Of a stretch of DNA of 64,000 nt, positions 1-64,000 are shown piece by piece. Below the pieces are notes generated by a model. It was given only the letters and a program-made list of their open reading frames with translations, ran no database searches and was not told the origin of the DNA. The stretch covers positions 1-64,000 of the forward strand of contig CACCIO010000001.1 in assembly GCA_902546085.1 (NCBI GenBank), given 5' to 3'. Position numbers and translations under genes: made by a program. The DNA comes from an uncultured Pelagibacteraceae bacterium. Its GTDB lineage: Bacteria; Pseudomonadota; Alphaproteobacteria; Pelagibacterales; Pelagibacteraceae. Within the stretch, counting starts at the first letter, position 1, and every line of letters begins with the position of its first letter.

Positions 1-924
1 GCTAGGTTTGATGATCGTATTACTGGAAAAATAGACGAGTTTTCACCAAATTCAAAAAAGGTTCATATTGATATCGATCCCTCATCAATTAATAAAATTA
101 TCAAGGTAGATCTTGCAATAGTTGGAGATGTTACAAGCGTTATTGGTAAAATTAATAAAACAATTTCAAAAAGTAAAAATGGTCATAGCAAATCAAATAA
201 ATCAAATATTGCTAAATGGTGGGAACAAATAGAAAAATGGAGAGAAAAAAATTCTCTTAATTTTGTTAATAGCGATGAAAGTATAAAACCACAACACGCT
301 GTTCAAAGACTTTATGAATTAACTAAGAGTAAAGACACTTATGTTACTACTGAGGTGGGGCAACATCAAATGTGGGCAGCTCAGCATTATAAATTTAATA
401 AACCAAACAGATGGATGACATCTGGTGGATTAGGTACTATGGGATATGGATTGCCAGCAGCTGTTGGAGTACAAATTGCTCATCCTGAAAAATTAGTAAT
501 TGATATTGCTGGAGAAGCTTCAGTTTTAATGACTATGCAAGAAATGTCTACAGCAGTTCAATACAATCTCCCTATTAAAATATTTATTTTAAACAATCAA
601 TATATGGGAATGGTAAGACAGTGGCAGGAATTACTGCATGAAAAAAATTATTCTGAAAGTTATTCAGAAGCATTACCAGATTTTATGAAAATGGCAGAAG
701 CTTATGGTTGCAAAGGAATTAAAGCTGACAATCCATCTGATCTTGATTATAAAATTCAAGAAATGATTGATTACGATGGACCTGTTATATTTGATTGCCA
801 TGTAGATCCTAATGAAAATTGCTTTCCAATGATCCCATCTGGAAAACCTCATAACCAAATGATCTTAGGTCCAAATGATCAAGAGAATAATAAAATTAAA
901 GGAAAAGGCAAAGCCCTAGTATAA
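1..924 (+). CDS. ilvB: Acetolactate synthase large subunit, 5'-truncated by window edge
   Basis: Frame 1 is open from base 1 (ARFDDRITGKI...) into the 355..924 ORF; ThDP-binding region GEASVLMTMQEMSTAVQYNLPIKIFILNNQYMGMVRQWQ; followed by ilvN. Confidence 0.93.
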   Translation, partial: ARFDDRITGKIDEFSPNSKKVHIDIDPSSINKIIKVDLAIVGDVTSVIGKINKTISKSKNGHSKSNKSNIAKWWEQIEKWREKNSLNFVNSDESIKPQHAVQRLYELTKSKDTYVTTEVGQHQMWAAQHYKFNKPNRWMTSGGLGTMGYGLPAAVGVQIAHPEKLVIDIAGEASVLMTMQEMSTAVQYNLPIKIFILNNQYMGMVRQWQELLHEKNYSESYSEALPDFMKMAEAYGCKGIKADNPSDLDYKIQEMIDYDGPVIFDCHVDPNENCFPMIPSGKPHNQMILGPNDQENNKIKGKGKALV

Positions 925-929
925 TAATA

Positions 930-1478
930 ATGCCTAAATCAAAGTCAGCTTACAGTATTCCTACAAAAAAACAAAAATCTGAGACTTATATTTTCGTTGT
1001 TTGGGTTGATAATGAAGCTGGGGTTCTTGCGAGAGTAGTCGGACTATTTTCAGGAAGGGGATATAATATTGAGTCATTAGCTGTAGCTGAAGTTGATGCT
1101 ATAAAAAATATTTCAAGAATAACAATTGTTACTACTGGAACACCTCAAGTAATAGATCAAATTAAACTACAGTTAACAAAGCTAGTGCCAGTTCATAAGG
1201 TTGCTGAATTTAAAAGAGAAGATAAAGATGTAATATTTAAAGAAATGGCTTTATTTAAAATTGTCGGTAAAAGAAATCAAATAGATAAATGTTTAAATGC
1301 TTGTAAAAAATTTAATCCAGTAATATTAGATGAAACAAAAACTTCAGCAGTAATTCAAATAACTGCTCTAAGAAGAGAAATTGATAAAATGAATAAAAAA
1401 TTAAAGCCCTTAGGACTTATTAGTACTTCGAGAACTGGGGCAGTAGCTATGACCAGAGGTGCTAAAATATTTAATTAA
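930..1478 (+). CDS. ilvN: Acetolactate synthase small (regulatory) subunit
   Basis: ACT-domain sequence VDNEAGVLARVVGLFSGRGYNIESLAVAEV, adjacent to ilvB. Confidence 0.93.
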   Translation: MPKSKSAYSIPTKKQKSETYIFVVWVDNEAGVLARVVGLFSGRGYNIESLAVAEVDAIKNISRITIVTTGTPQVIDQIKLQLTKLVPVHKVAEFKREDKDVIFKEMALFKIVGKRNQIDKCLNACKKFNPVILDETKTSAVIQITALRREIDKMNKKLKPLGLISTSRTGAVAMTRGAKIFN

Positions 1479-1496
1479 TTTAATAGGAGAAACGAT

Positions 1497-2518
<1,022 letters not shown>

Positions 2519-2588
2519 ATTTTATCAGTAAATTATTGCTACTATAATTCAATTATTTCACTTATACTTTTTTAAATAAATTTTAAAA

Positions 2589-4163
2589 ATGAGGGGAATA
2601 ATGAAGACTAAAAATATAGTAAGAATACTACTGTCATTAGTTCTAGTATTCGGATTTTCTTCAGCATGGGCAAAAACTATTAAATGGTCTATGCAAGGAG
2701 ACAGTTTAACACTAGATCCACATGCACAAAATGAGGGTCCAACTACTCAAGTATCAAGACAAGTTTACGAAGCTCTAGTTCAAAGAGGCTTGGATATGAA
2801 AATAGGGCCTGCTTTAGCAACAAAATGGAAAGCTACTGATCCAAATACATGGATTTTTACTTTAAGAGAAGATGCTAAGTTTTCAGATGGCTCAGGAATG
2901 ACATCTGCAGATGTTGTTTTTAGCATATTAAGAGCTAAGCAAAGAACATCTGATTTTAAAGAATACATCAGCACAGTTTCAAATGTTGAAGCGGTTGGAG
3001 ATTACTCAGTTAAAATAACAACAAGTAAACCTAACCCTATTCTTTTAAACCAACTATCAAACATTTTTATAATGTCTAAAGCTTGGTCAGAGAAAAACTT
3101 TGCAATGTCTCCACAAAATTGGGACGCAGGACAAGAAACTTTCTCTGCTACTAATGCTATGGGAACTGGTCCTTTTAAAATAACTTTAAGAGAACCAAAT
3201 ACTAAAACAGTGTTTAAAAGAAATAAACATTGGTGGGGTGAGATGAAGGACAAAAAAGTAACTCAAATTGAATTAATGCCTATAAAAAACGCAGCTACAA
3301 GAGTTGCAGCTTTATTATCAGGTGAAATTGATATAGTTACTGATGCTCCAGTTCAAGATTTAAAAAGAATTGGATCTTCTTCAGGTCATAAAGTTGAAAG
3401 TACAGCTCAAATGAGAACAATTTTCTTAGGTATGGATCAAGCAGCTGACAAATTAAGAACTGGAAATACAGGTGATAATCCATTCAAGAAAAAAGAAGTA
3501 AGACAAGCTCTTTATCAAGCAATTGATATAGAAGCGATCAAGAAAAAAGTTATGAGAGGTCTAAGTGAACCAGCAGGAATTATAACTTTCCCAGGTGTTA
3601 ATGGATATACAACTGATCTTGATAAAAGATTACCTTACGATGTTAATGCTGCAAAAAAACTTTTAGCTGATGCGGGTTATCCTAATGGTTTTGACGTTGA
3701 ACTTAGATGTCCTAATGACAGATATGTAAATGATGAAGCAATATGTACAGCTGTTGTTGGAATGTTGGGTAAAATTGGAGTTAATGTTAACTTATTTGCT
3801 CAAACTAAAAGTAAACACTTCAAAGAGCTAAAAGATGATCAAGGTGATTTCTATATGCTAGGATGGGGTGTTCCAACTTTAGATAGTCATTATGTTTTCC
3901 ATTACCTATATGAAAGTGGTGCCAGCTGGAACAAAGTTAACTTTAGTAACGCTGATGTTGATGCTGCAATTAGGGTTATGGAAGGTGAAGTTGATTTAGA
4001 TAAAAGAAATGCTGCAATTGCAAAAGCTTGGAAAATTGTAAAAGATGATATTTCTTATCTTCCTTTACATCACCAAGTAATTTCTTGGGCATCTAAAAGC
4101 AATGTTAATGTTCCTATCAGACCGAATAACGAACCGTTATTTAGAACTGCTAGTTTTAACTAA
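2589..4163 (+). CDS. ABC transporter substrate-binding protein, family 5 (peptide/oligopeptide type)
   Basis: Signal peptide; SMQGDSLTLDPHAQNEGPTTQVSRQVYEALV typical of DppA/OppA family; followed by two permeases and an ATPase. Confidence 0.9.
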   Translation: MRGIMKTKNIVRILLSLVLVFGFSSAWAKTIKWSMQGDSLTLDPHAQNEGPTTQVSRQVYEALVQRGLDMKIGPALATKWKATDPNTWIFTLREDAKFSDGSGMTSADVVFSILRAKQRTSDFKEYISTVSNVEAVGDYSVKITTSKPNPILLNQLSNIFIMSKAWSEKNFAMSPQNWDAGQETFSATNAMGTGPFKITLREPNTKTVFKRNKHWWGEMKDKKVTQIELMPIKNAATRVAALLSGEIDIVTDAPVQDLKRIGSSSGHKVESTAQMRTIFLGMDQAADKLRTGNTGDNPFKKKEVRQALYQAIDIEAIKKKVMRGLSEPAGIITFPGVNGYTTDLDKRLPYDVNAAKKLLADAGYPNGFDVELRCPNDRYVNDEAICTAVVGMLGKIGVNVNLFAQTKSKHFKELKDDQGDFYMLGWGVPTLDSHYVFHYLYESGASWNKVNFSNADVDAAIRVMEGEVDLDKRNAAIAKAWKIVKDDISYLPLHHQVISWASKSNVNVPIRPNNEPLFRTASFN

Positions 4164-4173
4164 ATAAAAATTA

Positions 4174-4207
4174 TTACAAGCCCTTTAAATTTTTAAAGGG
4201 CTTGTAA
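4174..4207 (+). terminator. Strong intergenic hairpin between SBP and permease (no T-tract)
   Basis: TTACAAGCCCTTTAAA tt TTTAAAGGGCTTGTAA, perfect 16-bp inverted repeat; not followed by a poly-T run. Confidence 0.6.
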
Positions 4208-4224
4208 GTTTAAACCTTCACAAA

Positions 4225-5208
4225 TTGATAAAATATTTTTTTAAAAGGCTGTTTCAATCTGCTTTGGTGATGTTGGTTGTCGCCTTTGTGTCTTTCTCTT
4301 TATTTAATTTTGTTGGAGATCCAATTAATAACATGGTTGGAGAAGAAACTTCTGATGAGGAAAGAGCAGAACTAAGAAAAACATTAGGCTTAATGGATCC
4401 AATTCATTTACAGTTTTCAAGATTTATAGTTAATGCTTCTAAGGGTGAATTTGGAATTTCATATCAATTAAGAAGGCCTGTTTCAGAATTAATAGTTGAA
4501 AGATTGCCTGCAACTATTGAACTAGTAGTTATTTCGGCACTAATTGCACTTGTAACAGGTACATTATTAGGAGTTTATACAGGTATAAATCGAAAAGGCT
4601 TTTTAAGTGATTTTGTCTTAGCCATCTCCTTATTGGGAGTTTCACTCCCAACATTTGTTATTGGAATATTATTTATATATTTGTTTGCGGTAATTTTAGG
4701 AATATTACCTTCTTTTGGAAGAGGAGAAGTTGTTGATTTAGGTTTTTGGACCACAGGTTTCTTAACAGCTTCAGGACTGAAAGCAATTATACTTCCTTCA
4801 GTAACATTAAGTCTTTTCCAAATGACTTATATTATCAGACTTGTGCGAGCAGAGATGATGGAAATACTACAAACAGATTATATTAAATTTGCACGTGCTA
4901 GAGGCATTAGTGAAAATAGTATCAAGTATAAACATGCATTAAAAAATGGATTGATACCAGTAATAACTATAGCAGGAATAAATATTGGAACTCTAATTGC
5001 TTTTTCAATTATTACTGAGACTGTTTTTCAATGGCCTGGTATGGGCTTTTTATTTATTCAAGCAGTCCAATTCGTCGATATACCAATTATGTCAGCTTAT
5101 TTAGTTTTTATAGCTTTTGTTTTCGTGATGATAAATTTTATAGTTGATATTCTTTATTATTTAATTGATCCAAGAATAAGAGTTAAGGGAGATGTTGCAA
5201 GTGGATAA
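4225..5208 (+). CDS. Peptide ABC transporter permease (DppB-like), TTG start
   Basis: BPD transmembrane protein; GxxLGVYTG..., EAA-like motif RARGISENSIKYKHALKNGLIPVITI. Confidence 0.9.
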   Translation: MIKYFFKRLFQSALVMLVVAFVSFSLFNFVGDPINNMVGEETSDEERAELRKTLGLMDPIHLQFSRFIVNASKGEFGISYQLRRPVSELIVERLPATIELVVISALIALVTGTLLGVYTGINRKGFLSDFVLAISLLGVSLPTFVIGILFIYLFAVILGILPSFGRGEVVDLGFWTTGFLTASGLKAIILPSVTLSLFQMTYIIRLVRAEMMEILQTDYIKFARARGISENSIKYKHALKNGLIPVITIAGINIGTLIAFSIITETVFQWPGMGFLFIQAVQFVDIPIMSAYLVFIAFVFVMINFIVDILYYLIDPRIRVKGDVASG

Positions 5209-6130
5209 CAAATCACTAAACACTTGGGAAAGAATTAAAGATAGCGATGTTTATCATAGCTTCATAAATTCTCCTACTGCGATTGTATCATCTACTATTT
5301 TGTTTATAATTTTTTTCTGTTCTTTTTTTGTTGAGCTAATAACACCTTATAATCCTTTTGATCCTTCGTCTCTATCACTGATGGATGCATTCACTCCACC
5401 ATCATGGACAGAAGATGGTCTTGCTAAATTTATTTTAGGTACTGATGGACAAGGAAGAGACATGTTGTCTACAATTTTATACGGATGTAGAATTTCTCTG
5501 ATTGTAGGTTTTTCTGCAATAATCTTTAGTTTAATTCTTGGAGTTGGATTGGGATTAACAGCTGGATTTTTTGGTGGAAAATACGAAATGATAGTAATGA
5601 GATTAACAGATGTTCAGTTAACAGTACCAAGTATTTTGATGGCATTGTTGGTTGATGGAATAGCAAGAGGATTAATCTCAAGAGAGATGCATGATGAAAT
5701 GGCAATTTATGTTTTAATATTTGCTATTGGAATTTCAGAGTGGCCACAATTTGCAAGAGTTTCTAGAGCTGCAACTTTAGTAGAAAAAAATAAAGATTAT
5801 GTTTCAGCATCAACAATAATTGGGGTTTCAAATATTATTATAATGTTTAAACATATCTTGCCAAATATTTTAAGACCAGTATTAGTAATCGGAACTATTG
5901 GTTTAGCTCTTGCTATTTTAGCTGAGTCTACTTTAAGTTTTTTAGGAGTTGGTGTACCTCCAACAACACCTTCTTTGGGGACATTGATACGACTTGGTAA
6001 CGACTTTTTATTTTCAGGAGAGTGGTGGATAACTTTTTTTCCAGCAATTTTCTTAGTTATTTTAGCATTTTCAATTAATTTATTAGGGGATTGGATGAGA
6101 GATACTCTAAATCCAAAATTAAAAAAATGA
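5192..6130 (+). CDS. Peptide ABC transporter permease (DppC-like)
   Basis: LGTDGQGRDMLSTILYGCRISLIVG motif; overlaps dppB stop. Confidence 0.9.
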   Translation: MLQVDNKSLNTWERIKDSDVYHSFINSPTAIVSSTILFIIFFCSFFVELITPYNPFDPSSLSLMDAFTPPSWTEDGLAKFILGTDGQGRDMLSTILYGCRISLIVGFSAIIFSLILGVGLGLTAGFFGGKYEMIVMRLTDVQLTVPSILMALLVDGIARGLISREMHDEMAIYVLIFAIGISEWPQFARVSRAATLVEKNKDYVSASTIIGVSNIIIMFKHILPNILRPVLVIGTIGLALAILAESTLSFLGVGVPPTTPSLGTLIRLGNDFLFSGEWWITFFPAIFLVILAFSINLLGDWMRDTLNPKLKK

Positions 6131-7809
6131 CATTTTTAAAAATAAATAATCTTAGTGTTGATTACCAAATGAGGAAAGAAACAGTTTACGCTGCGAAAAA
6201 TGTAAATATTGAAGTTAATAAAGGAGAAATTTTAGGATTAGTTGGAGAGTCTGGATCAGGAAAAAGTACAGTAGGAAACGCTATTATAAATTTAATTGAT
6301 CAACCAGGTAAGGTATCTAGTGGGTCAGTTATTTTAGGTGATCTTAACATTCATGAAAATTCTGAAAGCATTGTTAAATACAGGGGAAATAAAATTGGAT
6401 TGATATTTCAAGATCCTCAAACTTCACTTAATCCAATTCTTACAGTGGGTGAACAGTTAATTGAAACAATTCAAACTCATCTTAAATTAAGTAAAGAAGA
6501 TGCCAAAAATAAATCTATAAATCTATTAAAAGAAGTTGGCATTAAAGATGCGGAGACAAGATTTGATAATTATCCTCACCAATTCTCAGGTGGAATGAGA
6601 CAGCGAGTAGTAATTTCTTTAGCTTTGTGTTGTGAGCCAGAATTATTAATTGCAGATGAGCCAACAACGGCATTAGATGTATCAATTCAGTCTCAGATTT
6701 TGGAACTTATTAAAAAATTAACAAAAGAAAGAAACCTCGCAGTCATCTTAATTACTCACGATATGGGGGTTATAGCTGAGACTGCAGACCGAGTTGCAGT
6801 TATGAAAAGTGGTAATTTAGTTGAAATAGGCGAAACAAAAAAAATATTAACTAATCCGCAAGAAAATTATACTAAAAGTTTAGTAACTTCAGTTCCACCA
6901 ACTAACAAAAAAATTTCAAGATTTGTAATAGTTGAAAAAGAAAACAGTGACAAAAAAGAAAATAATATCAAAATATTAAATAGATGGACAAAAAAAGAAA
7001 TAATAGATCAAGATTTAGTACAGATTAAAAATTTGAGTAAAAGTTTTGATGATAATTTTTTTACAGAAAGTTCTAAGAATTCTGTGATGGCTGTTAACGA
7101 TGTTTCTTTTGACATAAAAGAAGGTGAGTCTTTTGGCTTAGTAGGAGAAAGTGGAAGTGGAAAATCTACAATTGCAAAGATGATTGTAAATTTATTTAAA
7201 CCTACTTCTGGAGATGTCTTTTTTGACAAAGTTTGTATTACAAAAATAAGACAAAGATCAGAATTGATGGAATTTAGAAAACAAATACAAATGATATTTC
7301 AAGATCCTTATTCTTCACTAAATGGAAGATTAAAAGTAAAAGATATAATTGCAGAACCAATCACACTCCATAACCCATCTATATCAAATATAGATTTAAA
7401 TAATTATATTTTTGATTTACTTGAGTCTGTAGAATTAACTCAAAAATCTGCAGATCGATATCCACATGAATTTTCAGGAGGACAGAAACAGAGAATATCA
7501 ATCGCAAGAGCGCTTGCGACACAACCAAGACTTTTGGTTTGTGACGAACCTACATCTGCTTTGGATGTAAGTATCCAAGCCCAAATATTAAATTTACTTA
7601 AAGATCTACAAGAACAATTAAATTTAACAATTTTATTTATTAGCCACGATCTACCGGTCGTTAGACAAATGTGTGATAGAATTGCAGTCTTAAAAGATGG
7701 CAAATTGTGTGAGGTTTCAAACAGTGAGGATTTATTTTTAAAACCCAGCCATGAATATACGAAAGAGCTTTTACGATTAATGCCTAAAATTGAGTCTATT
7801 TATAATTAA
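6127..7809 (+). CDS. Peptide ABC transporter ATP-binding protein, fused DppD-DppF (two NBDs)
   Basis: Two Walker A motifs (GESGSGKST twice), two signature motifs (FSGGMRQR, FSGGQKQR); ATGA overlap with upstream permease suggests start 6127 rather than 6091. Confidence 0.92.
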   Translation: MTFLKINNLSVDYQMRKETVYAAKNVNIEVNKGEILGLVGESGSGKSTVGNAIINLIDQPGKVSSGSVILGDLNIHENSESIVKYRGNKIGLIFQDPQTSLNPILTVGEQLIETIQTHLKLSKEDAKNKSINLLKEVGIKDAETRFDNYPHQFSGGMRQRVVISLALCCEPELLIADEPTTALDVSIQSQILELIKKLTKERNLAVILITHDMGVIAETADRVAVMKSGNLVEIGETKKILTNPQENYTKSLVTSVPPTNKKISRFVIVEKENSDKKENNIKILNRWTKKEIIDQDLVQIKNLSKSFDDNFFTESSKNSVMAVNDVSFDIKEGESFGLVGESGSGKSTIAKMIVNLFKPTSGDVFFDKVCITKIRQRSELMEFRKQIQMIFQDPYSSLNGRLKVKDIIAEPITLHNPSISNIDLNNYIFDLLESVELTQKSADRYPHEFSGGQKQRISIARALATQPRLLVCDEPTSALDVSIQAQILNLLKDLQEQLNLTILFISHDLPVVRQMCDRIAVLKDGKLCEVSNSEDLFLKPSHEYTKELLRLMPKIESIYN

Positions 7810-7910
7810 TTTTTCGTAAGCTTAAAATGGTCCATTAAAGGAGATTTCTTAACTAATTATTTTGCAATCTCTCTCATAGATTGTATTATAGATTTTCTAA
7901 AAATTTAGTT

Positions 7911-10516
<2,606 letters not shown>

Positions 10517-10521
10517 GAAAA

Positions 10522-11370
10522 ATGGCTGCTGGCAGAGACGACTTTGTAATTGCTATTAGGTCAGCTTTTTTAAAAAAAAAAGATAAACAAAAATTTTCGT
10601 TACTCACTCTAATTTTTGTATCAATTTTTGTAATTTTCTTAAGTAATCTTAATTTTAAAGCAATTCAATTTGTTAAAGTAGGAGTCAACGAAATAATTTA
10701 TAGATCATCCCATATAGTATCAATTCCGGAAAATAAATTAAAAGAGATTACCTTTAAATTCAAATCACATATGGACTTATATGAAAGTCATGAGAAAGAA
10801 CTAATAAAAATAGAAAATTCTGAGAAACTAAAATTAAAAAATGATTTTTTAATTGCAGAAAATAAAAAGCTTAGAGAGTTACTTGATGAAAGTATAAATT
10901 CACAGGAAATATTTGCCAGAGTTTTAATTGATAAAGACAGTCCATACCTCAAATCAGTAGTTTTAAATAAAGGTACAAAAGATAAAGTGAAAATTGGAAT
11001 GGCTGTTATAGATGAGGTTTATTTGGTGGGACAAATTATTGAGGTAAATTATACCAACTCTAGAGCGTTACTTTTGTCTGACCTAAATAGCAAAATACCA
11101 TCTGTTTTAGAACCAGATGATATACAGGTTGTAGTTTCTGGAACAGGAAGTAATTTTGGAACTATCGAACATACTCAAATTGATTATAAAGATATATTTA
11201 ATAATAAAGAAATTATTGTCTACACATCTGGACTCGGGGGTCTATTTAAGCCTGGGATACCTATAGGAAAAATAGATTATAGTTCAGACGGACAAATTAA
11301 TTTTTTTTCTGACTTCACTCAGTTGAATTATGTAAAAATTGTCTCATATAAATTTGGTGGAGAAAAATAA
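10522..11370 (+). CDS. mreC: Rod shape-determining protein MreC
   Basis: Position after mreB; single TM plus beta domain with ARVLIDKDSPYLKSVVLNKGTKDKVKIGMAV. Confidence 0.9.
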   Translation: MAAGRDDFVIAIRSAFLKKKDKQKFSLLTLIFVSIFVIFLSNLNFKAIQFVKVGVNEIIYRSSHIVSIPENKLKEITFKFKSHMDLYESHEKELIKIENSEKLKLKNDFLIAENKKLRELLDESINSQEIFARVLIDKDSPYLKSVVLNKGTKDKVKIGMAVIDEVYLVGQIIEVNYTNSRALLLSDLNSKIPSVLEPDDIQVVVSGTGSNFGTIEHTQIDYKDIFNNKEIIVYTSGLGGLFKPGIPIGKIDYSSDGQINFFSDFTQLNYVKIVSYKFGGEK

Positions 11371-11888
11371 TGTCATCACTAAACAAAAGTCCCTTTTTGA
11401 GAATATTTTTATCTTATCTGCCTATAATAATATTATTTTTTTCTGTATTTAATGAATTTGATTTTAATTATTTAGAACTTGATTACTTTGCTTTTAATTT
11501 TGTTCATTTGTTAATTTTTTTTTGGACTTTAAGAAACCCAGATCAATTGGGTTATCTTGCAATTTTTTTCGCAGGTATAATTAATGACGTTGTTATTGGC
11601 ATACCAATAGGAATTAGTAGTTTTTGTTATCTTATTCTTTGCTCAGTAACAGCTTATATAAGAAACATTACTTTAACTCCAAACTTCATGAAGGACTGGA
11701 TATCATTATTATTTACAATTTTATTAATAAACTCAATTCAAGTAATTATTTTGGATTTGGTCTTTTTAATTAAAGTTGATTACACTAATTATTTAATTAA
11801 TTCTGGATTTACCTTTTTATTTTATCCAATATTTTTTATATTTTTTAATTTTTTAAACGAGAAAATTTCATATCAAACAAATGATTAA
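11370..11888 (+). CDS. mreD: MreD-like membrane protein
   Basis: 172 aa hydrophobic protein between mreC and PBP2 genes; position-based plus topology. Confidence 0.75.
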   Translation: MSSLNKSPFLRIFLSYLPIIILFFSVFNEFDFNYLELDYFAFNFVHLLIFFWTLRNPDQLGYLAIFFAGIINDVVIGIPIGISSFCYLILCSVTAYIRNITLTPNFMKDWISLLFTILLINSIQVIILDLVFLIKVDYTNYLINSGFTFLFYPIFFIFFNFLNEKISYQTND

Positions 11889-13803
11889 ATCTAATTCAGG
11901 AATAAGAAAAACTGATGTAATTAATAGACGAATGTTCATAATTGGTGCAGCAAAAGTAGTAGTTTTTGCTGCCATCGTTGCCCGTTTATTTTCTCTTCAA
12001 ATAAACGAAAATAAAAAATATCTTACTCTGTCAGATAAGAATAGAATTAGAGAGTGGAAACTCCCACCCACTAGAGGAAATATAGTTGATTATTTTGGAA
12101 ATGTAATTGCAGGTAATTTAAAAGTTTACCAATTACATATAATTCCAGAGCAAGTTGAGAATTTCAATTATTTACTAGTTAGATTGAAAAAACTTTTAAA
12201 TCTTAGCGACAAAAAAATTACAAGAATAAACAAATTAAAGGCAGAGCTAAAACCATGGGATAGCATTATTGTTTCTGAAAATTTAAGCTGGAGTCAATTT
12301 GTGAAAATAAACAATTATTTATACGATCTTGTAGGCATTAAACCTGTAATGACAATCTCCAGGAATTATCCATTTAAGGATGTTTATACTCATGTCCTAG
12401 GATATGTGAGTCAACCAAATGAACAAGAAATTTTAGACAATCAAATTATCCAAGAAAGATTTGTACCTGGGATGAAAATTGGAAAACTTGGCTTAGAGAA
12501 AAGACTTGAAAATTATTTAATAGGAACAAATGCAATTCAAAGATATGAAGTTAATGCTTATGGTAAAAGAATTAATCAACTTGAGCATCAAAAAGGTGAG
12601 CAAGGATCAAAAATTCGTTTGACTGTAGATACAGAAATACAAAAAGCTTGTGCAGAATTGTTAAATGAAAAAGCAGGATCAATAAGTGTAATGGATATTT
12701 ATACAGGAGATATAATTGCAATGTATTCATCTCCATCTTATGATCCAAATTTATTTTTATTCGGTATAAGTCAAGATGAATGGCAATTAATTAGAAACAA
12801 CCCCTTAAAACCTTTGATTAATAAAACTCTTTCAGGTCTATACTCCCCAGGCTCAACTATTAAACCAATCGTTGCTCTCTCAGCTTTAGAAAACAAAGTT
12901 ATTGATACAAAATTTAAAGTTAAATGCACAGGAAAGATGGAGCTATATGGACAAACATTTCATTGTTGGAAGGAAAAAGGACATGGTTGGGTTAGTTTGA
13001 AAAATGCAATGAAACAATCTTGTGATACATATTTTTATGAAGTTGCAAGATTGTTAGGTGTTGATCGATTGAATATTACAGCTGAAAAGTTTGGTTTAGG
13101 TAAAAAAGTACTTGGTCAATATTTTGAGAATGAGAAGAAAGGATTATTCCCAAATACAAAATGGAAAAAAAATAATCTTGGAAAGGGTTGGGTATTAGGA
13201 GAAACTTTAATCACAGGCATTGGTCAAGGCTATATACAATCAACGCCACTACAGCTTTGCATGATGACAGCTCAAATAGCGAATGGTGGATATAAAATCA
13301 AACCAAAAATAATTGTAGATAGCAACCCAGTATCTTACGAAGATGCAAAGCAATCAATGGAAAGTGGTCTATTATTTGACACTAACTCTGAGACCTTGTT
13401 GGACAAAAAGTTATTTAAAGATAAAAAAAATATTAAGATTGTTCAAGAAGCTATGTTCAGTTCAACAAATGAGAGATTTGGAACTTCTTATAAATCAAGA
13501 ATTGATGATCCTAAGTATCAATTTGCAGGAAAAACTGGAACAGCGCAGGTTAAGAGAATAAGCAAAAGAGAAAGAGAATTAGATTTAGAATTAGAGCAAA
13601 TACCTTACAAAGATAGAGACCATGCATTATATGTTGCTTATGGTCCATATATAAATCCAAGATATGCTCTAAGTATAATTGTTGAACATGGTGGATCTGG
13701 AAGTAAAGCAGCAGCACCTATTGCAAAAAAATTATTTAAATTAATTATTGATAGACATGAATTAAGAGAACAGCAGTCAAATTTTGAAAGGATTACTATT
13801 TAA
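11881..13803 (+). CDS. mrdA: Penicillin-binding protein 2
   Basis: LPPTRGNIVDYFGNVIAGN, SPGSTIKP (SxxK), SCD motif, KTGTAQ. Confidence 0.95.
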   Translation: MIKSNSGIRKTDVINRRMFIIGAAKVVVFAAIVARLFSLQINENKKYLTLSDKNRIREWKLPPTRGNIVDYFGNVIAGNLKVYQLHIIPEQVENFNYLLVRLKKLLNLSDKKITRINKLKAELKPWDSIIVSENLSWSQFVKINNYLYDLVGIKPVMTISRNYPFKDVYTHVLGYVSQPNEQEILDNQIIQERFVPGMKIGKLGLEKRLENYLIGTNAIQRYEVNAYGKRINQLEHQKGEQGSKIRLTVDTEIQKACAELLNEKAGSISVMDIYTGDIIAMYSSPSYDPNLFLFGISQDEWQLIRNNPLKPLINKTLSGLYSPGSTIKPIVALSALENKVIDTKFKVKCTGKMELYGQTFHCWKEKGHGWVSLKNAMKQSCDTYFYEVARLLGVDRLNITAEKFGLGKKVLGQYFENEKKGLFPNTKWKKNNLGKGWVLGETLITGIGQGYIQSTPLQLCMMTAQIANGGYKIKPKIIVDSNPVSYEDAKQSMESGLLFDTNSETLLDKKLFKDKKNIKIVQEAMFSSTNERFGTSYKSRIDDPKYQFAGKTGTAQVKRISKRERELDLELEQIPYKDRDHALYVAYGPYINPRYALSIIVEHGGSGSKAAAPIAKKLFKLIIDRHELREQQSNFERITI

Positions 13804-14928
13804 ATGTTTCAACACGATAGATTAAATAATGAGATAACATTTTTTCAAAAAATTAAAAATTTAGACTATATATTATTAATTTCTGTAATCCTTCTTTCTG
13901 TAATAAGTGTTTTTGTTATGTATTCTACAGATGGTGGCGATATACTTTTTCATACTAAAAATCATTTTGTAAAATTGATAGTTTTTTTTCCACTAATGAT
14001 TTTTGTAGCTTTATTTAACATAAAATTTTGGCATAATTTTTCATATTTAATTTATTTCGTTGTTATTCTGTTATTAGTTTGGGTATCTTTTTTTGGTATT
14101 AAATCTTCAGGTTCACAAAGATGGATGGATGTATATTTTTTTGTACTTCAGCCTTCTGAATTAATGAAAATAGCAATTATAATGTGTCTAGCAAAATATT
14201 ATCACAGATTAAAAATAGAAAATGTTAATTCATTCACTAGTATAACAATTGTATTGTCGATTATATTTATTCCAACTATTTTTGTAATTTCTCAACCCGA
14301 TCTTGGTACGTCAATACTAATTGCTTTAAGCGGATTGATTATACTGTGGTTAGGAGGTGTAAAAATTAAATATTTTATATATTCTTTTATTACTTTCTTA
14401 ATTTCTCTGCCATTTATAATTTCTTTTTTAAAACCCTATCAAAAACTAAGAATACTTACTTTTTTAGACCCAGATAGAGATCCATTGGGTGCAGGATATC
14501 AAATTATACAATCAAAAATAGCTATTGGTTCAGGTGGCCTTGATGGAAAAGGTTTTTTAAAGGGGACACAGAGTTATTTAGATTTTTTACCCGAAAAACA
14601 TACAGATTTTATATTTACGTTATTCTCAGAAGAGTTTGGTTTTATAGGTTCAGTTGGACTTTTAATATTATACGCAATAATAATTTTTAGAATTATAAGA
14701 ATAGGATCTATTTCTAGAAGTAATTTTGCCAAACTTTTCTGTTTTGGTTTTGCTTTTGCTATTTTTATTTATATTGTTGTAAATCTATCTATGGTTTTAG
14801 GTTTGTTACCTATAGTTGGCTCACCTTTACCAATAATGTCATATGGTGGATCTTCTATGTTAGCTACAATGATTGGTTTTGGGATAGTATTGAGTGCAAA
14901 AATTAATCATAAACAAATGATTGCTTAA
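13804..14928 (+). CDS. rodA: Rod shape-determining SEDS glycosyltransferase RodA
   Basis: SEDS family: QPSELMKIAIIM, QPDLGTSILIA, PEKHTDFIFTLFSEEFGFIGS. Confidence 0.95.
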   Translation: MFQHDRLNNEITFFQKIKNLDYILLISVILLSVISVFVMYSTDGGDILFHTKNHFVKLIVFFPLMIFVALFNIKFWHNFSYLIYFVVILLLVWVSFFGIKSSGSQRWMDVYFFVLQPSELMKIAIIMCLAKYYHRLKIENVNSFTSITIVLSIIFIPTIFVISQPDLGTSILIALSGLIILWLGGVKIKYFIYSFITFLISLPFIISFLKPYQKLRILTFLDPDRDPLGAGYQIIQSKIAIGSGGLDGKGFLKGTQSYLDFLPEKHTDFIFTLFSEEFGFIGSVGLLILYAIIIFRIIRIGSISRSNFAKLFCFGFAFAIFIYIVVNLSMVLGLLPIVGSPLPIMSYGGSSMLATMIGFGIVLSAKINHKQMIA

Positions 14929-14991
14929 CATAATTTAAACTTGCATAATTTGTCACTCTGTAAATTTAATTTTTAATTGTATAAGAGCTTT

Positions 14992-16233
14992 ATGAAAAGG
15001 AATCTTAAAGTAGGTATAGTTGGAGCAGGTATTCAGGGTGTATCGAATGCTCTATTTCTTCAAAAAAAAGGTTTTAATGTAACTATTTTTGATAGAGATA
15101 ATCCAGGAAGCCAAGCTGCCTCTTATGGAAATGCAGGACATTTTTCTCCATATGCATCTCTTTCTTTAAATAGAACCGATGTTCTCGCAGATGTTCCTGC
15201 CATGCTACTAAGTTCTTCGGGTCCACTTGCTTTAAAATGGAATTATGTACATAAAATGATTCCTTGGTTTATAAAATTTATAATGAACACAACTAAATCT
15301 AAGATGATGCATACTGCTAAAAATATGCATCAAATTTTAGATTTGGCTTTACCAGCTTATGATGAATTGTTTGAAGAGGTAGACTTGGAAGGTTTAGTCG
15401 AAAATAAAGGAATTCTTTATATATGGAATGACAAAGATTTAAAAAGTAGAGAATTAGAAATTAGAGTTAGAGAAGAATTGGGTGTTGAACAACAGTTGGT
15501 TACAAAAGAGGAAATACATGATCTTGAACCACACATTAAACCATTTTATCACGCAGGGGTATTTTATCCTTATGCAAGACATGCAAGAAATCCTAAAAGA
15601 ATTCTTTTAAAATTATTCGATTTATTTTTACAAAAGGGTGGAGAATTTAATAAAGTAAACATAAAAGATATTAATTTTGAAGATGATAAACCAGTCTTTA
15701 AAACTGAAACTCAAAGTTTCGTTTTTGATAAGGCGGTAATAGCATGTGGCGCTTTTTCAAAAAAATTAACAGATAATCTTGGTGAAAAAATACCTTTAGA
15801 TACAGAACGTGGGTATCATGTCCATTTCAAAAATTGTGATCATTTATTAAGTAGGCCAGTAATATTTTCTAATCGCGGATTTGGGATCACACCGATGGAA
15901 CAGGGTTTAAGAGTTGTTGGAACGGTTGAATTTGGTGGATTAGAGAATCCATTATCTAAATCAAGAATAAAGAACTTGATAAATAATGCAAAATATATGC
16001 TTGGAGATTTGCCCGAACATGAAGATGAGTGGCTAGGATTTAGACCGACTTTACCAGATTTTTTACCAGTTATGGGACCATCAAAAAATCACAAAAATAT
16101 TTTTTATTGTTTTGGACATCATCATTTAGGATGGACTTTAGGGCCAATTTCTGGAAAGATTGTTTCAGGAATGATAGCGAACGAAAATACAAATTTAGAT
16201 TTAAAACCATATAGCTCGCTTAGATTTAGTTAA
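14992..16233 (+). CDS. FAD-dependent amino-acid oxidoreductase (DadA-like)
   Basis: VGIVGAGIQGVSNALFLQKKGFNVTIFDRDNPG dinucleotide fold; DAO C-terminus GHHHLGWTLGPISGKIVSGMI. Confidence 0.85.
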   Translation: MKRNLKVGIVGAGIQGVSNALFLQKKGFNVTIFDRDNPGSQAASYGNAGHFSPYASLSLNRTDVLADVPAMLLSSSGPLALKWNYVHKMIPWFIKFIMNTTKSKMMHTAKNMHQILDLALPAYDELFEEVDLEGLVENKGILYIWNDKDLKSRELEIRVREELGVEQQLVTKEEIHDLEPHIKPFYHAGVFYPYARHARNPKRILLKLFDLFLQKGGEFNKVNIKDINFEDDKPVFKTETQSFVFDKAVIACGAFSKKLTDNLGEKIPLDTERGYHVHFKNCDHLLSRPVIFSNRGFGITPMEQGLRVVGTVEFGGLENPLSKSRIKNLINNAKYMLGDLPEHEDEWLGFRPTLPDFLPVMGPSKNHKNIFYCFGHHHLGWTLGPISGKIVSGMIANENTNLDLKPYSSLRFS

Positions 16234-17136
16234 GTGACAAAAGACAATAATTTTTTAGCCTATTTATATCTATTTTTAACAGTAACTTTCTGGGCAGGAA
16301 ACTTTGTGGTGGGTAAACTTGCGAGTTTTTATGAAGTTCCACCTTTTTCATTAAACTTTTATAGATGGCTTTTTGCCTGGATAATTTTAGCACCTTTTAC
16401 AATTCCAGAAATATTAGAGAAAAGGAGTTATATTATAAAAAACTACAAGCTATTCATAATATTAGGAGTTACAAGTATTACAGTATTTAATTCTATTGTT
16501 TATTATTCTTTAAATTTTACTCAAGTTATTAGTGGAGTATTAATGATATCAACTATACCAGTGATGATCATGTTATTTTCATCAATTTTGAAAATTGAAA
16601 AGACAAATAGTTTTCAGATTATAGGAGTAATTTTTTCTTTTGCTGGTGTGATTATGATTATAACAAAAGCAAATTTGGAAATATTAAAAAATTTAGATTT
16701 TAACAAAGGTGATATAACTATGGTAATTGCAATGTTTTCTTGGGCATTATATTCTACGTTGTTAAAAGGTAAAAAATACGAATTATCTCAAATATCGTTA
16801 CTCCAAGTTGTAATTACCTTTGGACTTATATTTTTAATACCAATTTATTTTATTGAATTCCAAATAGGTTTTAGAATTGATTTAGAATTACCTTTTATTT
16901 TAATTTTATCTTATGTTGTCTTGTTTCCAGGTCTAGCATCTTTTCTTTTATGGATAAAAGGAATATCAATGATAGGCGCTAATAGATCTGGTGTTTTTTT
17001 ACACTTAATGCCAATTTTGAGCGCAATAATGGCAATGGTTTTTTTTAGTGAAAAATTTATGTTTTATCATATTTTAGGTGCTTGTTTTATTATCACTGGC
17101 ATATTGTTATCAAATAAGAAAGTAAAAAATGCTTAG
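16234..17136 (+). CDS. EamA/DMT family transporter
   Basis: 10-TM duplicated EamA architecture, FWAGNFVVGKLA start. Confidence 0.85.
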   Translation: MTKDNNFLAYLYLFLTVTFWAGNFVVGKLASFYEVPPFSLNFYRWLFAWIILAPFTIPEILEKRSYIIKNYKLFIILGVTSITVFNSIVYYSLNFTQVISGVLMISTIPVMIMLFSSILKIEKTNSFQIIGVIFSFAGVIMIITKANLEILKNLDFNKGDITMVIAMFSWALYSTLLKGKKYELSQISLLQVVITFGLIFLIPIYFIEFQIGFRIDLELPFILILSYVVLFPGLASFLLWIKGISMIGANRSGVFLHLMPILSAIMAMVFFSEKFMFYHILGACFIITGILLSNKKVKNA

Positions 17137-18079
17137 AGTTGCAATTTTAGACGATTATCAAAATGTTGCACAGCAATTTGTAGATTTAGAAAAACTATCT
17201 GGAAAATATGAATTCAAGATATTTAGTGAACCTTTTTCAGATGAAGCTGACGCAATTGAAAAATTAGCAGATTTTCAAGCTTTATTAATAATGAGAGAGA
17301 GAACCCCTATTACAAAAAATTTAATTGACAATTTAAATGACTTAAAATTTATAATTACAAGTGGATTAAGAAATAAATCTATTGATCTAGAGGCTGCAAA
17401 AAAAAGAAAAGTGATAGTATGTGGAACAGACATAAATTTAAATCCTACACCTGAATTAACTTGGGCTTTAATTCTTGGTTTAGCAAGGAATTTCAAAGAA
17501 GAGTTTGACAACATGTATCAGGGATATTGGCAAACGACCATTGGTGTAGAGTTAAAAGGAAAAATTTTAGGTTTAATTGGTCTAGGCAGGGTGGGTACAG
17601 AAGTTGCTAAAATTGGAAAAGCTTTTGGAATGCAAGTGATGGCATGGAGCGAAAATTTAAGCTTAGATAAATGTAAAGAACTAGATGTACTTCCTTGTTC
17701 TAAAGAGGATTTAATTACAAATTCTGATGTGCTCTCAATTCATGTTCAAGGAGGCCAAAGATATAAAGATTGTATTACTATAAAAGAATTAGATAAAATG
17801 AAAAAAACAGCGTTTCTAATAAATACTTCCAGAGGACCAATTGTTAATGAAGATGATTTAATAATTGCTTTATCTACTAACGTGATTGCAGGAGCTGGGA
17901 TTGATGTCTATGATAAAGAACCTTTACCTGAAAATAATAAACTAAGATTTTTACCTAATGCACTTCTTACTCCACACATAGGTTATGTGACAGCAGAAAA
18001 TTATAATATTTTTTATAATCAAATGATTGAAGGATTAGAGGCTTGTGTTGATGGAAAGCCAGTCCGTGTTTTAGAGTAG
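17129..18079 (+). CDS. D-2-hydroxyacid dehydrogenase family protein
   Basis: GKILGLIGLGRVGTEVAKIGKAFGMQVMAW, FLINTSRGPIVNEDDL, DVYDKEPLP, TPHIGYVT. Confidence 0.9.
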   Translation: MLRVAILDDYQNVAQQFVDLEKLSGKYEFKIFSEPFSDEADAIEKLADFQALLIMRERTPITKNLIDNLNDLKFIITSGLRNKSIDLEAAKKRKVIVCGTDINLNPTPELTWALILGLARNFKEEFDNMYQGYWQTTIGVELKGKILGLIGLGRVGTEVAKIGKAFGMQVMAWSENLSLDKCKELDVLPCSKEDLITNSDVLSIHVQGGQRYKDCITIKELDKMKKTAFLINTSRGPIVNEDDLIIALSTNVIAGAGIDVYDKEPLPENNKLRFLPNALLTPHIGYVTAENYNIFYNQMIEGLEACVDGKPVRVLE

Positions 18080-18981
18080 TGATGAATTTACCAGTGGTTA
18101 ATCATGAGGATTATTTTGCCAAAATTGGAGATGATCATAAATTTCCTATAAACAAGTTTGGAGAATTGGCTAATTATTTGATTCAAAATAAAATCGTTAA
18201 AAAGTTTCATAAACCATATGCTTGTTCCTTTGAAACATTGAGTTACGCACATTCAAAAGATTATATTTCTAACATCACAAATAAAACATTAAGCAAAGAG
18301 GAAATAAAAAAAATTGGATTTCCACTTGTTGATAGTGTTGTTCAGAGATCATTAGTAGCTACTGGTGGTACTGTTTTAGCCTCTAAACTTGCAATTAAAT
18401 ATGGAATATCATGTAATACTGCTGGAGGCAGTCATCACGCAAACTACAAAGGTGGAGCTGGATACTGCGTTTTTAATGATGTAGCTGTTGCTGCTCATTA
18501 TTTACTAAATCGAGGCTTAGCCAACAAAATATTAATTGTTGATTTAGATGTTCATCAAGGAAATGGAAATTCAGAAATTTTTAAAGAAAATAAAAGTGTT
18601 TTTACTTTCAGTATGCACTCTAAAACTAATTATCCAGCTAAAAAATCTAAAAGTGATTTAGATGTAGAGCTAGAAGATAATTTAGAGGATGATGCTTACA
18701 TTAAGACACTTAAACATTATTTAAATGAGTTAAATCAAGAAAATTTTGATTTTGTTTTCTATATAGCTGGAGTAGATATTCATTTTAACGACAGATTAGG
18801 TAAACTAAAAATATCTGATGAAGGAATTAAATCTAGAGACGAGCTTGTTATTGAAAATTTTTTTTATAAAAGAATACCTTTTTGTGGTGTTTTAGGTGGT
18901 GGTTATAATAAAGATTTCAATAAATTAGTTGAATTACATTCAATCTTACACAAATCCTGTGCTAAATATATAGGACTATGA
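18079..18981 (+). CDS. Histone-deacetylase-family (class II-like) amidohydrolase
   Basis: GGSHHANYKGGAGYCVFNDVAVAA and VDLDVHQGNGNSEIF zinc-site motifs. Confidence 0.9.
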   Translation: MMNLPVVNHEDYFAKIGDDHKFPINKFGELANYLIQNKIVKKFHKPYACSFETLSYAHSKDYISNITNKTLSKEEIKKIGFPLVDSVVQRSLVATGGTVLASKLAIKYGISCNTAGGSHHANYKGGAGYCVFNDVAVAAHYLLNRGLANKILIVDLDVHQGNGNSEIFKENKSVFTFSMHSKTNYPAKKSKSDLDVELEDNLEDDAYIKTLKHYLNELNQENFDFVFYIAGVDIHFNDRLGKLKISDEGIKSRDELVIENFFYKRIPFCGVLGGGYNKDFNKLVELHSILHKSCAKYIGL

Positions 18982-19352
18982 CAAAAAAAATAAATCCAAA
19001 TTTAACTGCAGAACAAAAATTAATCTTGTTTGAGGAAGGAACAGAGCGTGCAGGTTCAAGTGAACTTAACCATGAAAAGAGAGAAGGGAGTTTTCATTGT
19101 GCAAATTGTGGAGAAAAATTATTTGACTCAAAAACAAAATATGAGAGTGGATCAGGCTGGCCTTCATTTTATGAGTCTTTACCAAATGTATTTGAAACTA
19201 AAACAGATCATCATATAGGTTATGCAAGAACCGAGTATCATTGTAAAAAATGTGGAGGACACCATGGTCATATATTTGATGATGGACCCGAACCTACAGG
19301 AAAAAGATTTTGTAATAATGGTGTTTGTTTAGTTTTTAAACCAAAAGAGTAG
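18978..19352 (+). CDS. msrB: Peptide-methionine (R)-S-oxide reductase
   Basis: CANCGEKLF, GSGWPSFYE, CKKCGGHHGHIFDDGPEPTGKRFCNNGV. Confidence 0.96.
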   Translation: MTKKINPNLTAEQKLILFEEGTERAGSSELNHEKREGSFHCANCGEKLFDSKTKYESGSGWPSFYESLPNVFETKTDHHIGYARTEYHCKKCGGHHGHIFDDGPEPTGKRFCNNGVCLVFKPKE

Positions 19353-19362
19353 ATAATTTAAA

Positions 19363-19620
19363 TTAATTTTTTAAAAGATCTTGAAGTTTATTTTCTTTTT
19401 CTAGTGCTCTAACTTCATCGTAACCACCAATGTGTTGATCATCAAAAAAGATTTGTGGAATTGTTCTTTTACCATTTGCTTTTTTAATCATCTCATCAGC
19501 AGCACCTGCAACTTTTGAAATATCAATTTCATTATAAGGAGCGTTATTTCTAGTTAATAATCTTTTTGCAGCTTCACAATAATTACAAAAGGGACCTGTA
19601 TACATGGTAATTTTTTTCAT
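19363..19620 (-). CDS. grxC: Glutaredoxin 3-like
   Basis: TGPFCNYCEAAKRLL (CxxC), GKRTIPQIFFDDQHIGGYDE. Confidence 0.93.
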   Translation of the reverse strand: MKKITMYTGPFCNYCEAAKRLLTRNNAPYNEIDISKVAGAADEMIKKANGKRTIPQIFFDDQHIGGYDEVRALEKENKLQDLLKN

Positions 19621-19623
19621 AGA

Positions 19624-19920
19624 TTATAAATAATCACCTTTTTTAATTTTACTAGTAATTTCTTTTCTTGAGTACTCAAACTTTTTTCGATGTTTTATAC
19701 TTTTTTGGTTTACTCTTTTTCTCCACAATCTGAATGAGGATGGTTTTAAGGACCTTCTCATAATTTTAATTACATCAGATTCTTTCTTCCCAGTTTTTTT
19801 TTCAATTTCCTCAAAAGTTATCCTATCTGCCCAAGCTGCCCAAATGATCCAATCAGGATCGTCCATTTTGGGTTCTGGATTTTTGACTTTAGTAATTGGC
19901 CTGTGACCTTTTTTTTTCAT
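19624..19920 (-). CDS. TIGR03643/DUF2805 family protein
   Basis: PDWIIWAAWADRITFEEIEKKTGKKESDVIKIMRRSLKPSSFRLWRKRV, recognised as this small conserved family. Confidence 0.8.
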   Translation of the reverse strand: MKKKGHRPITKVKNPEPKMDDPDWIIWAAWADRITFEEIEKKTGKKESDVIKIMRRSLKPSSFRLWRKRVNQKSIKHRKKFEYSRKEITSKIKKGDYL

Positions 19921-19982
19921 AAATCCTTTATATTTGAAAAAAATATTTAATGCATTTTTTTTAGCATCTGATATTATCTATT

Positions 19983-20037
19983 AGATAGTCCTTCTTAGCC
20001 ATCTTTAGCTCCCGGTTTTTAAGGACTATCTTTTTTT
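19983..20037 (+). promoter_or_regulatory. Long-loop hairpin with T7 tail abutting the LysE-family start codon (candidate leader RNA or terminator)
   Basis: AGATAGTCCTT (19983-19993) pairs with AAGGACTATCT (20021-20031); TTTTTTT at 20031-20037; ATG at 20038. Confidence 0.55.
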
Positions 20038-20652
20038 ATGCTCCCCCTAGATTTTATTCTTTATTTACAAATTATAATATTTTTATTTATTACACCTGGA
20101 ACTCCTAGAGTTGTAATTATCTCTTATTCAATGAATTACGGTGTTGGAAAATGTGTATGGTCTGCTTTAGGAGATGTAACTGCAAATTTAATTCAGGCAA
20201 CTTTAGTTATTTTTGTCATTGGATCTTTTTTTTCAGAGAACTCAATGGCACTTAATGCGTTTAAATGGATCGGAATAGTTTATTTATTATATTTAGCTTA
20301 TGATATTTATAAATCTCGACCAAAAAGTATTACAAATGAAGAGGAAATAGAAAAAAGTAATTTATCTTTTTTTAGAGATGGTTTCTTAGTTGCTGGGACA
20401 AGTCCTAAAGCTTGGATGTTTTTTCCTTTTATATTTCCTCAATTTATCGAATTTAATTCAAATTTATTGGTACAATTTATAATATTAATTACAACTTACA
20501 TCGTTTTAGATTTCTTATCTTTGATTGGTTACGCAATGCTTGCACAGAAATTAATTAAGTGGATCACCGCAAATCCAAAAACAATAAATACAATTTCTGC
20601 GAGTGTTTTAGTAATAATTGCAGTAATAATTCTGATAACACAACAATATTAA
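20038..20652 (+). CDS. LysE/RhtB family amino-acid exporter
   Basis: LQIIIFLFITPGTPRVVIISYSMNYG, GTSPKAWMFF typical LysE motifs. Confidence 0.87.
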   Translation: MLPLDFILYLQIIIFLFITPGTPRVVIISYSMNYGVGKCVWSALGDVTANLIQATLVIFVIGSFFSENSMALNAFKWIGIVYLLYLAYDIYKSRPKSITNEEEIEKSNLSFFRDGFLVAGTSPKAWMFFPFIFPQFIEFNSNLLVQFIILITTYIVLDFLSLIGYAMLAQKLIKWITANPKTINTISASVLVIIAVIILITQQY

Positions 20653-20738
20653 TTAATTTTGGCTCTTATTGCCACTTGCATAAAATAAAAATTCTTTATT
20701 TAATCAACCTATAATTAATTAATTAAAGAGGAAATAAA

Positions 20739-21977
20739 ATGCGATTAAATAAGATAATTTTAAGTTTTGTTTCTGCATTAGTAATTTTATTTTCAACTTC
20801 TGTTGCATCATTTGCAAAAGTTGTTGGTGACAAAATTATTTTAGGTGCTGCTATTTCCCTAACTGGTAAATACTCATCGAATGGTGTTCATACTCAAAAT
20901 GGTTATAACATGGCCGTTGACAGAATTAACAACATGGGTGGTGTTAAAGTTGGTGGTAAAACTTACAAGTTTGACATTATTTATTATGATGATGAATCAA
21001 ACCCTAAGAGAGCTGCACAGCTAGCAGAAAGATTAATTTCACAAGATGGTGTTGAGTTTATGCTTGGCCCTTACAGTTCTGGTTTAACTAAAGCGATTGC
21101 ACCAGTCACTGAAAAATATGGTGTTCCAATGGTTGAAGCAAATGGTGCATCTAGATCTTTGTTTACAAAAGGTTACAAATATCTATTTGCTGTATTAGCT
21201 CCAGCTAATTTGTATCTTGATGTTGCTATCGATTTAGCAGTTGAAAAGAATAATGGAAAACCAGTGACAGTAGCAATGGCATTTGAACAAGATGCATTTT
21301 CTCAAGATGTTAGATTGGGAGTTTTAGATGCAATTAAAAGAACTGGCTCAAAAAAAGTAATTGATGATAAATTACCAAAAGAGTTAAATGATATGGCTGC
21401 AACATTAGTTAAAGTTAAACAAATGAAGCCAGATGTTCTTGTTGTATCAGGTCATACAAAAGGTGCACTTACTGCAATTAGGCAAATCGCTGAAATGAAG
21501 GTAGATGTTCCAATGTTAGCTATGACTCACTGTGATGCTGCCAAGTTATCAAAACAGCATGGCAAAAACTCACAGTACGCATTATGCGCTTCTCAATGGC
21601 ACAAAACATTAACATATAAAGATAATTTCTTTAAAGATGGAATGACTTATGCGGCTGACTTTGAGAAAGAGTTTGGATATGATCCACCTTATCAATCAGC
21701 AGAATCTTCTGCTGCATTGTTAGTATTTAAAGATGCTTTTGAGAGAGCAAATTCGTTTGATCAAAAGAAAGTAAGAGACGCTCTTGCAGCTACTAACATG
21801 CAAACATTCTATGGAAATATTAAATTTGCACCTGGTGGTCAAAATGTTGACAAACCTATGGTGCTTTTCCAAGTAATGTGTGATGACTCAGGAAAATGTG
21901 AGAACAAAGTTGTTGCGCCAACTAAATGGGCATCAGCTAAGTTAATACATCCTGTTCCTAAGTGGTCAGAAAGATAA
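20739..21977 (+). CDS. HAAT/branched-chain-type ABC substrate-binding protein (LivK-like)
   Basis: Signal peptide; IILGAAISLTGKYSSNGVHTQNGYNMAVDRINNMGG; followed by liv permeases and ATPases. Confidence 0.92.
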   Translation: MRLNKIILSFVSALVILFSTSVASFAKVVGDKIILGAAISLTGKYSSNGVHTQNGYNMAVDRINNMGGVKVGGKTYKFDIIYYDDESNPKRAAQLAERLISQDGVEFMLGPYSSGLTKAIAPVTEKYGVPMVEANGASRSLFTKGYKYLFAVLAPANLYLDVAIDLAVEKNNGKPVTVAMAFEQDAFSQDVRLGVLDAIKRTGSKKVIDDKLPKELNDMAATLVKVKQMKPDVLVVSGHTKGALTAIRQIAEMKVDVPMLAMTHCDAAKLSKQHGKNSQYALCASQWHKTLTYKDNFFKDGMTYAADFEKEFGYDPPYQSAESSAALLVFKDAFERANSFDQKKVRDALAATNMQTFYGNIKFAPGGQNVDKPMVLFQVMCDDSGKCENKVVAPTKWASAKLIHPVPKWSER

Positions 21978-21990
21978 AATAAAAAATATT

Positions 21991-22020
21991 AAAGCCCCCT
22001 AGTATTAGGGGGCTTTTTTT
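21991..22020 (+). terminator. Intrinsic terminator/attenuator between livK and livH
   Basis: AAAGCCCCCTA gtat TAGGGGGCTTT followed by a T run. Confidence 0.88.
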
Positions 22021-22041
22021 TATATAACCCAAATACTTTTT

Positions 22042-22935
22042 ATGGATTTCATGGTTTTCCAATATCCGATGATAACGGTCCAAGCATGCTTGGATGGAAT
22101 CCTTCTTGGAATTTTATTTGCATTGATCGCTTACGGGATGGCTCTTCAATGGGGAGTGATGAATATAATTAATATTGCACAAGGAGATCTTGTTATTCTG
22201 GGAGGATATATTGCTTATTTTATGTATCTTTATGGAATTCACCCGGCATGGGGTGTAATTGTTGCACCAGTAATAATGTATTTCCTTGGTGTTCTAATTT
22301 ACAAATTAGTTATTAATAAAGTAGTAGATAGAGACTTGTTTATCTCCATATTAGCAACTTTTGGAATAAGCATTCTATTCATGCAATTAATGAATTTTGC
22401 ATTTGGTGCAGACGTTGTCCTTGCAAACTCAGATTATGGAACAACGATGTTGTTTAACAATAATGTTGTGTTACCAAACTCAAAATTGTTTTCAGCTTTT
22501 ATAAGTATTTTATTCGCAATATGTCTAGTAATTTACATGAAAAAATCTAAGCTTGGACGTGCAATTAGAGCTACTGCACAAAATGCAAGAGCTGCTAAAA
22601 TTTTAGGTGTAGATACTGAAAAGGTTTATGCGGCAACTTTTGGTATAAATGCTGCTCTTTGTGGTGTTGCTGGAGCTTTAATTTCGATAACATTTACAAT
22701 TCACCCTTACATGGGATTACCATATACAATTCGATCATTTATGATCGTTATTGTTGCGGGCTTGGGAAACTTACCAGGAGTTGCAATGTCTGGTATGGGC
22801 CTCGGTGTATTTGAAGAATTTGCAGACTATATTCTAGGTACAGAATTTAGAATTGGCTCTGTATTTTTACTATTAGTATTAATTTTAGTTTACAGAAGAT
22901 TTAAACTTTCGAGAAAAAGAGAGTACCTAAAGTGA
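22042..22935 (+). CDS. Branched-chain-type ABC permease LivH-like
   Basis: MALQWGVMNIINIAQGDLVILGGYIAYF; RAIRATAQNARAAKILGVDTEKVYAATF. Confidence 0.92.
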   Translation: MDFMVFQYPMITVQACLDGILLGILFALIAYGMALQWGVMNIINIAQGDLVILGGYIAYFMYLYGIHPAWGVIVAPVIMYFLGVLIYKLVINKVVDRDLFISILATFGISILFMQLMNFAFGADVVLANSDYGTTMLFNNNVVLPNSKLFSAFISILFAICLVIYMKKSKLGRAIRATAQNARAAKILGVDTEKVYAATFGINAALCGVAGALISITFTIHPYMGLPYTIRSFMIVIVAGLGNLPGVAMSGMGLGVFEEFADYILGTEFRIGSVFLLLVLILVYRRFKLSRKREYLK

Positions 22936-23114
22936 AAAAAGTTGAAATTACAGATGATACTGGAAAATTAATTAAAGTTGATATCGAAAAATTTAAAAAA
23001 CATATAGATGAATATCATTTAAATGGATCTAGCGTACATGAAGAAAATGGACATTACTTCACAGTTGACCAAAAATTTAGAGATAAAATAAACAGCTTAT
23101 ATGAACAAGAATAA
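22932..23114 (+). CDS. Small conserved-looking protein of unknown function, 60 aa, between livH and livM
   Basis: Overlaps both neighbours (ATG/stop overlaps at 22932-22935 and 23101-23114), same strand. Confidence 0.7.
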   Translation: MKKVEITDDTGKLIKVDIEKFKKHIDEYHLNGSSVHEENGHYFTVDQKFRDKINSLYEQE

Positions 23115-24153
23115 TTTAATTTTATACTCTGGTATTTTGATTTTTGGTTTAGCAGCCCCATTCCTTTTTCCAGCTTTTAAAGTTCAGTTGTCAATACTAT
23201 GTGTGTTGATAGTTCTTGCAACTACTTGGAATATCCAAGGTGGTGAGATGGGTTATAATTCATTTGGAAATATTTTATTCTATGGTCTTGGGATGTATCT
23301 TTGTGCATCGGTTCAAGTTGGAATGTTCTTTCCATTAGCGGAATGGACAGAGAGTGGTGGTGAAAAAACATTTGTTCATACTCCTGCTCAATTTTTTCAA
23401 GGAATGGCTGTTGGGTTGGTTGTTGCAGCTATAGTTCCAACCATTATTGCTGGTTTAATTGGATATTCAATTTTAGGTCTAAGAGGGCATTACTTTGCAA
23501 TCTGCACATTGGGTTTAGGAGTGGCAGCAGGTGAAATTTCTGGAGGAATAGAAATTATTGGTGCAGGTCAAGGATTTACAACACCCCCATTTCCGGATGT
23601 TGGGAGTTTAGAAGCAAGAGGAGAGTTTTTTTATTTCTTAAGTTTCTTTACTTTAATTCTGACATTTATTGCAGTGCGTTCAATTTATTCTACGAGATTT
23701 AAATTAATTCTTAATGCTATCAGAGACAACGAAGATAAAGCTGAAGCAATGGGTATTGAAACGATGAAATATAAAATTATTGGCTGGATGATCTCAGCTT
23801 TCTTTTGCGGATTAGCTGGTGGAATAATGGGTGGATTAGTTGGTTATATAGACTCTACTGATGTTGCTTTTGACGGAAGAGAGATGGGTGTATTCATGGT
23901 ATTGATGGCAATACTTGGTGGAAAAGGAACACTTTGGGGTCCAATTATAGGTGCAACCATATTTCATATTTTTAAGGAGGGTTTTTGGACATTCTTTTTA
24001 GGTTGGCAGTATGTGGCTCTTGGAGTTTTGATTGTTGTAATTGTAATTTATTTCCCAGAGGGAATTATGGGATGGTTAAGAGAAAAATATCCAGAACGTT
24101 TCGGTGAAGTAGTTGATGAAAAAGATCGTAAAGCACAGGTAGAACTTAAATGA
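23101..24153 (+). CDS. Branched-chain-type ABC permease LivM-like
   Basis: TWNIQGGEMGYNSFGNILFYGLG; LRGHYFAICTLGLGVAAGEI; AIRDNEDKAEAMGIETMKYKI. Confidence 0.92.
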   Translation: MNKNNLILYSGILIFGLAAPFLFPAFKVQLSILCVLIVLATTWNIQGGEMGYNSFGNILFYGLGMYLCASVQVGMFFPLAEWTESGGEKTFVHTPAQFFQGMAVGLVVAAIVPTIIAGLIGYSILGLRGHYFAICTLGLGVAAGEISGGIEIIGAGQGFTTPPFPDVGSLEARGEFFYFLSFFTLILTFIAVRSIYSTRFKLILNAIRDNEDKAEAMGIETMKYKIIGWMISAFFCGLAGGIMGGLVGYIDSTDVAFDGREMGVFMVLMAILGGKGTLWGPIIGATIFHIFKEGFWTFFLGWQYVALGVLIVVIVIYFPEGIMGWLREKYPERFGEVVDEKDRKAQVELK

Positions 24154-24890
24154 GTATTTTAGAAGTAAGCAATGTGAGTAAATCATTTGGTGGTGTTAAA
24201 GCTAATGTCGATATCTCAATGAATGTTGAAAAAGGTAAGATAGTTGGATTAATTGGGCCAAATGGTTCAGGCAAAACTACATTGTTTAATTCAATTGTGG
24301 GGACTTACCCAATAGATAATGGATCTATTAAATTTAATGGTAAAGAAGTTTCTGAGTTACCAGTCCCAGTTATTGCTAAGTTAGGACTGCTAAGAACGTT
24401 TCAACAAACTAGAATTTATGGAAAACTTAATTGCATAGAAAATATGCTCATTAGTCACAAAGGTAGTGATGCAAATTTAATGAAAATATTTTCTAAAATT
24501 CCAAAAGAATTAACTGAAAAAGCAGAAAATCTATTAAATTTTGTAGGATTATATCAAAAAAGAAAGCTAAGAGCAGGAGATCTATCTTTTGGTCAGCAAA
24601 AATTATTAGAATTGGCAATGGCATTAATGAATGAACCAGAGATGTTACTGCTAGATGAGCCCACAGCTGGAATTAATCCAACTCTAATAAATGGTATTAT
24701 TGATAGATTAATTAAAGTAAATCAAGATTTTGGAATAACACTTTTAGTGATTGAGCATAACATGAGAGTAATTATGCAATTAGCAGAAAATATTTTTTGT
24801 TTAGCACATGGTAAAATGTTGGCTAATGGATCACCAGATCAAATTAAAAATGATAAACGTGTCATTGATGCGTATTTAGGAGCACAATAA
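24150..24890 (+). CDS. Branched-chain-type ABC ATP-binding protein LivG-like
   Basis: GPNGSGKTTLFN, LSFGQQKLLELAMALM, LLLDEPTAGINP. Confidence 0.93.
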   Translation: MSILEVSNVSKSFGGVKANVDISMNVEKGKIVGLIGPNGSGKTTLFNSIVGTYPIDNGSIKFNGKEVSELPVPVIAKLGLLRTFQQTRIYGKLNCIENMLISHKGSDANLMKIFSKIPKELTEKAENLLNFVGLYQKRKLRAGDLSFGQQKLLELAMALMNEPEMLLLDEPTAGINPTLINGIIDRLIKVNQDFGITLLVIEHNMRVIMQLAENIFCLAHGKMLANGSPDQIKNDKRVIDAYLGAQ

Positions 24891-25675
24891 TGGCTAATCA
24901 ATATGAAGTATTAGGAAAAGCTCCAACACCAGATGATTTAAAAAAATTATCTCCAAACGAAGTCCATTTAACTATTAAAAATTTAAACGCAGGTTATGGA
25001 AAAATGGAAATTTTACATAACTTTGATTTATTCGTAAACAAAGCTCAGTCTTTATGTTTAATTGGTCCCAATGGTGCAGGCAAATCTACAATTCTTCATT
25101 CAATATATGGTTTTACAAATATTTTTTCTGGTCAAATTGAACTTGAAGGAAAAGAAATTACAAATCTTACCCCAGCAGAAAAGTTAAAGTCAGTTGGTAT
25201 TGCTTATATATTGCAGGATAATTCAGTATTTCCAGATATGACGGTAGAAGAAAATTTATTAATGGGAGGATACATAAAAGAAAAAACAGATGAGTCATTT
25301 GAAGAAGCTGAAAGAATTTTTGAAAAGTATGAAAGGCTAAGAAATAGAAGAAACCAACCTGCAAAAGTTTTATCTGGAGGTGAAAGAAGATTACTAGAAA
25401 TATCAAGAGCTTTAGTTATGAAACCATCAGTACTTTTAGTAGATGAACCATCTATTGGACTTGAACCCAGATATATTGAAATGGTTTTTGAAATATTAAG
25501 AGATCTTCAGCAAAATGAAAAAAAAACAATCATTCTAGTTGAGCAAAATGCCAAAAAAGGATTAGAGTTTGCAGATATTGGATACGTTTTGGTATCTGGG
25601 CAAACTGCAATTGCAGGTAAAGGAGATGATTTACTTCAAAATCCTGATGTTGGTAGATTGTTCCTAGGTGGATAA
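24890..25675 (+). CDS. Branched-chain-type ABC ATP-binding protein LivF-like
   Basis: GPNGAGKSTILHSIYGF, LSGGERRLLEISRALV; N-terminal extension of about 30 aa. Confidence 0.93.
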   Translation: MANQYEVLGKAPTPDDLKKLSPNEVHLTIKNLNAGYGKMEILHNFDLFVNKAQSLCLIGPNGAGKSTILHSIYGFTNIFSGQIELEGKEITNLTPAEKLKSVGIAYILQDNSVFPDMTVEENLLMGGYIKEKTDESFEEAERIFEKYERLRNRRNQPAKVLSGGERRLLEISRALVMKPSVLLVDEPSIGLEPRYIEMVFEILRDLQQNEKKTIILVEQNAKKGLEFADIGYVLVSGQTAIAGKGDDLLQNPDVGRLFLGG

Positions 25676-26379
25676 TGATTAAAAAAAATTTTTTCTTTAG
25701 AGGATATAGATCTATATTTACTCATGATAGTCCAGCTATAGCTCTCACCTGTTGCTTTATAGCTATTGGAGCTCTATTTAAAAATTTAGGTTTTAATATT
25801 CAGGAAAGTATTTTTTCAACTGTTCTAACTTATGCTTTACCAGGCTCACTAGTAATGGCCGAGTCCATGTTAATCGGAGCATCTTTGTTAAATATTTTTT
25901 TGGCAGTATGGATTGTTAATGCAAGACTTTACCCTATGGCTGTATCTTTATTTCCGTTAATGATGCATAAAAGTCAACCTAAATGGAAGTATTATTTTTC
26001 ATGTCATTTCATTGCTATTTCCGCATGGCTAATCATGAAAAGCAATTATAAAAACATTCCAAAAAAACATAGAATTGATTATTGGATTGGTATTGGAAGT
26101 GCAACAGTAAGTGTATCAGTAATTGGAACATTTTTAGGTTTCTCTTTTTCAGAACATTTGAATAAAGATATGATGTTGGGATTAGCAATTCTTAATCCAG
26201 TTTATTTTCTATGTATGATGATTGGTGCATCTAAAACTATACCAGTAACTCTATCAGTTTTATTTGGAACTATATTGGGACCAATTATTTATTTACTCTC
26301 ACCAGAGTGGTCAATTTTGATAGCAGGTATAATTGGTGGAACCTTAGCTTATCTAGTAGGAGAGCACAGTGTCAGCTAA
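25675..26379 (+). CDS. azlC: AzlC family permease (branched-chain amino-acid exporter large subunit)
   Basis: AzlC-like TM protein, followed by an AzlD-like small TM protein. Confidence 0.82.
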   Translation: MIKKNFFFRGYRSIFTHDSPAIALTCCFIAIGALFKNLGFNIQESIFSTVLTYALPGSLVMAESMLIGASLLNIFLAVWIVNARLYPMAVSLFPLMMHKSQPKWKYYFSCHFIAISAWLIMKSNYKNIPKKHRIDYWIGIGSATVSVSVIGTFLGFSFSEHLNKDMMLGLAILNPVYFLCMMIGASKTIPVTLSVLFGTILGPIIYLLSPEWSILIAGIIGGTLAYLVGEHSVS

Positions 26380-26692
26380 TATTGTTTACGCAATCCTTGT
26401 TACTTCTTTAGCAACATTTTTGTCTAGATTTTTGGGTGCTCTAACATCTGAGGGTATAAAAGAAACTTCCAAGCTTTTTAAGTGGTTTAATTGTTTAGCC
26501 TATGCAACCTTGGCAGCACTAATAGCTAGAACTATAATTTTTCCTGCTGGTGTTTTGGTAGATGCTAGTTATTACAGTAGATCAATTGTTGTGTTTTTGT
26601 CCTTGTTTGTTTTTTTTATTTCTAAGAAAAACTTTGTTTATCCTACAATTTTCTCAGCTATTTGTATGGCAATAATTAACAATTATATCTGA
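26369..26692 (+). CDS. azlD: AzlD family small subunit
   Basis: 107 aa, 3-4 TM, directly after azlC. Confidence 0.78.
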   Translation: MSANIVYAILVTSLATFLSRFLGALTSEGIKETSKLFKWFNCLAYATLAALIARTIIFPAGVLVDASYYSRSIVVFLSLFVFFISKKNFVYPTIFSAICMAIINNYI

Positions 26693-26731
26693 TTAAATTG
26701 ATTTATAAAATAAGGTAAAATAAAATTTAGA

Positions 26732-27643
26732 ATGCAAAAAATTACAGGCACAGACATTCAAAAACACGATAAATCAAATAGGATTATAAAAATTAGTTTA
26801 GAAAATGATATAATAGATAAATTAATTTTCCCGTTTAATAAATTTGATTTAACAGCATTAGAGCTAAAACCATTTACAAGATTTACTTTAGCTAGAAGTT
26901 TAGATGATTTAACAAATAATAAATTAAGCGAGTTAATGAACTCAATTATTAGAGATAGATCTACGGGTTGCTTTATTATTGGACCAAAAAATATTACTGC
27001 AAAAATTAATGATACATTTTTAGTTAAGTTATCAACTGCAATAGCTCATCTAATTGGAGTACCTAATCATGATGCCATGGCAGGAAAATATTATGCTCGT
27101 TTTCATGTTAAACATGAGGATAGTAGTGACTCTTATTTAAGAAAGGCCTATAGAAATATGGATCTTCATACAGATGGGACATATGTGAAAGATGTAACCG
27201 ATTGGTTAATTATGACAAAAATTGACGAGCAAAATGTTGAAGGTGGTGAGACAGCTATGTTGCACCTTGATGACTGGGAGCATTGTGATGATTTATACAA
27301 TGATCCAGTTGGGAGACAAAATTTTGTTTGGGGGTCACCAAAAAGTAAAAATATTGATTACAAAGTAGAACACCCAGTCTTTTCAACTGATAAAGAGGGA
27401 AGACCAACGATATCTTATATAGATCAATTTCCAGAACCTCAAAATATGGATCAAGGAAATTTTTTACAAAGATTATCCGATGGATTAGAAGAAAGTAAAA
27501 ATAAAATAATTACAAAATTACCTGTTGGATTCTCTGTGATTGCAAATAATTATTTCTGGCTTCATGGCAGAAAACCCTTCAAAGAAAACAAGGAATTAAG
27601 CAGAGAATTACTAAGAATTAGAGGTTCTTTTTTTGTTAATTAA
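26732..27643 (+). CDS. glaH: CsiD/GlaH-family glutarate 2-hydroxylase (Fe/2OG oxygenase)
   Basis: MDLHTDGTYVKDVTDWLIMTKIDEQNVEGGETAMLHLDDWEHC closely resembles CsiD family. Confidence 0.85.
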   Translation: MQKITGTDIQKHDKSNRIIKISLENDIIDKLIFPFNKFDLTALELKPFTRFTLARSLDDLTNNKLSELMNSIIRDRSTGCFIIGPKNITAKINDTFLVKLSTAIAHLIGVPNHDAMAGKYYARFHVKHEDSSDSYLRKAYRNMDLHTDGTYVKDVTDWLIMTKIDEQNVEGGETAMLHLDDWEHCDDLYNDPVGRQNFVWGSPKSKNIDYKVEHPVFSTDKEGRPTISYIDQFPEPQNMDQGNFLQRLSDGLEESKNKIITKLPVGFSVIANNYFWLHGRKPFKENKELSRELLRIRGSFFVN

Positions 27644-27675
27644 TTCAATATAATCAATATAAAGTATCCAAAATT

Positions 27676-28443
27676 ATGAATTTAGGTTTTATTGGTACTG
27701 GGAAAATTGCAGCTTCAGTAATTACTGGAATATGTAAATCAAAAATTTCCTATAAGAAAATTATTATTTCTCCAAGAAATAAAAAAATAGCACAGGGTTT
27801 AAAAAGAAAGTTTAAAAAAATTGTAATAGCCAAAAACAATCAGCAAATTGTAGATCAGAGTAATTGGGTATTTTTATCTGTTACACCTACTGTTGGAGAG
27901 AAAATTATTAAAGATTTAAAGTTTAAATCAACTCAGACTGTTGTTAGCTTTATTTCGACAATTACTTTATCTCAATTAAAGAAAGCAATTAAAGTAAAAG
28001 CAAAAATTGTAAGAGCAATACCTCTACCTCCAATTTCATTAAAGAGAGGTCCAGTTCCTATTTGCCCTCCCAATTCAAAAGTTAAAGCATTTTTTAATAA
28101 TTTGGGTACAACTGTAGAAATTAAAAACGAAAAATCATCTATAAATTTTTGGTCAACATCTGGCATGATGGCACCTTTTTATGAGATGTTGAGAGTAATG
28201 ACTGATTGGTTGGTAAAAAGAGGGGTAAAAAGAAATAATGCTCAAAAATATATTACTTCTTTATTTTTAGCTTTATCTGAAGATGCTGTAGTAAATTCAA
28301 AAGAAAATTTAAATAATTTAGTAAAAGAGTCTCAAACGCCAAAAGGGTTAAATGAACAAGGTGTGAAAGAATTAACTAAAGCTGGATTTTATAGATCTCT
28401 AGAAAAAACATTAAATAGCATTCACAGAAGACTTAACAAATAA
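27676..28443 (+). CDS. Pyrroline-5-carboxylate reductase-like NAD(P)-binding oxidoreductase
   Basis: MNLGFIGTGKIAASVITGICKS Rossmann; ProC-like C-terminal region. Confidence 0.75.
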   Translation: MNLGFIGTGKIAASVITGICKSKISYKKIIISPRNKKIAQGLKRKFKKIVIAKNNQQIVDQSNWVFLSVTPTVGEKIIKDLKFKSTQTVVSFISTITLSQLKKAIKVKAKIVRAIPLPPISLKRGPVPICPPNSKVKAFFNNLGTTVEIKNEKSSINFWSTSGMMAPFYEMLRVMTDWLVKRGVKRNNAQKYITSLFLALSEDAVVNSKENLNNLVKESQTPKGLNEQGVKELTKAGFYRSLEKTLNSIHRRLNK

Positions 28444-28448
28444 ATCAA

Positions 28449-29237
28449 ATGTCTGAAAATATTTTAGAGATTAATAATTTAAGTAAATATTTTGGTGGAT
28501 TAGCTGCAGTTTCAGATTGTTCAATAAAAGTTAAAAGAGGAACTATCACTGGTATCATTGGGCCAAATGGATCTGGTAAAACAACTTTATTTAATTTAAT
28601 TGCTGGAAACTTAAAATCCTCTGGTGGAAATGTTGTTTTTGATGATGAAAATATTACTGATGTTCCATCTTATGAATTATTTTCTAAAGGGTTGTTAAGA
28701 ACATTTCAAATTGCACATGAGTTTTCAAATTTATCTGTTTTAGAAAATTTAATGATGGTTCCAGGAAATCAATCTGGAGAAAAAATAATGACAGCATTAT
28801 TTAAACCAAGTTTAGTTGCACAAGAAGAGGCTGTGGTTAAAGAGAAAGCGAAAGAAGTTGTTGAATTTTTAAATTTAGGACATTTATCAAATGAGCTCGC
28901 TGGAAATCTTTCAGGCGGTCAAAAGAAATTATTAGAACTTGGAAGAACCATGATGGTTGATGCAAAATTAGTACTATTAGATGAAGTAGGGGCTGGAGTT
29001 AACAGAACTTTGTTAAAAGATCTTGGAACTGCAATAGAAAAGTTAAATAAAGAAAAAGGTTATACTTTTTGTATGATTGAACATGATATGGATTTTATTG
29101 GAAGATTGTGTGATCCAGTGATTGTAATGGCTGAGGGGTCAGTATTATTTGAAGGAAGTGTTGAAGAAGCAAAAAAAGATGAGAAAGTTATTGAAAGCTA
29201 TCTTGGAAGAGGATCAAAAATAAAGGATACAAATTAA
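28449..29237 (+). CDS. Second HAAT ABC system, LivG-like ATPase
   Basis: GPNGSGKTTLFNLIAGN, LSGGQKKLLELGRTMM. Confidence 0.92.
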   Translation: MSENILEINNLSKYFGGLAAVSDCSIKVKRGTITGIIGPNGSGKTTLFNLIAGNLKSSGGNVVFDDENITDVPSYELFSKGLLRTFQIAHEFSNLSVLENLMMVPGNQSGEKIMTALFKPSLVAQEEAVVKEKAKEVVEFLNLGHLSNELAGNLSGGQKKLLELGRTMMVDAKLVLLDEVGAGVNRTLLKDLGTAIEKLNKEKGYTFCMIEHDMDFIGRLCDPVIVMAEGSVLFEGSVEEAKKDEKVIESYLGRGSKIKDTN

Positions 29238-29944
29238 TGGCATATTTTGAAGGAATAGAAATGACAGGTGGTTATGGTAATGGTCCTGACATTATTAGTT
29301 CGTGTTCAGTAAATGTTGATAAAGGTGAAATAGTTTCTATTTTAGGTCCTAATGGAGCTGGTAAATCAACTGCCATGAAAGCTATGTTGGGCTTGTTGAA
29401 TTTAAAGTCTGGATCAGTAAAGATTGATGGTAAAGATATTTCAAAATTATCTCCTCAAGATCGAGTTAAGCAAGGTATTTCTTTTGTGCCACAGACTAAA
29501 AATGTTTTTGCGGGGATGACTGTTGAAGAAAATTTAGAAATGGGTGCATTTCTTGTTGAGGATGAAATCAAAAATATAATTGAGGAAATTTATGAATTAT
29601 TTCCAATTTTAAGAGAGAAAAGAAATCAGTTGGTTGGTGAACTTTCTGGAGGTCAAAGACAACAAGTAGCTCTAGGTCGAGCTTTAATGATTAAACCCAC
29701 TGTTTTAATGTTAGACGAGCCAACTGCCGGTGTATCGCCGATTGTGATGGACGAATTATTTGATCATATTGTAAAAGTAAAAAGAACAAACGTTGCTATC
29801 TTAATGGTAGAACAAAATGCAAAACAAGCCTTAAGCATATCAGATAGAGGCTACGTGCTAGTTACTGGAGTAAATCGTTATTCAGGAACTGGAAAAGAAT
29901 TATTAGACGATCCAAGAGTAAGAAGCTCTTTTTTGGGAGGGTAA
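29237..29944 (+). CDS. Second HAAT ABC system, LivF-like ATPase
   Basis: GPNGAGKSTAMKAMLGL, LSGGQRQQVALGRALM. Confidence 0.93.
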   Translation: MAYFEGIEMTGGYGNGPDIISSCSVNVDKGEIVSILGPNGAGKSTAMKAMLGLLNLKSGSVKIDGKDISKLSPQDRVKQGISFVPQTKNVFAGMTVEENLEMGAFLVEDEIKNIIEEIYELFPILREKRNQLVGELSGGQRQQVALGRALMIKPTVLMLDEPTAGVSPIVMDELFDHIVKVKRTNVAILMVEQNAKQALSISDRGYVLVTGVNRYSGTGKELLDDPRVRSSFLGG

Positions 29945-29945
29945 T

Positions 29946-30956
29946 ATGGATTTTGTAAATGCAATAATTCTTTTATTAAATTATATATTTATTCCTGCAT
30001 TAACTTATGGTTCTCAGTTAGCATTAGGTGCAATATTTGTAACATTAATCTATGGAATTTTAAGATTTGCAAACTTTGCGACTGGTGACATGATGTCTTT
30101 TGGAACCATGATGACAATATTGTTTACATGGTATTTTCAATCTTTAGGTGTTTCTTTAGGTGTTTTACCTACTGCTTTATTGGCTATTCCATTTGGAATA
30201 ATTTTCATGATTTTTTACATGCTTTTAATAGATAAGTTTGTCTTTAAGTATTATAGAAATCAAAAAAGCCCCCCAGTTCAATTTGCAATGGTGAGTATTG
30301 GAGTAATGTTTGTAACACAAGCAGTGGTAAGAATTATTATTGGACCTGGTGACAGAAGATTTTTCGATGGTGAAAAATTTATTATTAAAGCTCGTGAATT
30401 TAAGGAGATGACAGGTTTAAATGAAGGTCTTGCATTGAAATCAACTCAAGTGATAACCATTTTTGTAACAATAGTTTTAGTCTCTTTATTGTTTTGGTTT
30501 TTAAATAGAACAAAAACTGGAAAAAGTATGAAAGCTTATTCTGATAATGAAGATCTTGCTTTGTTGTCAGGTATTGATCCAAAAAAAATAGTTTTAGTTA
30601 CTTGGGTTATTGCTGGAATTTTAGCTACAATAGGTGGTGCTTTGTATGGTTTGGATAAAAGTTTTAAACCATTTACTTATTTTAATAATATGCTTCCTAT
30701 TTTTGCTGCTGCAATTGTTGGAGGAATTGGAAATCCATTTGGAGCTTTTTTAGGTGGATATGTAATTGCTTTTTCTGAAATATTGCTCACTTACGCATAT
30801 AAAAAATTCTTTATGTATATTTTACCAGAAAGTATGGAGCCAAGTAGTTTGGTTCAGTTATTATCCACAGATTATAAGTTTGCAGTCTCGTTTTCTATTC
30901 TTGTAATTGTTTTAATTTATCGACCTTCGGGAATATTTAAGGGGAAAGTATTGTGA
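29946..30956 (+). CDS. Second HAAT ABC system, LivH-like permease
   Basis: ALGAIFVTLIYGILRFANFATGDMMSFG. Confidence 0.9.
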   Translation: MDFVNAIILLLNYIFIPALTYGSQLALGAIFVTLIYGILRFANFATGDMMSFGTMMTILFTWYFQSLGVSLGVLPTALLAIPFGIIFMIFYMLLIDKFVFKYYRNQKSPPVQFAMVSIGVMFVTQAVVRIIIGPGDRRFFDGEKFIIKAREFKEMTGLNEGLALKSTQVITIFVTIVLVSLLFWFLNRTKTGKSMKAYSDNEDLALLSGIDPKKIVLVTWVIAGILATIGGALYGLDKSFKPFTYFNNMLPIFAAAIVGGIGNPFGAFLGGYVIAFSEILLTYAYKKFFMYILPESMEPSSLVQLLSTDYKFAVSFSILVIVLIYRPSGIFKGKVL

Positions 30957-32323
30957 GAAAAAACTTAAATGTAATTGCAGCATACAGTATCATGATGGTA
31001 CTCATTTTGATGGTTGGTATATTTCAGTCTTGGAACATAGCGTTATCAATATTTAATCTTTGTTTAATTTCTGCAGTTATGACAATGGGTGCGAATATTC
31101 AATGGGGATATGCTGGTTTAATTAATTTTGGAATTATGGGCTATACAGCTTTAGGTGGTTTAGCTGCGGTATTAATATCTGTAGATCCTGTCCAAGAAGC
31201 TTGGAGGGCTGGAGGTTTCGACATTCTAATGTCGTTGTGGCTGATAGTAGTAATGGTATTAGTTATACGCTTTGTTTTAAAAAGATTTGAAAAATCAAAA
31301 ATAAGAACGTACAGCATAGCTGCAATAATAATTTCAGGTATTTTACTTATCAGATTTTCTGCAGAGCCAGGCATAGAAGCAATTGAAGCAGTAGATCCAG
31401 CTAAAACTGGTTTCTTAGGAGGATTTGGATTACCAATTATATTTTCTTGGATAGTAGGAGCACTTTTTGCTGGTGGTTTAGCTTTTATAGTTGGAAAAGT
31501 TGCGCTTGGTCTTAGAGCAGATTATTTAGCTATCGCAACACTTCTTATTTCTGAAATTGTTATTGCAATTATTAAACATGAAGACTGGCTCACAAGAGGA
31601 GTCAAAAATGTTATTGGCTTAAAAAGACCTGCACCTTATGAAGTAGATCTTCAAACAACTGATTGGTTTATTAAATTAGTTGAAAAGTTTAATTCAGGAA
31701 AATTAAGTGTAATTGAGAATTTAGCTGATAGACAAGCTGCTTTAAATCAACTTGTTATTGAAGGCTCTTCAGTATTTGTAAAACTGTGTTATTCAGGATT
31801 ATTTTTAGTAGTAGTAATCATTCTTTTAATTTTAACTCAAAAGGCTCTTTATTCTCCATGGGGAAGAATGATGAGGGCAATTAGAGACAATGAGGAAGCT
31901 GCAAATGCAATGGGTAAAAATGTTGTTAAACAACATTTACTAATTTTTATTTTAGGCTCAGCAATTGTTGGAATTGCGGGTGCAATGCTTGTTACACAAG
32001 ATGGTCTATTTACACCGGGAAGTTATAGACCTATGAGATATACGTTTTTGATTTGGGTGATGGTAATTGTTGGAGGAAGTGGAAATAATTTTGGAGCAAT
32101 TTTAGGAGGATTTGTTGTTTGGTTTTTATGGATAGAAGCTGCACCAATATCATTATTCTTAATAAACTTTTTCACTGCAGGAATTCCTGAAACAAATGCA
32201 CTTAAAGCTCATTTAATTGAAAGCGTTCCTTATTTCAGATTTTTACTGATGGGATTAGGATTGTTGTTTATAATGAGGTATAGACCTAAAGGTATACTTC
32301 CTGAAAAAATAGAAATAAAGTAA
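30953..32323 (+). CDS. Second HAAT ABC system, LivM-like permease (456 aa)
   Basis: NIQWGYAGLINFGIMGYTALGG, LRADYLAIATLLISEIV, MRAIRDNEEAANAMG. Confidence 0.9.
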   Translation: MRKNLNVIAAYSIMMVLILMVGIFQSWNIALSIFNLCLISAVMTMGANIQWGYAGLINFGIMGYTALGGLAAVLISVDPVQEAWRAGGFDILMSLWLIVVMVLVIRFVLKRFEKSKIRTYSIAAIIISGILLIRFSAEPGIEAIEAVDPAKTGFLGGFGLPIIFSWIVGALFAGGLAFIVGKVALGLRADYLAIATLLISEIVIAIIKHEDWLTRGVKNVIGLKRPAPYEVDLQTTDWFIKLVEKFNSGKLSVIENLADRQAALNQLVIEGSSVFVKLCYSGLFLVVVIILLILTQKALYSPWGRMMRAIRDNEEAANAMGKNVVKQHLLIFILGSAIVGIAGAMLVTQDGLFTPGSYRPMRYTFLIWVMVIVGGSGNNFGAILGGFVVWFLWIEAAPISLFLINFFTAGIPETNALKAHLIESVPYFRFLLMGLGLLFIMRYRPKGILPEKIEIK

Positions 32324-32328
32324 ACGTA

Positions 32329-32400
32329 ATGAAATATATTATATTAGGTGCTGCTGCTGCTTGGGCTTTGTATATGGCTGATAAGTATTTATTCTTTTAA
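32329..32400 (+). CDS. Unlisted 23-aa predicted membrane microprotein MKYIILGAAAAWALYMADKYLFF
   Basis: ATG 5 nt after livM stop; stop overlaps MFS start (TAATG); single hydrophobic segment. Confidence 0.5.
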   Translation: MKYIILGAAAAWALYMADKYLFF

Positions 32401-33569
32401 TGAATAAAAATCTTTCGTTACTTATATTAAGCCAGATTTTTGCTTTTACAGCTGCCCCAGTCACCGTTTTTTTAAGTGGTATAATTGGTTCAAAATTTAG
32501 TCCAATAAATACTTTAGCAACTCTTCCAATGGCTTTGTCAGTAGTCGGAATTGCGTTATTTGCTTTTTTTGCTGCAAAGTTAATGAGTATAATTGGACGG
32601 AAATTGGGATTCATTTACGCATCAGTAGGTACATGTTTTGCATCTCTTTTAACTGCATACTCTATAATTATAGAAAGTTTTGTCTTATATAATTTAGGAT
32701 GCTTTTTAATTGGTGGAGGAATAGCTTTTAGTCATCAATATCGTTTTGCAGCAGTCGAGGTTGTGGATAAGGATTATGCACCAAAAGCAATTTCTATCAT
32801 TTTGTTAGCAGGAATAGGTTCGGCCTTTATTGGTCCAAACATTGCAAACATTTCGAAAGAATTAATTTCAGATCATATGTATGCAGGTTCTTATCTTGCA
32901 CTTGCCATTTTATCTATCTCATCAACAATATTTTTAATTTTTTATCAGGAACTAAAAACGATATCTAGTAATCAATATAAAACAGGAAGAAGTTTTTTTG
33001 AGCTTATCTCACAACCTAGATTTCTACAGGCACTGATAGCTTCAGCTTTTGCTTATGCAGTAATGACTTTTTTAATGACAGCAACTCCCATAAGTATGCA
33101 TTTGATGGAGAAAATAAGTTTATCCAAGACTGGATTTGTTATTCAGCTTCATATAGCAGCCATGTTTTTACCTTCATTAATTACTGGAAATTTAATTAAA
33201 AGGTTTGGTCATAGTAAAATTATGCATATGGGAGTTTTATTATTTTTAATCACAATAATTACTAGTTTGTTTGAACAAAATTTTATTAATTATATGATTG
33301 CTCTTATTTTTCTAGGGCTAGGATGGAATTTTTTATTTATATCAGGAACAAGTTTACTTGTTTTGTGTTATAGAGAAGAGGAGAAATTTAGAGCTCAAGG
33401 ATATAATGATTTAATTGTTTATTCTATACAAGCAGCAGCGAGTTTGTCTGCTGGGGTGTTTCTAAGCTTAACTAGCTGGAAAACTATGAATTTAATTTGT
33501 TTGATTTTTCTAATTATCATAGCTCTATCTACCATAAGAGCTGACTTAAAAAAAAACCCCAGTAATTAA
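32400..33569 (+). CDS. MFS transporter
   Basis: About 12 TM; repeated MFS fold; RKLGFIYASVGTCFASLLTA loop. Confidence 0.85.
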   Translation: MNKNLSLLILSQIFAFTAAPVTVFLSGIIGSKFSPINTLATLPMALSVVGIALFAFFAAKLMSIIGRKLGFIYASVGTCFASLLTAYSIIIESFVLYNLGCFLIGGGIAFSHQYRFAAVEVVDKDYAPKAISIILLAGIGSAFIGPNIANISKELISDHMYAGSYLALAILSISSTIFLIFYQELKTISSNQYKTGRSFFELISQPRFLQALIASAFAYAVMTFLMTATPISMHLMEKISLSKTGFVIQLHIAAMFLPSLITGNLIKRFGHSKIMHMGVLLFLITIITSLFEQNFINYMIALIFLGLGWNFLFISGTSLLVLCYREEEKFRAQGYNDLIVYSIQAAASLSAGVFLSLTSWKTMNLICLIFLIIIALSTIRADLKKNPSN

Positions 33570-33585
33570 ATTACTGGGGTTTTTT
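33551..33585. terminator. Bidirectional intrinsic terminator between convergent MFS and livK-like genes
   Basis: AAAAAACCCCAGTAATT a AATTACTGGGGTTTTTT: perfect stem flanked by A-run and T-run. Confidence 0.92.
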
Positions 33586-33601
33586 GAATTAAGATAAAAA
33601 A

Positions 33602-34792
33602 TTATCTTTGTTTTTTAGTTTTGAATTTTCCACCTTTAATTTCTTGTTCTAAGAAAGAACCTTCAGCTTCACCAACACTAGTAAAAGTTACTCCAGTAGC
33701 ACCTTCGTAATTAATCTTTTTACCTTTTGCTAGTAAGTCTAAACCTTTCTTAAGTTCACCTGGATAAATTTTAGTTCCAGGAGCATTAGCAACATCCATT
33801 ACATTTTTTGCAATTGATGCTCTGTCAGCAGAGTTACCTGCTTGCATTGCAAGAACGATTAAAGCAGCTGCATCATAAGATTCACCTGTGTAAGGACCAG
33901 AAGCTTCTACACCTCCAGCTTTTGCAACTTCAGCAAATATACCTGCACCTTTACCAGTAGAACCTGGTAATGATCCAAATGATTTGCTTAAATCTTTTCC
34001 GAATGCATCAACTAAAGATTGACCAATCATACCATCTGATAAAATAAATCTATCAAACGCACCAGAGTCTAAAGAAGCTTGAATAATTCCTTTTCCTCCT
34101 TGGTCAAGATAACCAATAACTGCTACAGCATCACCACCAGCAGAAGCAAGAGTTGCTACTTCAGATGAGTAATCTGCTTTTCCATCTTCGTGAGCAGTTA
34201 CAGTTGTAACTTTAATACCATGAGCTTCAACTGCCGCTTTGTAAACATCAGCTAAACCTTTACCATAGTCATTGTTAGTATAAGTGATTGCAACACTTTT
34301 TACTTTTCTGTCTTTAGTTATATCAGCTAAAATTTGACCACCTCTAGCATCTGATGGAGCAGTTCTAAAGAAATACCCTTTGTCATCTAGAGTTGTTAAT
34401 CCTGGAGAAGTAGCTGAAGGTGAAATCATTACTACACCATTTGGTACAGCAACGTTAGTTGCAATAGCTCCAGTTACACCTGAACAGTCTGCTCCCATAA
34501 TTGCAGCTACACCACCTGAAATTAAACCTTCAGCTGCAGCTGTTGCCGCTGCTGAGTCAACACAAGTTGAGTCTGCTCTTACTGGCTCAATTTTTTTTCC
34601 ACCTAATAGTGAACCTGAATCAGATGCTTCTTTAAATGCAAGCTCTGCAGATGCAGCCATAGCTGGAGTTAGAGATTCAATAGGACCAGTAAATCCTAAG
34701 ATTATCCCCATTTTAATCGAATGTCCGTCTGCCATTACATTTGAACCAAAACTTGATACAAACATAAATACAGCGATAAATAGTTTTCTCAT
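33602..34792 (-). CDS. HAAT ABC substrate-binding protein (LivK-like), opposite strand to system 2 membrane genes
   Basis: Signal peptide; IKMGIILGFTGPIESLTPAMAASAELAFKEAS; SADCSGVTGAIATNVAVPNGVVMISPSATSPGL. Confidence 0.9.
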   Translation of the reverse strand: MRKLFIAVFMFVSSFGSNVMADGHSIKMGIILGFTGPIESLTPAMAASAELAFKEASDSGSLLGGKKIEPVRADSTCVDSAAATAAAEGLISGGVAAIMGADCSGVTGAIATNVAVPNGVVMISPSATSPGLTTLDDKGYFFRTAPSDARGGQILADITKDRKVKSVAITYTNNDYGKGLADVYKAAVEAHGIKVTTVTAHEDGKADYSSEVATLASAGGDAVAVIGYLDQGGKGIIQASLDSGAFDRFILSDGMIGQSLVDAFGKDLSKSFGSLPGSTGKGAGIFAEVAKAGGVEASGPYTGESYDAAALIVLAMQAGNSADRASIAKNVMDVANAPGTKIYPGELKKGLDLLAKGKKINYEGATGVTFTSVGEAEGSFLEQEIKGGKFKTKKQR

Positions 34793-34902
34793 TATCTTCC
34801 TCTATATTGTTAACAATTTATAAAAGACCAATTTAAGTATGAATATTATTAATATTCAATGACAAAATTATCCTATTTTAGACAGTCAATTGACGCTGAA
34901 AA

Positions 34903-36393
34903 TTACCTGATTGAGAAGGGGTCTAAAGAAGGTTCATCTGATGTATAGAACCAAGTTGTTTTTACTCTTGTATAGTCTTTAATCGAGTCAATTCCTGCTT
35001 CTTTTCCATATCCACTATCTTTAATGCCTCCAAATGGTGCAGATGGTGAAATTAATCGATAAGTGTTAACAAATGTTATTCCTGCCCTAATTGCTTTCGA
35101 AACTCTCATGCCTCTAGATAAATTGCTTGTATAAACTCCAGAAGATAATCCATATTGATTATCATTCATTTTAGAAATTACTTCTTCTTCCGTATCAAAT
35201 TTCATAACCGATAATACAGGTCCAAATAATTCGTTTTCTGCTACAGGCAGATTATGATTGTCACATTCAATAATTGTTGGGGGAAAGTAATACCCTTTAT
35301 TTGAGAAAGAATGTCTTTCACCTCCACACTTAATTTTTCCACCTTGATCAATTGTCTCTTTAATATTTTTTTCTATTACCTCTAATTGTTTAAAATTACT
35401 TAAAGGACCCATCTCTGTTTCTGGATCCATTGGTGCTCCAATTTTTATTTTTGATGCACGATTTGAAAGCTTATTTAAAAATTCATCGTAAATTCCTTTT
35501 TGCAAATAAAGTCTTGATCCTGCTATACAACTTTGTCCACTTGCACCAAATATACCTGCAGTAATTCCATTTATTGCATTTTCTTGGTCTGCATCATCAA
35601 AGACTGCAACTGGACTTTTTCCACCTAATTCTAAGCTTACTTCTGATAAATTTTCTGCTGAGTTTTTAATTATATGTCTTGCTGTTTCAGGACCACCAGT
35701 AAAAGCAACTTTTTCAACTAAGTTATGAGTAGTTAAACTTTTACCACAAGGATCTCCAAATCCTGTAATTACATTCACCACACCTTTAGGGATACCAGTT
35801 TTTTCAACTAATTTTGCAAATTCAAACAAAACAGCAGGTGCAAGTTCTGAAGATTTAATTACCACTGTATTACCCATAGCAAGTGCTGGTGCTATTTTAG
35901 TTGCGGTTAAAAACATTTGTGAATTCCATGGAATGATTGCAGCTATAACTCCTATAGGTATTCTTGTTGTTATTGCTTGAACATTTGGCTTATCGATTGG
36001 CAAAACCGTACCTTCAACTTTATCTGCCAAGCCAGCATAATAGTCGTAGTATTCTGCTATATAAACTGCTTGTTTTTTTGTTTCTCTGTAAAGTTTTCCA
36101 GTATCAATTGTTTCTATTTCTCCTAGCATTTCTGCATTCTCTCTCAATTGATTTCCAATAGCTCTTAAATATTTAGCTCTTTCTCTGGGAAGTAGTTTTG
36201 GCCATTCACCTTCGAATGCTTTTTGAGCAGCTTTTACTGCATTATCAACATCTTTAGCACTTGCTTCTGGAACGACTGCCCATGGCTCATTATGTTCTGG
36301 ATTTAGAGTTTCAAATGTTCTTTTACTTTCAGAGTCAACCCACTCTCCATTAATAAACATTTTATATTGTTTAAGTTTACTCATCTGATTCAA
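34903..36393 (-). CDS. Aldehyde dehydrogenase (NAD-dependent, BetB/AldA-like)
   Basis: VSLELGGKSPVAVF, GASGQSCIAGSRLY catalytic Cys; PFGGIKDSGYGKEAG. Confidence 0.93.
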   Translation of the reverse strand: MNQMSKLKQYKMFINGEWVDSESKRTFETLNPEHNEPWAVVPEASAKDVDNAVKAAQKAFEGEWPKLLPRERAKYLRAIGNQLRENAEMLGEIETIDTGKLYRETKKQAVYIAEYYDYYAGLADKVEGTVLPIDKPNVQAITTRIPIGVIAAIIPWNSQMFLTATKIAPALAMGNTVVIKSSELAPAVLFEFAKLVEKTGIPKGVVNVITGFGDPCGKSLTTHNLVEKVAFTGGPETARHIIKNSAENLSEVSLELGGKSPVAVFDDADQENAINGITAGIFGASGQSCIAGSRLYLQKGIYDEFLNKLSNRASKIKIGAPMDPETEMGPLSNFKQLEVIEKNIKETIDQGGKIKCGGERHSFSNKGYYFPPTIIECDNHNLPVAENELFGPVLSVMKFDTEEEVISKMNDNQYGLSSGVYTSNLSRGMRVSKAIRAGITFVNTYRLISPSAPFGGIKDSGYGKEAGIDSIKDYTRVKTTWFYTSDEPSLDPFSIR

Positions 36394-37162
36394 TAAAATT
36401 TTCGATAGTTAAATTTACATCATCAGCACACTCAATACCACAAAGATGTTTTCCATCTTTAATGATCTTTAATTGACTTTTAGAGATTAAAGCATTCAAT
36501 TCTTGAGACATTTTTACAGTTGAGCCAATATCGTATTCACCTGTCACAACTAGCGTATTAGCTTTAATTTTATTAAAATCTTCATCATTTTTATGATTAA
36601 CGAATAGCTCGTAAACCTTTAGAAAATTATTCATGTTATTTGCAGATAAAATTGAACTTATTTTTTCATATATTTCTGGATTATTTTCTAAATATTTATC
36701 AGTAAACCACCTCTTTAAAGCTTGCTTTGAAAGTTTTAAATCTTGTTTTGCCTGTTCAAACCTTTGATTAACAATTTTTTGTTGTTCTTCGGTTCTTTTA
36801 TAAATAGAACACAAAAGAGTTAATGTCTGTAAACATTCATTATGTTTGATTGCAAAATTTCGTGCAATTAAAGACCCTATAGAGAAACCTACAAGATGTA
36901 TTTTTTTTATTTTAAGATGGTCCAAAAGCTCGATAAGTTGTTTAGAAAAATCATCAAAACTTATTTCACCTTCTTCTAATGGTGATCTTCCATGACCTAA
37001 AATGTCGTAAGCAATATTTGAATGATAATTAAAAAATTCAAGCTGAGGTTGCCAAATTTCATGAGTTAGACCAACACCATGCACAAATACTATTGGGACT
37101 TCTTGATCTTTTTTATTGAATAAGTAATAGGTTCCTGAGGCAGTAGTTCCTGTAATCATCAA
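36377..37162 (-). CDS. Alpha/beta hydrolase (RutD/PcaD-like)
   Basis: VPIVFVHGVGLTHEIWQPQL; nucleophile elbow GFSIGS; C-terminal GKHLCGIE. Confidence 0.87.
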   Translation of the reverse strand: MMITGTTASGTYYLFNKKDQEVPIVFVHGVGLTHEIWQPQLEFFNYHSNIAYDILGHGRSPLEEGEISFDDFSKQLIELLDHLKIKKIHLVGFSIGSLIARNFAIKHNECLQTLTLLCSIYKRTEEQQKIVNQRFEQAKQDLKLSKQALKRWFTDKYLENNPEIYEKISSILSANNMNNFLKVYELFVNHKNDEDFNKIKANTLVVTGEYDIGSTVKMSQELNALISKSQLKIIKDGKHLCGIECADDVNLTIENFIESDE

Positions 37163-37165
37163 GAA

Positions 37166-37753
37166 TTATTTTGGCTCAATGCCCATTTCCTTCATATCTT
37201 GATATCTGTCACCAGTTCTTGCATGTGCTCTACCACTTGATGCCCCACCAATTGCAATAACCACCTCGTCATCGAAGGGTGCATCATGAATAGTAAATTC
37301 ATGAGTTAGGTAATATGGTCTCAATCCAGAGTCTGTTTTATGCATCATAGGAATTGCAATCTTTGATCCAGCTGGTCCTCTTGTGTTTGTAAAACTTAAA
37401 TATGAAGTTCCACCCACCGCATCTCTAAATTTATTTCCAAACCTTAAAGTATGAATAAAAGCTGAAGCATGTTCTATTTCACCGTTCAGTCCAACTACAC
37501 CTGCCTTACCATATGCTAATATTTTTTCAGGTGATCCTATTTCTTTTATCAATTCTGGAACAAGTAAATCACCTAGCTTTGGTGCAAGATCTAAAATAGT
37601 TGGTCTGAGATCTTCAACAAAACCCTGACCATGCCATGGATTTTTAAAAACTGCTGCTACTGATACCATTAAAACTGGTTCTTTCGCTTCTTTACCACCT
37701 TCAATAAAAGTTTTGTCGACAAATTTTGTAATTTTTCTTAATTCTAATTTCAT
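37166..37753 (-). CDS. DUF1185 / 'amino acid synthesis' family protein
   Basis: PWHGQGFVEDLRPTILDLAPKLGDLL, YGKAGVVGLNGEIEHASAFIH, RAHARTGD typical of the family. Confidence 0.85.
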   Translation of the reverse strand: MKLELRKITKFVDKTFIEGGKEAKEPVLMVSVAAVFKNPWHGQGFVEDLRPTILDLAPKLGDLLVPELIKEIGSPEKILAYGKAGVVGLNGEIEHASAFIHTLRFGNKFRDAVGGTSYLSFTNTRGPAGSKIAIPMMHKTDSGLRPYYLTHEFTIHDAPFDDEVVIAIGGASSGRAHARTGDRYQDMKEMGIEPK

Positions 37754-39453
37754 TTTTTTACTCTATGTTTGAAACTATCTCTTCTAAAACTGTATAATGC
37801 TTTTGGATCTACATCAACATCAATCACAGATGGCTTATTTGATTTAATTGCTGCTCTTACAGCTTCACAAATCTCAGAAATTTTTTTAACTTTAAAACCT
37901 TTTGCACCATAAAGTTCCGCAACTTTATCAAAGGATGGACTGGTAATATCCGCACCTAAATATCTTTTTCCAAAAAAATCTTTTTGATAAGCTTTTTCAG
38001 CACCCCAACTTTTATTATTCATCACAATAGTTGTAGTATTAATTCCATATTCAACAGCAGTGCTCAATTCAGATATTGTCATGCCAAAACCCCCATCACC
38101 CATAAGACTAACGACTGTTTTTTTAGGTTTTGCAACCTTGACTCCAAGACCACATGCAAATGAAAAACCAACTAAACCAAAATCCAATGGAGTAAATAAT
38201 GAAGGAGGATCATAATATTCTAAAGCATCTGTAGCCTGCAAACATAACGTTCCAGCATCTAGAGTAATTGCTGAGTTTCTTGGTAGCACTTTTCTTAATT
38301 GTTTAAATAGTCCTTTTGGTTGTATAGGAAAATTTGGACCTAAATTTTCTTTATTTCTATTTATCAAATATTCTTTTCTCTCTTTTAAATAAGAGTTAGT
38401 CCAATCTTTAACATTTAATTTAATTTTCTCTTTTTTAACCTCTTCGTAAAGTTGTTTAGTTGCAGTCGCAGCATCCGCATGTATCTTTACTTTTACAGGA
38501 AAATATTTTCCAAGCATTGTTTTTTCTAGTTCAATTTGAATTATCTTTGCTTTTTTATTTATATTTTCATAGGAGTAAAAAGTTGAATTAAATCCTAAAC
38601 GTGTTCCAATTGCTAAAATGACATCTGCATTTTTAACTAATCTTGATGCTACAGGATTTCCTCTAGGACCCATTTGTCCCGCATTTAATTTATGACCAAA
38701 AGGAATTGCATCTCCATGACCTGCTGCTGTAACAATAGGTAGGTTGCATAGTTCAGCTAACTTAATTACCTCTTTGTATTTAGAATTATACTTAATTCCT
38801 GCTCCAACAATAATTACCGAACATTTTGAAGATCCGATTAATTTTGCAGCTTTTTTGATATTTTCCTTATTTCCTTTTTGTTTGCTTACATTTGTGAACG
38901 ATGGTCTTTTAGTATTGATATTATAATTGTTTGAAGCTGCTAATATATTTCTTGGTAAATTTACACAAACAGGTCCTTTTCTAGGTTTCATTGCCAAACT
39001 AAAAGCATCACTCATAATTTTTGGAATTATTTTTGAATTTTTTATAGTCCAAGTTTTTTTTGTAATAGGTGTAAACAAAGACTGTTGATCTAAACCCTGA
39101 AATGCATCTTCCATTTTATCTTTAGTTGAATATGAACCTGCAATTGCAACAACTGGAGAAAAGGCTGCTTTTGCTTGAGCGACCCCTGTAACTAAATTAG
39201 TAGCACCAGGTCCGTTTTGGCCTGCAATAATTACCCCAGGTTTATTTGAGGCTCTTGCATAACCATCAGCCATATGTGTGCCAGTTCTTTCATCTCTGAC
39301 ACCAATAAATTTTATACTTTTCTCATGATAAAGAGCATCAAACATTTCCATTGTTGCTGAACCAATAAGTCCAAAAACATGTTTTACTCTTTCTTTTTTT
39401 AATGATTGAACAGCAGCTTGTCCGCCGCTAATTCTTTTTCGTTTATTATTCAC
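37750..39453 (-). CDS. Thiamine-diphosphate-dependent enzyme, acetolactate synthase superfamily, Xsc-like
   Basis: HVFGLIGSATMEMFDALY, GQNGPGATNLVTGVAQAKAAFSPVVAIAG, GDGGFGMTISELSTAVEYGINTTTIVMNN ThDP motif. Confidence 0.88.
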   Translation of the reverse strand: MNNKRKRISGGQAAVQSLKKERVKHVFGLIGSATMEMFDALYHEKSIKFIGVRDERTGTHMADGYARASNKPGVIIAGQNGPGATNLVTGVAQAKAAFSPVVAIAGSYSTKDKMEDAFQGLDQQSLFTPITKKTWTIKNSKIIPKIMSDAFSLAMKPRKGPVCVNLPRNILAASNNYNINTKRPSFTNVSKQKGNKENIKKAAKLIGSSKCSVIIVGAGIKYNSKYKEVIKLAELCNLPIVTAAGHGDAIPFGHKLNAGQMGPRGNPVASRLVKNADVILAIGTRLGFNSTFYSYENINKKAKIIQIELEKTMLGKYFPVKVKIHADAATATKQLYEEVKKEKIKLNVKDWTNSYLKERKEYLINRNKENLGPNFPIQPKGLFKQLRKVLPRNSAITLDAGTLCLQATDALEYYDPPSLFTPLDFGLVGFSFACGLGVKVAKPKKTVVSLMGDGGFGMTISELSTAVEYGINTTTIVMNNKSWGAEKAYQKDFFGKRYLGADITSPSFDKVAELYGAKGFKVKKISEICEAVRAAIKSNKPSVIDVDVDPKALYSFRRDSFKHRVKK

Positions 39454-40619
39454 GAAACTTTTTTTACTTCAGTATCAAAATCATCTTGGAAGTGAGGCAT
39501 AACTTTTTCTGTAAAGAGTTTTATACTTTTCATACAATCTTTATGCTTCACACCTGGAAAATTAGACCAAACTTGTAAATTTTGTAAATTGAGTTCAGAT
39601 TTTAATTCATGAATTTTATCAATCACATATTCTGGTGTTCCAAATAACATATTTCTTTTATGTAAAAATTCATAATTTAACAAATCCAATTTACCTTTTG
39701 TCTCTGGTAATTCTTCACCTGGATCCATATGATTTCCTAAACCTCTCCAATGACAAACCCATCTCATATAATTTACCATATGTTCACCAGCTTTCTCTTT
39801 TGCTTCTTCCATCGTATCTGCAACGAACATATCTCTTACAAGAGACACCCCTTCTCCAAGGGGTATATTTTTCTTCGTTACTTCTGATCTTTTGTTTTTA
39901 TAAGCTTCAAACTTTGGCTTCAAAGCTTTTACTGTTGGTATCCACATGATAACATTGATATTATTTTCAGCAGCCCACTCAATCGATCTAATTCCATCAA
40001 CTACTTGATGAATTGGAGGGTGTGGCTGTTGATATGGCTGAGGAACAACACTAATTTTTTTCATAGTACTGTCTTCCATATTCATAAATTCTTCACTAGG
40101 AGGACTCATATCATGCTGCCAAACATAATTTGGGGATGGATAAGTATAAAATTCTCCTTGGTGACTGAAAAATTTTTCACTCCATGCTTTCTTCAATACT
40201 TCTAAAGTCTCAGCAAATAATCTAAAATTTTTAGCCTGATCTTTTAAGTCAGCTTCTTTATTTAGATTAATTGCTTCTCTTCCATAAATTCCTCTTGCCA
40301 CACCTACTTCAACTCTTCCTTTAGAAAGCTGATCTAGTGTAGCTATATCTTCAGCTAATCTTATTGGATTATGAAAAGTAATAACGTTTGCAGCTTGGCC
40401 TATTCTAATATTTTTTGTTCTTGCAGCTGCATCTGCACCCATCATTAATGGATTTGTACAAGACTCCATTCCCTCGTGATTGAAGTGATGTTCTGTAAAC
40501 CAAATTGAATTCCATTTGTTTTGATCACAGTATTCTGTGATTTCTTTAGTTTCATCTAATAATTGATGATAAGGTTTGTGTGTCCAGTTTGTGGTGTTAC
40601 AAAAATAACCAAATTTCAT
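39450..40619 (-). CDS. Luciferase-like (LLM-class) flavin-dependent monooxygenase
   Basis: WFTEHHFNHEGMESCTNPLMMGADAAARTKNIRIGQAANVITFHNPIRLAEDIATLDQLSKGRVEVGVARG; start MKFGYF preceded by AGGAGG. Confidence 0.93.
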   Translation of the reverse strand: MKFGYFCNTTNWTHKPYHQLLDETKEITEYCDQNKWNSIWFTEHHFNHEGMESCTNPLMMGADAAARTKNIRIGQAANVITFHNPIRLAEDIATLDQLSKGRVEVGVARGIYGREAINLNKEADLKDQAKNFRLFAETLEVLKKAWSEKFFSHQGEFYTYPSPNYVWQHDMSPPSEEFMNMEDSTMKKISVVPQPYQQPHPPIHQVVDGIRSIEWAAENNINVIMWIPTVKALKPKFEAYKNKRSEVTKKNIPLGEGVSLVRDMFVADTMEEAKEKAGEHMVNYMRWVCHWRGLGNHMDPGEELPETKGKLDLLNYEFLHKRNMLFGTPEYVIDKIHELKSELNLQNLQVWSNFPGVKHKDCMKSIKLFTEKVMPHFQDDFDTEVKKVS

Positions 40620-40724
40620 AAAGCCTCCTTTAAAAATTAATTTAAAGACGACCGATCCCACTTTCGTAAATTTTTGAATTTAACGACGAGTTATGTATCG
40701 CTTTATATGTAAACCTTATAATTA

Positions 40725-41693
40725 CTAACGTTGATATTCAATAAATTTCTTTAAAGATTTGTTAAGAAATTTCTCATAAATAAGACCATTATTTTTGAAT
40801 TTGCTTCCATTTAAAAATGATTGGTTCATTTTGAAATCATATGAAGGTTCGAAGAAAAAAGGAACAGAGAGCCTCTTACTTTTATTCCACAAAACCCTAT
40901 GATTGGTTGCTTTAAATTTACCTTTACTTAAATATTCTAAAGCTCTTCCCGTGTTTACTACTAAAGCATTTTTATTAAATGGTACATCATACCATTTTTT
41001 GTTTTTTCTATTTTGTACTTGTAATCCACCTTTTCTATCTTGGTAGAGAACTGTAAATATTCCACTATCAACATGAGTTTCACATCCAAGGGCTACTCCA
41101 TCTTGTTTTGATATTTCTACTGGTTTAGTTTGATTTGGGTAATAATTAAATCTTAATGTGCTTAAAGTTTTTAATCTTGAAAAAGCTACAGTAGAAATCT
41201 CAGGATTTTTTTTATTAAGTTTTATTAAACTTTTAAACAATATTTCACTCAATCTATAGATGTTATCAAAATATTTGTTTAGAATTTTAATTGAGCTTTT
41301 ATTAAAACACATGCCTAGATTAATAAACTCTATGTATTGATTTTTGAGATTTGAGGAATATTTTTTAGTTACTTTTAAATCACCTATATCAAGACCTTCT
41401 TTTCCATTAACATCGTTAGGAAAATATCCTCTGTATAAATTTTTATTTTTTTTATTCCATTTTTTAGGTGCTAATCTTCTTTTCGTGCTGTCTGGTAAAT
41501 TAAAAAATTTATTAGCAACTTCACATGTTTTTTTTATTTCTTTCTGATTAATTCCATGTTCAGTAATTTGAAAAAATCCTACATTAACACAAGCTTTTTC
41601 AATTTCTTTAATTGTTTTAAATGCATTTTGAGTTTCAAAATTATTTTTTATTAAAGATGAGATATTAATTGTTGGTATAAAGTTCTTGCTCAT
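40725..41693 (-). CDS. 2OG-Fe(II) oxygenase, isopenicillin-N-synthase-like family
   Basis: DIOX_N start IPTINISSLI; ETHVDSGIFTVLYQD (HxD); distal His and RLSVPFF (RxS). Confidence 0.88.
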   Translation of the reverse strand: MSKNFIPTINISSLIKNNFETQNAFKTIKEIEKACVNVGFFQITEHGINQKEIKKTCEVANKFFNLPDSTKRRLAPKKWNKKNKNLYRGYFPNDVNGKEGLDIGDLKVTKKYSSNLKNQYIEFINLGMCFNKSSIKILNKYFDNIYRLSEILFKSLIKLNKKNPEISTVAFSRLKTLSTLRFNYYPNQTKPVEISKQDGVALGCETHVDSGIFTVLYQDRKGGLQVQNRKNKKWYDVPFNKNALVVNTGRALEYLSKGKFKATNHRVLWNKSKRLSVPFFFEPSYDFKMNQSFLNGSKFKNNGLIYEKFLNKSLKKFIEYQR

Positions 41694-42643
41694 CTTCTAA
41701 CCGGTGTTTCTGTTGCAATAAATTGATCTCTAACTCTCTCTCTCATATAAATATAAATTCCAGCTGCTATAATACACGCAACACCAATAAATGTTCTGGT
41801 CGTTGGTACCTCATTAAATAAAAAGTAGCCAGGTATCATAGACATAATTATTAATGAGTACTCAAACAAAGAAACAACAGATGGTGATGCAACTATATAT
41901 GCTGAAAAAATACAAACAAAAGCTATTGATGCAGCAAAACCAAAAAATAAAATAAATTTCCATGTATATTCAATATTTGAAAACCATTCTCTAAAGATGA
42001 ATTGTATTGTTGGATCAAAGTTTGGATTATTTAGCTGACCACTTCCCATAAAAAAATACAAAATTACACACAGCAATATTGCAATTAGATAAAAGTAATA
42101 AAGTTGGGTGTTAACATCATCTTTATCGGATGTATATTTAGTGATTGTCATAGAGGCAGCATAACAAAATGCACAAAAAACTGGTAAAAGACTTCGATAT
42201 TCAAAGTCTGAAAAATTTGGATTTAAGACTATAAAAACGCCAATAAAACCAAAAACAATTGCTGACCACCTTCTAATACCAATAGTTTCTTTTAAAAATA
42301 ACTTTGCAAATATTGATACGAAAAAAGGGGAGGAAAAAAATAAAGCATTTGCTGTTGCTAGAGGCATAAAAGTTAATGAGATAAAAAACGCTGAAAAAGC
42401 AATAAAATGTAAAACCACTCTTAATATTGTTAAAAAAGGATAGTGAGTTTTAAGAGAGACTTTTTGTTTTCTTAATTTTATGTAACCAAAAAGCAAAATT
42501 GCTGCAACAAAATATCTTCCAAAAAATATTTCATATAAAGCTGCTTTTTCAAAAATAAATTTAATTAAAGCATCCTGCATTGCAAAAAATGTCATTGCAG
42601 TAATTATTAGAAGTATACCTTTTGAATTATTATTAGCGCTCAT
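41690..42643 (-). CDS. EamA/DMT family transporter
   Basis: Duplicated EamA TM architecture; ATGA-type overlap with oxygenase gene. Confidence 0.87.
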   Translation of the reverse strand: MSANNNSKGILLIITAMTFFAMQDALIKFIFEKAALYEIFFGRYFVAAILLFGYIKLRKQKVSLKTHYPFLTILRVVLHFIAFSAFFISLTFMPLATANALFFSSPFFVSIFAKLFLKETIGIRRWSAIVFGFIGVFIVLNPNFSDFEYRSLLPVFCAFCYAASMTITKYTSDKDDVNTQLYYFYLIAILLCVILYFFMGSGQLNNPNFDPTIQFIFREWFSNIEYTWKFILFFGFAASIAFVCIFSAYIVASPSVVSLFEYSLIIMSMIPGYFLFNEVPTTRTFIGVACIIAAGIYIYMRERVRDQFIATETPVRR

Positions 42644-42683
42644 TATGCACCTATATCAAAAAAAAATTGTATAGAATATTTAA

Positions 42684-43145
42684 TTATTTCTTTAATTTAG
42701 AAGAAAATAGAAGAGCTTCGTTTGAAAATTTTGACTTATTTTCTTCAATAAAATCTTTCATTAATTTTACTTTTTCTTCTTCAAATTCAGTGACTTTCCT
42801 TTTGCTTAAATCTATATATAGCGATATCCACTCCATAGATGCTGAAAGTTTGTTAGTTTTTTGAGAAATCATTTCCATTTTTAAATGTAATCTTTTTTTA
42901 TCATGATCAAAATAAGTTAGATTAACATCAACCATTTCTCCCTCTTTTATCTCATTTAAATATTTAGTATTAGTTTCAACAACCATTGTGCTTCTATGTA
43001 AATCTTTTGCTGCTGTTCCACCCATTTTAAATTTTTCAAGAGCAACTTCCCATGCTTGATCAAAAACAAGTACATAATAAGCCATGTTCATATGATTGTT
43101 GTAATCAACCCATTCCTTTTTTACTTCGAAAGTTTTTAATAACAC
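42684..43145 (-). CDS. Hot-dog thioesterase resembling betainyl-CoA thioesterase (carnitine catabolism)
   Basis: WVDYNNHMNMAYYVLVFDQAWEVALEKFKMG, VVETNTKYLNEIKEG, KKRLHLKMEMI. Confidence 0.78.
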   Translation of the reverse strand: MLLKTFEVKKEWVDYNNHMNMAYYVLVFDQAWEVALEKFKMGGTAAKDLHRSTMVVETNTKYLNEIKEGEMVDVNLTYFDHDKKRLHLKMEMISQKTNKLSASMEWISLYIDLSKRKVTEFEEEKVKLMKDFIEENKSKFSNEALLFSSKLKK

Positions 43146-43146
43146 T

Positions 43147-44172
43147 TTATGATCTTGTTAATGAAGACTGTAATTCTTGATTTGAAATGTATCCCTTTAC
43201 ATTTCCACTTTTATCAACCACTTCACAATTTGAATCAGAACAGACAATTTTTGGTAAAAAATCTTCTATAAATTCATCTTCATTTACTTTTATTAAGTTT
43301 GATTTATCTATGTCATTTGCTTGATCAGCAGTTTTCATAATAATCTTCGCCTTGATAACTTTTGCTCTGTTTACATCTTTTACAAATGCTTTTACATAAT
43401 CATCAGCAGGGTTCATAATAATTTCCTCTGGGGTTCCAACTTGAACTAATTTTCCAGAATTTAATATCCCGATGTGGTCTCCCAATCTTAATGACTCATC
43501 CAAATCATGTGTAATAAATACAATAGTTTTTTTTAGTTGTGCTTGAAGATCAATCAATTGTTTTTGCATATCACTTCTAATCAGAGGATCTAGAGCGCTG
43601 AAAGCTTCATCCATTAACATTATGTCTGTATCTGTCGCTAATGCTCTTGCTAAACCAACACGTTGCTGCATTCCTCCTGATAACTGAGCAGGGTATTGAT
43701 TTTCAAAACCAGTTAGACCAACTGCATCAATTTTTTCCATTGAGATTTTGTTTCTTTCATCCTCAGTTTTTCCTTGCATTTCTAGTCCGTAACCAACATT
43801 TTGAATTACTGTTTTATGCGGGAATAAACCAAATCTTTGAAACACCATGCTCATTTTATGTCTTCTAAATTCAATAAGTTTATCTTTATCAAGTGACATT
43901 ACATTCGTGCCCTCAACTAAAATTTCACCATCAGTTGGATCGATTAGTCTATTTAAATGTCTTATTAGTGTTGATTTTCCTGATCCTGATAAACCCATAC
44001 AAACAAAGGTTTCTCCTTCTTCAATTTTAAGAGAAACATTATCTAATCCAACGGTATGACCAGTTTGCTCTAAAATTTCGTCTTTCGTTGCACCATCTTT
44101 TACCATTGGCAGCACAGAAGAAGGGTTGTTTCCAAAAATTTTGTATACGTTGTTGATCTCAATTTTTGACAT
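43147..44172 (-). CDS. Glycine betaine/proline-type ABC ATP-binding protein (ProV/OpuAA-like), no adjacent permease or SBP
   Basis: GLDNVSLKIEEGETFVCMGLSGSGKSTLIRHLNRLIDPTDGEI, LSGGMQQRVGLARALA. Confidence 0.9.
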   Translation of the reverse strand: MSKIEINNVYKIFGNNPSSVLPMVKDGATKDEILEQTGHTVGLDNVSLKIEEGETFVCMGLSGSGKSTLIRHLNRLIDPTDGEILVEGTNVMSLDKDKLIEFRRHKMSMVFQRFGLFPHKTVIQNVGYGLEMQGKTEDERNKISMEKIDAVGLTGFENQYPAQLSGGMQQRVGLARALATDTDIMLMDEAFSALDPLIRSDMQKQLIDLQAQLKKTIVFITHDLDESLRLGDHIGILNSGKLVQVGTPEEIIMNPADDYVKAFVKDVNRAKVIKAKIIMKTADQANDIDKSNLIKVNEDEFIEDFLPKIVCSDSNCEVVDKSGNVKGYISNQELQSSLTRS

Positions 44173-44297
44173 GATGTAATGTTCTAACAGTTACAATCAT
44201 CATATGTAAAACAAATATTATACAACTTATAATTGTTTTAAGAAATAACAGTTGTATTTATTTGCTTTTGCTTATTTTTTAAATAAAAATTTTATAT

Positions 44298-45029
44298 ATG
44301 GCGCAAACAGATAAAGATGTGCGACTAGAGTTGTCTGCTCTCTATAGAATTTTGCATATGTACGGCATGACAGACCTTGCTAATCAATGTGCCGGAGCAA
44401 GATCTGCTGAAGATAAGAATTGTTCTTTTGTTCATCCATATGGAATGTTTTATGAAGAAATTACTGCTTCATCTTTAGTTAAAATTGATCAAAACGGAAA
44501 AAAATTAGACTCAGATGGACCTTGGTTAAACGATGGATGTATTAATCTTGCTCAATGGATTTTTAATAAAAGAGACGATGTAAATTTTTATGTTCATGGA
44601 CATGCCAACGATGTGATGGCAGTTGGTGGCACTAAAGAGGGTTTAATGTATCTCTCGCAGGCTGCAGTTTATTTAAATCATCTTGTTGGATATATTGATT
44701 ATGAATTTGTTGAGGACAAAGAATTTGGAAGCAAGTTTGAAAACCTAATTAGCAAACACGATATTTTGATTACTAGAAATCATGGATATTATACAGTAGG
44801 AAAAACTGCTGCAGAAGCATTTTTCAGAGCTTATTATCTAGAGCAAGCATGTTCAGTTCAGGTAAAAAACCTTGCAATGGGGTTAAACAAACATGAAATA
44901 GACAAACAGAAAGCTGCGTATTTTTGGGAAAACATGAGTGACTCTGATGATTATAATTATGATGGAAAAACGGAGTGGGCTGCTTTATTAAGAAAACTAG
45001 ATAGAGAACATTCAAATTATAAAAATTAA
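44298..45029 (+). CDS. Class II aldolase/adducin family protein
   Basis: HGHANDVMAVGG and RNHGYYTVGKTAAEAFFRAYYLEQACSVQ motifs. Confidence 0.9.
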   Translation: MAQTDKDVRLELSALYRILHMYGMTDLANQCAGARSAEDKNCSFVHPYGMFYEEITASSLVKIDQNGKKLDSDGPWLNDGCINLAQWIFNKRDDVNFYVHGHANDVMAVGGTKEGLMYLSQAAVYLNHLVGYIDYEFVEDKEFGSKFENLISKHDILITRNHGYYTVGKTAAEAFFRAYYLEQACSVQVKNLAMGLNKHEIDKQKAAYFWENMSDSDDYNYDGKTEWAALLRKLDREHSNYKN

Positions 45030-46180
45030 TGGAACAAAACTTTACAATCACAAATATAACTAAAAATTCTACAAATTTAGAAGTTGACTGGAGCGATGGA
45101 AAAAAAAGTAAATTTAATTATTTATGGCTAAGAGACAATTGTCCAACTGCACATGACAAAGACTCACGTCATAGAATGTTTAATATTTTAAAAGTATCAA
45201 ACAAAATTAATCCAAAAAAATTTGCAGTAAATAATGAAGGCAAGCTTGAAATTGAATGGAGTGAAGGTGACCATATAAGTTATTATGACCAAAATTGGTT
45301 AAGAGAAAACTGCTATACGATAAAAAATAATTTAGAATACAAATCTCCATATCAACTTTGGGACAACTCTTTACAAAATGACCTGAAGTCAATTGAGATT
45401 GAACATGATGAAATTATGAGTTCATATGAGGGACTTGTCAGATGGTTAGAGCTCTTACACCACACTGGAATTGCTATAGTTAAAAATGCTCCAACTGAAA
45501 ATAATTCTGGCTTTAAAATTTTAAACAGAATTAGCCATACTAGAGAAACTTTTTTTAAAACACCTTTTGAAGTAATTAATATTCCTAAACCAAATAATTC
45601 TGCTTACACAGCACATGCCCTAAGAAATCATATGGATTTACCATGGTTTGAAACACCACCTGGTTATCAATTTCTTCATTGTTTAGTTAATTCTGCAACA
45701 GGAGGAGACTCATCCGCTGTAGATGGCTTTGCAGTTGCAGATTATTTAAGAAAAAATGAGAAAGAAATATTTGATACGCTAGTAAACGTTAATTTAAAAT
45801 TTAGAGATATGGATTATACACAAGAGTCTGTTAGAAGTTATTACGCACCCGCGATATCTCTAACAAAAGATAATGATTACCATGATATTCGGTTTAGCGT
45901 TGCAACTATGGATGCTTTAGACTGTCATCCTGATTTGATGGATAAAGTTTACAAAGCTCATCATCGATTTGGAAATTTAATCCATGACGATCAATTCCAG
46001 ATTAAATTTAGATTAGGACCAGGTGATATTTTTTCTTTTAACAATAGACGATTATTACACGGCAGAACTGAATATGATCCAAACTCAGGACATAGACATT
46101 TACAAGGTTATTACATGGATCGAGATGAAATTATTGGGAGACTAAGATATTTAAAAAATTCTGTTAACTCCAACCAGTAA
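45029..46180 (+). CDS. Gamma-butyrobetaine / trimethyllysine dioxygenase family (TauD-like with N-terminal DUF971-type domain)
   Basis: DGKKSKFNYLWLRDNCPTAHDKDSRHRMF N-domain; NHMDLPWFETPPGYQFLHCL (HxD); FNNRRLLHGRTEYD. Confidence 0.88.
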   Translation: MEQNFTITNITKNSTNLEVDWSDGKKSKFNYLWLRDNCPTAHDKDSRHRMFNILKVSNKINPKKFAVNNEGKLEIEWSEGDHISYYDQNWLRENCYTIKNNLEYKSPYQLWDNSLQNDLKSIEIEHDEIMSSYEGLVRWLELLHHTGIAIVKNAPTENNSGFKILNRISHTRETFFKTPFEVINIPKPNNSAYTAHALRNHMDLPWFETPPGYQFLHCLVNSATGGDSSAVDGFAVADYLRKNEKEIFDTLVNVNLKFRDMDYTQESVRSYYAPAISLTKDNDYHDIRFSVATMDALDCHPDLMDKVYKAHHRFGNLIHDDQFQIKFRLGPGDIFSFNNRRLLHGRTEYDPNSGHRHLQGYYMDRDEIIGRLRYLKNSVNSNQ

Positions 46181-47594
46181 CATTCTTTACTTCAAGATAT
46201 TCCTCAAGGCCCCAAACACCCCCTTCTCTCCCATTACCTGATTGTCTGTAACCACCAAATGGAGTTCCGGCATCTGCTCCATTTCCATTTATGTAAACAC
46301 ATCCAGATCTTAATTTTTTAGCAACTCTGTGTGCTTTCTCTCTATTTTCAGTTTGCAAATAATTTCCGAGACCATAAGAAGTATCATTCACAATATTGAC
46401 TGCCTCATCTTCAGTCCCAAATGGAATTATAGATAATACAGGTCCAAAAATTTCTTCTTTAGCAATTCTCATTTCATTAGTTACATCTGTAAATATAGTT
46501 GGTTTGATGAAGTACCCTTTGTTCAAACCGTTTGGTAACTCAGGTCCACCTGCTGCAAGAGTTGCGCCTTCAGAAATTCCACTTTCAATAAGATTTATAA
46601 TTTTATCATATTGAATTTTAGAAATTACTGGTCCTATATGATCTCCTTTTTTTGAAGCTTGATCTACTTTAATTTTGTTTGCTTCATCAACAGCTTCTTT
46701 AACAGCTCTTTCGTAAATTGATTTTTCAACAAGCATCCTTGTTGGTGCATCACAAGATTGACCAGAATTGCTCATTACATTTCGAATGCCATCTCTTACT
46801 GCATCTTTATAACTATCAGCAAAAACAATATTTCCACCTTTTCCACCTAATTCAAGACAAACTCTTTTAATTGTTTCAGCAGCATTTTTTGAAATTAATC
46901 TTCCTGCTCTTGTTGAACCTGTGAAAGAAACCATATCAATATCAGGGTGGCTTGAAATGTGGGTTCCCACTCCTGCACCGTCTCCATTTACCAAATTAAA
47001 TACACCTTTTGGAAAACCTACTTCATCAATCATTTCTGCAAATAGCATTCCAGAAATAGGAGCAATTTCTGATGGTTTTAAAATCATTGTACATCCAGTT
47101 GCAAATGCAGGAACGACTTTTAAAGCAATTTGATTAATTGGCCAATTCCACGGTGTGATTAATCCACAAACTCCAATTGGCTCATAATAGATATGATTAT
47201 TTGATTTATTATCAAAGTGTTCATCAAATTTAAAATTTTTTAATCTTAAAATAAAATCATCTAAATGATCTTTCCCTGAAGCTGTTTGAACATCTGTTGC
47301 CCAATCCATTGGTGCACCCATTTCAAGAGAAATAGCCTCAGCCATTTCATTAAATCTTTTTTTATAAACTGATGATAATTTTTCAAGTAAACTGAGCCTT
47401 TCTTTCTTGCTAGTTTCTTTCCAAGTATTAAAGGCATTTTTTGCTGATTTGACAGCTAAATCTGTATCCTCTTTTGAACCTAAAGAAATAACAGCAAACG
47501 GATCTTCATTGCATGGATTAATGACTTCAAGATCATTTTTTTTAATTGGATCAACCCACTGACCATTTATGTAAAATTTTCTTTTATCTAACAT
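46164..47594 (-). CDS. Aldehyde dehydrogenase
   Basis: CLELGGKGGNIVF, SNSGQSCDAPTRMLVEKS; FGGYRQSGNGREGG. Confidence 0.93.
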   Translation of the reverse strand: MLDKRKFYINGQWVDPIKKNDLEVINPCNEDPFAVISLGSKEDTDLAVKSAKNAFNTWKETSKKERLSLLEKLSSVYKKRFNEMAEAISLEMGAPMDWATDVQTASGKDHLDDFILRLKNFKFDEHFDNKSNNHIYYEPIGVCGLITPWNWPINQIALKVVPAFATGCTMILKPSEIAPISGMLFAEMIDEVGFPKGVFNLVNGDGAGVGTHISSHPDIDMVSFTGSTRAGRLISKNAAETIKRVCLELGGKGGNIVFADSYKDAVRDGIRNVMSNSGQSCDAPTRMLVEKSIYERAVKEAVDEANKIKVDQASKKGDHIGPVISKIQYDKIINLIESGISEGATLAAGGPELPNGLNKGYFIKPTIFTDVTNEMRIAKEEIFGPVLSIIPFGTEDEAVNIVNDTSYGLGNYLQTENREKAHRVAKKLRSGCVYINGNGADAGTPFGGYRQSGNGREGGVWGLEEYLEVKNVTGWS

Positions 47595-47614
47595 TTTTTA
47601 TCTTAACACATTAA

Positions 47615-48556
47615 TTAAATTTCATATCCTTTTTCCTCAGGTTCGCTATCAACCAACTCATCAGGAAAACCATTAGCTCTAAAATTAATATTATTTAAAT
47701 CCTCCATCCTTTTCACAATCATTGATGACCAAGCTCTAGAACCATATTTTTTTTGACCATCTTTGAAAATTTCAACTATTTGTGGAGAAATTTCTAAAGG
47801 AGCATTTATTTTTTTTGCAAGATTATCAAATAGACTTGTGTCTTTTAAAACCAAATCCATTGTAAAGTTTATATTATAAGATCCATTTAATATAACCTGA
47901 CTTTCAGTTTCATGCACAAATGAATTACCAGAGGAAATAGCAATCCCTTTATAAGTTTTTGCTAAATCTAAATTAGATTTTTTTGCTACAGTCCAAGCCT
48001 CACCTAATGCAACTAAATGCGCAGATGCTAGATAATTTGTAATTACTTTTAATACACTTGCTGTACCAAGCTCACCAGTGTGCAATATTTTTCTCCCCAT
48101 AACAGTTAATACAGGTAAAATTTTTTCAAATGCTTTTCTTTCTCCACCCACGAATATAGAAATATTACCTGTTGCTGCTCTATGACATCCGCCACTAACA
48201 GGTCCATCCATAGGTATAGCTTTTTTTTCTATCACTTTTTTTCCAATTCTTTTTACCTCATTTTCGTCTGTGGTACTCATTTCTAACCAGATTTTATTCT
48301 CTGACAGTCCATTTATAATTCCGTCATCAGCCTCCATCACTTCAGCGGATACTTCAGGGGAAGGAAGAGATGTAATTATTAAATCAGTTTTTTCTGCTAA
48401 TTCTTTTGGTGATTTTGCTACCTTAGCACCTAAGTCTTTTAGAGGATTTGTTAAATTTTCATCTATATCTCTTACTGTAAGATCAAAGTTATTTCTTAAT
48501 AAACTTCCAGCAAGTTTTCCTCCAACATTACCTAAACCAATAAATCCAATTTTCAT
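47615..48556 (-). CDS. NAD(P)-dependent beta-hydroxyacid dehydrogenase (3-hydroxyisobutyrate dehydrogenase-like)
   Basis: MKIGFIGLGNVGGKLAGSLL; MDGPVSGGCHRAATGNISIFVGG. Confidence 0.88.
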   Translation of the reverse strand: MKIGFIGLGNVGGKLAGSLLRNNFDLTVRDIDENLTNPLKDLGAKVAKSPKELAEKTDLIITSLPSPEVSAEVMEADDGIINGLSENKIWLEMSTTDENEVKRIGKKVIEKKAIPMDGPVSGGCHRAATGNISIFVGGERKAFEKILPVLTVMGRKILHTGELGTASVLKVITNYLASAHLVALGEAWTVAKKSNLDLAKTYKGIAISSGNSFVHETESQVILNGSYNINFTMDLVLKDTSLFDNLAKKINAPLEISPQIVEIFKDGQKKYGSRAWSSMIVKRMEDLNNINFRANGFPDELVDSEPEEKGYEI

Positions 48557-49425
48557 TTTATTTCCTCTTCCTTTTTGTTTTTTGTAAATACAATTAAAAT
48601 CACACCAACTATGATTATTGTACCACCTATAAATAATTCTGAAGTTGGCTTTTCACCTAAAAGAAATATTGCTGCCAATAAACCGGTTGGTGGTATCCCC
48701 ATAGTTACAATAGGTAGAACTTTATAAAGTGGGTTATTTTTTAAAACATAATAGAAACAACCGTATGTAATTGGTTGCATGATGAAACCAATATAAATAG
48801 CAATAATCCAATGATCAAATTTTGCATTCGTTAGATAATTAATTGTATTTCCATCAATTATCGCAGATGACATTACTAATATTGGTCCAGAGAATAATGC
48901 TAACCAAGCAACTAAAGCTAGAGGATTTATTTCTTTACTTAAAGGTTTAACCATAACTTGTCCAAGAGCCCATACAGCAGATCCTAAAATCGTAAGTCCA
49001 ATTCCAATAAATTTTCCATCCAAGTTAGGAGATCCAGTTAAAATATAAACACCAACAAATGCGATAGCTATACCAATCAAAGCTCTGATCGTTGGTTTTT
49101 CTTTAAGCATGAAGTAAGCAAAAATAACTCCAAACGGAACTTCCATCTGAACCAAAAGAACTGCTGAAGATGCATCAATTAAATCTAAACCTGTATATGT
49201 AATGCTATATTGTAAAGTATTAGCCACTAATGATGCAGCAAAAATTCTTTTTAAATATCCTTTTGGAATTGGAAACCACCAAATTAACAATGAAGCAGCA
49301 AATGTAAATCTGATACCCATTAAAAGAATAGGAGGAAAAGACTCAAAAGCTGGTTTAGCTATAACAAAACCAAAGCCTAAAAAAATAGGCACCAAGGATG
49401 CTACGAAAGTATCTTTTATATTCAT
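48553..49425 (-). CDS. EamA/DMT family transporter
   Basis: Duplicated EamA fold; overlaps downstream dehydrogenase start. Confidence 0.87.
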   Translation of the reverse strand: MNIKDTFVASLVPIFLGFGFVIAKPAFESFPPILLMGIRFTFAASLLIWWFPIPKGYLKRIFAASLVANTLQYSITYTGLDLIDASSAVLLVQMEVPFGVIFAYFMLKEKPTIRALIGIAIAFVGVYILTGSPNLDGKFIGIGLTILGSAVWALGQVMVKPLSKEINPLALVAWLALFSGPILVMSSAIIDGNTINYLTNAKFDHWIIAIYIGFIMQPITYGCFYYVLKNNPLYKVLPIVTMGIPPTGLLAAIFLLGEKPTSELFIGGTIIIVGVILIVFTKNKKEEEIK

Positions 49426-49483
49426 ACCTATTTTTTATATTAATGATTATTAAAGAACTTCTGATATATTCAACTTTTAAAAT

Positions 49484-50230
49484 ATGAATTCAACAAAAAT
49501 AGATCCTAAATACATTACGAAATCTAATCCAAGAATTGGACTTATTGCGCTTGCAAGTGATTTTATGATTGAAAGAGATTTTATAAACGTAATTAAAGAT
49601 AGAGAAGTTGATTTTTTTGTAAATCGTATCGAATGCTACAACCCACTAACAAAAGAAAATTTGATCAAAATGTCGAGCAAAGTTACTGAGGTAACAAAAG
49701 ATATATTGCCTGATCAAGATATCGATTGTGTTGTTTATGGCTGTACATCTGGAACAATAGCTGCCGGTTATGAATCTATAGAGAAAAAAGTAAAAGCTGC
49801 AAAACCTATGGCAGAAGTGACAACTCCAAGTACTGCTGCAATCAAAGCTTTAAAGAAATTAAATATAAATAAAATATGTCTATTTACACCTTATAGCAAA
49901 AAACTTAACGATGAAGTTTTGGAATATTTTAAAGGCGAAGGATTTGTAATTACTTCAAATTCTTACTTTGATATAGAGGCTGATTACGATATTGGAAAAG
50001 TTGATCAGAATTATTTATATAATGTTCTATCTGAAATAGATTTAAATGGGGCAGAGGCACTCTTTGTTTCTTGTACCGCTTTACCAGTATTACCAATAAT
50101 TGATAAATTAGAGAAAAAATTAAATACTACAGTTTTATCTAGCAACCAGGCTTTAATTTGGGATACGCTTGTTAAAATAAACAAAAATAATTCTGTCGAA
50201 GGATTTGGTAAATTATTTAAAGAAAATTAA
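49484..50230 (+). CDS. Asp/Glu racemase superfamily, maleate isomerase/EutA-like
   Basis: VVYGCTSGTIAAGYE and LFVSCTALPVLPII: two catalytic-Cys motifs of the AMDase/EutA family. Confidence 0.83.
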   Translation: MNSTKIDPKYITKSNPRIGLIALASDFMIERDFINVIKDREVDFFVNRIECYNPLTKENLIKMSSKVTEVTKDILPDQDIDCVVYGCTSGTIAAGYESIEKKVKAAKPMAEVTTPSTAAIKALKKLNINKICLFTPYSKKLNDEVLEYFKGEGFVITSNSYFDIEADYDIGKVDQNYLYNVLSEIDLNGAEALFVSCTALPVLPIIDKLEKKLNTTVLSSNQALIWDTLVKINKNNSVEGFGKLFKEN

Positions 50231-51399
50231 TGCTTTTCACAAAAGAAGAATACAAGCAAAGATTAAAAAAAGTTAAAAAAATGATGCAAGAAAAAGGCAT
50301 CGAACTTTTAATCTCACATGACACTAACAACATGAATTACCTAACAGGTTATGATGCTTGGTCTTTTTATTATGCGCAATGCGCTATTGTGCATATAGAT
50401 GCAGATGAACCTTTATGTTTTGTTAGAGCTCAAGATGCAGGCGGCGCATATATAAAAACTTATTTAAAAGATGAAAATATTTTAGTCTATGACGAAAATT
50501 ATATTCATACATGGCCCAAACATCCTTATGACTATTTAGTAGAAATTATAAAAGAAAGGAAATGGGATAAGTTATGCATTGGATTAGAAATGGATGCGCA
50601 TTACTTCACTGCGTTTTGTTATGAAAAAATAAAGCAAGGGTTGCCTAACGCAAAAATCAAAGATAGCGATCGTCTAGTTAATTGGGCAAGGTTAGTAAAA
50701 TCAGATGCCGAAATAGGTTTCATGAAATCTGCTGCAAAAATTTCAGAAAAAGGAATGAAAACTGCAATGGAAATTATTAAACCAGGTGTCAGACAGTGCG
50801 ATGCGGTTGGTGAAATTCAAAAAACTTTATTTTATGGAACAGAGGAATTTGGAGGTGAATATTCTAGTATTGCAACTTTACTTCCAACAGGAAAAGGTAC
50901 TTCAGCTTCACATTTAACAGCAACACAAGATAAATTTGTAGAAGGTGAGGCTACAATTATTGAATTATCTGGTGTTTATAAGAGATATCATGCTCCAATG
51001 GCGAGAACAGTTTTGTTAGGAAAGCCTAATCAATTAAAGATTGATACAATGAATAAAACAATCGAGGCTTTAAATGCAGGCATAAGTCAAATTAAACCTG
51101 GCAATACAGCAGATGATGTTGCTCAAGCTTTTTGGAAAATATTAGATAAATACGGAATAGAAAAAAAATCTAGAACAGGCTATTCGATAGGAATTGGTTA
51201 TCCTCCTGATTGGGGTGAACATACGCTTAATATTTATAAGGGAGATATGACAATACTTGAGCCTAATGTTTGTTTTCATATGATAGCAGTGATGCAGTTT
51301 GGTGATTGGGGTGTTGAAGCATCTGAGGCAATAAGAGTTACAGAGAATGGATCAGAATTGTTCTGCAATTTTCCAAAAGAGCTTCATATTAAGAGTTAA
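50230..51399 (+). CDS. M24 family hydrolase resembling ectoine hydrolase DoeA/EutD
   Basis: MNYLTGYDAWSFYYAQ; KPGVRQCDAVGEIQKTLFYGTEEFGGEYSSIATLLPTG; KRYHAPMARTV. Confidence 0.82.
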   Translation: MLFTKEEYKQRLKKVKKMMQEKGIELLISHDTNNMNYLTGYDAWSFYYAQCAIVHIDADEPLCFVRAQDAGGAYIKTYLKDENILVYDENYIHTWPKHPYDYLVEIIKERKWDKLCIGLEMDAHYFTAFCYEKIKQGLPNAKIKDSDRLVNWARLVKSDAEIGFMKSAAKISEKGMKTAMEIIKPGVRQCDAVGEIQKTLFYGTEEFGGEYSSIATLLPTGKGTSASHLTATQDKFVEGEATIIELSGVYKRYHAPMARTVLLGKPNQLKIDTMNKTIEALNAGISQIKPGNTADDVAQAFWKILDKYGIEKKSRTGYSIGIGYPPDWGEHTLNIYKGDMTILEPNVCFHMIAVMQFGDWGVEASEAIRVTENGSELFCNFPKELHIKS

Positions 51400-51444
51400 T
51401 TAGCTATTGAAATCTATTTACACAAATGTTTTATATTCACCTTT

Positions 51445-52530
51445 ATGTCTAAAAATCCAGAGTTTGTAAAATTTGACAAAGTAGATAAAAGTTATGACGG
51501 TAAAGTTCTTGTCGTTAAAGATCTTCAATTAGATATTGCAGAAGGTGAGTTCATAACTATGCTTGGTCCATCTGGTTCAGGTAAAACAACTTGTTTGATG
51601 ATGTTAGCTGGATTTGAAACGCCAACTCACGGTGAAATATTATTAGATGGAAATATAATTTCTAACATTCCTCCGCATAAGAGAGGTATTGGTATGGTTT
51701 TTCAAAACTATGCATTGTTTCCACATATGACAGTATATGAAAACTTAGCGTTCCCATTAAGAGTAAGAAAAGTTGAAAAAGATGAAATAGATAAAAAAGT
51801 TGATAAAGCTTTATCGATGGTTTCACTTAACGGTTTTGAAACCAGAATGCCAGCTCAGCTATCAGGTGGTCAACAACAAAGGGTAGCAGTTGCGAGAGCA
51901 TTGGTATTTGATCCAGCAGTTGTTTTAATGGACGAACCTTTGGGTGCATTAGATAAAAATTTAAGAGAAAGTATGCAATATGAAATTAAACATATTCATG
52001 AAAGTATTGGTGTAACAGTTGTATATGTAACTCATGATCAAAGTGAGGCATTAACCATGTCAAACCGAATAGCTGTATTCAATGATGGAAAAGTACAACA
52101 ACTTTCAAATCCTGCAGAATTATATGAAAAACCAGTGAATTCTTTTGTTGCAGAGTTTATTGGTGAAAATAATACTTTTAACGGAGAAATAGTAGATATT
52201 GATAAAGATAAATGTAAAGTTAAATTAGCTAATTCAGAAATATTAGCTAATCCTATATCAGTAAAGTCTAAAGGTGAAAAAACTACTGTTTCATTGAGAC
52301 CTGAAAGAGCATTGATAAATCCAAGTGAAAAAATGGATAATATGTTTACTGGTAAGATTGAAGAAGTAATTTATCACGGAGATCATACAAGGGTAAGATT
52401 GAATCTTTTAGGAAGCTCTGAGTTTATTCTTAAAGTCCCTAACAGCACATCCAATTTAGAATTAAAAGTTAGTCAAGATATAAATATTGGATGGAATAGT
52501 ATTGATGCTAGAGCATTAGACCCAAAATAA
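51445..52530 (+). CDS. ABC transporter ATP-binding protein, PotA-like
   Basis: GPSGSGKTTCLMMLAGFETPTHGEI, LSGGQQQRVAVARALVFDPAVVLMDEPLGALDKNLRE; TOBE-like C-terminus. Confidence 0.92.
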   Translation: MSKNPEFVKFDKVDKSYDGKVLVVKDLQLDIAEGEFITMLGPSGSGKTTCLMMLAGFETPTHGEILLDGNIISNIPPHKRGIGMVFQNYALFPHMTVYENLAFPLRVRKVEKDEIDKKVDKALSMVSLNGFETRMPAQLSGGQQQRVAVARALVFDPAVVLMDEPLGALDKNLRESMQYEIKHIHESIGVTVVYVTHDQSEALTMSNRIAVFNDGKVQQLSNPAELYEKPVNSFVAEFIGENNTFNGEIVDIDKDKCKVKLANSEILANPISVKSKGEKTTVSLRPERALINPSEKMDNMFTGKIEEVIYHGDHTRVRLNLLGSSEFILKVPNSTSNLELKVSQDINIGWNSIDARALDPK

Positions 52531-52659
52531 TCTCATTTAAAAATATATATGTTTAATACATGTATCTAACGACAAAATCAGCTGTTGACTTAATCATCCC
52601 TATTTGTTGTACTTTTACTTATATAAATTAATTTATATTAACGTTTAAACGGAGGAATA

Positions 52660-53775
52660 ATGAGAAAAATAAGTAAATTATTACTTGCTCTTTCTTTTGT
52701 TGTATCTCTAACATCTTCAGCCTTTGCTGTAACTGTAGCATCATGGGGTGGAGCTTATACAGAGTCTCAAAAGCTAGGGTATGGTGATCCGACTGCAAAA
52801 GCACTTGGAGTAGAGATCAACTGGGTTGACTATTCTGGTGGTTTGTCAGAGATCAAAGCACAAAAAGAGGCAGGTGCTATCACTTGGGATATTATAGACT
52901 TATTCGCATTCGATACTATTAATGGATGTGATGAAGGTTTATTTGTTAAATTTGATTTTGACAAAGATTTCCCAGCAGCACCAGATGGAACCCCAGCGAG
53001 TGAAGATTTCTTCGCTCCAATGCCGAGTGAATGTGCTGTAGGTAACATTCTATATTCTTGGAACTATGCTTATAACAAAAACAATGTTAACGGCACTCCA
53101 AAAACTATTAAAGATTTCTTTAATACTAAAAAGTTTCCTGGAAAAAGAGCTATCTATAACAGCGCTTTAACTAATTTAGAAATTGCACTAGCTGCAGATG
53201 GAGTTAAATTAGGAGATGGTGGAACTAGAGTTTATAGAAAACTTTTAGAAGATGGCGGAATTGACAGAGCGATGAATAAAATCAAAGCATTATGTACAGA
53301 TCCAAATGGTGGATGTGTATTCTGGTCAGCAGGTGCTCAACCACCAGAACTTTTAATGAGTGGTGAAGTTGTAATGGCAACAGGCTGGAACGGAAGATTC
53401 TTCAACGCAATAGTTGGTGAAGGTGCACCACTAGTACAAGTATGGGATGGTCAAGGTCTTGATTACGAATACTTTGCACTTGTGAAAGGTGGACCAAACG
53501 AAGCTGATGCTAAGAAAGCTCTTTCTATGATGACTAACACAGAAATGTTAGCTGGTAGTGCAAAGTATATTGCTTATGCACCATACAGAAAATCATCACT
53601 TGATGTAATTACTGCTGGTGAGCCGTGGTATAAAGATGGTAAAACTGAAATGATGCCACAAATGCCAACAGCTCCTGCAAACACTAAAAATTACTTCTTA
53701 GTAGACCCATTCTTCTGGGCTGATAATAACACTGAGATCAGTGAGAAGTGGGAAGCAATGAAAGCAGGACTATAA
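52660..53775 (+). CDS. ABC transporter substrate-binding protein, PotD-like (spermidine/putrescine family)
   Basis: Signal peptide; TVASWGGAYTESQKLGYGDPTAKALGVEINWVDYSGG. Confidence 0.88.
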   Translation: MRKISKLLLALSFVVSLTSSAFAVTVASWGGAYTESQKLGYGDPTAKALGVEINWVDYSGGLSEIKAQKEAGAITWDIIDLFAFDTINGCDEGLFVKFDFDKDFPAAPDGTPASEDFFAPMPSECAVGNILYSWNYAYNKNNVNGTPKTIKDFFNTKKFPGKRAIYNSALTNLEIALAADGVKLGDGGTRVYRKLLEDGGIDRAMNKIKALCTDPNGGCVFWSAGAQPPELLMSGEVVMATGWNGRFFNAIVGEGAPLVQVWDGQGLDYEYFALVKGGPNEADAKKALSMMTNTEMLAGSAKYIAYAPYRKSSLDVITAGEPWYKDGKTEMMPQMPTAPANTKNYFLVDPFFWADNNTEISEKWEAMKAGL

Positions 53776-53810
53776 TTTCAGTTTTAAACACTGAATTTAT
53801 ATAATATATT

Positions 53811-53843
53811 TAGGGCGGTTATTGTTAACCGCCCTATTTTTTT
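53811..53843 (+). terminator. Intrinsic terminator/attenuator whose T-tract ends at the potB-like start codon
   Basis: TAGGGCGGTTA ttgt TAACCGCCCTA TTTTTTT ATG. Confidence 0.85.
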
Positions 53844-55109
53844 ATGAGCTCTGAAACTAAACAAATTTTAACAACTGACGGCATTCCTCTAGAGGTCAGT
53901 CTAAAAAAAGCAGAGAAGAAAAATAAAATAAAAGCCTTTCTTCTTGTTGCTCCATTACTATTATTTTTAGTTATCACTTATATTTTTCCAATAGGCGATA
54001 TGTTTATGAGAAGTGTTGATGATAAAATGATTACCAACATGCTCCCTAAAACTTTTAAAGCTATGGAAAAATGGGAAAATTTAGAAGAGCTACCTCCAGA
54101 GGAGGTTTATCAGAGTTTTTATGAGGACTACAAATTACTTGCTGAAAATCAACAGCATGGAAAATTAGGACAAAGATTAAATAAAGAAAAAAATGGTTTT
54201 AATACAATTACCAAAAAGCTTTTTAGACAAATTAAAAGAAAAAAAATTGATGAAAGTATTAGTATAAAAGAACAAATTAATAAACTTCATAAAAGATGGA
54301 GAAATGTTGAATACTGGCTAGCAATTAAAAGAACTGCTCCTCCTTATACTGTAGCAAAATATTTGAAAGGGATGGATATGTACTTTGATTCTGATGGCAG
54401 TATAACCCAAGTAGAAGAGGATAGAAGAATTCATAGAATTTTATGGCTTAGAACCTTAGAAATAGCATTTTTTGTTACACTTTTTAGCTTTTTTATGGGT
54501 TATCCAATAGCTCATTTACTGGCAACACTTCCTATGAAGTACAGCAACTTGTTGATGATTTGTGTATTACTCCCATTCTGGACATCCTTGCTTGTAAGAA
54601 CTGCAAGTTGGATGATTTTGTTGCAGCAACAAGGTTTGGTAAACGATTTCTTTGTAATGATTGGTTTGGTCGGAGATGATAACAGGCCAGAGATGATGTA
54701 CAATAAAGTTGGAACTTACGTTGCGATGACACAAATATTATTACCTTTTATGGTTCTACCTTTGTACAGTGTTATGAAAACAATATCACCAAGTTTAATG
54801 AGAGCAGGAAAATCATTAGGTGGAACACCTTTCGTTGCTTTTTGGAAAGTTTACTTTCCTTTAACAATTCCAGGAATAGGAGCTGGATGTTTGTTAGTTT
54901 TTATTTTAGCGATAGGATACTACATAACCCCAGCTTTAGTTGGTGGAGCATCAGGAACTTTAATAAGTAATCAAATTGCATTTCATATGAAGACAACTCT
55001 TGATTGGAGTTTTGCATCAGCAATGGGATTAATGCTTTTGACAGGAGTTTTGGTTATTTATTGGATTTATAACAAATTGGTTGGAGTTGATAACATTAAA
55101 TTAGGATAA
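53844..55109 (+). CDS. ABC permease, PotB-like with large insertion after TM1
   Basis: PLLLFLVITYIFPIGDMFMRSVDD... then about 130 aa charged region; YFPLTIPGIGAGCLLVFILAIGYYITPALVGG. Confidence 0.9.
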   Translation: MSSETKQILTTDGIPLEVSLKKAEKKNKIKAFLLVAPLLLFLVITYIFPIGDMFMRSVDDKMITNMLPKTFKAMEKWENLEELPPEEVYQSFYEDYKLLAENQQHGKLGQRLNKEKNGFNTITKKLFRQIKRKKIDESISIKEQINKLHKRWRNVEYWLAIKRTAPPYTVAKYLKGMDMYFDSDGSITQVEEDRRIHRILWLRTLEIAFFVTLFSFFMGYPIAHLLATLPMKYSNLLMICVLLPFWTSLLVRTASWMILLQQQGLVNDFFVMIGLVGDDNRPEMMYNKVGTYVAMTQILLPFMVLPLYSVMKTISPSLMRAGKSLGGTPFVAFWKVYFPLTIPGIGAGCLLVFILAIGYYITPALVGGASGTLISNQIAFHMKTTLDWSFASAMGLMLLTGVLVIYWIYNKLVGVDNIKLG

Positions 55110-55111
55110 TT

Positions 55112-55966
55112 ATGGCATTACCAAGTTACACAGAAACTAGATATAGAATTTGGCATTATATTTATCTTACAATTTGTACCTTTGTTTTTTTCTTTTTGAT
55201 TGCACCTTTATTTGTAATTTTTCCTTTGTCGTTTAATGCAGAAGAATTTTTAGTTTTTTCTGAAGGAATGAAAAATCTTGATCCAGATGCATTTTCTCTA
55301 AGATGGTACAAAGATATGATTTATGGAACAAAAAATCCCTGGGGTCTAGCTGCAAAAAATAGTTTTATAATAGCAATATTTGCAACTATTGGATCAATTA
55401 TTTTAGGAACACTTGCTGCTTTAGGATTAAGTAGCAGACACATGCCTTATAAAGGATTAATAATGGCAACTTTAATATCACCCATGATTGTTCCTTTAAT
55501 TATTTCAGGTGTAGCAATTTTCTTTTTTATGGCAAAAGCTGGTTTGGCAGCAACTCATACAGGAATAGTATTAGCTCATATAATACTTGGAACACCATTT
55601 GTGGTTATAACGGTAACAGCTACGCTTTCAGGTTTTGATCATAGTGTTACGAGAGCTGCTGCAAGCTTAGGCAGTAACCCAGTTAATACATTTATGAAGA
55701 TAACATTACCTTTAATATTACCTGGAGTAATATCTGGAGGGCTGTTTGCATTTGTAACATCTTTTGATGAAGTTGTAGTTGTACTATTCTTAGCAGGTTT
55801 AGAAAATACAACTATCCCAATACAGATGTGGACTGGTTTGAGAGAACAACTAAGCCCGACAATTCTTGCAGTTGCCACATGTTTAATTCTTTTATCTACC
55901 TTGATATTAATTAGTGCAGAGTTATTAAGAAGAAGATCTGAGAGATTAAGAGGAATAAATAGATAA
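55112..55966 (+). CDS. ABC permease, PotC-like
   Basis: AAASLGSNPVNTFMKITLPLILPGVISGGLFAFVTSFDEVVVVLFLAG. Confidence 0.92.
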   Translation: MALPSYTETRYRIWHYIYLTICTFVFFFLIAPLFVIFPLSFNAEEFLVFSEGMKNLDPDAFSLRWYKDMIYGTKNPWGLAAKNSFIIAIFATIGSIILGTLAALGLSSRHMPYKGLIMATLISPMIVPLIISGVAIFFFMAKAGLAATHTGIVLAHIILGTPFVVITVTATLSGFDHSVTRAAASLGSNPVNTFMKITLPLILPGVISGGLFAFVTSFDEVVVVLFLAGLENTTIPIQMWTGLREQLSPTILAVATCLILLSTLILISAELLRRRSERLRGINR

Positions 55967-56002
55967 TTTACCAGAATAAATTATTCATATATAGAAGTTG
56001 CT

Positions 56003-58225
56003 ATGGAAATAAAAAAAGTTGTAGTCATTGGATCTGGCACAATGGGAAGTGGGATAGCGGCTCACTTATGTAATGCAGGTGTACCAGTTACTCTTTTAGA
56101 TTTAACAACTGAAATTAGTGAAAAGGCCAGAGAAAGAATTCATAAATCTAGACCTCCTTTGCTGATAGATAAAAGAAAAATTAACAATATTAATGTTGGA
56201 AATATTGAAGAAAATTTTGACGTAGTAAAAGAAGCAGATTGGGTGGTAGAGGCAGTAGTAGAAAGAATTGATATTAAACATAATATTTACGAGAAGATTT
56301 TTAAGAACAGAAAAAAAGGTGCAATAGTTTCATCAAATACATCATCAATTCCAATTAAAGTTCTATCAGAAAAACTAAATGACGAAGAAAAAAAAGATTT
56401 TTGTATCACTCACTTTTTTAATCCAGTTAGATATATGGGGTTATTAGAAATTGTTAAAAACGAAAATAATGACTTAAATAAAATTAATTCTTTGAAGAAA
56501 TTTTGTGAAGTTGAGCTTGGTAAAGGAGCTATAATTTGCAATGATACTCCAGGGTTTTTAGGTAATAGAATTGGTGTTTACGCTATGCAGGTTGCTATGA
56601 CGGAAGCATTCAAAATGAAACTTTCAATAGAAGAAGCCGATGCAGTATTCGGTAGACCAATGGGAATCCCAAAAACAGGAGTCTTTGGATTATATGATCT
56701 CATAGGAATTGATCTGATGGCTGATGTGTTAAAAAGCTTTATCAAAGAACTTTCTGATAAAGATGAATTTCAAATTGTTGCAAAAGAAATTCCATTAGTA
56801 AAAAAATTAATTGATACTGGCTACACTGGACGTAAAGGAAAAGGTGGCTTTTATAGAATGAACAAAAGTGGAGATCAAAAAATTTTAGAAGCAATCAATT
56901 TAGAAACAGGAGATTATTCAGCAACAAAAAAAATAGATTTAGGAATTGAGACTGTTGATATTAATAATTTAATTAATCGAAAAGATAAGTTTGGCGAGTA
57001 TGCCTGGGTTGTGATTTCAAAAATAATTAAATATGCCTCTTCACTTGTTCCAGGAATTACTGATAAGTTTAATGATATTGATGAAGCCATGAGACTTGGT
57101 TTTAATTGGGCAATGGGTCCTTTCGAAATGTTGAGATCTATAGGAGTTAAGAATTTCTTTGAAAGAATTGACAACTTTGAAAATAACAAATTTTTAGAAA
57201 ATTTATCAAAAACAAAAGATGAAAATTTTTATGGTGAAAGACAACTTTATACAGATATTCAAACCTTAGGAAAAGTAAGACCTTCAGCAATTAAACTAGA
57301 TAAAAATAATTCAGCTGAAATTCATCGATTTAAAGATTTTAATATTGTTGAATTTACAACAAAAGCTTGTGCATTAGATTATGATTCAATGGATGCGCTG
57401 AAAAATGCAACCGACAAACCTTTAATTGTAATTAATGAAAGTATGCAATTTTCGGCAGGTGTGAATTTAAGTTATACAATGAATTTTGCTGACAAAAGTG
57501 ATTTTAAATCAATAGAAAAATTTATAAAATATTTTCAAGATACCTGTAAAACTCTAAAATACTCAAAATATCCAGTTGTATCCGCTCCATCTGGACTTAC
57601 TCTTGGAGGAGGATTTGAAGTTTTGGTTCAAAGTAATTTTGTTGCCTCACATACAAATTTAGTTGTTGGATTAGTTGAAACTATTGTTGGATTAGTTCCA
57701 GCAGGAGGAGGATGCAAAGAAATGTTATGGAGATGGTCACAAGCAGAGGAAGCAAAATCAGATCCAGATTATGCGCCACTAAAAGTTTTTGATATTATTG
57801 GTTATGCTAAAACAGCTACATCACCAATAGAAGCTGAGCCATTAAAGTATTTAAGACCAGAGGATAAAAAAATAATGAACAGAAACAGCCTTTTTGAGGA
57901 AGCAAAAAAGTTAATTGATCAAAATACTGATTTTGTTCCTCCAGAAGAGTGTAAGTTTAAACTTTCTGGAAAACCATTGAAAGATAAAATGATCAAGGTT
58001 TTAGAGAAATTATATAACGAAAAAGTAATCTTTGATCATGGCATGTTTGTTGGGACTGAGCTTGCAAATGTTTTGAGCGGTGGAGACACATCTATTGAAA
58101 AAGTATTATCAGAAGATGATTTATTCAAATTAGAGCTGGACTCTTTTATGAGATTAATTGAAACAAAACAAACTCAAGATAGAATTAAACATACATTGCT
58201 AACCGGCAAACCTTTAGTTAATTAG
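56003..58225 (+). CDS. 3-hydroxyacyl-CoA dehydrogenase / enoyl-CoA hydratase fusion (dehydrogenase N-terminal, FadN-like order)
   Basis: VVVIGSGTMGSGIAAHLCNAGVPVTLLDL at N-terminus; C-terminal crotonase-like SAPSGLTLGGGFEVLVQSNFVASHTNLVVGLVETIVGLVPAGGG. Confidence 0.9.
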   Translation: MEIKKVVVIGSGTMGSGIAAHLCNAGVPVTLLDLTTEISEKARERIHKSRPPLLIDKRKINNINVGNIEENFDVVKEADWVVEAVVERIDIKHNIYEKIFKNRKKGAIVSSNTSSIPIKVLSEKLNDEEKKDFCITHFFNPVRYMGLLEIVKNENNDLNKINSLKKFCEVELGKGAIICNDTPGFLGNRIGVYAMQVAMTEAFKMKLSIEEADAVFGRPMGIPKTGVFGLYDLIGIDLMADVLKSFIKELSDKDEFQIVAKEIPLVKKLIDTGYTGRKGKGGFYRMNKSGDQKILEAINLETGDYSATKKIDLGIETVDINNLINRKDKFGEYAWVVISKIIKYASSLVPGITDKFNDIDEAMRLGFNWAMGPFEMLRSIGVKNFFERIDNFENNKFLENLSKTKDENFYGERQLYTDIQTLGKVRPSAIKLDKNNSAEIHRFKDFNIVEFTTKACALDYDSMDALKNATDKPLIVINESMQFSAGVNLSYTMNFADKSDFKSIEKFIKYFQDTCKTLKYSKYPVVSAPSGLTLGGGFEVLVQSNFVASHTNLVVGLVETIVGLVPAGGGCKEMLWRWSQAEEAKSDPDYAPLKVFDIIGYAKTATSPIEAEPLKYLRPEDKKIMNRNSLFEEAKKLIDQNTDFVPPEECKFKLSGKPLKDKMIKVLEKLYNEKVIFDHGMFVGTELANVLSGGDTSIEKVLSEDDLFKLELDSFMRLIETKQTQDRIKHTLLTGKPLVN

Positions 58226-58868
58226 AATTCAACAATCTAAATGTTTTAATATAATCAGGTCTTAAAACATAAATTGCTTTATTACCTGTTTTAATTTTAG
58301 TTAAAATATCTAAACCGTAAACCACCTTACCTATTGGAGTATACTCGCCTTGATAAATTGGAATTTCTTTCAATGTAATAAAGAATTCACTATCCTCTGT
58401 ATCAAATTCTGTTGTTCTAGCAAAACCCACACTTCCTTCCGTAAATTTGAAATCATTATTCAATTCAGATTTTAACAATCCTAATCCAGAGTTACCGCTA
58501 CCAATTTTGGAATAATCTAAATTATTTATATTTCCATACTCAATATCTCCAGCTTGTACAAAAGTATTTTCTGAAACTTTGTAAAAAGCAGAACCATCAT
58601 ACATTTTTTTTTCAATTAAAATTTTAAATCTTTCTACAGTTTTAGGAGAAATGTCTGGATAAAGTTCAATTATTACATTTCCGCACTCAACATTCATTAC
58701 TGCAATATTATTTGGTTCATTAAAATATAGATTGCTTAAATTATTTTTTTCAACAAATAGACATTTATTTTTTAATAAAAAAAAAGATGTAAAAGCAAAA
58801 ATTGAAAGACAAATCAAAAATATAAATAAAATTTTTTCTGATTTTGATGCTCTAATAGTTTTGATCAT
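58218..58868 (-). CDS. Cyclophilin-type peptidyl-prolyl isomerase with N-terminal membrane anchor
   Basis: VIIELYPDISPKTVERFKILIEKKMYDGSAFYKVSENTFVQAGD; EFFITLKEIPIYQGEYTPIGKVV. Confidence 0.85.
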   Translation of the reverse strand: MIKTIRASKSEKILFIFLICLSIFAFTSFFLLKNKCLFVEKNNLSNLYFNEPNNIAVMNVECGNVIIELYPDISPKTVERFKILIEKKMYDGSAFYKVSENTFVQAGDIEYGNINNLDYSKIGSGNSGLGLLKSELNNDFKFTEGSVGFARTTEFDTEDSEFFITLKEIPIYQGEYTPIGKVVYGLDILTKIKTGNKAIYVLRPDYIKTFRLLNSN

Positions 58869-59593
58869 AAAATATTTTTGTCTATTTTAGCTAAGTTTAA
58901 TTTTATATAATTCACTTTTTTACTCAGAATTTTGTCATTATTAATTTTAACTTCGATTGTTTCTTTATCAGTCATTAAAAATGAAAAAATTTCTGCCATA
59001 TCTTCAGATGGTATAGATTTAGAATATTCTGTCAAAAAGCCGTCAGTTTTTTCATATTGATCTAAATTCAATCTATTAGAGCAAGTTGAACATTCAGCAT
59101 AATTAAATGAGGCATGATTAAAAGAAGAAAATTTATCTTCATCAAAATATTTTATATGAGTATTTTGAATCATATGAAAAATTTCATGGTGTATCATTCT
59201 CTCAAAATATTTTTTGTTAAAATTAATATCTAAAATTAATGTTCTATTTTTAATATCAGGTATTCCTCCAGTATTAATTTCAGAAATGAATAAATTTTCA
59301 CAAAATACAACATATTTTAATTTAATCTTATTAAGAAAATTAGAATTATATCGATTAAGATTTTTTTCAATTAAAGGAAATTTTGTATTTAGATTATTTA
59401 TATTAACTTCTTCGCAGGTAATGTTTTTATTTATACCAATTTTAAAATTACCTTTAGCACTTAAATAACGAATGTTATTGTTATTTTTTAATTTATAAAT
59501 TTCTAAATTTGGAATTTTTAATAAATTATAAATTTCATCAGCGTTTACACAGGAAATTTGAAATATAAAAACAAAAAATATTAAAATTTTCAT
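58865..59593 (-). CDS. Putative secreted zinc metallopeptidase (HExxH), uncharacterised
   Basis: Signal peptide MKILIFFVFIFQISCVNA; MIHHEIFHMIQ (HExxH); downstream SEDMAEIFSFLM candidate third ligand region. Confidence 0.65.
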   Translation of the reverse strand: MKILIFFVFIFQISCVNADEIYNLLKIPNLEIYKLKNNNNIRYLSAKGNFKIGINKNITCEEVNINNLNTKFPLIEKNLNRYNSNFLNKIKLKYVVFCENLFISEINTGGIPDIKNRTLILDINFNKKYFERMIHHEIFHMIQNTHIKYFDEDKFSSFNHASFNYAECSTCSNRLNLDQYEKTDGFLTEYSKSIPSEDMAEIFSFLMTDKETIEVKINNDKILSKKVNYIKLNLAKIDKNIL

Positions 59594-59646
59594 TAAATTA
59601 TTATAGACGAATTAGATGAGATAATATTATCTTAGATTATTTAAAA

Positions 59647-60606
59647 ATGAAAAAAGAAAGAAATAAAAACCCTATTCAACCAGTTAGCGGAACTAAAGTT
59701 CCAAGATTTGCTGGTCCAAGCACTTTTGCGAGACTTCCTGAGCTTAGAGACGTAGAAAGCTGCGATGTTGCAATTGTTGGCATTCCTTTTGATGCAGGAA
59801 CAAGCTATAGACCAGGGGCGAGATTTGGTCCCCAAAGCATTAGGCAAGCTTCAAGACATTTAAGAACAAATTATCATCCAAGTTATGATGTAGAACCTTT
59901 TAAAATTCAGCAAGTTGCTGATGCTGGCGACATAGCTTGTAATCCATTTAGTATTGATGAAGCAATAAGACAAATTGAAATTGGTGCAACGGATTTGTTA
60001 AATAAAGTTGGAGGTATAATTAGCCTGGGAGGAGACCATACTATTGCTGTACCTCTTTTAAGAGCCATTAATAAAAAAAATAATGGACCAGTATCTTTGG
60101 TTCACTTTGATGCTCACCTAGATACTTGGGATACATATTTTGGAGCACCCTATACTCATGGCACACCATTTAGAAGAGCTAGAGAAGAAGGTTTGTTTTT
60201 AGATGATGCATCAATGCATGTTGGAATTAGAGGTCCACTTTATAGTAGGAATGATATTAAAAACGATGAAAGTTTTGGTTTTAAAATAATTCATTGTGAT
60301 GAATTTCAAACAGAAGGTACGGATAAGATTGCTGAAAGAATAAAAAATAGAGTAGGAGATAATCCTTTATATCTGTCAATTGATATTGATGTTTTAGATC
60401 CTGCATTTGCTCCAGGAACTGGTACACCAGAAATTGCAGGAATGACGACAAGAGAAATGGTTAATGTTCTTAGAGGCTTGTCAGGATTAAATTTAGTTTC
60501 TGCTGACGTAGTCGAAGTTTCACCAGCATATGATCATGCCGAGGTAACTTCCTTAGCTGCAGCAACTATTGTTTATGAACTAACTAATTTATTTGCAAAA
60601 TCATAG
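59647..60606 (+). CDS. Agmatinase/guanidinobutyrase family ureohydrolase
   Basis: GGDHTIAVPLLRA, HFDAHLDTWD, SIDIDVLDPAFAPGTGTPE. Confidence 0.92.
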   Translation: MKKERNKNPIQPVSGTKVPRFAGPSTFARLPELRDVESCDVAIVGIPFDAGTSYRPGARFGPQSIRQASRHLRTNYHPSYDVEPFKIQQVADAGDIACNPFSIDEAIRQIEIGATDLLNKVGGIISLGGDHTIAVPLLRAINKKNNGPVSLVHFDAHLDTWDTYFGAPYTHGTPFRRAREEGLFLDDASMHVGIRGPLYSRNDIKNDESFGFKIIHCDEFQTEGTDKIAERIKNRVGDNPLYLSIDIDVLDPAFAPGTGTPEIAGMTTREMVNVLRGLSGLNLVSADVVEVSPAYDHAEVTSLAAATIVYELTNLFAKS

Positions 60607-60626
60607 ATAAAGGATAACGTCTTATC

Positions 60627-62060
60627 ATGTTAAACAAAAAAAATTTTTATATAAATGGTGAATGGATAAAACCAAACAGTGCTGAAGAAATCGCAGTAGT
60701 AGATCCTGCTACAGAAGAAAAATGTGCTGTAATTACTTTAGGTAACAAAATTGATATTGATATGGCTGTAAAAGCAGCAAAAAATGCATATGAATCATGG
60801 GCCTTCTCATCTAAGGAAGATAGAATTAAATTATTAGAAAAACTTTACGAAAATTACAAAAAAAGATGGGCTGACATTGCAAAAGCCATAACTCTTGAAA
60901 TGGGTGCTCCAAAAGATTTTGCATCTAAATTGCAAGCAGGTACAGGAGCAAGTCATATTAAATCATTCATAAGATATTTAAAAAATTTTGAATTTGAAAA
61001 GCCATTAGGTGATCATGCTCCAAATCAAAGATTAATTTATGAACCAAAAGGTGTTTGTGCGTTGATTACACCTTGGAATTGGCCAATGAATCAAGTTTGT
61101 TTGAAAGTAATGCCTGCTATGGCAGCAGGATGTACAATGGTATTAAAACCATCAGAACTTGCACCCTTGTCTTCTATGATACTTGCTGAAATTGTGGATG
61201 AGGTAAAGTTTCCAAAAGGAGTATTCAATTTAGTTAATGGTGATGGAGCAACTACTGGTGATGCTTTAACGAGTCATCCAGATATAAATATGATTTCTTT
61301 TACTGGATCCACAAGGGCTGGAGCTCTAATTTCACAAAACGCTGCAAAAGATTTTAAAAGGGTAAGTTTAGAGCTTGGAGGTAAAGGGGCAAATATAATT
61401 TTTAAAGATGCTGATCCTGAAGCTATAGAAAGAGGTGCTTTTAGATGTTTTAGAAATTCAGGACAATCTTGTAATGCACCTACAAGAATGCTCGTTGAAA
61501 AATCTATGTACAACGAGGCTATTGGGAGATTAAAAAAATATACGGAAAATTTTGAGGTAGGTGATCCAAAAAAAGAAGGAGAGCATATAGGTCCAGTCAT
61601 TTCAGAAAATCAATTCAAAAAAATACAAGCTTTAATTCAAAAAGGTATTGATGAGGGTGCAAAATTAGTTGCAGGAGGGACAGGAAAACCAGATGGTCTA
61701 GATAAAGGTTATTTTGTTAAACCGACAGTATTTGCTGACGTTAATAACAATATGGAAGTTGCGAGAACAGAAATCTTTGGTCCAGTTCTATCCGTTATAC
61801 CATTTGAAACAGAGGAGGATGCAATTAAAATTGCAAATGATACCACTTATGGATTAACAAATTATATTCAATCACAAGATCATGACAAAGTAAAACGAGT
61901 TGCCAGAAAATTGAGATCTGGAATGGTTGATGTAAATGGAGCCGGTATTGCAGTGGATGCTCCATTTGGAGGTTTTAAACATTCAGGAATAGGTCGAGAA
62001 GCAGGGGAGTTCGGTTTAGAGGAATTCTTAGAAGTTAAGGCTGTAGGTGGTTGGAGTTAA
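60627..62060 (+). CDS. Aldehyde dehydrogenase, paralogous to 46164..47594
   Basis: SLELGGKGANIIF, RNSGQSCNAPTRMLVEKSMY. Confidence 0.93.
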   Translation: MLNKKNFYINGEWIKPNSAEEIAVVDPATEEKCAVITLGNKIDIDMAVKAAKNAYESWAFSSKEDRIKLLEKLYENYKKRWADIAKAITLEMGAPKDFASKLQAGTGASHIKSFIRYLKNFEFEKPLGDHAPNQRLIYEPKGVCALITPWNWPMNQVCLKVMPAMAAGCTMVLKPSELAPLSSMILAEIVDEVKFPKGVFNLVNGDGATTGDALTSHPDINMISFTGSTRAGALISQNAAKDFKRVSLELGGKGANIIFKDADPEAIERGAFRCFRNSGQSCNAPTRMLVEKSMYNEAIGRLKKYTENFEVGDPKKEGEHIGPVISENQFKKIQALIQKGIDEGAKLVAGGTGKPDGLDKGYFVKPTVFADVNNNMEVARTEIFGPVLSVIPFETEEDAIKIANDTTYGLTNYIQSQDHDKVKRVARKLRSGMVDVNGAGIAVDAPFGGFKHSGIGREAGEFGLEEFLEVKAVGGWS

Positions 62061-63256
62061 TTCACAGTAGACTTTTCTTTTATACCATCAAGAAGTTTCA
62101 AACATTTTTTTAGTTCATCTAAAATAATAAATTCATCAATTTTATGAGCTTGTTCAATTGAGCCAGGACCACAAACAACTGTACTAATACCTATTTCTTG
62201 AAATAAGCCTGCTTCAGTTCCAAATGAAACTACTTGGCGTGAATTGTCTCCAGTTAAGCTGGATATTAATTCACATGCATCTGAGTTTTCATCTCTATCA
62301 AAGCCAACTATCTCTCCAATTATTTCTTTTTCTATTGAGGAATTAGGAAAAACTTTTTTCATTTCAGGTAACAAAACTTCATTTGCATATTTATCTAACT
62401 CTTTGTTAAGAAAAACTGCATCCTCTTTTACTACTGGTCTTGTCTCCCAATTAACATGACATTTATCTGCAATTACGTTATGAGCTATTCCACCAAATAT
62501 ACCTCCAATAGATAAAGTAGAATGAGGAGGATCAAATATAGAGTCTTTGGGTGATCTTTCTTTAAGTTTTTCTCTCAATTCAATTAATTTATTAACATAT
62601 CTTGAGGCATACTCAACAGCACTTACGCCTTTATGGGGTGTTGAACTATGTCCAGCTAAACCTTTAAAATAAGTAGTGTATTCATAACATCCTTTGTGGG
62701 CATCGATAATTTTCATATTAGTTGGTTCACCGACAATACAAATTCCATCTTTGATGTGTCTTTTTTTTAATTCTTCAATTAGAATAGGTGCTCCTTGACA
62801 TGCAGTTTCTTCATCAAAAGTAAATGAGAAATGTATATCTCTATCCAAATTTGACTTTGAAAAAATCGGAGCAAAAGCTAAAGTACATGCAATAAAACCT
62901 TTCATATCACATGAACCTCGTCCAAAAAGTTTATTGTCCTTAATTGTTGCTTGGAAGGGATCAGTTGCCCAGCCTTTTGATACAGGAACAACATCAGTAT
63001 GTCCTGATAAAATTATTGGTTTTTTATTACTGGTATTTTTTGCCTTAATTGTAGCAAATAGATTTACTCTCTTTTTATCATCATCAAATGTTCTAAAAGA
63101 GCTAGCACCAAGATCTTTTAAAATGTTATCACAATAATCAATTAGAGAATTATTGTCTTCTCCTGAAATAGTTTTAAAACTAATTAGATCGGTTAATATT
63201 TTTATTGAATTTTTGAATAAAAGCTCTGAATTATTTTCTGTACTCATAATTTTCAT
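62057..63256 (-). CDS. argE: Acetylornithine deacetylase-like M20 peptidase
   Basis: ILSGHTDVVPVSKGWATDPF, GRGSCDMKGFIACTLA, FTFDEETACQGA. Confidence 0.88.
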   Translation of the reverse strand: MKIMSTENNSELLFKNSIKILTDLISFKTISGEDNNSLIDYCDNILKDLGASSFRTFDDDKKRVNLFATIKAKNTSNKKPIILSGHTDVVPVSKGWATDPFQATIKDNKLFGRGSCDMKGFIACTLAFAPIFSKSNLDRDIHFSFTFDEETACQGAPILIEELKKRHIKDGICIVGEPTNMKIIDAHKGCYEYTTYFKGLAGHSSTPHKGVSAVEYASRYVNKLIELREKLKERSPKDSIFDPPHSTLSIGGIFGGIAHNVIADKCHVNWETRPVVKEDAVFLNKELDKYANEVLLPEMKKVFPNSSIEKEIIGEIVGFDRDENSDACELISSLTGDNSRQVVSFGTEAGLFQEIGISTVVCGPGSIEQAHKIDEFIILDELKKCLKLLDGIKEKSTVN

Positions 63257-63274
63257 ACATTATATATTAATTAT

Positions 63275-63616
63275 ATGAAAGAACAAATTACCTATGATAT
63301 TTTTGACAAAGTTGATATTAGAGTAGGCACAGTTATTTCTGTAAAAAAAAATGAAAAGGCTAGAAAACCTTCTTTAGTTGTTGAAGTAGATTTTGGAAAA
63401 GAAATTGGAATTAGACAATCTTCTGCCCAAATTACTCATTATTATAATGAAGAAAATCTTAAAGGAAAACAAGTAATAGGTGTTTGTAATTTTCCAGAAA
63501 AAAATATAGCTGGTGTAGTTTCTCAAGTACTTATTCTTGGCTCAATAGACAAGGAGGGCAAAGTAATTTTGGTCCATCCATCTCAAAAATCTGAGAATGG
63601 TTTACCTGTTGCATAA
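63275..63616 (+). CDS. csaA: tRNA-binding domain protein, CsaA-like
   Basis: FDKVDIRVGTVISVKKNEKARKPSLVVEVDFGKEIGIRQSSAQIT. Confidence 0.92.
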   Translation: MKEQITYDIFDKVDIRVGTVISVKKNEKARKPSLVVEVDFGKEIGIRQSSAQITHYYNEENLKGKQVIGVCNFPEKNIAGVVSQVLILGSIDKEGKVILVHPSQKSENGLPVA

Positions 63617-63618
63617 AA

Positions 63619-64000
63619 ATGCACCCAGAAATTTTATCTATAACATTGTTTGGAATTGTAGCCGCTTATTCTCCAGGGCCAAATAATTTTGTAGCATTTT
63701 ATTCTGGATTTAATTTTGGTATTACTAGAACTCTTCCACACATCATTGGAGTGACTTTTGGTTTCCCCTTTTTATTATTATGTGTAGCTTTAGGTTTAAT
63801 AAATGTTTTTAAACTTTATCCACTAATTCAAGAAATATTAAAATATCTTGGAACATTATTTTTAATTTATCTAGCATATAAAATATCTTTCTCTAGTTCA
63901 AAAAATCAAGAAAACAAAAATAAAAATCCAGTAAAATTTGTAGAAACATTTATTTTTCAGTTTCTAAATCCAAAAGCCGTAATTGCTTCAATTATAATTG
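63619..64000 (+). CDS. LysE family exporter, 3'-truncated by window edge
   Basis: ATG at 63619; MHPEILSITLFGIVAAYSPGPNNFVAFYSGFNFG typical LysE N-terminus; open to window end. Confidence 0.85.
   Translation, partial: MHPEILSITLFGIVAAYSPGPNNFVAFYSGFNFGITRTLPHIIGVTFGFPFLLLCVALGLINVFKLYPLIQEILKYLGTLFLIYLAYKISFSSSKNQENKNKNPVKFVETFIFQFLNPKAVIASIII

Follow-up and report, generated by a model that had tools for sequence, protein, structure and literature searches.

A conserved SAR11 operon of tgn-like composition with a leader RNA that looks like a translational riboswitch

Introduction

The pathway of Acinetobacter baylyi ADP1 for trigonelline (tgn), a compound of plants, was reportedly described by Perchat et al. 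in 2018. The tgn sequences compared here are those of Acinetobacter sp. PK01 (L043), in which genes for DUF1185 and an alpha/beta-hydrolase lie directly upstream of the PGAP-annotated tgnABC cluster. Homarine, abundant in particles of the surface ocean, accounts for as much as 3% of particulate carbon, and on steric grounds it is considered an unlikely substrate of TgnA/TgnB (PMC8269262). A conserved homarine pathway has been reported (Ferrer-Gonzalez et al. 2026, Nat Microbiol 11:1531), according to the title cited in PMC13390433; it possibly applies the same chemistry to this isomeric N-methylpyridine carboxylate. On the RNA side, the SAR11 translational riboswitches SAM-V and the candidates of Meyer et al. 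2009 (PMC2704228) are compact leader RNAs in which the Shine-Dalgarno (SD) sequence is occluded by alternative pairing. We analysed 64,000 nucleotides of SAR11 (Pelagibacteraceae) DNA, hereafter the window, from a genome that is 80% complete.

Results

A conserved core and a separable gene pair

The seven minus-strand ORFs at 34903-42643 were all confirmed, with the families (Pfam; Table 1) and the tight spacing that an earlier note on this DNA had given: gaps within the operon are -17 to +3 nt, apart from the widest, 105 nt before the LLM gene (start ATG 40619). This gap shrinks to 63 nt if the in-frame GTG 40661 is taken as the start. That codon falls inside the leader RNA described below, and ATG 40619 is the true start, since the leader frame carries stops in several relatives; with in-frame stops in L028, L031, L039, L131 and L278, an LLM N-terminus extended to GTG 40661 was rejected as the cause of leader conservation. 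Gene order and gaps are preserved across 75-81 SAR11 loci, far above chance, and dN/dS against the window in SAR11 loci ranges from 0.03 for LLM and DUF1185 to 0.15 for the hydrolase. The livG-livF-livH-livM genes are conserved neighbours in these loci, in which the gene for the Liv-type binding protein usually adjoins the ALDH gene.

Although all seven genes are genuine and conserved, they do not form a single pathway. The core is LLM-(ThDP)-DUF1185-alpha/beta-hydrolase-ALDH, the ThDP enzyme being optional: present in long-form operons, it is absent from the short form. EamA and the 2OG-Fe(II) oxygenase, in which HxD..H and RxS are conserved (alignment A5), constitute a separable module, as L212 and L213 carry the pair but not the LLM core, and in L214 a 5-kb insert separates it from LLM. 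Because both occur without the other genes, we rejected the idea that they act in a common pathway with the core; of the catabolic operon of seven that had been proposed, the order of the core stands and the inclusion of this pair does not. Gene-neighbourhood comparison across genomes, suggested in the same note, found LLM, DUF1185 and ThDP genes together in SAR11 and in ten other alphaproteobacteria, and EamA/2OG also without them.

Table 1. Coordinates of the features in the window
Feature	Position	Strand	Evidence or remark
livG-livF-livH-livM ABC transporter genes, candidate importer	28449..32323	+	convergent with operon
Liv-type substrate-binding protein, candidate importer component	33602..34792	-	Peripla_BP_6
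Aldehyde dehydrogenase (ALDH), TgnC type, Aldedh	34903..36393	-	52% to annotated TgnC
Alpha/beta-hydrolase, TgnD-like position and fold	36377..37162	-	Pfam; 25-30% to tgn-cluster hydrolase
DUF1185 (PF06684), putative TgnF-type accessory protein	37166..37753	-	216 bits
ThDP-dependent enzyme, acetolactate synthase/Xsc superfamily	37750..39453	-	three TPP_enzyme domains (Pfam)
LLM (luciferase-like) flavin monooxygenase, Bac_luciferase	39450..40619	-	PF00296 150 bits
Alternative hairpin GUC-UCUUUAAA/UUUAAAGG-GGC	40623..40652	-	fold -17.2 kcal/mol, z -2.4
Leader RNA aptamer-like domain	40643..40705	-	model R1 84.8 bits
2OG-Fe(II) oxygenase, IPNS/DIOX_N type	40725..41693	-	DIOX_N+2OG-FeII_Oxy (Pfam)
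EamA-family permease, partner of 2OG oxygenase	41690..42643	-	Pfam

A variant of the tgn scheme

Like the tgn cluster, the operon groups an LLM oxygenase, a TgnC-type ALDH, an alpha/beta-hydrolase and DUF1185. The DUF1185 protein (TgnF in the tgn pathway), of which solved homologues exist (2qtp, 3byq), is 55-58% identical to that of tgn clusters. The ALDH is 51-52% identical to the ALDHs of tgn clusters. It shares 52% with the annotated TgnC and 33% with the SSADH encoded in that cluster, and in the tree it groups with the TgnC, L142 and L163 ALDHs, apart from the 'th' ALDHs. The hydrolase shares fold and place with TgnD at a low identity only (Table 1). In contrast with tgn, no flavin reductase (TgnA) is found in the operon and neither a reductase nor an SSADH adjoins it, the long form has the ThDP enzyme in addition, and the RNA leader takes the place of a GntR-type regulator. 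The LLM, probably the ring-opening enzyme, is ~24% identical to TgnB and lies in a separate clade (100/100 branch); the tree rules it out as a TgnB orthologue. Since this clade also includes members outside DUF1185 clusters, its reaction may differ from that of TgnB. By homology, the operon follows a variant of the tgn scheme, the oxygenative opening of an N-heteroaromatic ring, and not trigonelline catabolism proper, because its LLM is of another clade than TgnB. An AlphaFold model of the LLM from SAR11-only rows had a pLDDT of 36.

The two sets are bridged by genome L142, with the order flavin reductase-LLM-DUF1185-hydrolase-ALDH, where the LLM is 54% and DUF1185 62% identical to the window proteins and the ALDH is 60% identical to TgnC. 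A flavin reductase of family PF01613 was found in none of six genomes of the genus searched, one of them complete, and no FMN_red protein (PF03358) was found in the 80%-complete genome of the window; FMN_red proteins exist in some relatives.

The route suggested earlier, oxygenative cleavage of an imported N-heterocycle followed by hydrolysis and aldehyde oxidation, agrees with tgn chemistry, DUF1185 and the ALDH being of tgn type. The companion statement that the combination matches no characterised pathway applies to the clade of the LLM and the extra ThDP step, and fails for the core, which parallels tgn.

In the ThDP enzyme, Glu55 and a GDG..NN motif are conserved (alignment A2). Relatives 62-63% identical to it are the last gene of ALDH-LLM-DUF1185-alpha/beta-hydrolase-ThDP operons in the ten other alphaproteobacteria (L163, L173, L186-L193). 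These Rhodobacteraceae-like operons share the gene families of the SAR11 operon and differ in that their LLM is on the TgnB/'th' side of the tree and that they lack a match to the leader RNA. Farther relatives (44-47%; Ruegeria pomeroyi megaplasmid, L183, L194, L195) are not alongside LLM/DUF1185, and a viral scan with the ThDP enzyme gave no match.

A structured RNA precedes the LLM gene

The 105-nt gap contains a conserved structured RNA, absent from the earlier note; the leader spans 89 nt (40617-40705, minus strand). Its aptamer-like domain consists of helices P1 (UAAAG-CGAU/GUCG-u-CUUUA) and P2 (UCGU/ACGA) and an inner helix (CUCG/UGGG), with ACAUAACUC and GGGAUC invariant. An alternative hairpin covers the SD sequence AAGGAGG (about 40624-40630) and shares the 3' strand of P1; P1 and this SD-hiding hairpin are mutually exclusive, and compensatory changes occur in both. 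In the aptamer domain (alignment A10, 34 rows), pairing is 91.6% and 8 pairs changed on both sides, versus 3.3 shuffled (0/500), with covariation also on alignment A8. The SD-hiding hairpin forms in 45 of 45 leaders (100% paired), and five of its nine pairs changed on both sides, for a score of 0.434 versus 0.151+-0.031 shuffled (0/500). The case for the RNA rests on this covariation, since shuffles of single leaders separate SD pairing poorly (window 23/200, L037 58/200, L039 74/200).

The RNA precedes the LLM gene in all 80 SAR11 LLM loci. Among Pelagibacterales genomes it is present in 112 of 328, with LLM downstream in 43 of the 44 examined, and it was not found in the other sampled alphaproteobacteria. 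The RNA core had a single match in viral DNA, which at 8.4 bits was dismissed as chance. The window region and eight relatives matched no Rfam 15 family at gathering score. The element resembles SAM-V and the RNAs of Meyer et al. 2009 in its compactness and SD occlusion, and it matches Rfam 15 neither in sequence nor by model; the SAR11 motifs described in the 2009 paper precede other genes than this RNA does (PMC2704228). With a structured, covarying leader and an expression platform exclusive with the aptamer, the element looks like a ligand-activated translational riboswitch.

Discussion

We put at roughly 60% the probability that the locus serves SAR11 as an operon for the catabolism of a small N-heteroaromatic compound, following the tgn scheme with its own ring-opening oxygenase, a ThDP enzyme in the long form and a translational ON riboswitch. 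We infer a course in which the substrate would enter, probably via the adjacent liv-type ABC transporter, and it or a product of it would bind the leader RNA and stabilise P1. P1 would then capture the GUCGUCUUUA strand, otherwise paired with AAGGAGG, so that LLM and the genes that follow would begin to be translated. The LLM, with FMNH2 and O2, would turn the ring into an N-formyl aldehyde or lactol, the TgnC-like ALDH would oxidise the aldehyde and the hydrolase would split the enamide. The ThDP enzyme, whose step is guesswork, might cleave or decarboxylate the resulting keto or aldehyde product, with DUF1185 as a presumed accessory protein. The substrate, at our best guess, is homarine, trigonelline or another N-methylpyridine carboxylate. 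If the operon opens pyridine-type osmolytes such as homarine, marine carbon and nitrogen from a large and poorly traced pool would be consumed by it. The question of the substrate can be tested directly through the leader RNA, whose ligand should be the substrate or product of the operon.

That the operon is simply the SAR11 tgn operon, with the LLM, ALDH, hydrolase and DUF1185 acting as TgnB, TgnC, TgnD and TgnF, would account for the matching families, the DUF1185 and ALDH identities and the L142 bridge. We consider this improbable in view of the LLM clade, of the missing adjacent reductase and of a ThDP step that trigonelline does not need; nor is a small genome a bar to a TgnB orthologue, since L161, a small 1.4-Mb alphaproteobacterium, has a true TgnB (55%). 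It is less improbable, though still on the unlikely side, that we are looking at the SAR11 version of the homarine operon of Ferrer-Gonzalez et al. (2026), whose paper may already cover these enzymes; the enzyme part would then be known. The abundance of homarine and the steric bar to TgnA/TgnB would fit a different LLM (PMC8269262), but nothing in this analysis ties the LLM to homarine, and the ThDP enzyme is not obviously needed where Mgd takes part (PMC13390433). Degradation of an organosulfur compound or sulfonate, with an SsuD-like desulfonating LLM and an Xsc releasing sulfite, had been raised by the earlier note and now appears very remote. The LLM and Xsc-like families are present, and the ThDP enzyme shares its superfamily with Xsc (TIGR03457), with a full-length match, but it scores far below the cut-offs of the Xsc models (TIGR03457, 389.7 against 676.4 bits; PRK07525, 405.3 against 620), its relatives sit in DUF1185/TgnC operons, the LLM reaches just 30.9 of 518 bits against SsuD, and no sulfonate transporter was seen at the locus. 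A pyrimidine (Rut) reading was discarded as well: LLM and alpha/beta-hydrolase occur in both systems, but the window proteins score 19.6 bits for RutA and 73.5 for RutD against curated cut-offs of 498.3 and 238.5, and the Rut pathway has neither ThDP enzyme nor DUF1185.

The leader could also be controlled by a protein or the ribosome, or be a recombination site, rather than a riboswitch. Inserts between the 2OG and LLM genes do lie at the element, as the 5 kb in L214 and the gene in L108 that has a copy on each side, and G028 and G943 contain orphan copies. Compensatory changes in both exclusive helices, pairing of the 3' strand with the SD and the fixed place directly before LLM in short-form operons, long-form operons and a sister family make such an origin rather unlikely, at about one chance in four. 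Taking the riboswitch reading further, we tentatively propose, at somewhat less than even odds, a new class confined to the SAR11 order that would sense a pyridine-type betaine (e.g. homarine or trigonelline) or its breakdown product and turn on a ring-opening operon, whose LLM and ThDP step would represent an undescribed branch of N-heteroaromatic catabolism; if true, this would concern bacteria that are among the most abundant in the ocean. A further point in favour of control by the RNA is that the SAR11 operon has no regulator gene within it, while the Rhodobacteraceae-like operons mostly have a divergent LysR-like gene.

The operon and its separable module

The seven minus-strand genes that the earlier note took for a candidate undescribed catabolic operon were all found as described. 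The best 80 LLM (flavin monooxygenase) loci in named genomes all belong to Pelagibacteraceae; thus, the window genome is SAR11. Among these 80 loci, those on sufficiently long contigs share the order EamA-2OG (2OG-Fe(II) oxygenase)-LLM-ThDP-DUF1185-abH (alpha/beta-hydrolase)-ALDH, followed by a liv-type substrate-binding protein, and intergenic gap sizes are conserved across SAR11 loci. Relative to the window, dN/dS is 0.03 for LLM and DUF1185, 0.05 for ALDH, 0.09 for EamA and ThDP, 0.11 for 2OG and 0.15 for the hydrolase.

The proposal that the seven genes form one set held in part. Some same-genus operons contain LLM-DUF1185-abH-ALDH only (L025, L028, L030, L031, L033), sister-family operons comprise LLM-ThDP-DUF1185-abH-ALDH without EamA and 2OG (L037, L039, L040), L212 and L213 have the EamA-2OG pair but no core, and in L214 an insert of foreign genes, about 5 kb long, separates 2OG from LLM. 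The core is therefore LLM-[ThDP]-DUF1185-abH-ALDH and the EamA-2OG pair is separable; the module border, which may be an insertion hot spot, is the 105-nt gap upstream of LLM.

Relationship to trigonelline clusters

The DUF1185 family includes TgnF, which has an accessory role in the trigonelline (tgn) pathway (PMC7913881). In the tgn cluster that PGAP annotates on an Acinetobacter plasmid (L043), DUF1185 and alpha/beta-hydrolase genes precede tgnA, tgnB and tgnC. The window operon resembles that cluster in DUF1185 (55% identity) and in a TgnC-type ALDH (52% identity to TgnC, 33% to the SSADH of the cluster); the hydrolases share 30% identity. The heterocycle idea of the earlier note was broadly right. 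In contrast, the window LLM (23% identity to TgnB) is from another clade: in the LLM tree, SAR11 and L142 LLMs group together with full support, separate from TgnB and from Rhodobacteraceae-type LLMs. With its consecutive genes, namely flavin reductase, SAR11-like LLM (54%), DUF1185 (62%), hydrolase and TgnC-like ALDH (60%), L142 (genome G250) is a bridge between the SAR11 operon and tgn-type clusters. A 1.4 Mb alphaproteobacterial genome (G291, L161) carries a true TgnB (55%), TgnC, hydrolase and DUF1185, with no adjacent flavin reductase.

The ThDP enzyme had been likened to Xsc (sulfoacetaldehyde acetyltransferase), a comparison that we drop, its score being below the Xsc cut-off. Its 62-63% relatives are the final gene of ALDH-LLM-DUF1185-abH-ThDP operons (L163, L173, L186-L193; DUF1185 was not recovered in L193), most with a divergent LysR-like gene and some with a flavin reductase; none of the remoter relatives was located in such ALDH-LLM-DUF1185-abH operons. 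DUF1185, hydrolase and TgnC-type ALDH thus behave as a re-used cassette with varying LLMs and downstream enzymes. Other combinations add CoA-type enzymes (L198) or a tautomerase (L199). At L046:8417-9576, two tandem DUF1185 genes, of another subgroup, adjoin genes for molybdenum hydroxylase and a 6-hydroxynicotinate-reductase-like protein, apparently a pyridine context.

Proposed chemistry and substrate

The tgn chemistry, reportedly described by Perchat et al. in 2018, served as the analogy for the operon steps. The LLM would use FMNH2 and O2 to open an N-heteroaromatic ring. Oxidation of the aldehyde would then fall to the ALDH, and the release of formate and an amine to the hydrolase; what remains, a keto or aldehyde product, would be handled by the ThDP enzyme. 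We regard the operon as a novel form of tgn-type ring opening.

The identity of the substrate we can only infer. Surface particles are rich in homarine, a compound that TgnA/TgnB are considered unlikely to accept on steric grounds (PMC8269262); an LLM of another type would be in keeping with this. Homarine catabolism is the subject of a 2026 paper, cited in PMC13390433, which may already include the operon enzymes. The ThDP-type cluster L193 has a betaine ABC transporter (OpuAC protein and ProV-like ATPase) in its vicinity, which points weakly to a betaine substrate.

A conserved leader RNA upstream of LLM

Alignment of LLM upstream regions revealed a strongly conserved non-coding element, the more novel part of the finding and its main novelty. 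This leader RNA comprises an outer helix P1, an inner CUC/GGG helix and a P2 hairpin with a variable loop, and has the invariant stretches ACAUAACUC and GGGAUC; P2 is UCGU/ACGA, becoming CCAA/UUGG in the sister family. The window leader scores 84.8 bits with covariance model R1. When 34 diverse examples were aligned by fitting to the model, 91.6% of cells were paired, against only 33-51% for slid structures, and both sides had changed in 8 pairs versus 3.3 after shuffling (reached by 0/500 shuffles); an independent MAFFT alignment (A8) gave 6 such pairs versus 2.0 (1/500). Shuffles of single sequences are not decisive for these A+T-rich leaders. The P1 3' strand can alternatively form a hairpin over the Shine-Dalgarno sequence, as in 45/45 leaders examined; its 9 pairs are all kept in 15/15 sequences tested, with compensatory changes in 5 of them (covariation 0.434 versus 0.151±0.031, 0/500).

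The leader lies immediately upstream of LLM in 80/80 LLM loci, and 112 of 328 Pelagibacterales genomes carry it (48 of 151 in the high-quality subset); LLM is the next gene for 43 of the 44 Pelagibacterales hits examined, the other being an orphan. Of 289 genomes sampled across the class, no others contained a match, nor did the tgn or Rhodobacteraceae-type clusters searched, and the motifs of a 2009 SAR11 RNA study precede other genes (PMC2704228). From its sequence and predicted folds, we read it as a candidate orphan riboswitch, a translational ON switch in which a ligand would stabilise P1 and free the ribosome-binding site. If so, its ligand would name the operon substrate.

Orphan leaders without LLM lie at L267 (G943:C2:1791-1866) and L236 (G028:C38:2886-2961). 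The latter resembles a remnant left when the operon was lost or relocated, because its arylmalonate-decarboxylase-like neighbour also flanks a short operon in another genome (L028). Foreign genes also separate 2OG from LLM in L108, where a leader copy flanks the insert on each side (8443-8504 and 9954-10019); the corresponding insert of about 5 kb spans 3127-8254 in L214/L107.

Neighbouring features

Features in the window, with positions
Feature	Positions	Strand	Remark
Seven-gene operon	34903-42643	minus	
Conserved structured leader RNA upstream of LLM	40623-40705	minus	No matching Rfam 15 family; outside the original finding
ProV-like ATPase, class II aldolase, gamma-butyrobetaine-hydroxylase-like protein, ALDH, beta-hydroxyacid dehydrogenase	43147-48556		Resembles a catabolic block for carnitine or betaine
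Arylmalonate-decarboxylase-like (EutA-like) protein and M24 creatinase/ectoine-hydrolase-like protein, then polyamine-type ABC transporter	49484-51399		
CsiD (glutarate 2-hydroxylase family, 461 bits), then P5C-reductase-like protein and liv ABC genes	26732-28443		
Ketol-acid reductoisomerase (ilvC), two overlapping ORFs in different frames	1497-2518		Split probably an assembly frameshift

Roughly one in four SAR11 loci have the aldolase-containing second block beside the operon; the block is also present without the LLM core (L213). The CsiD set is conserved beside the operon in SAR11.
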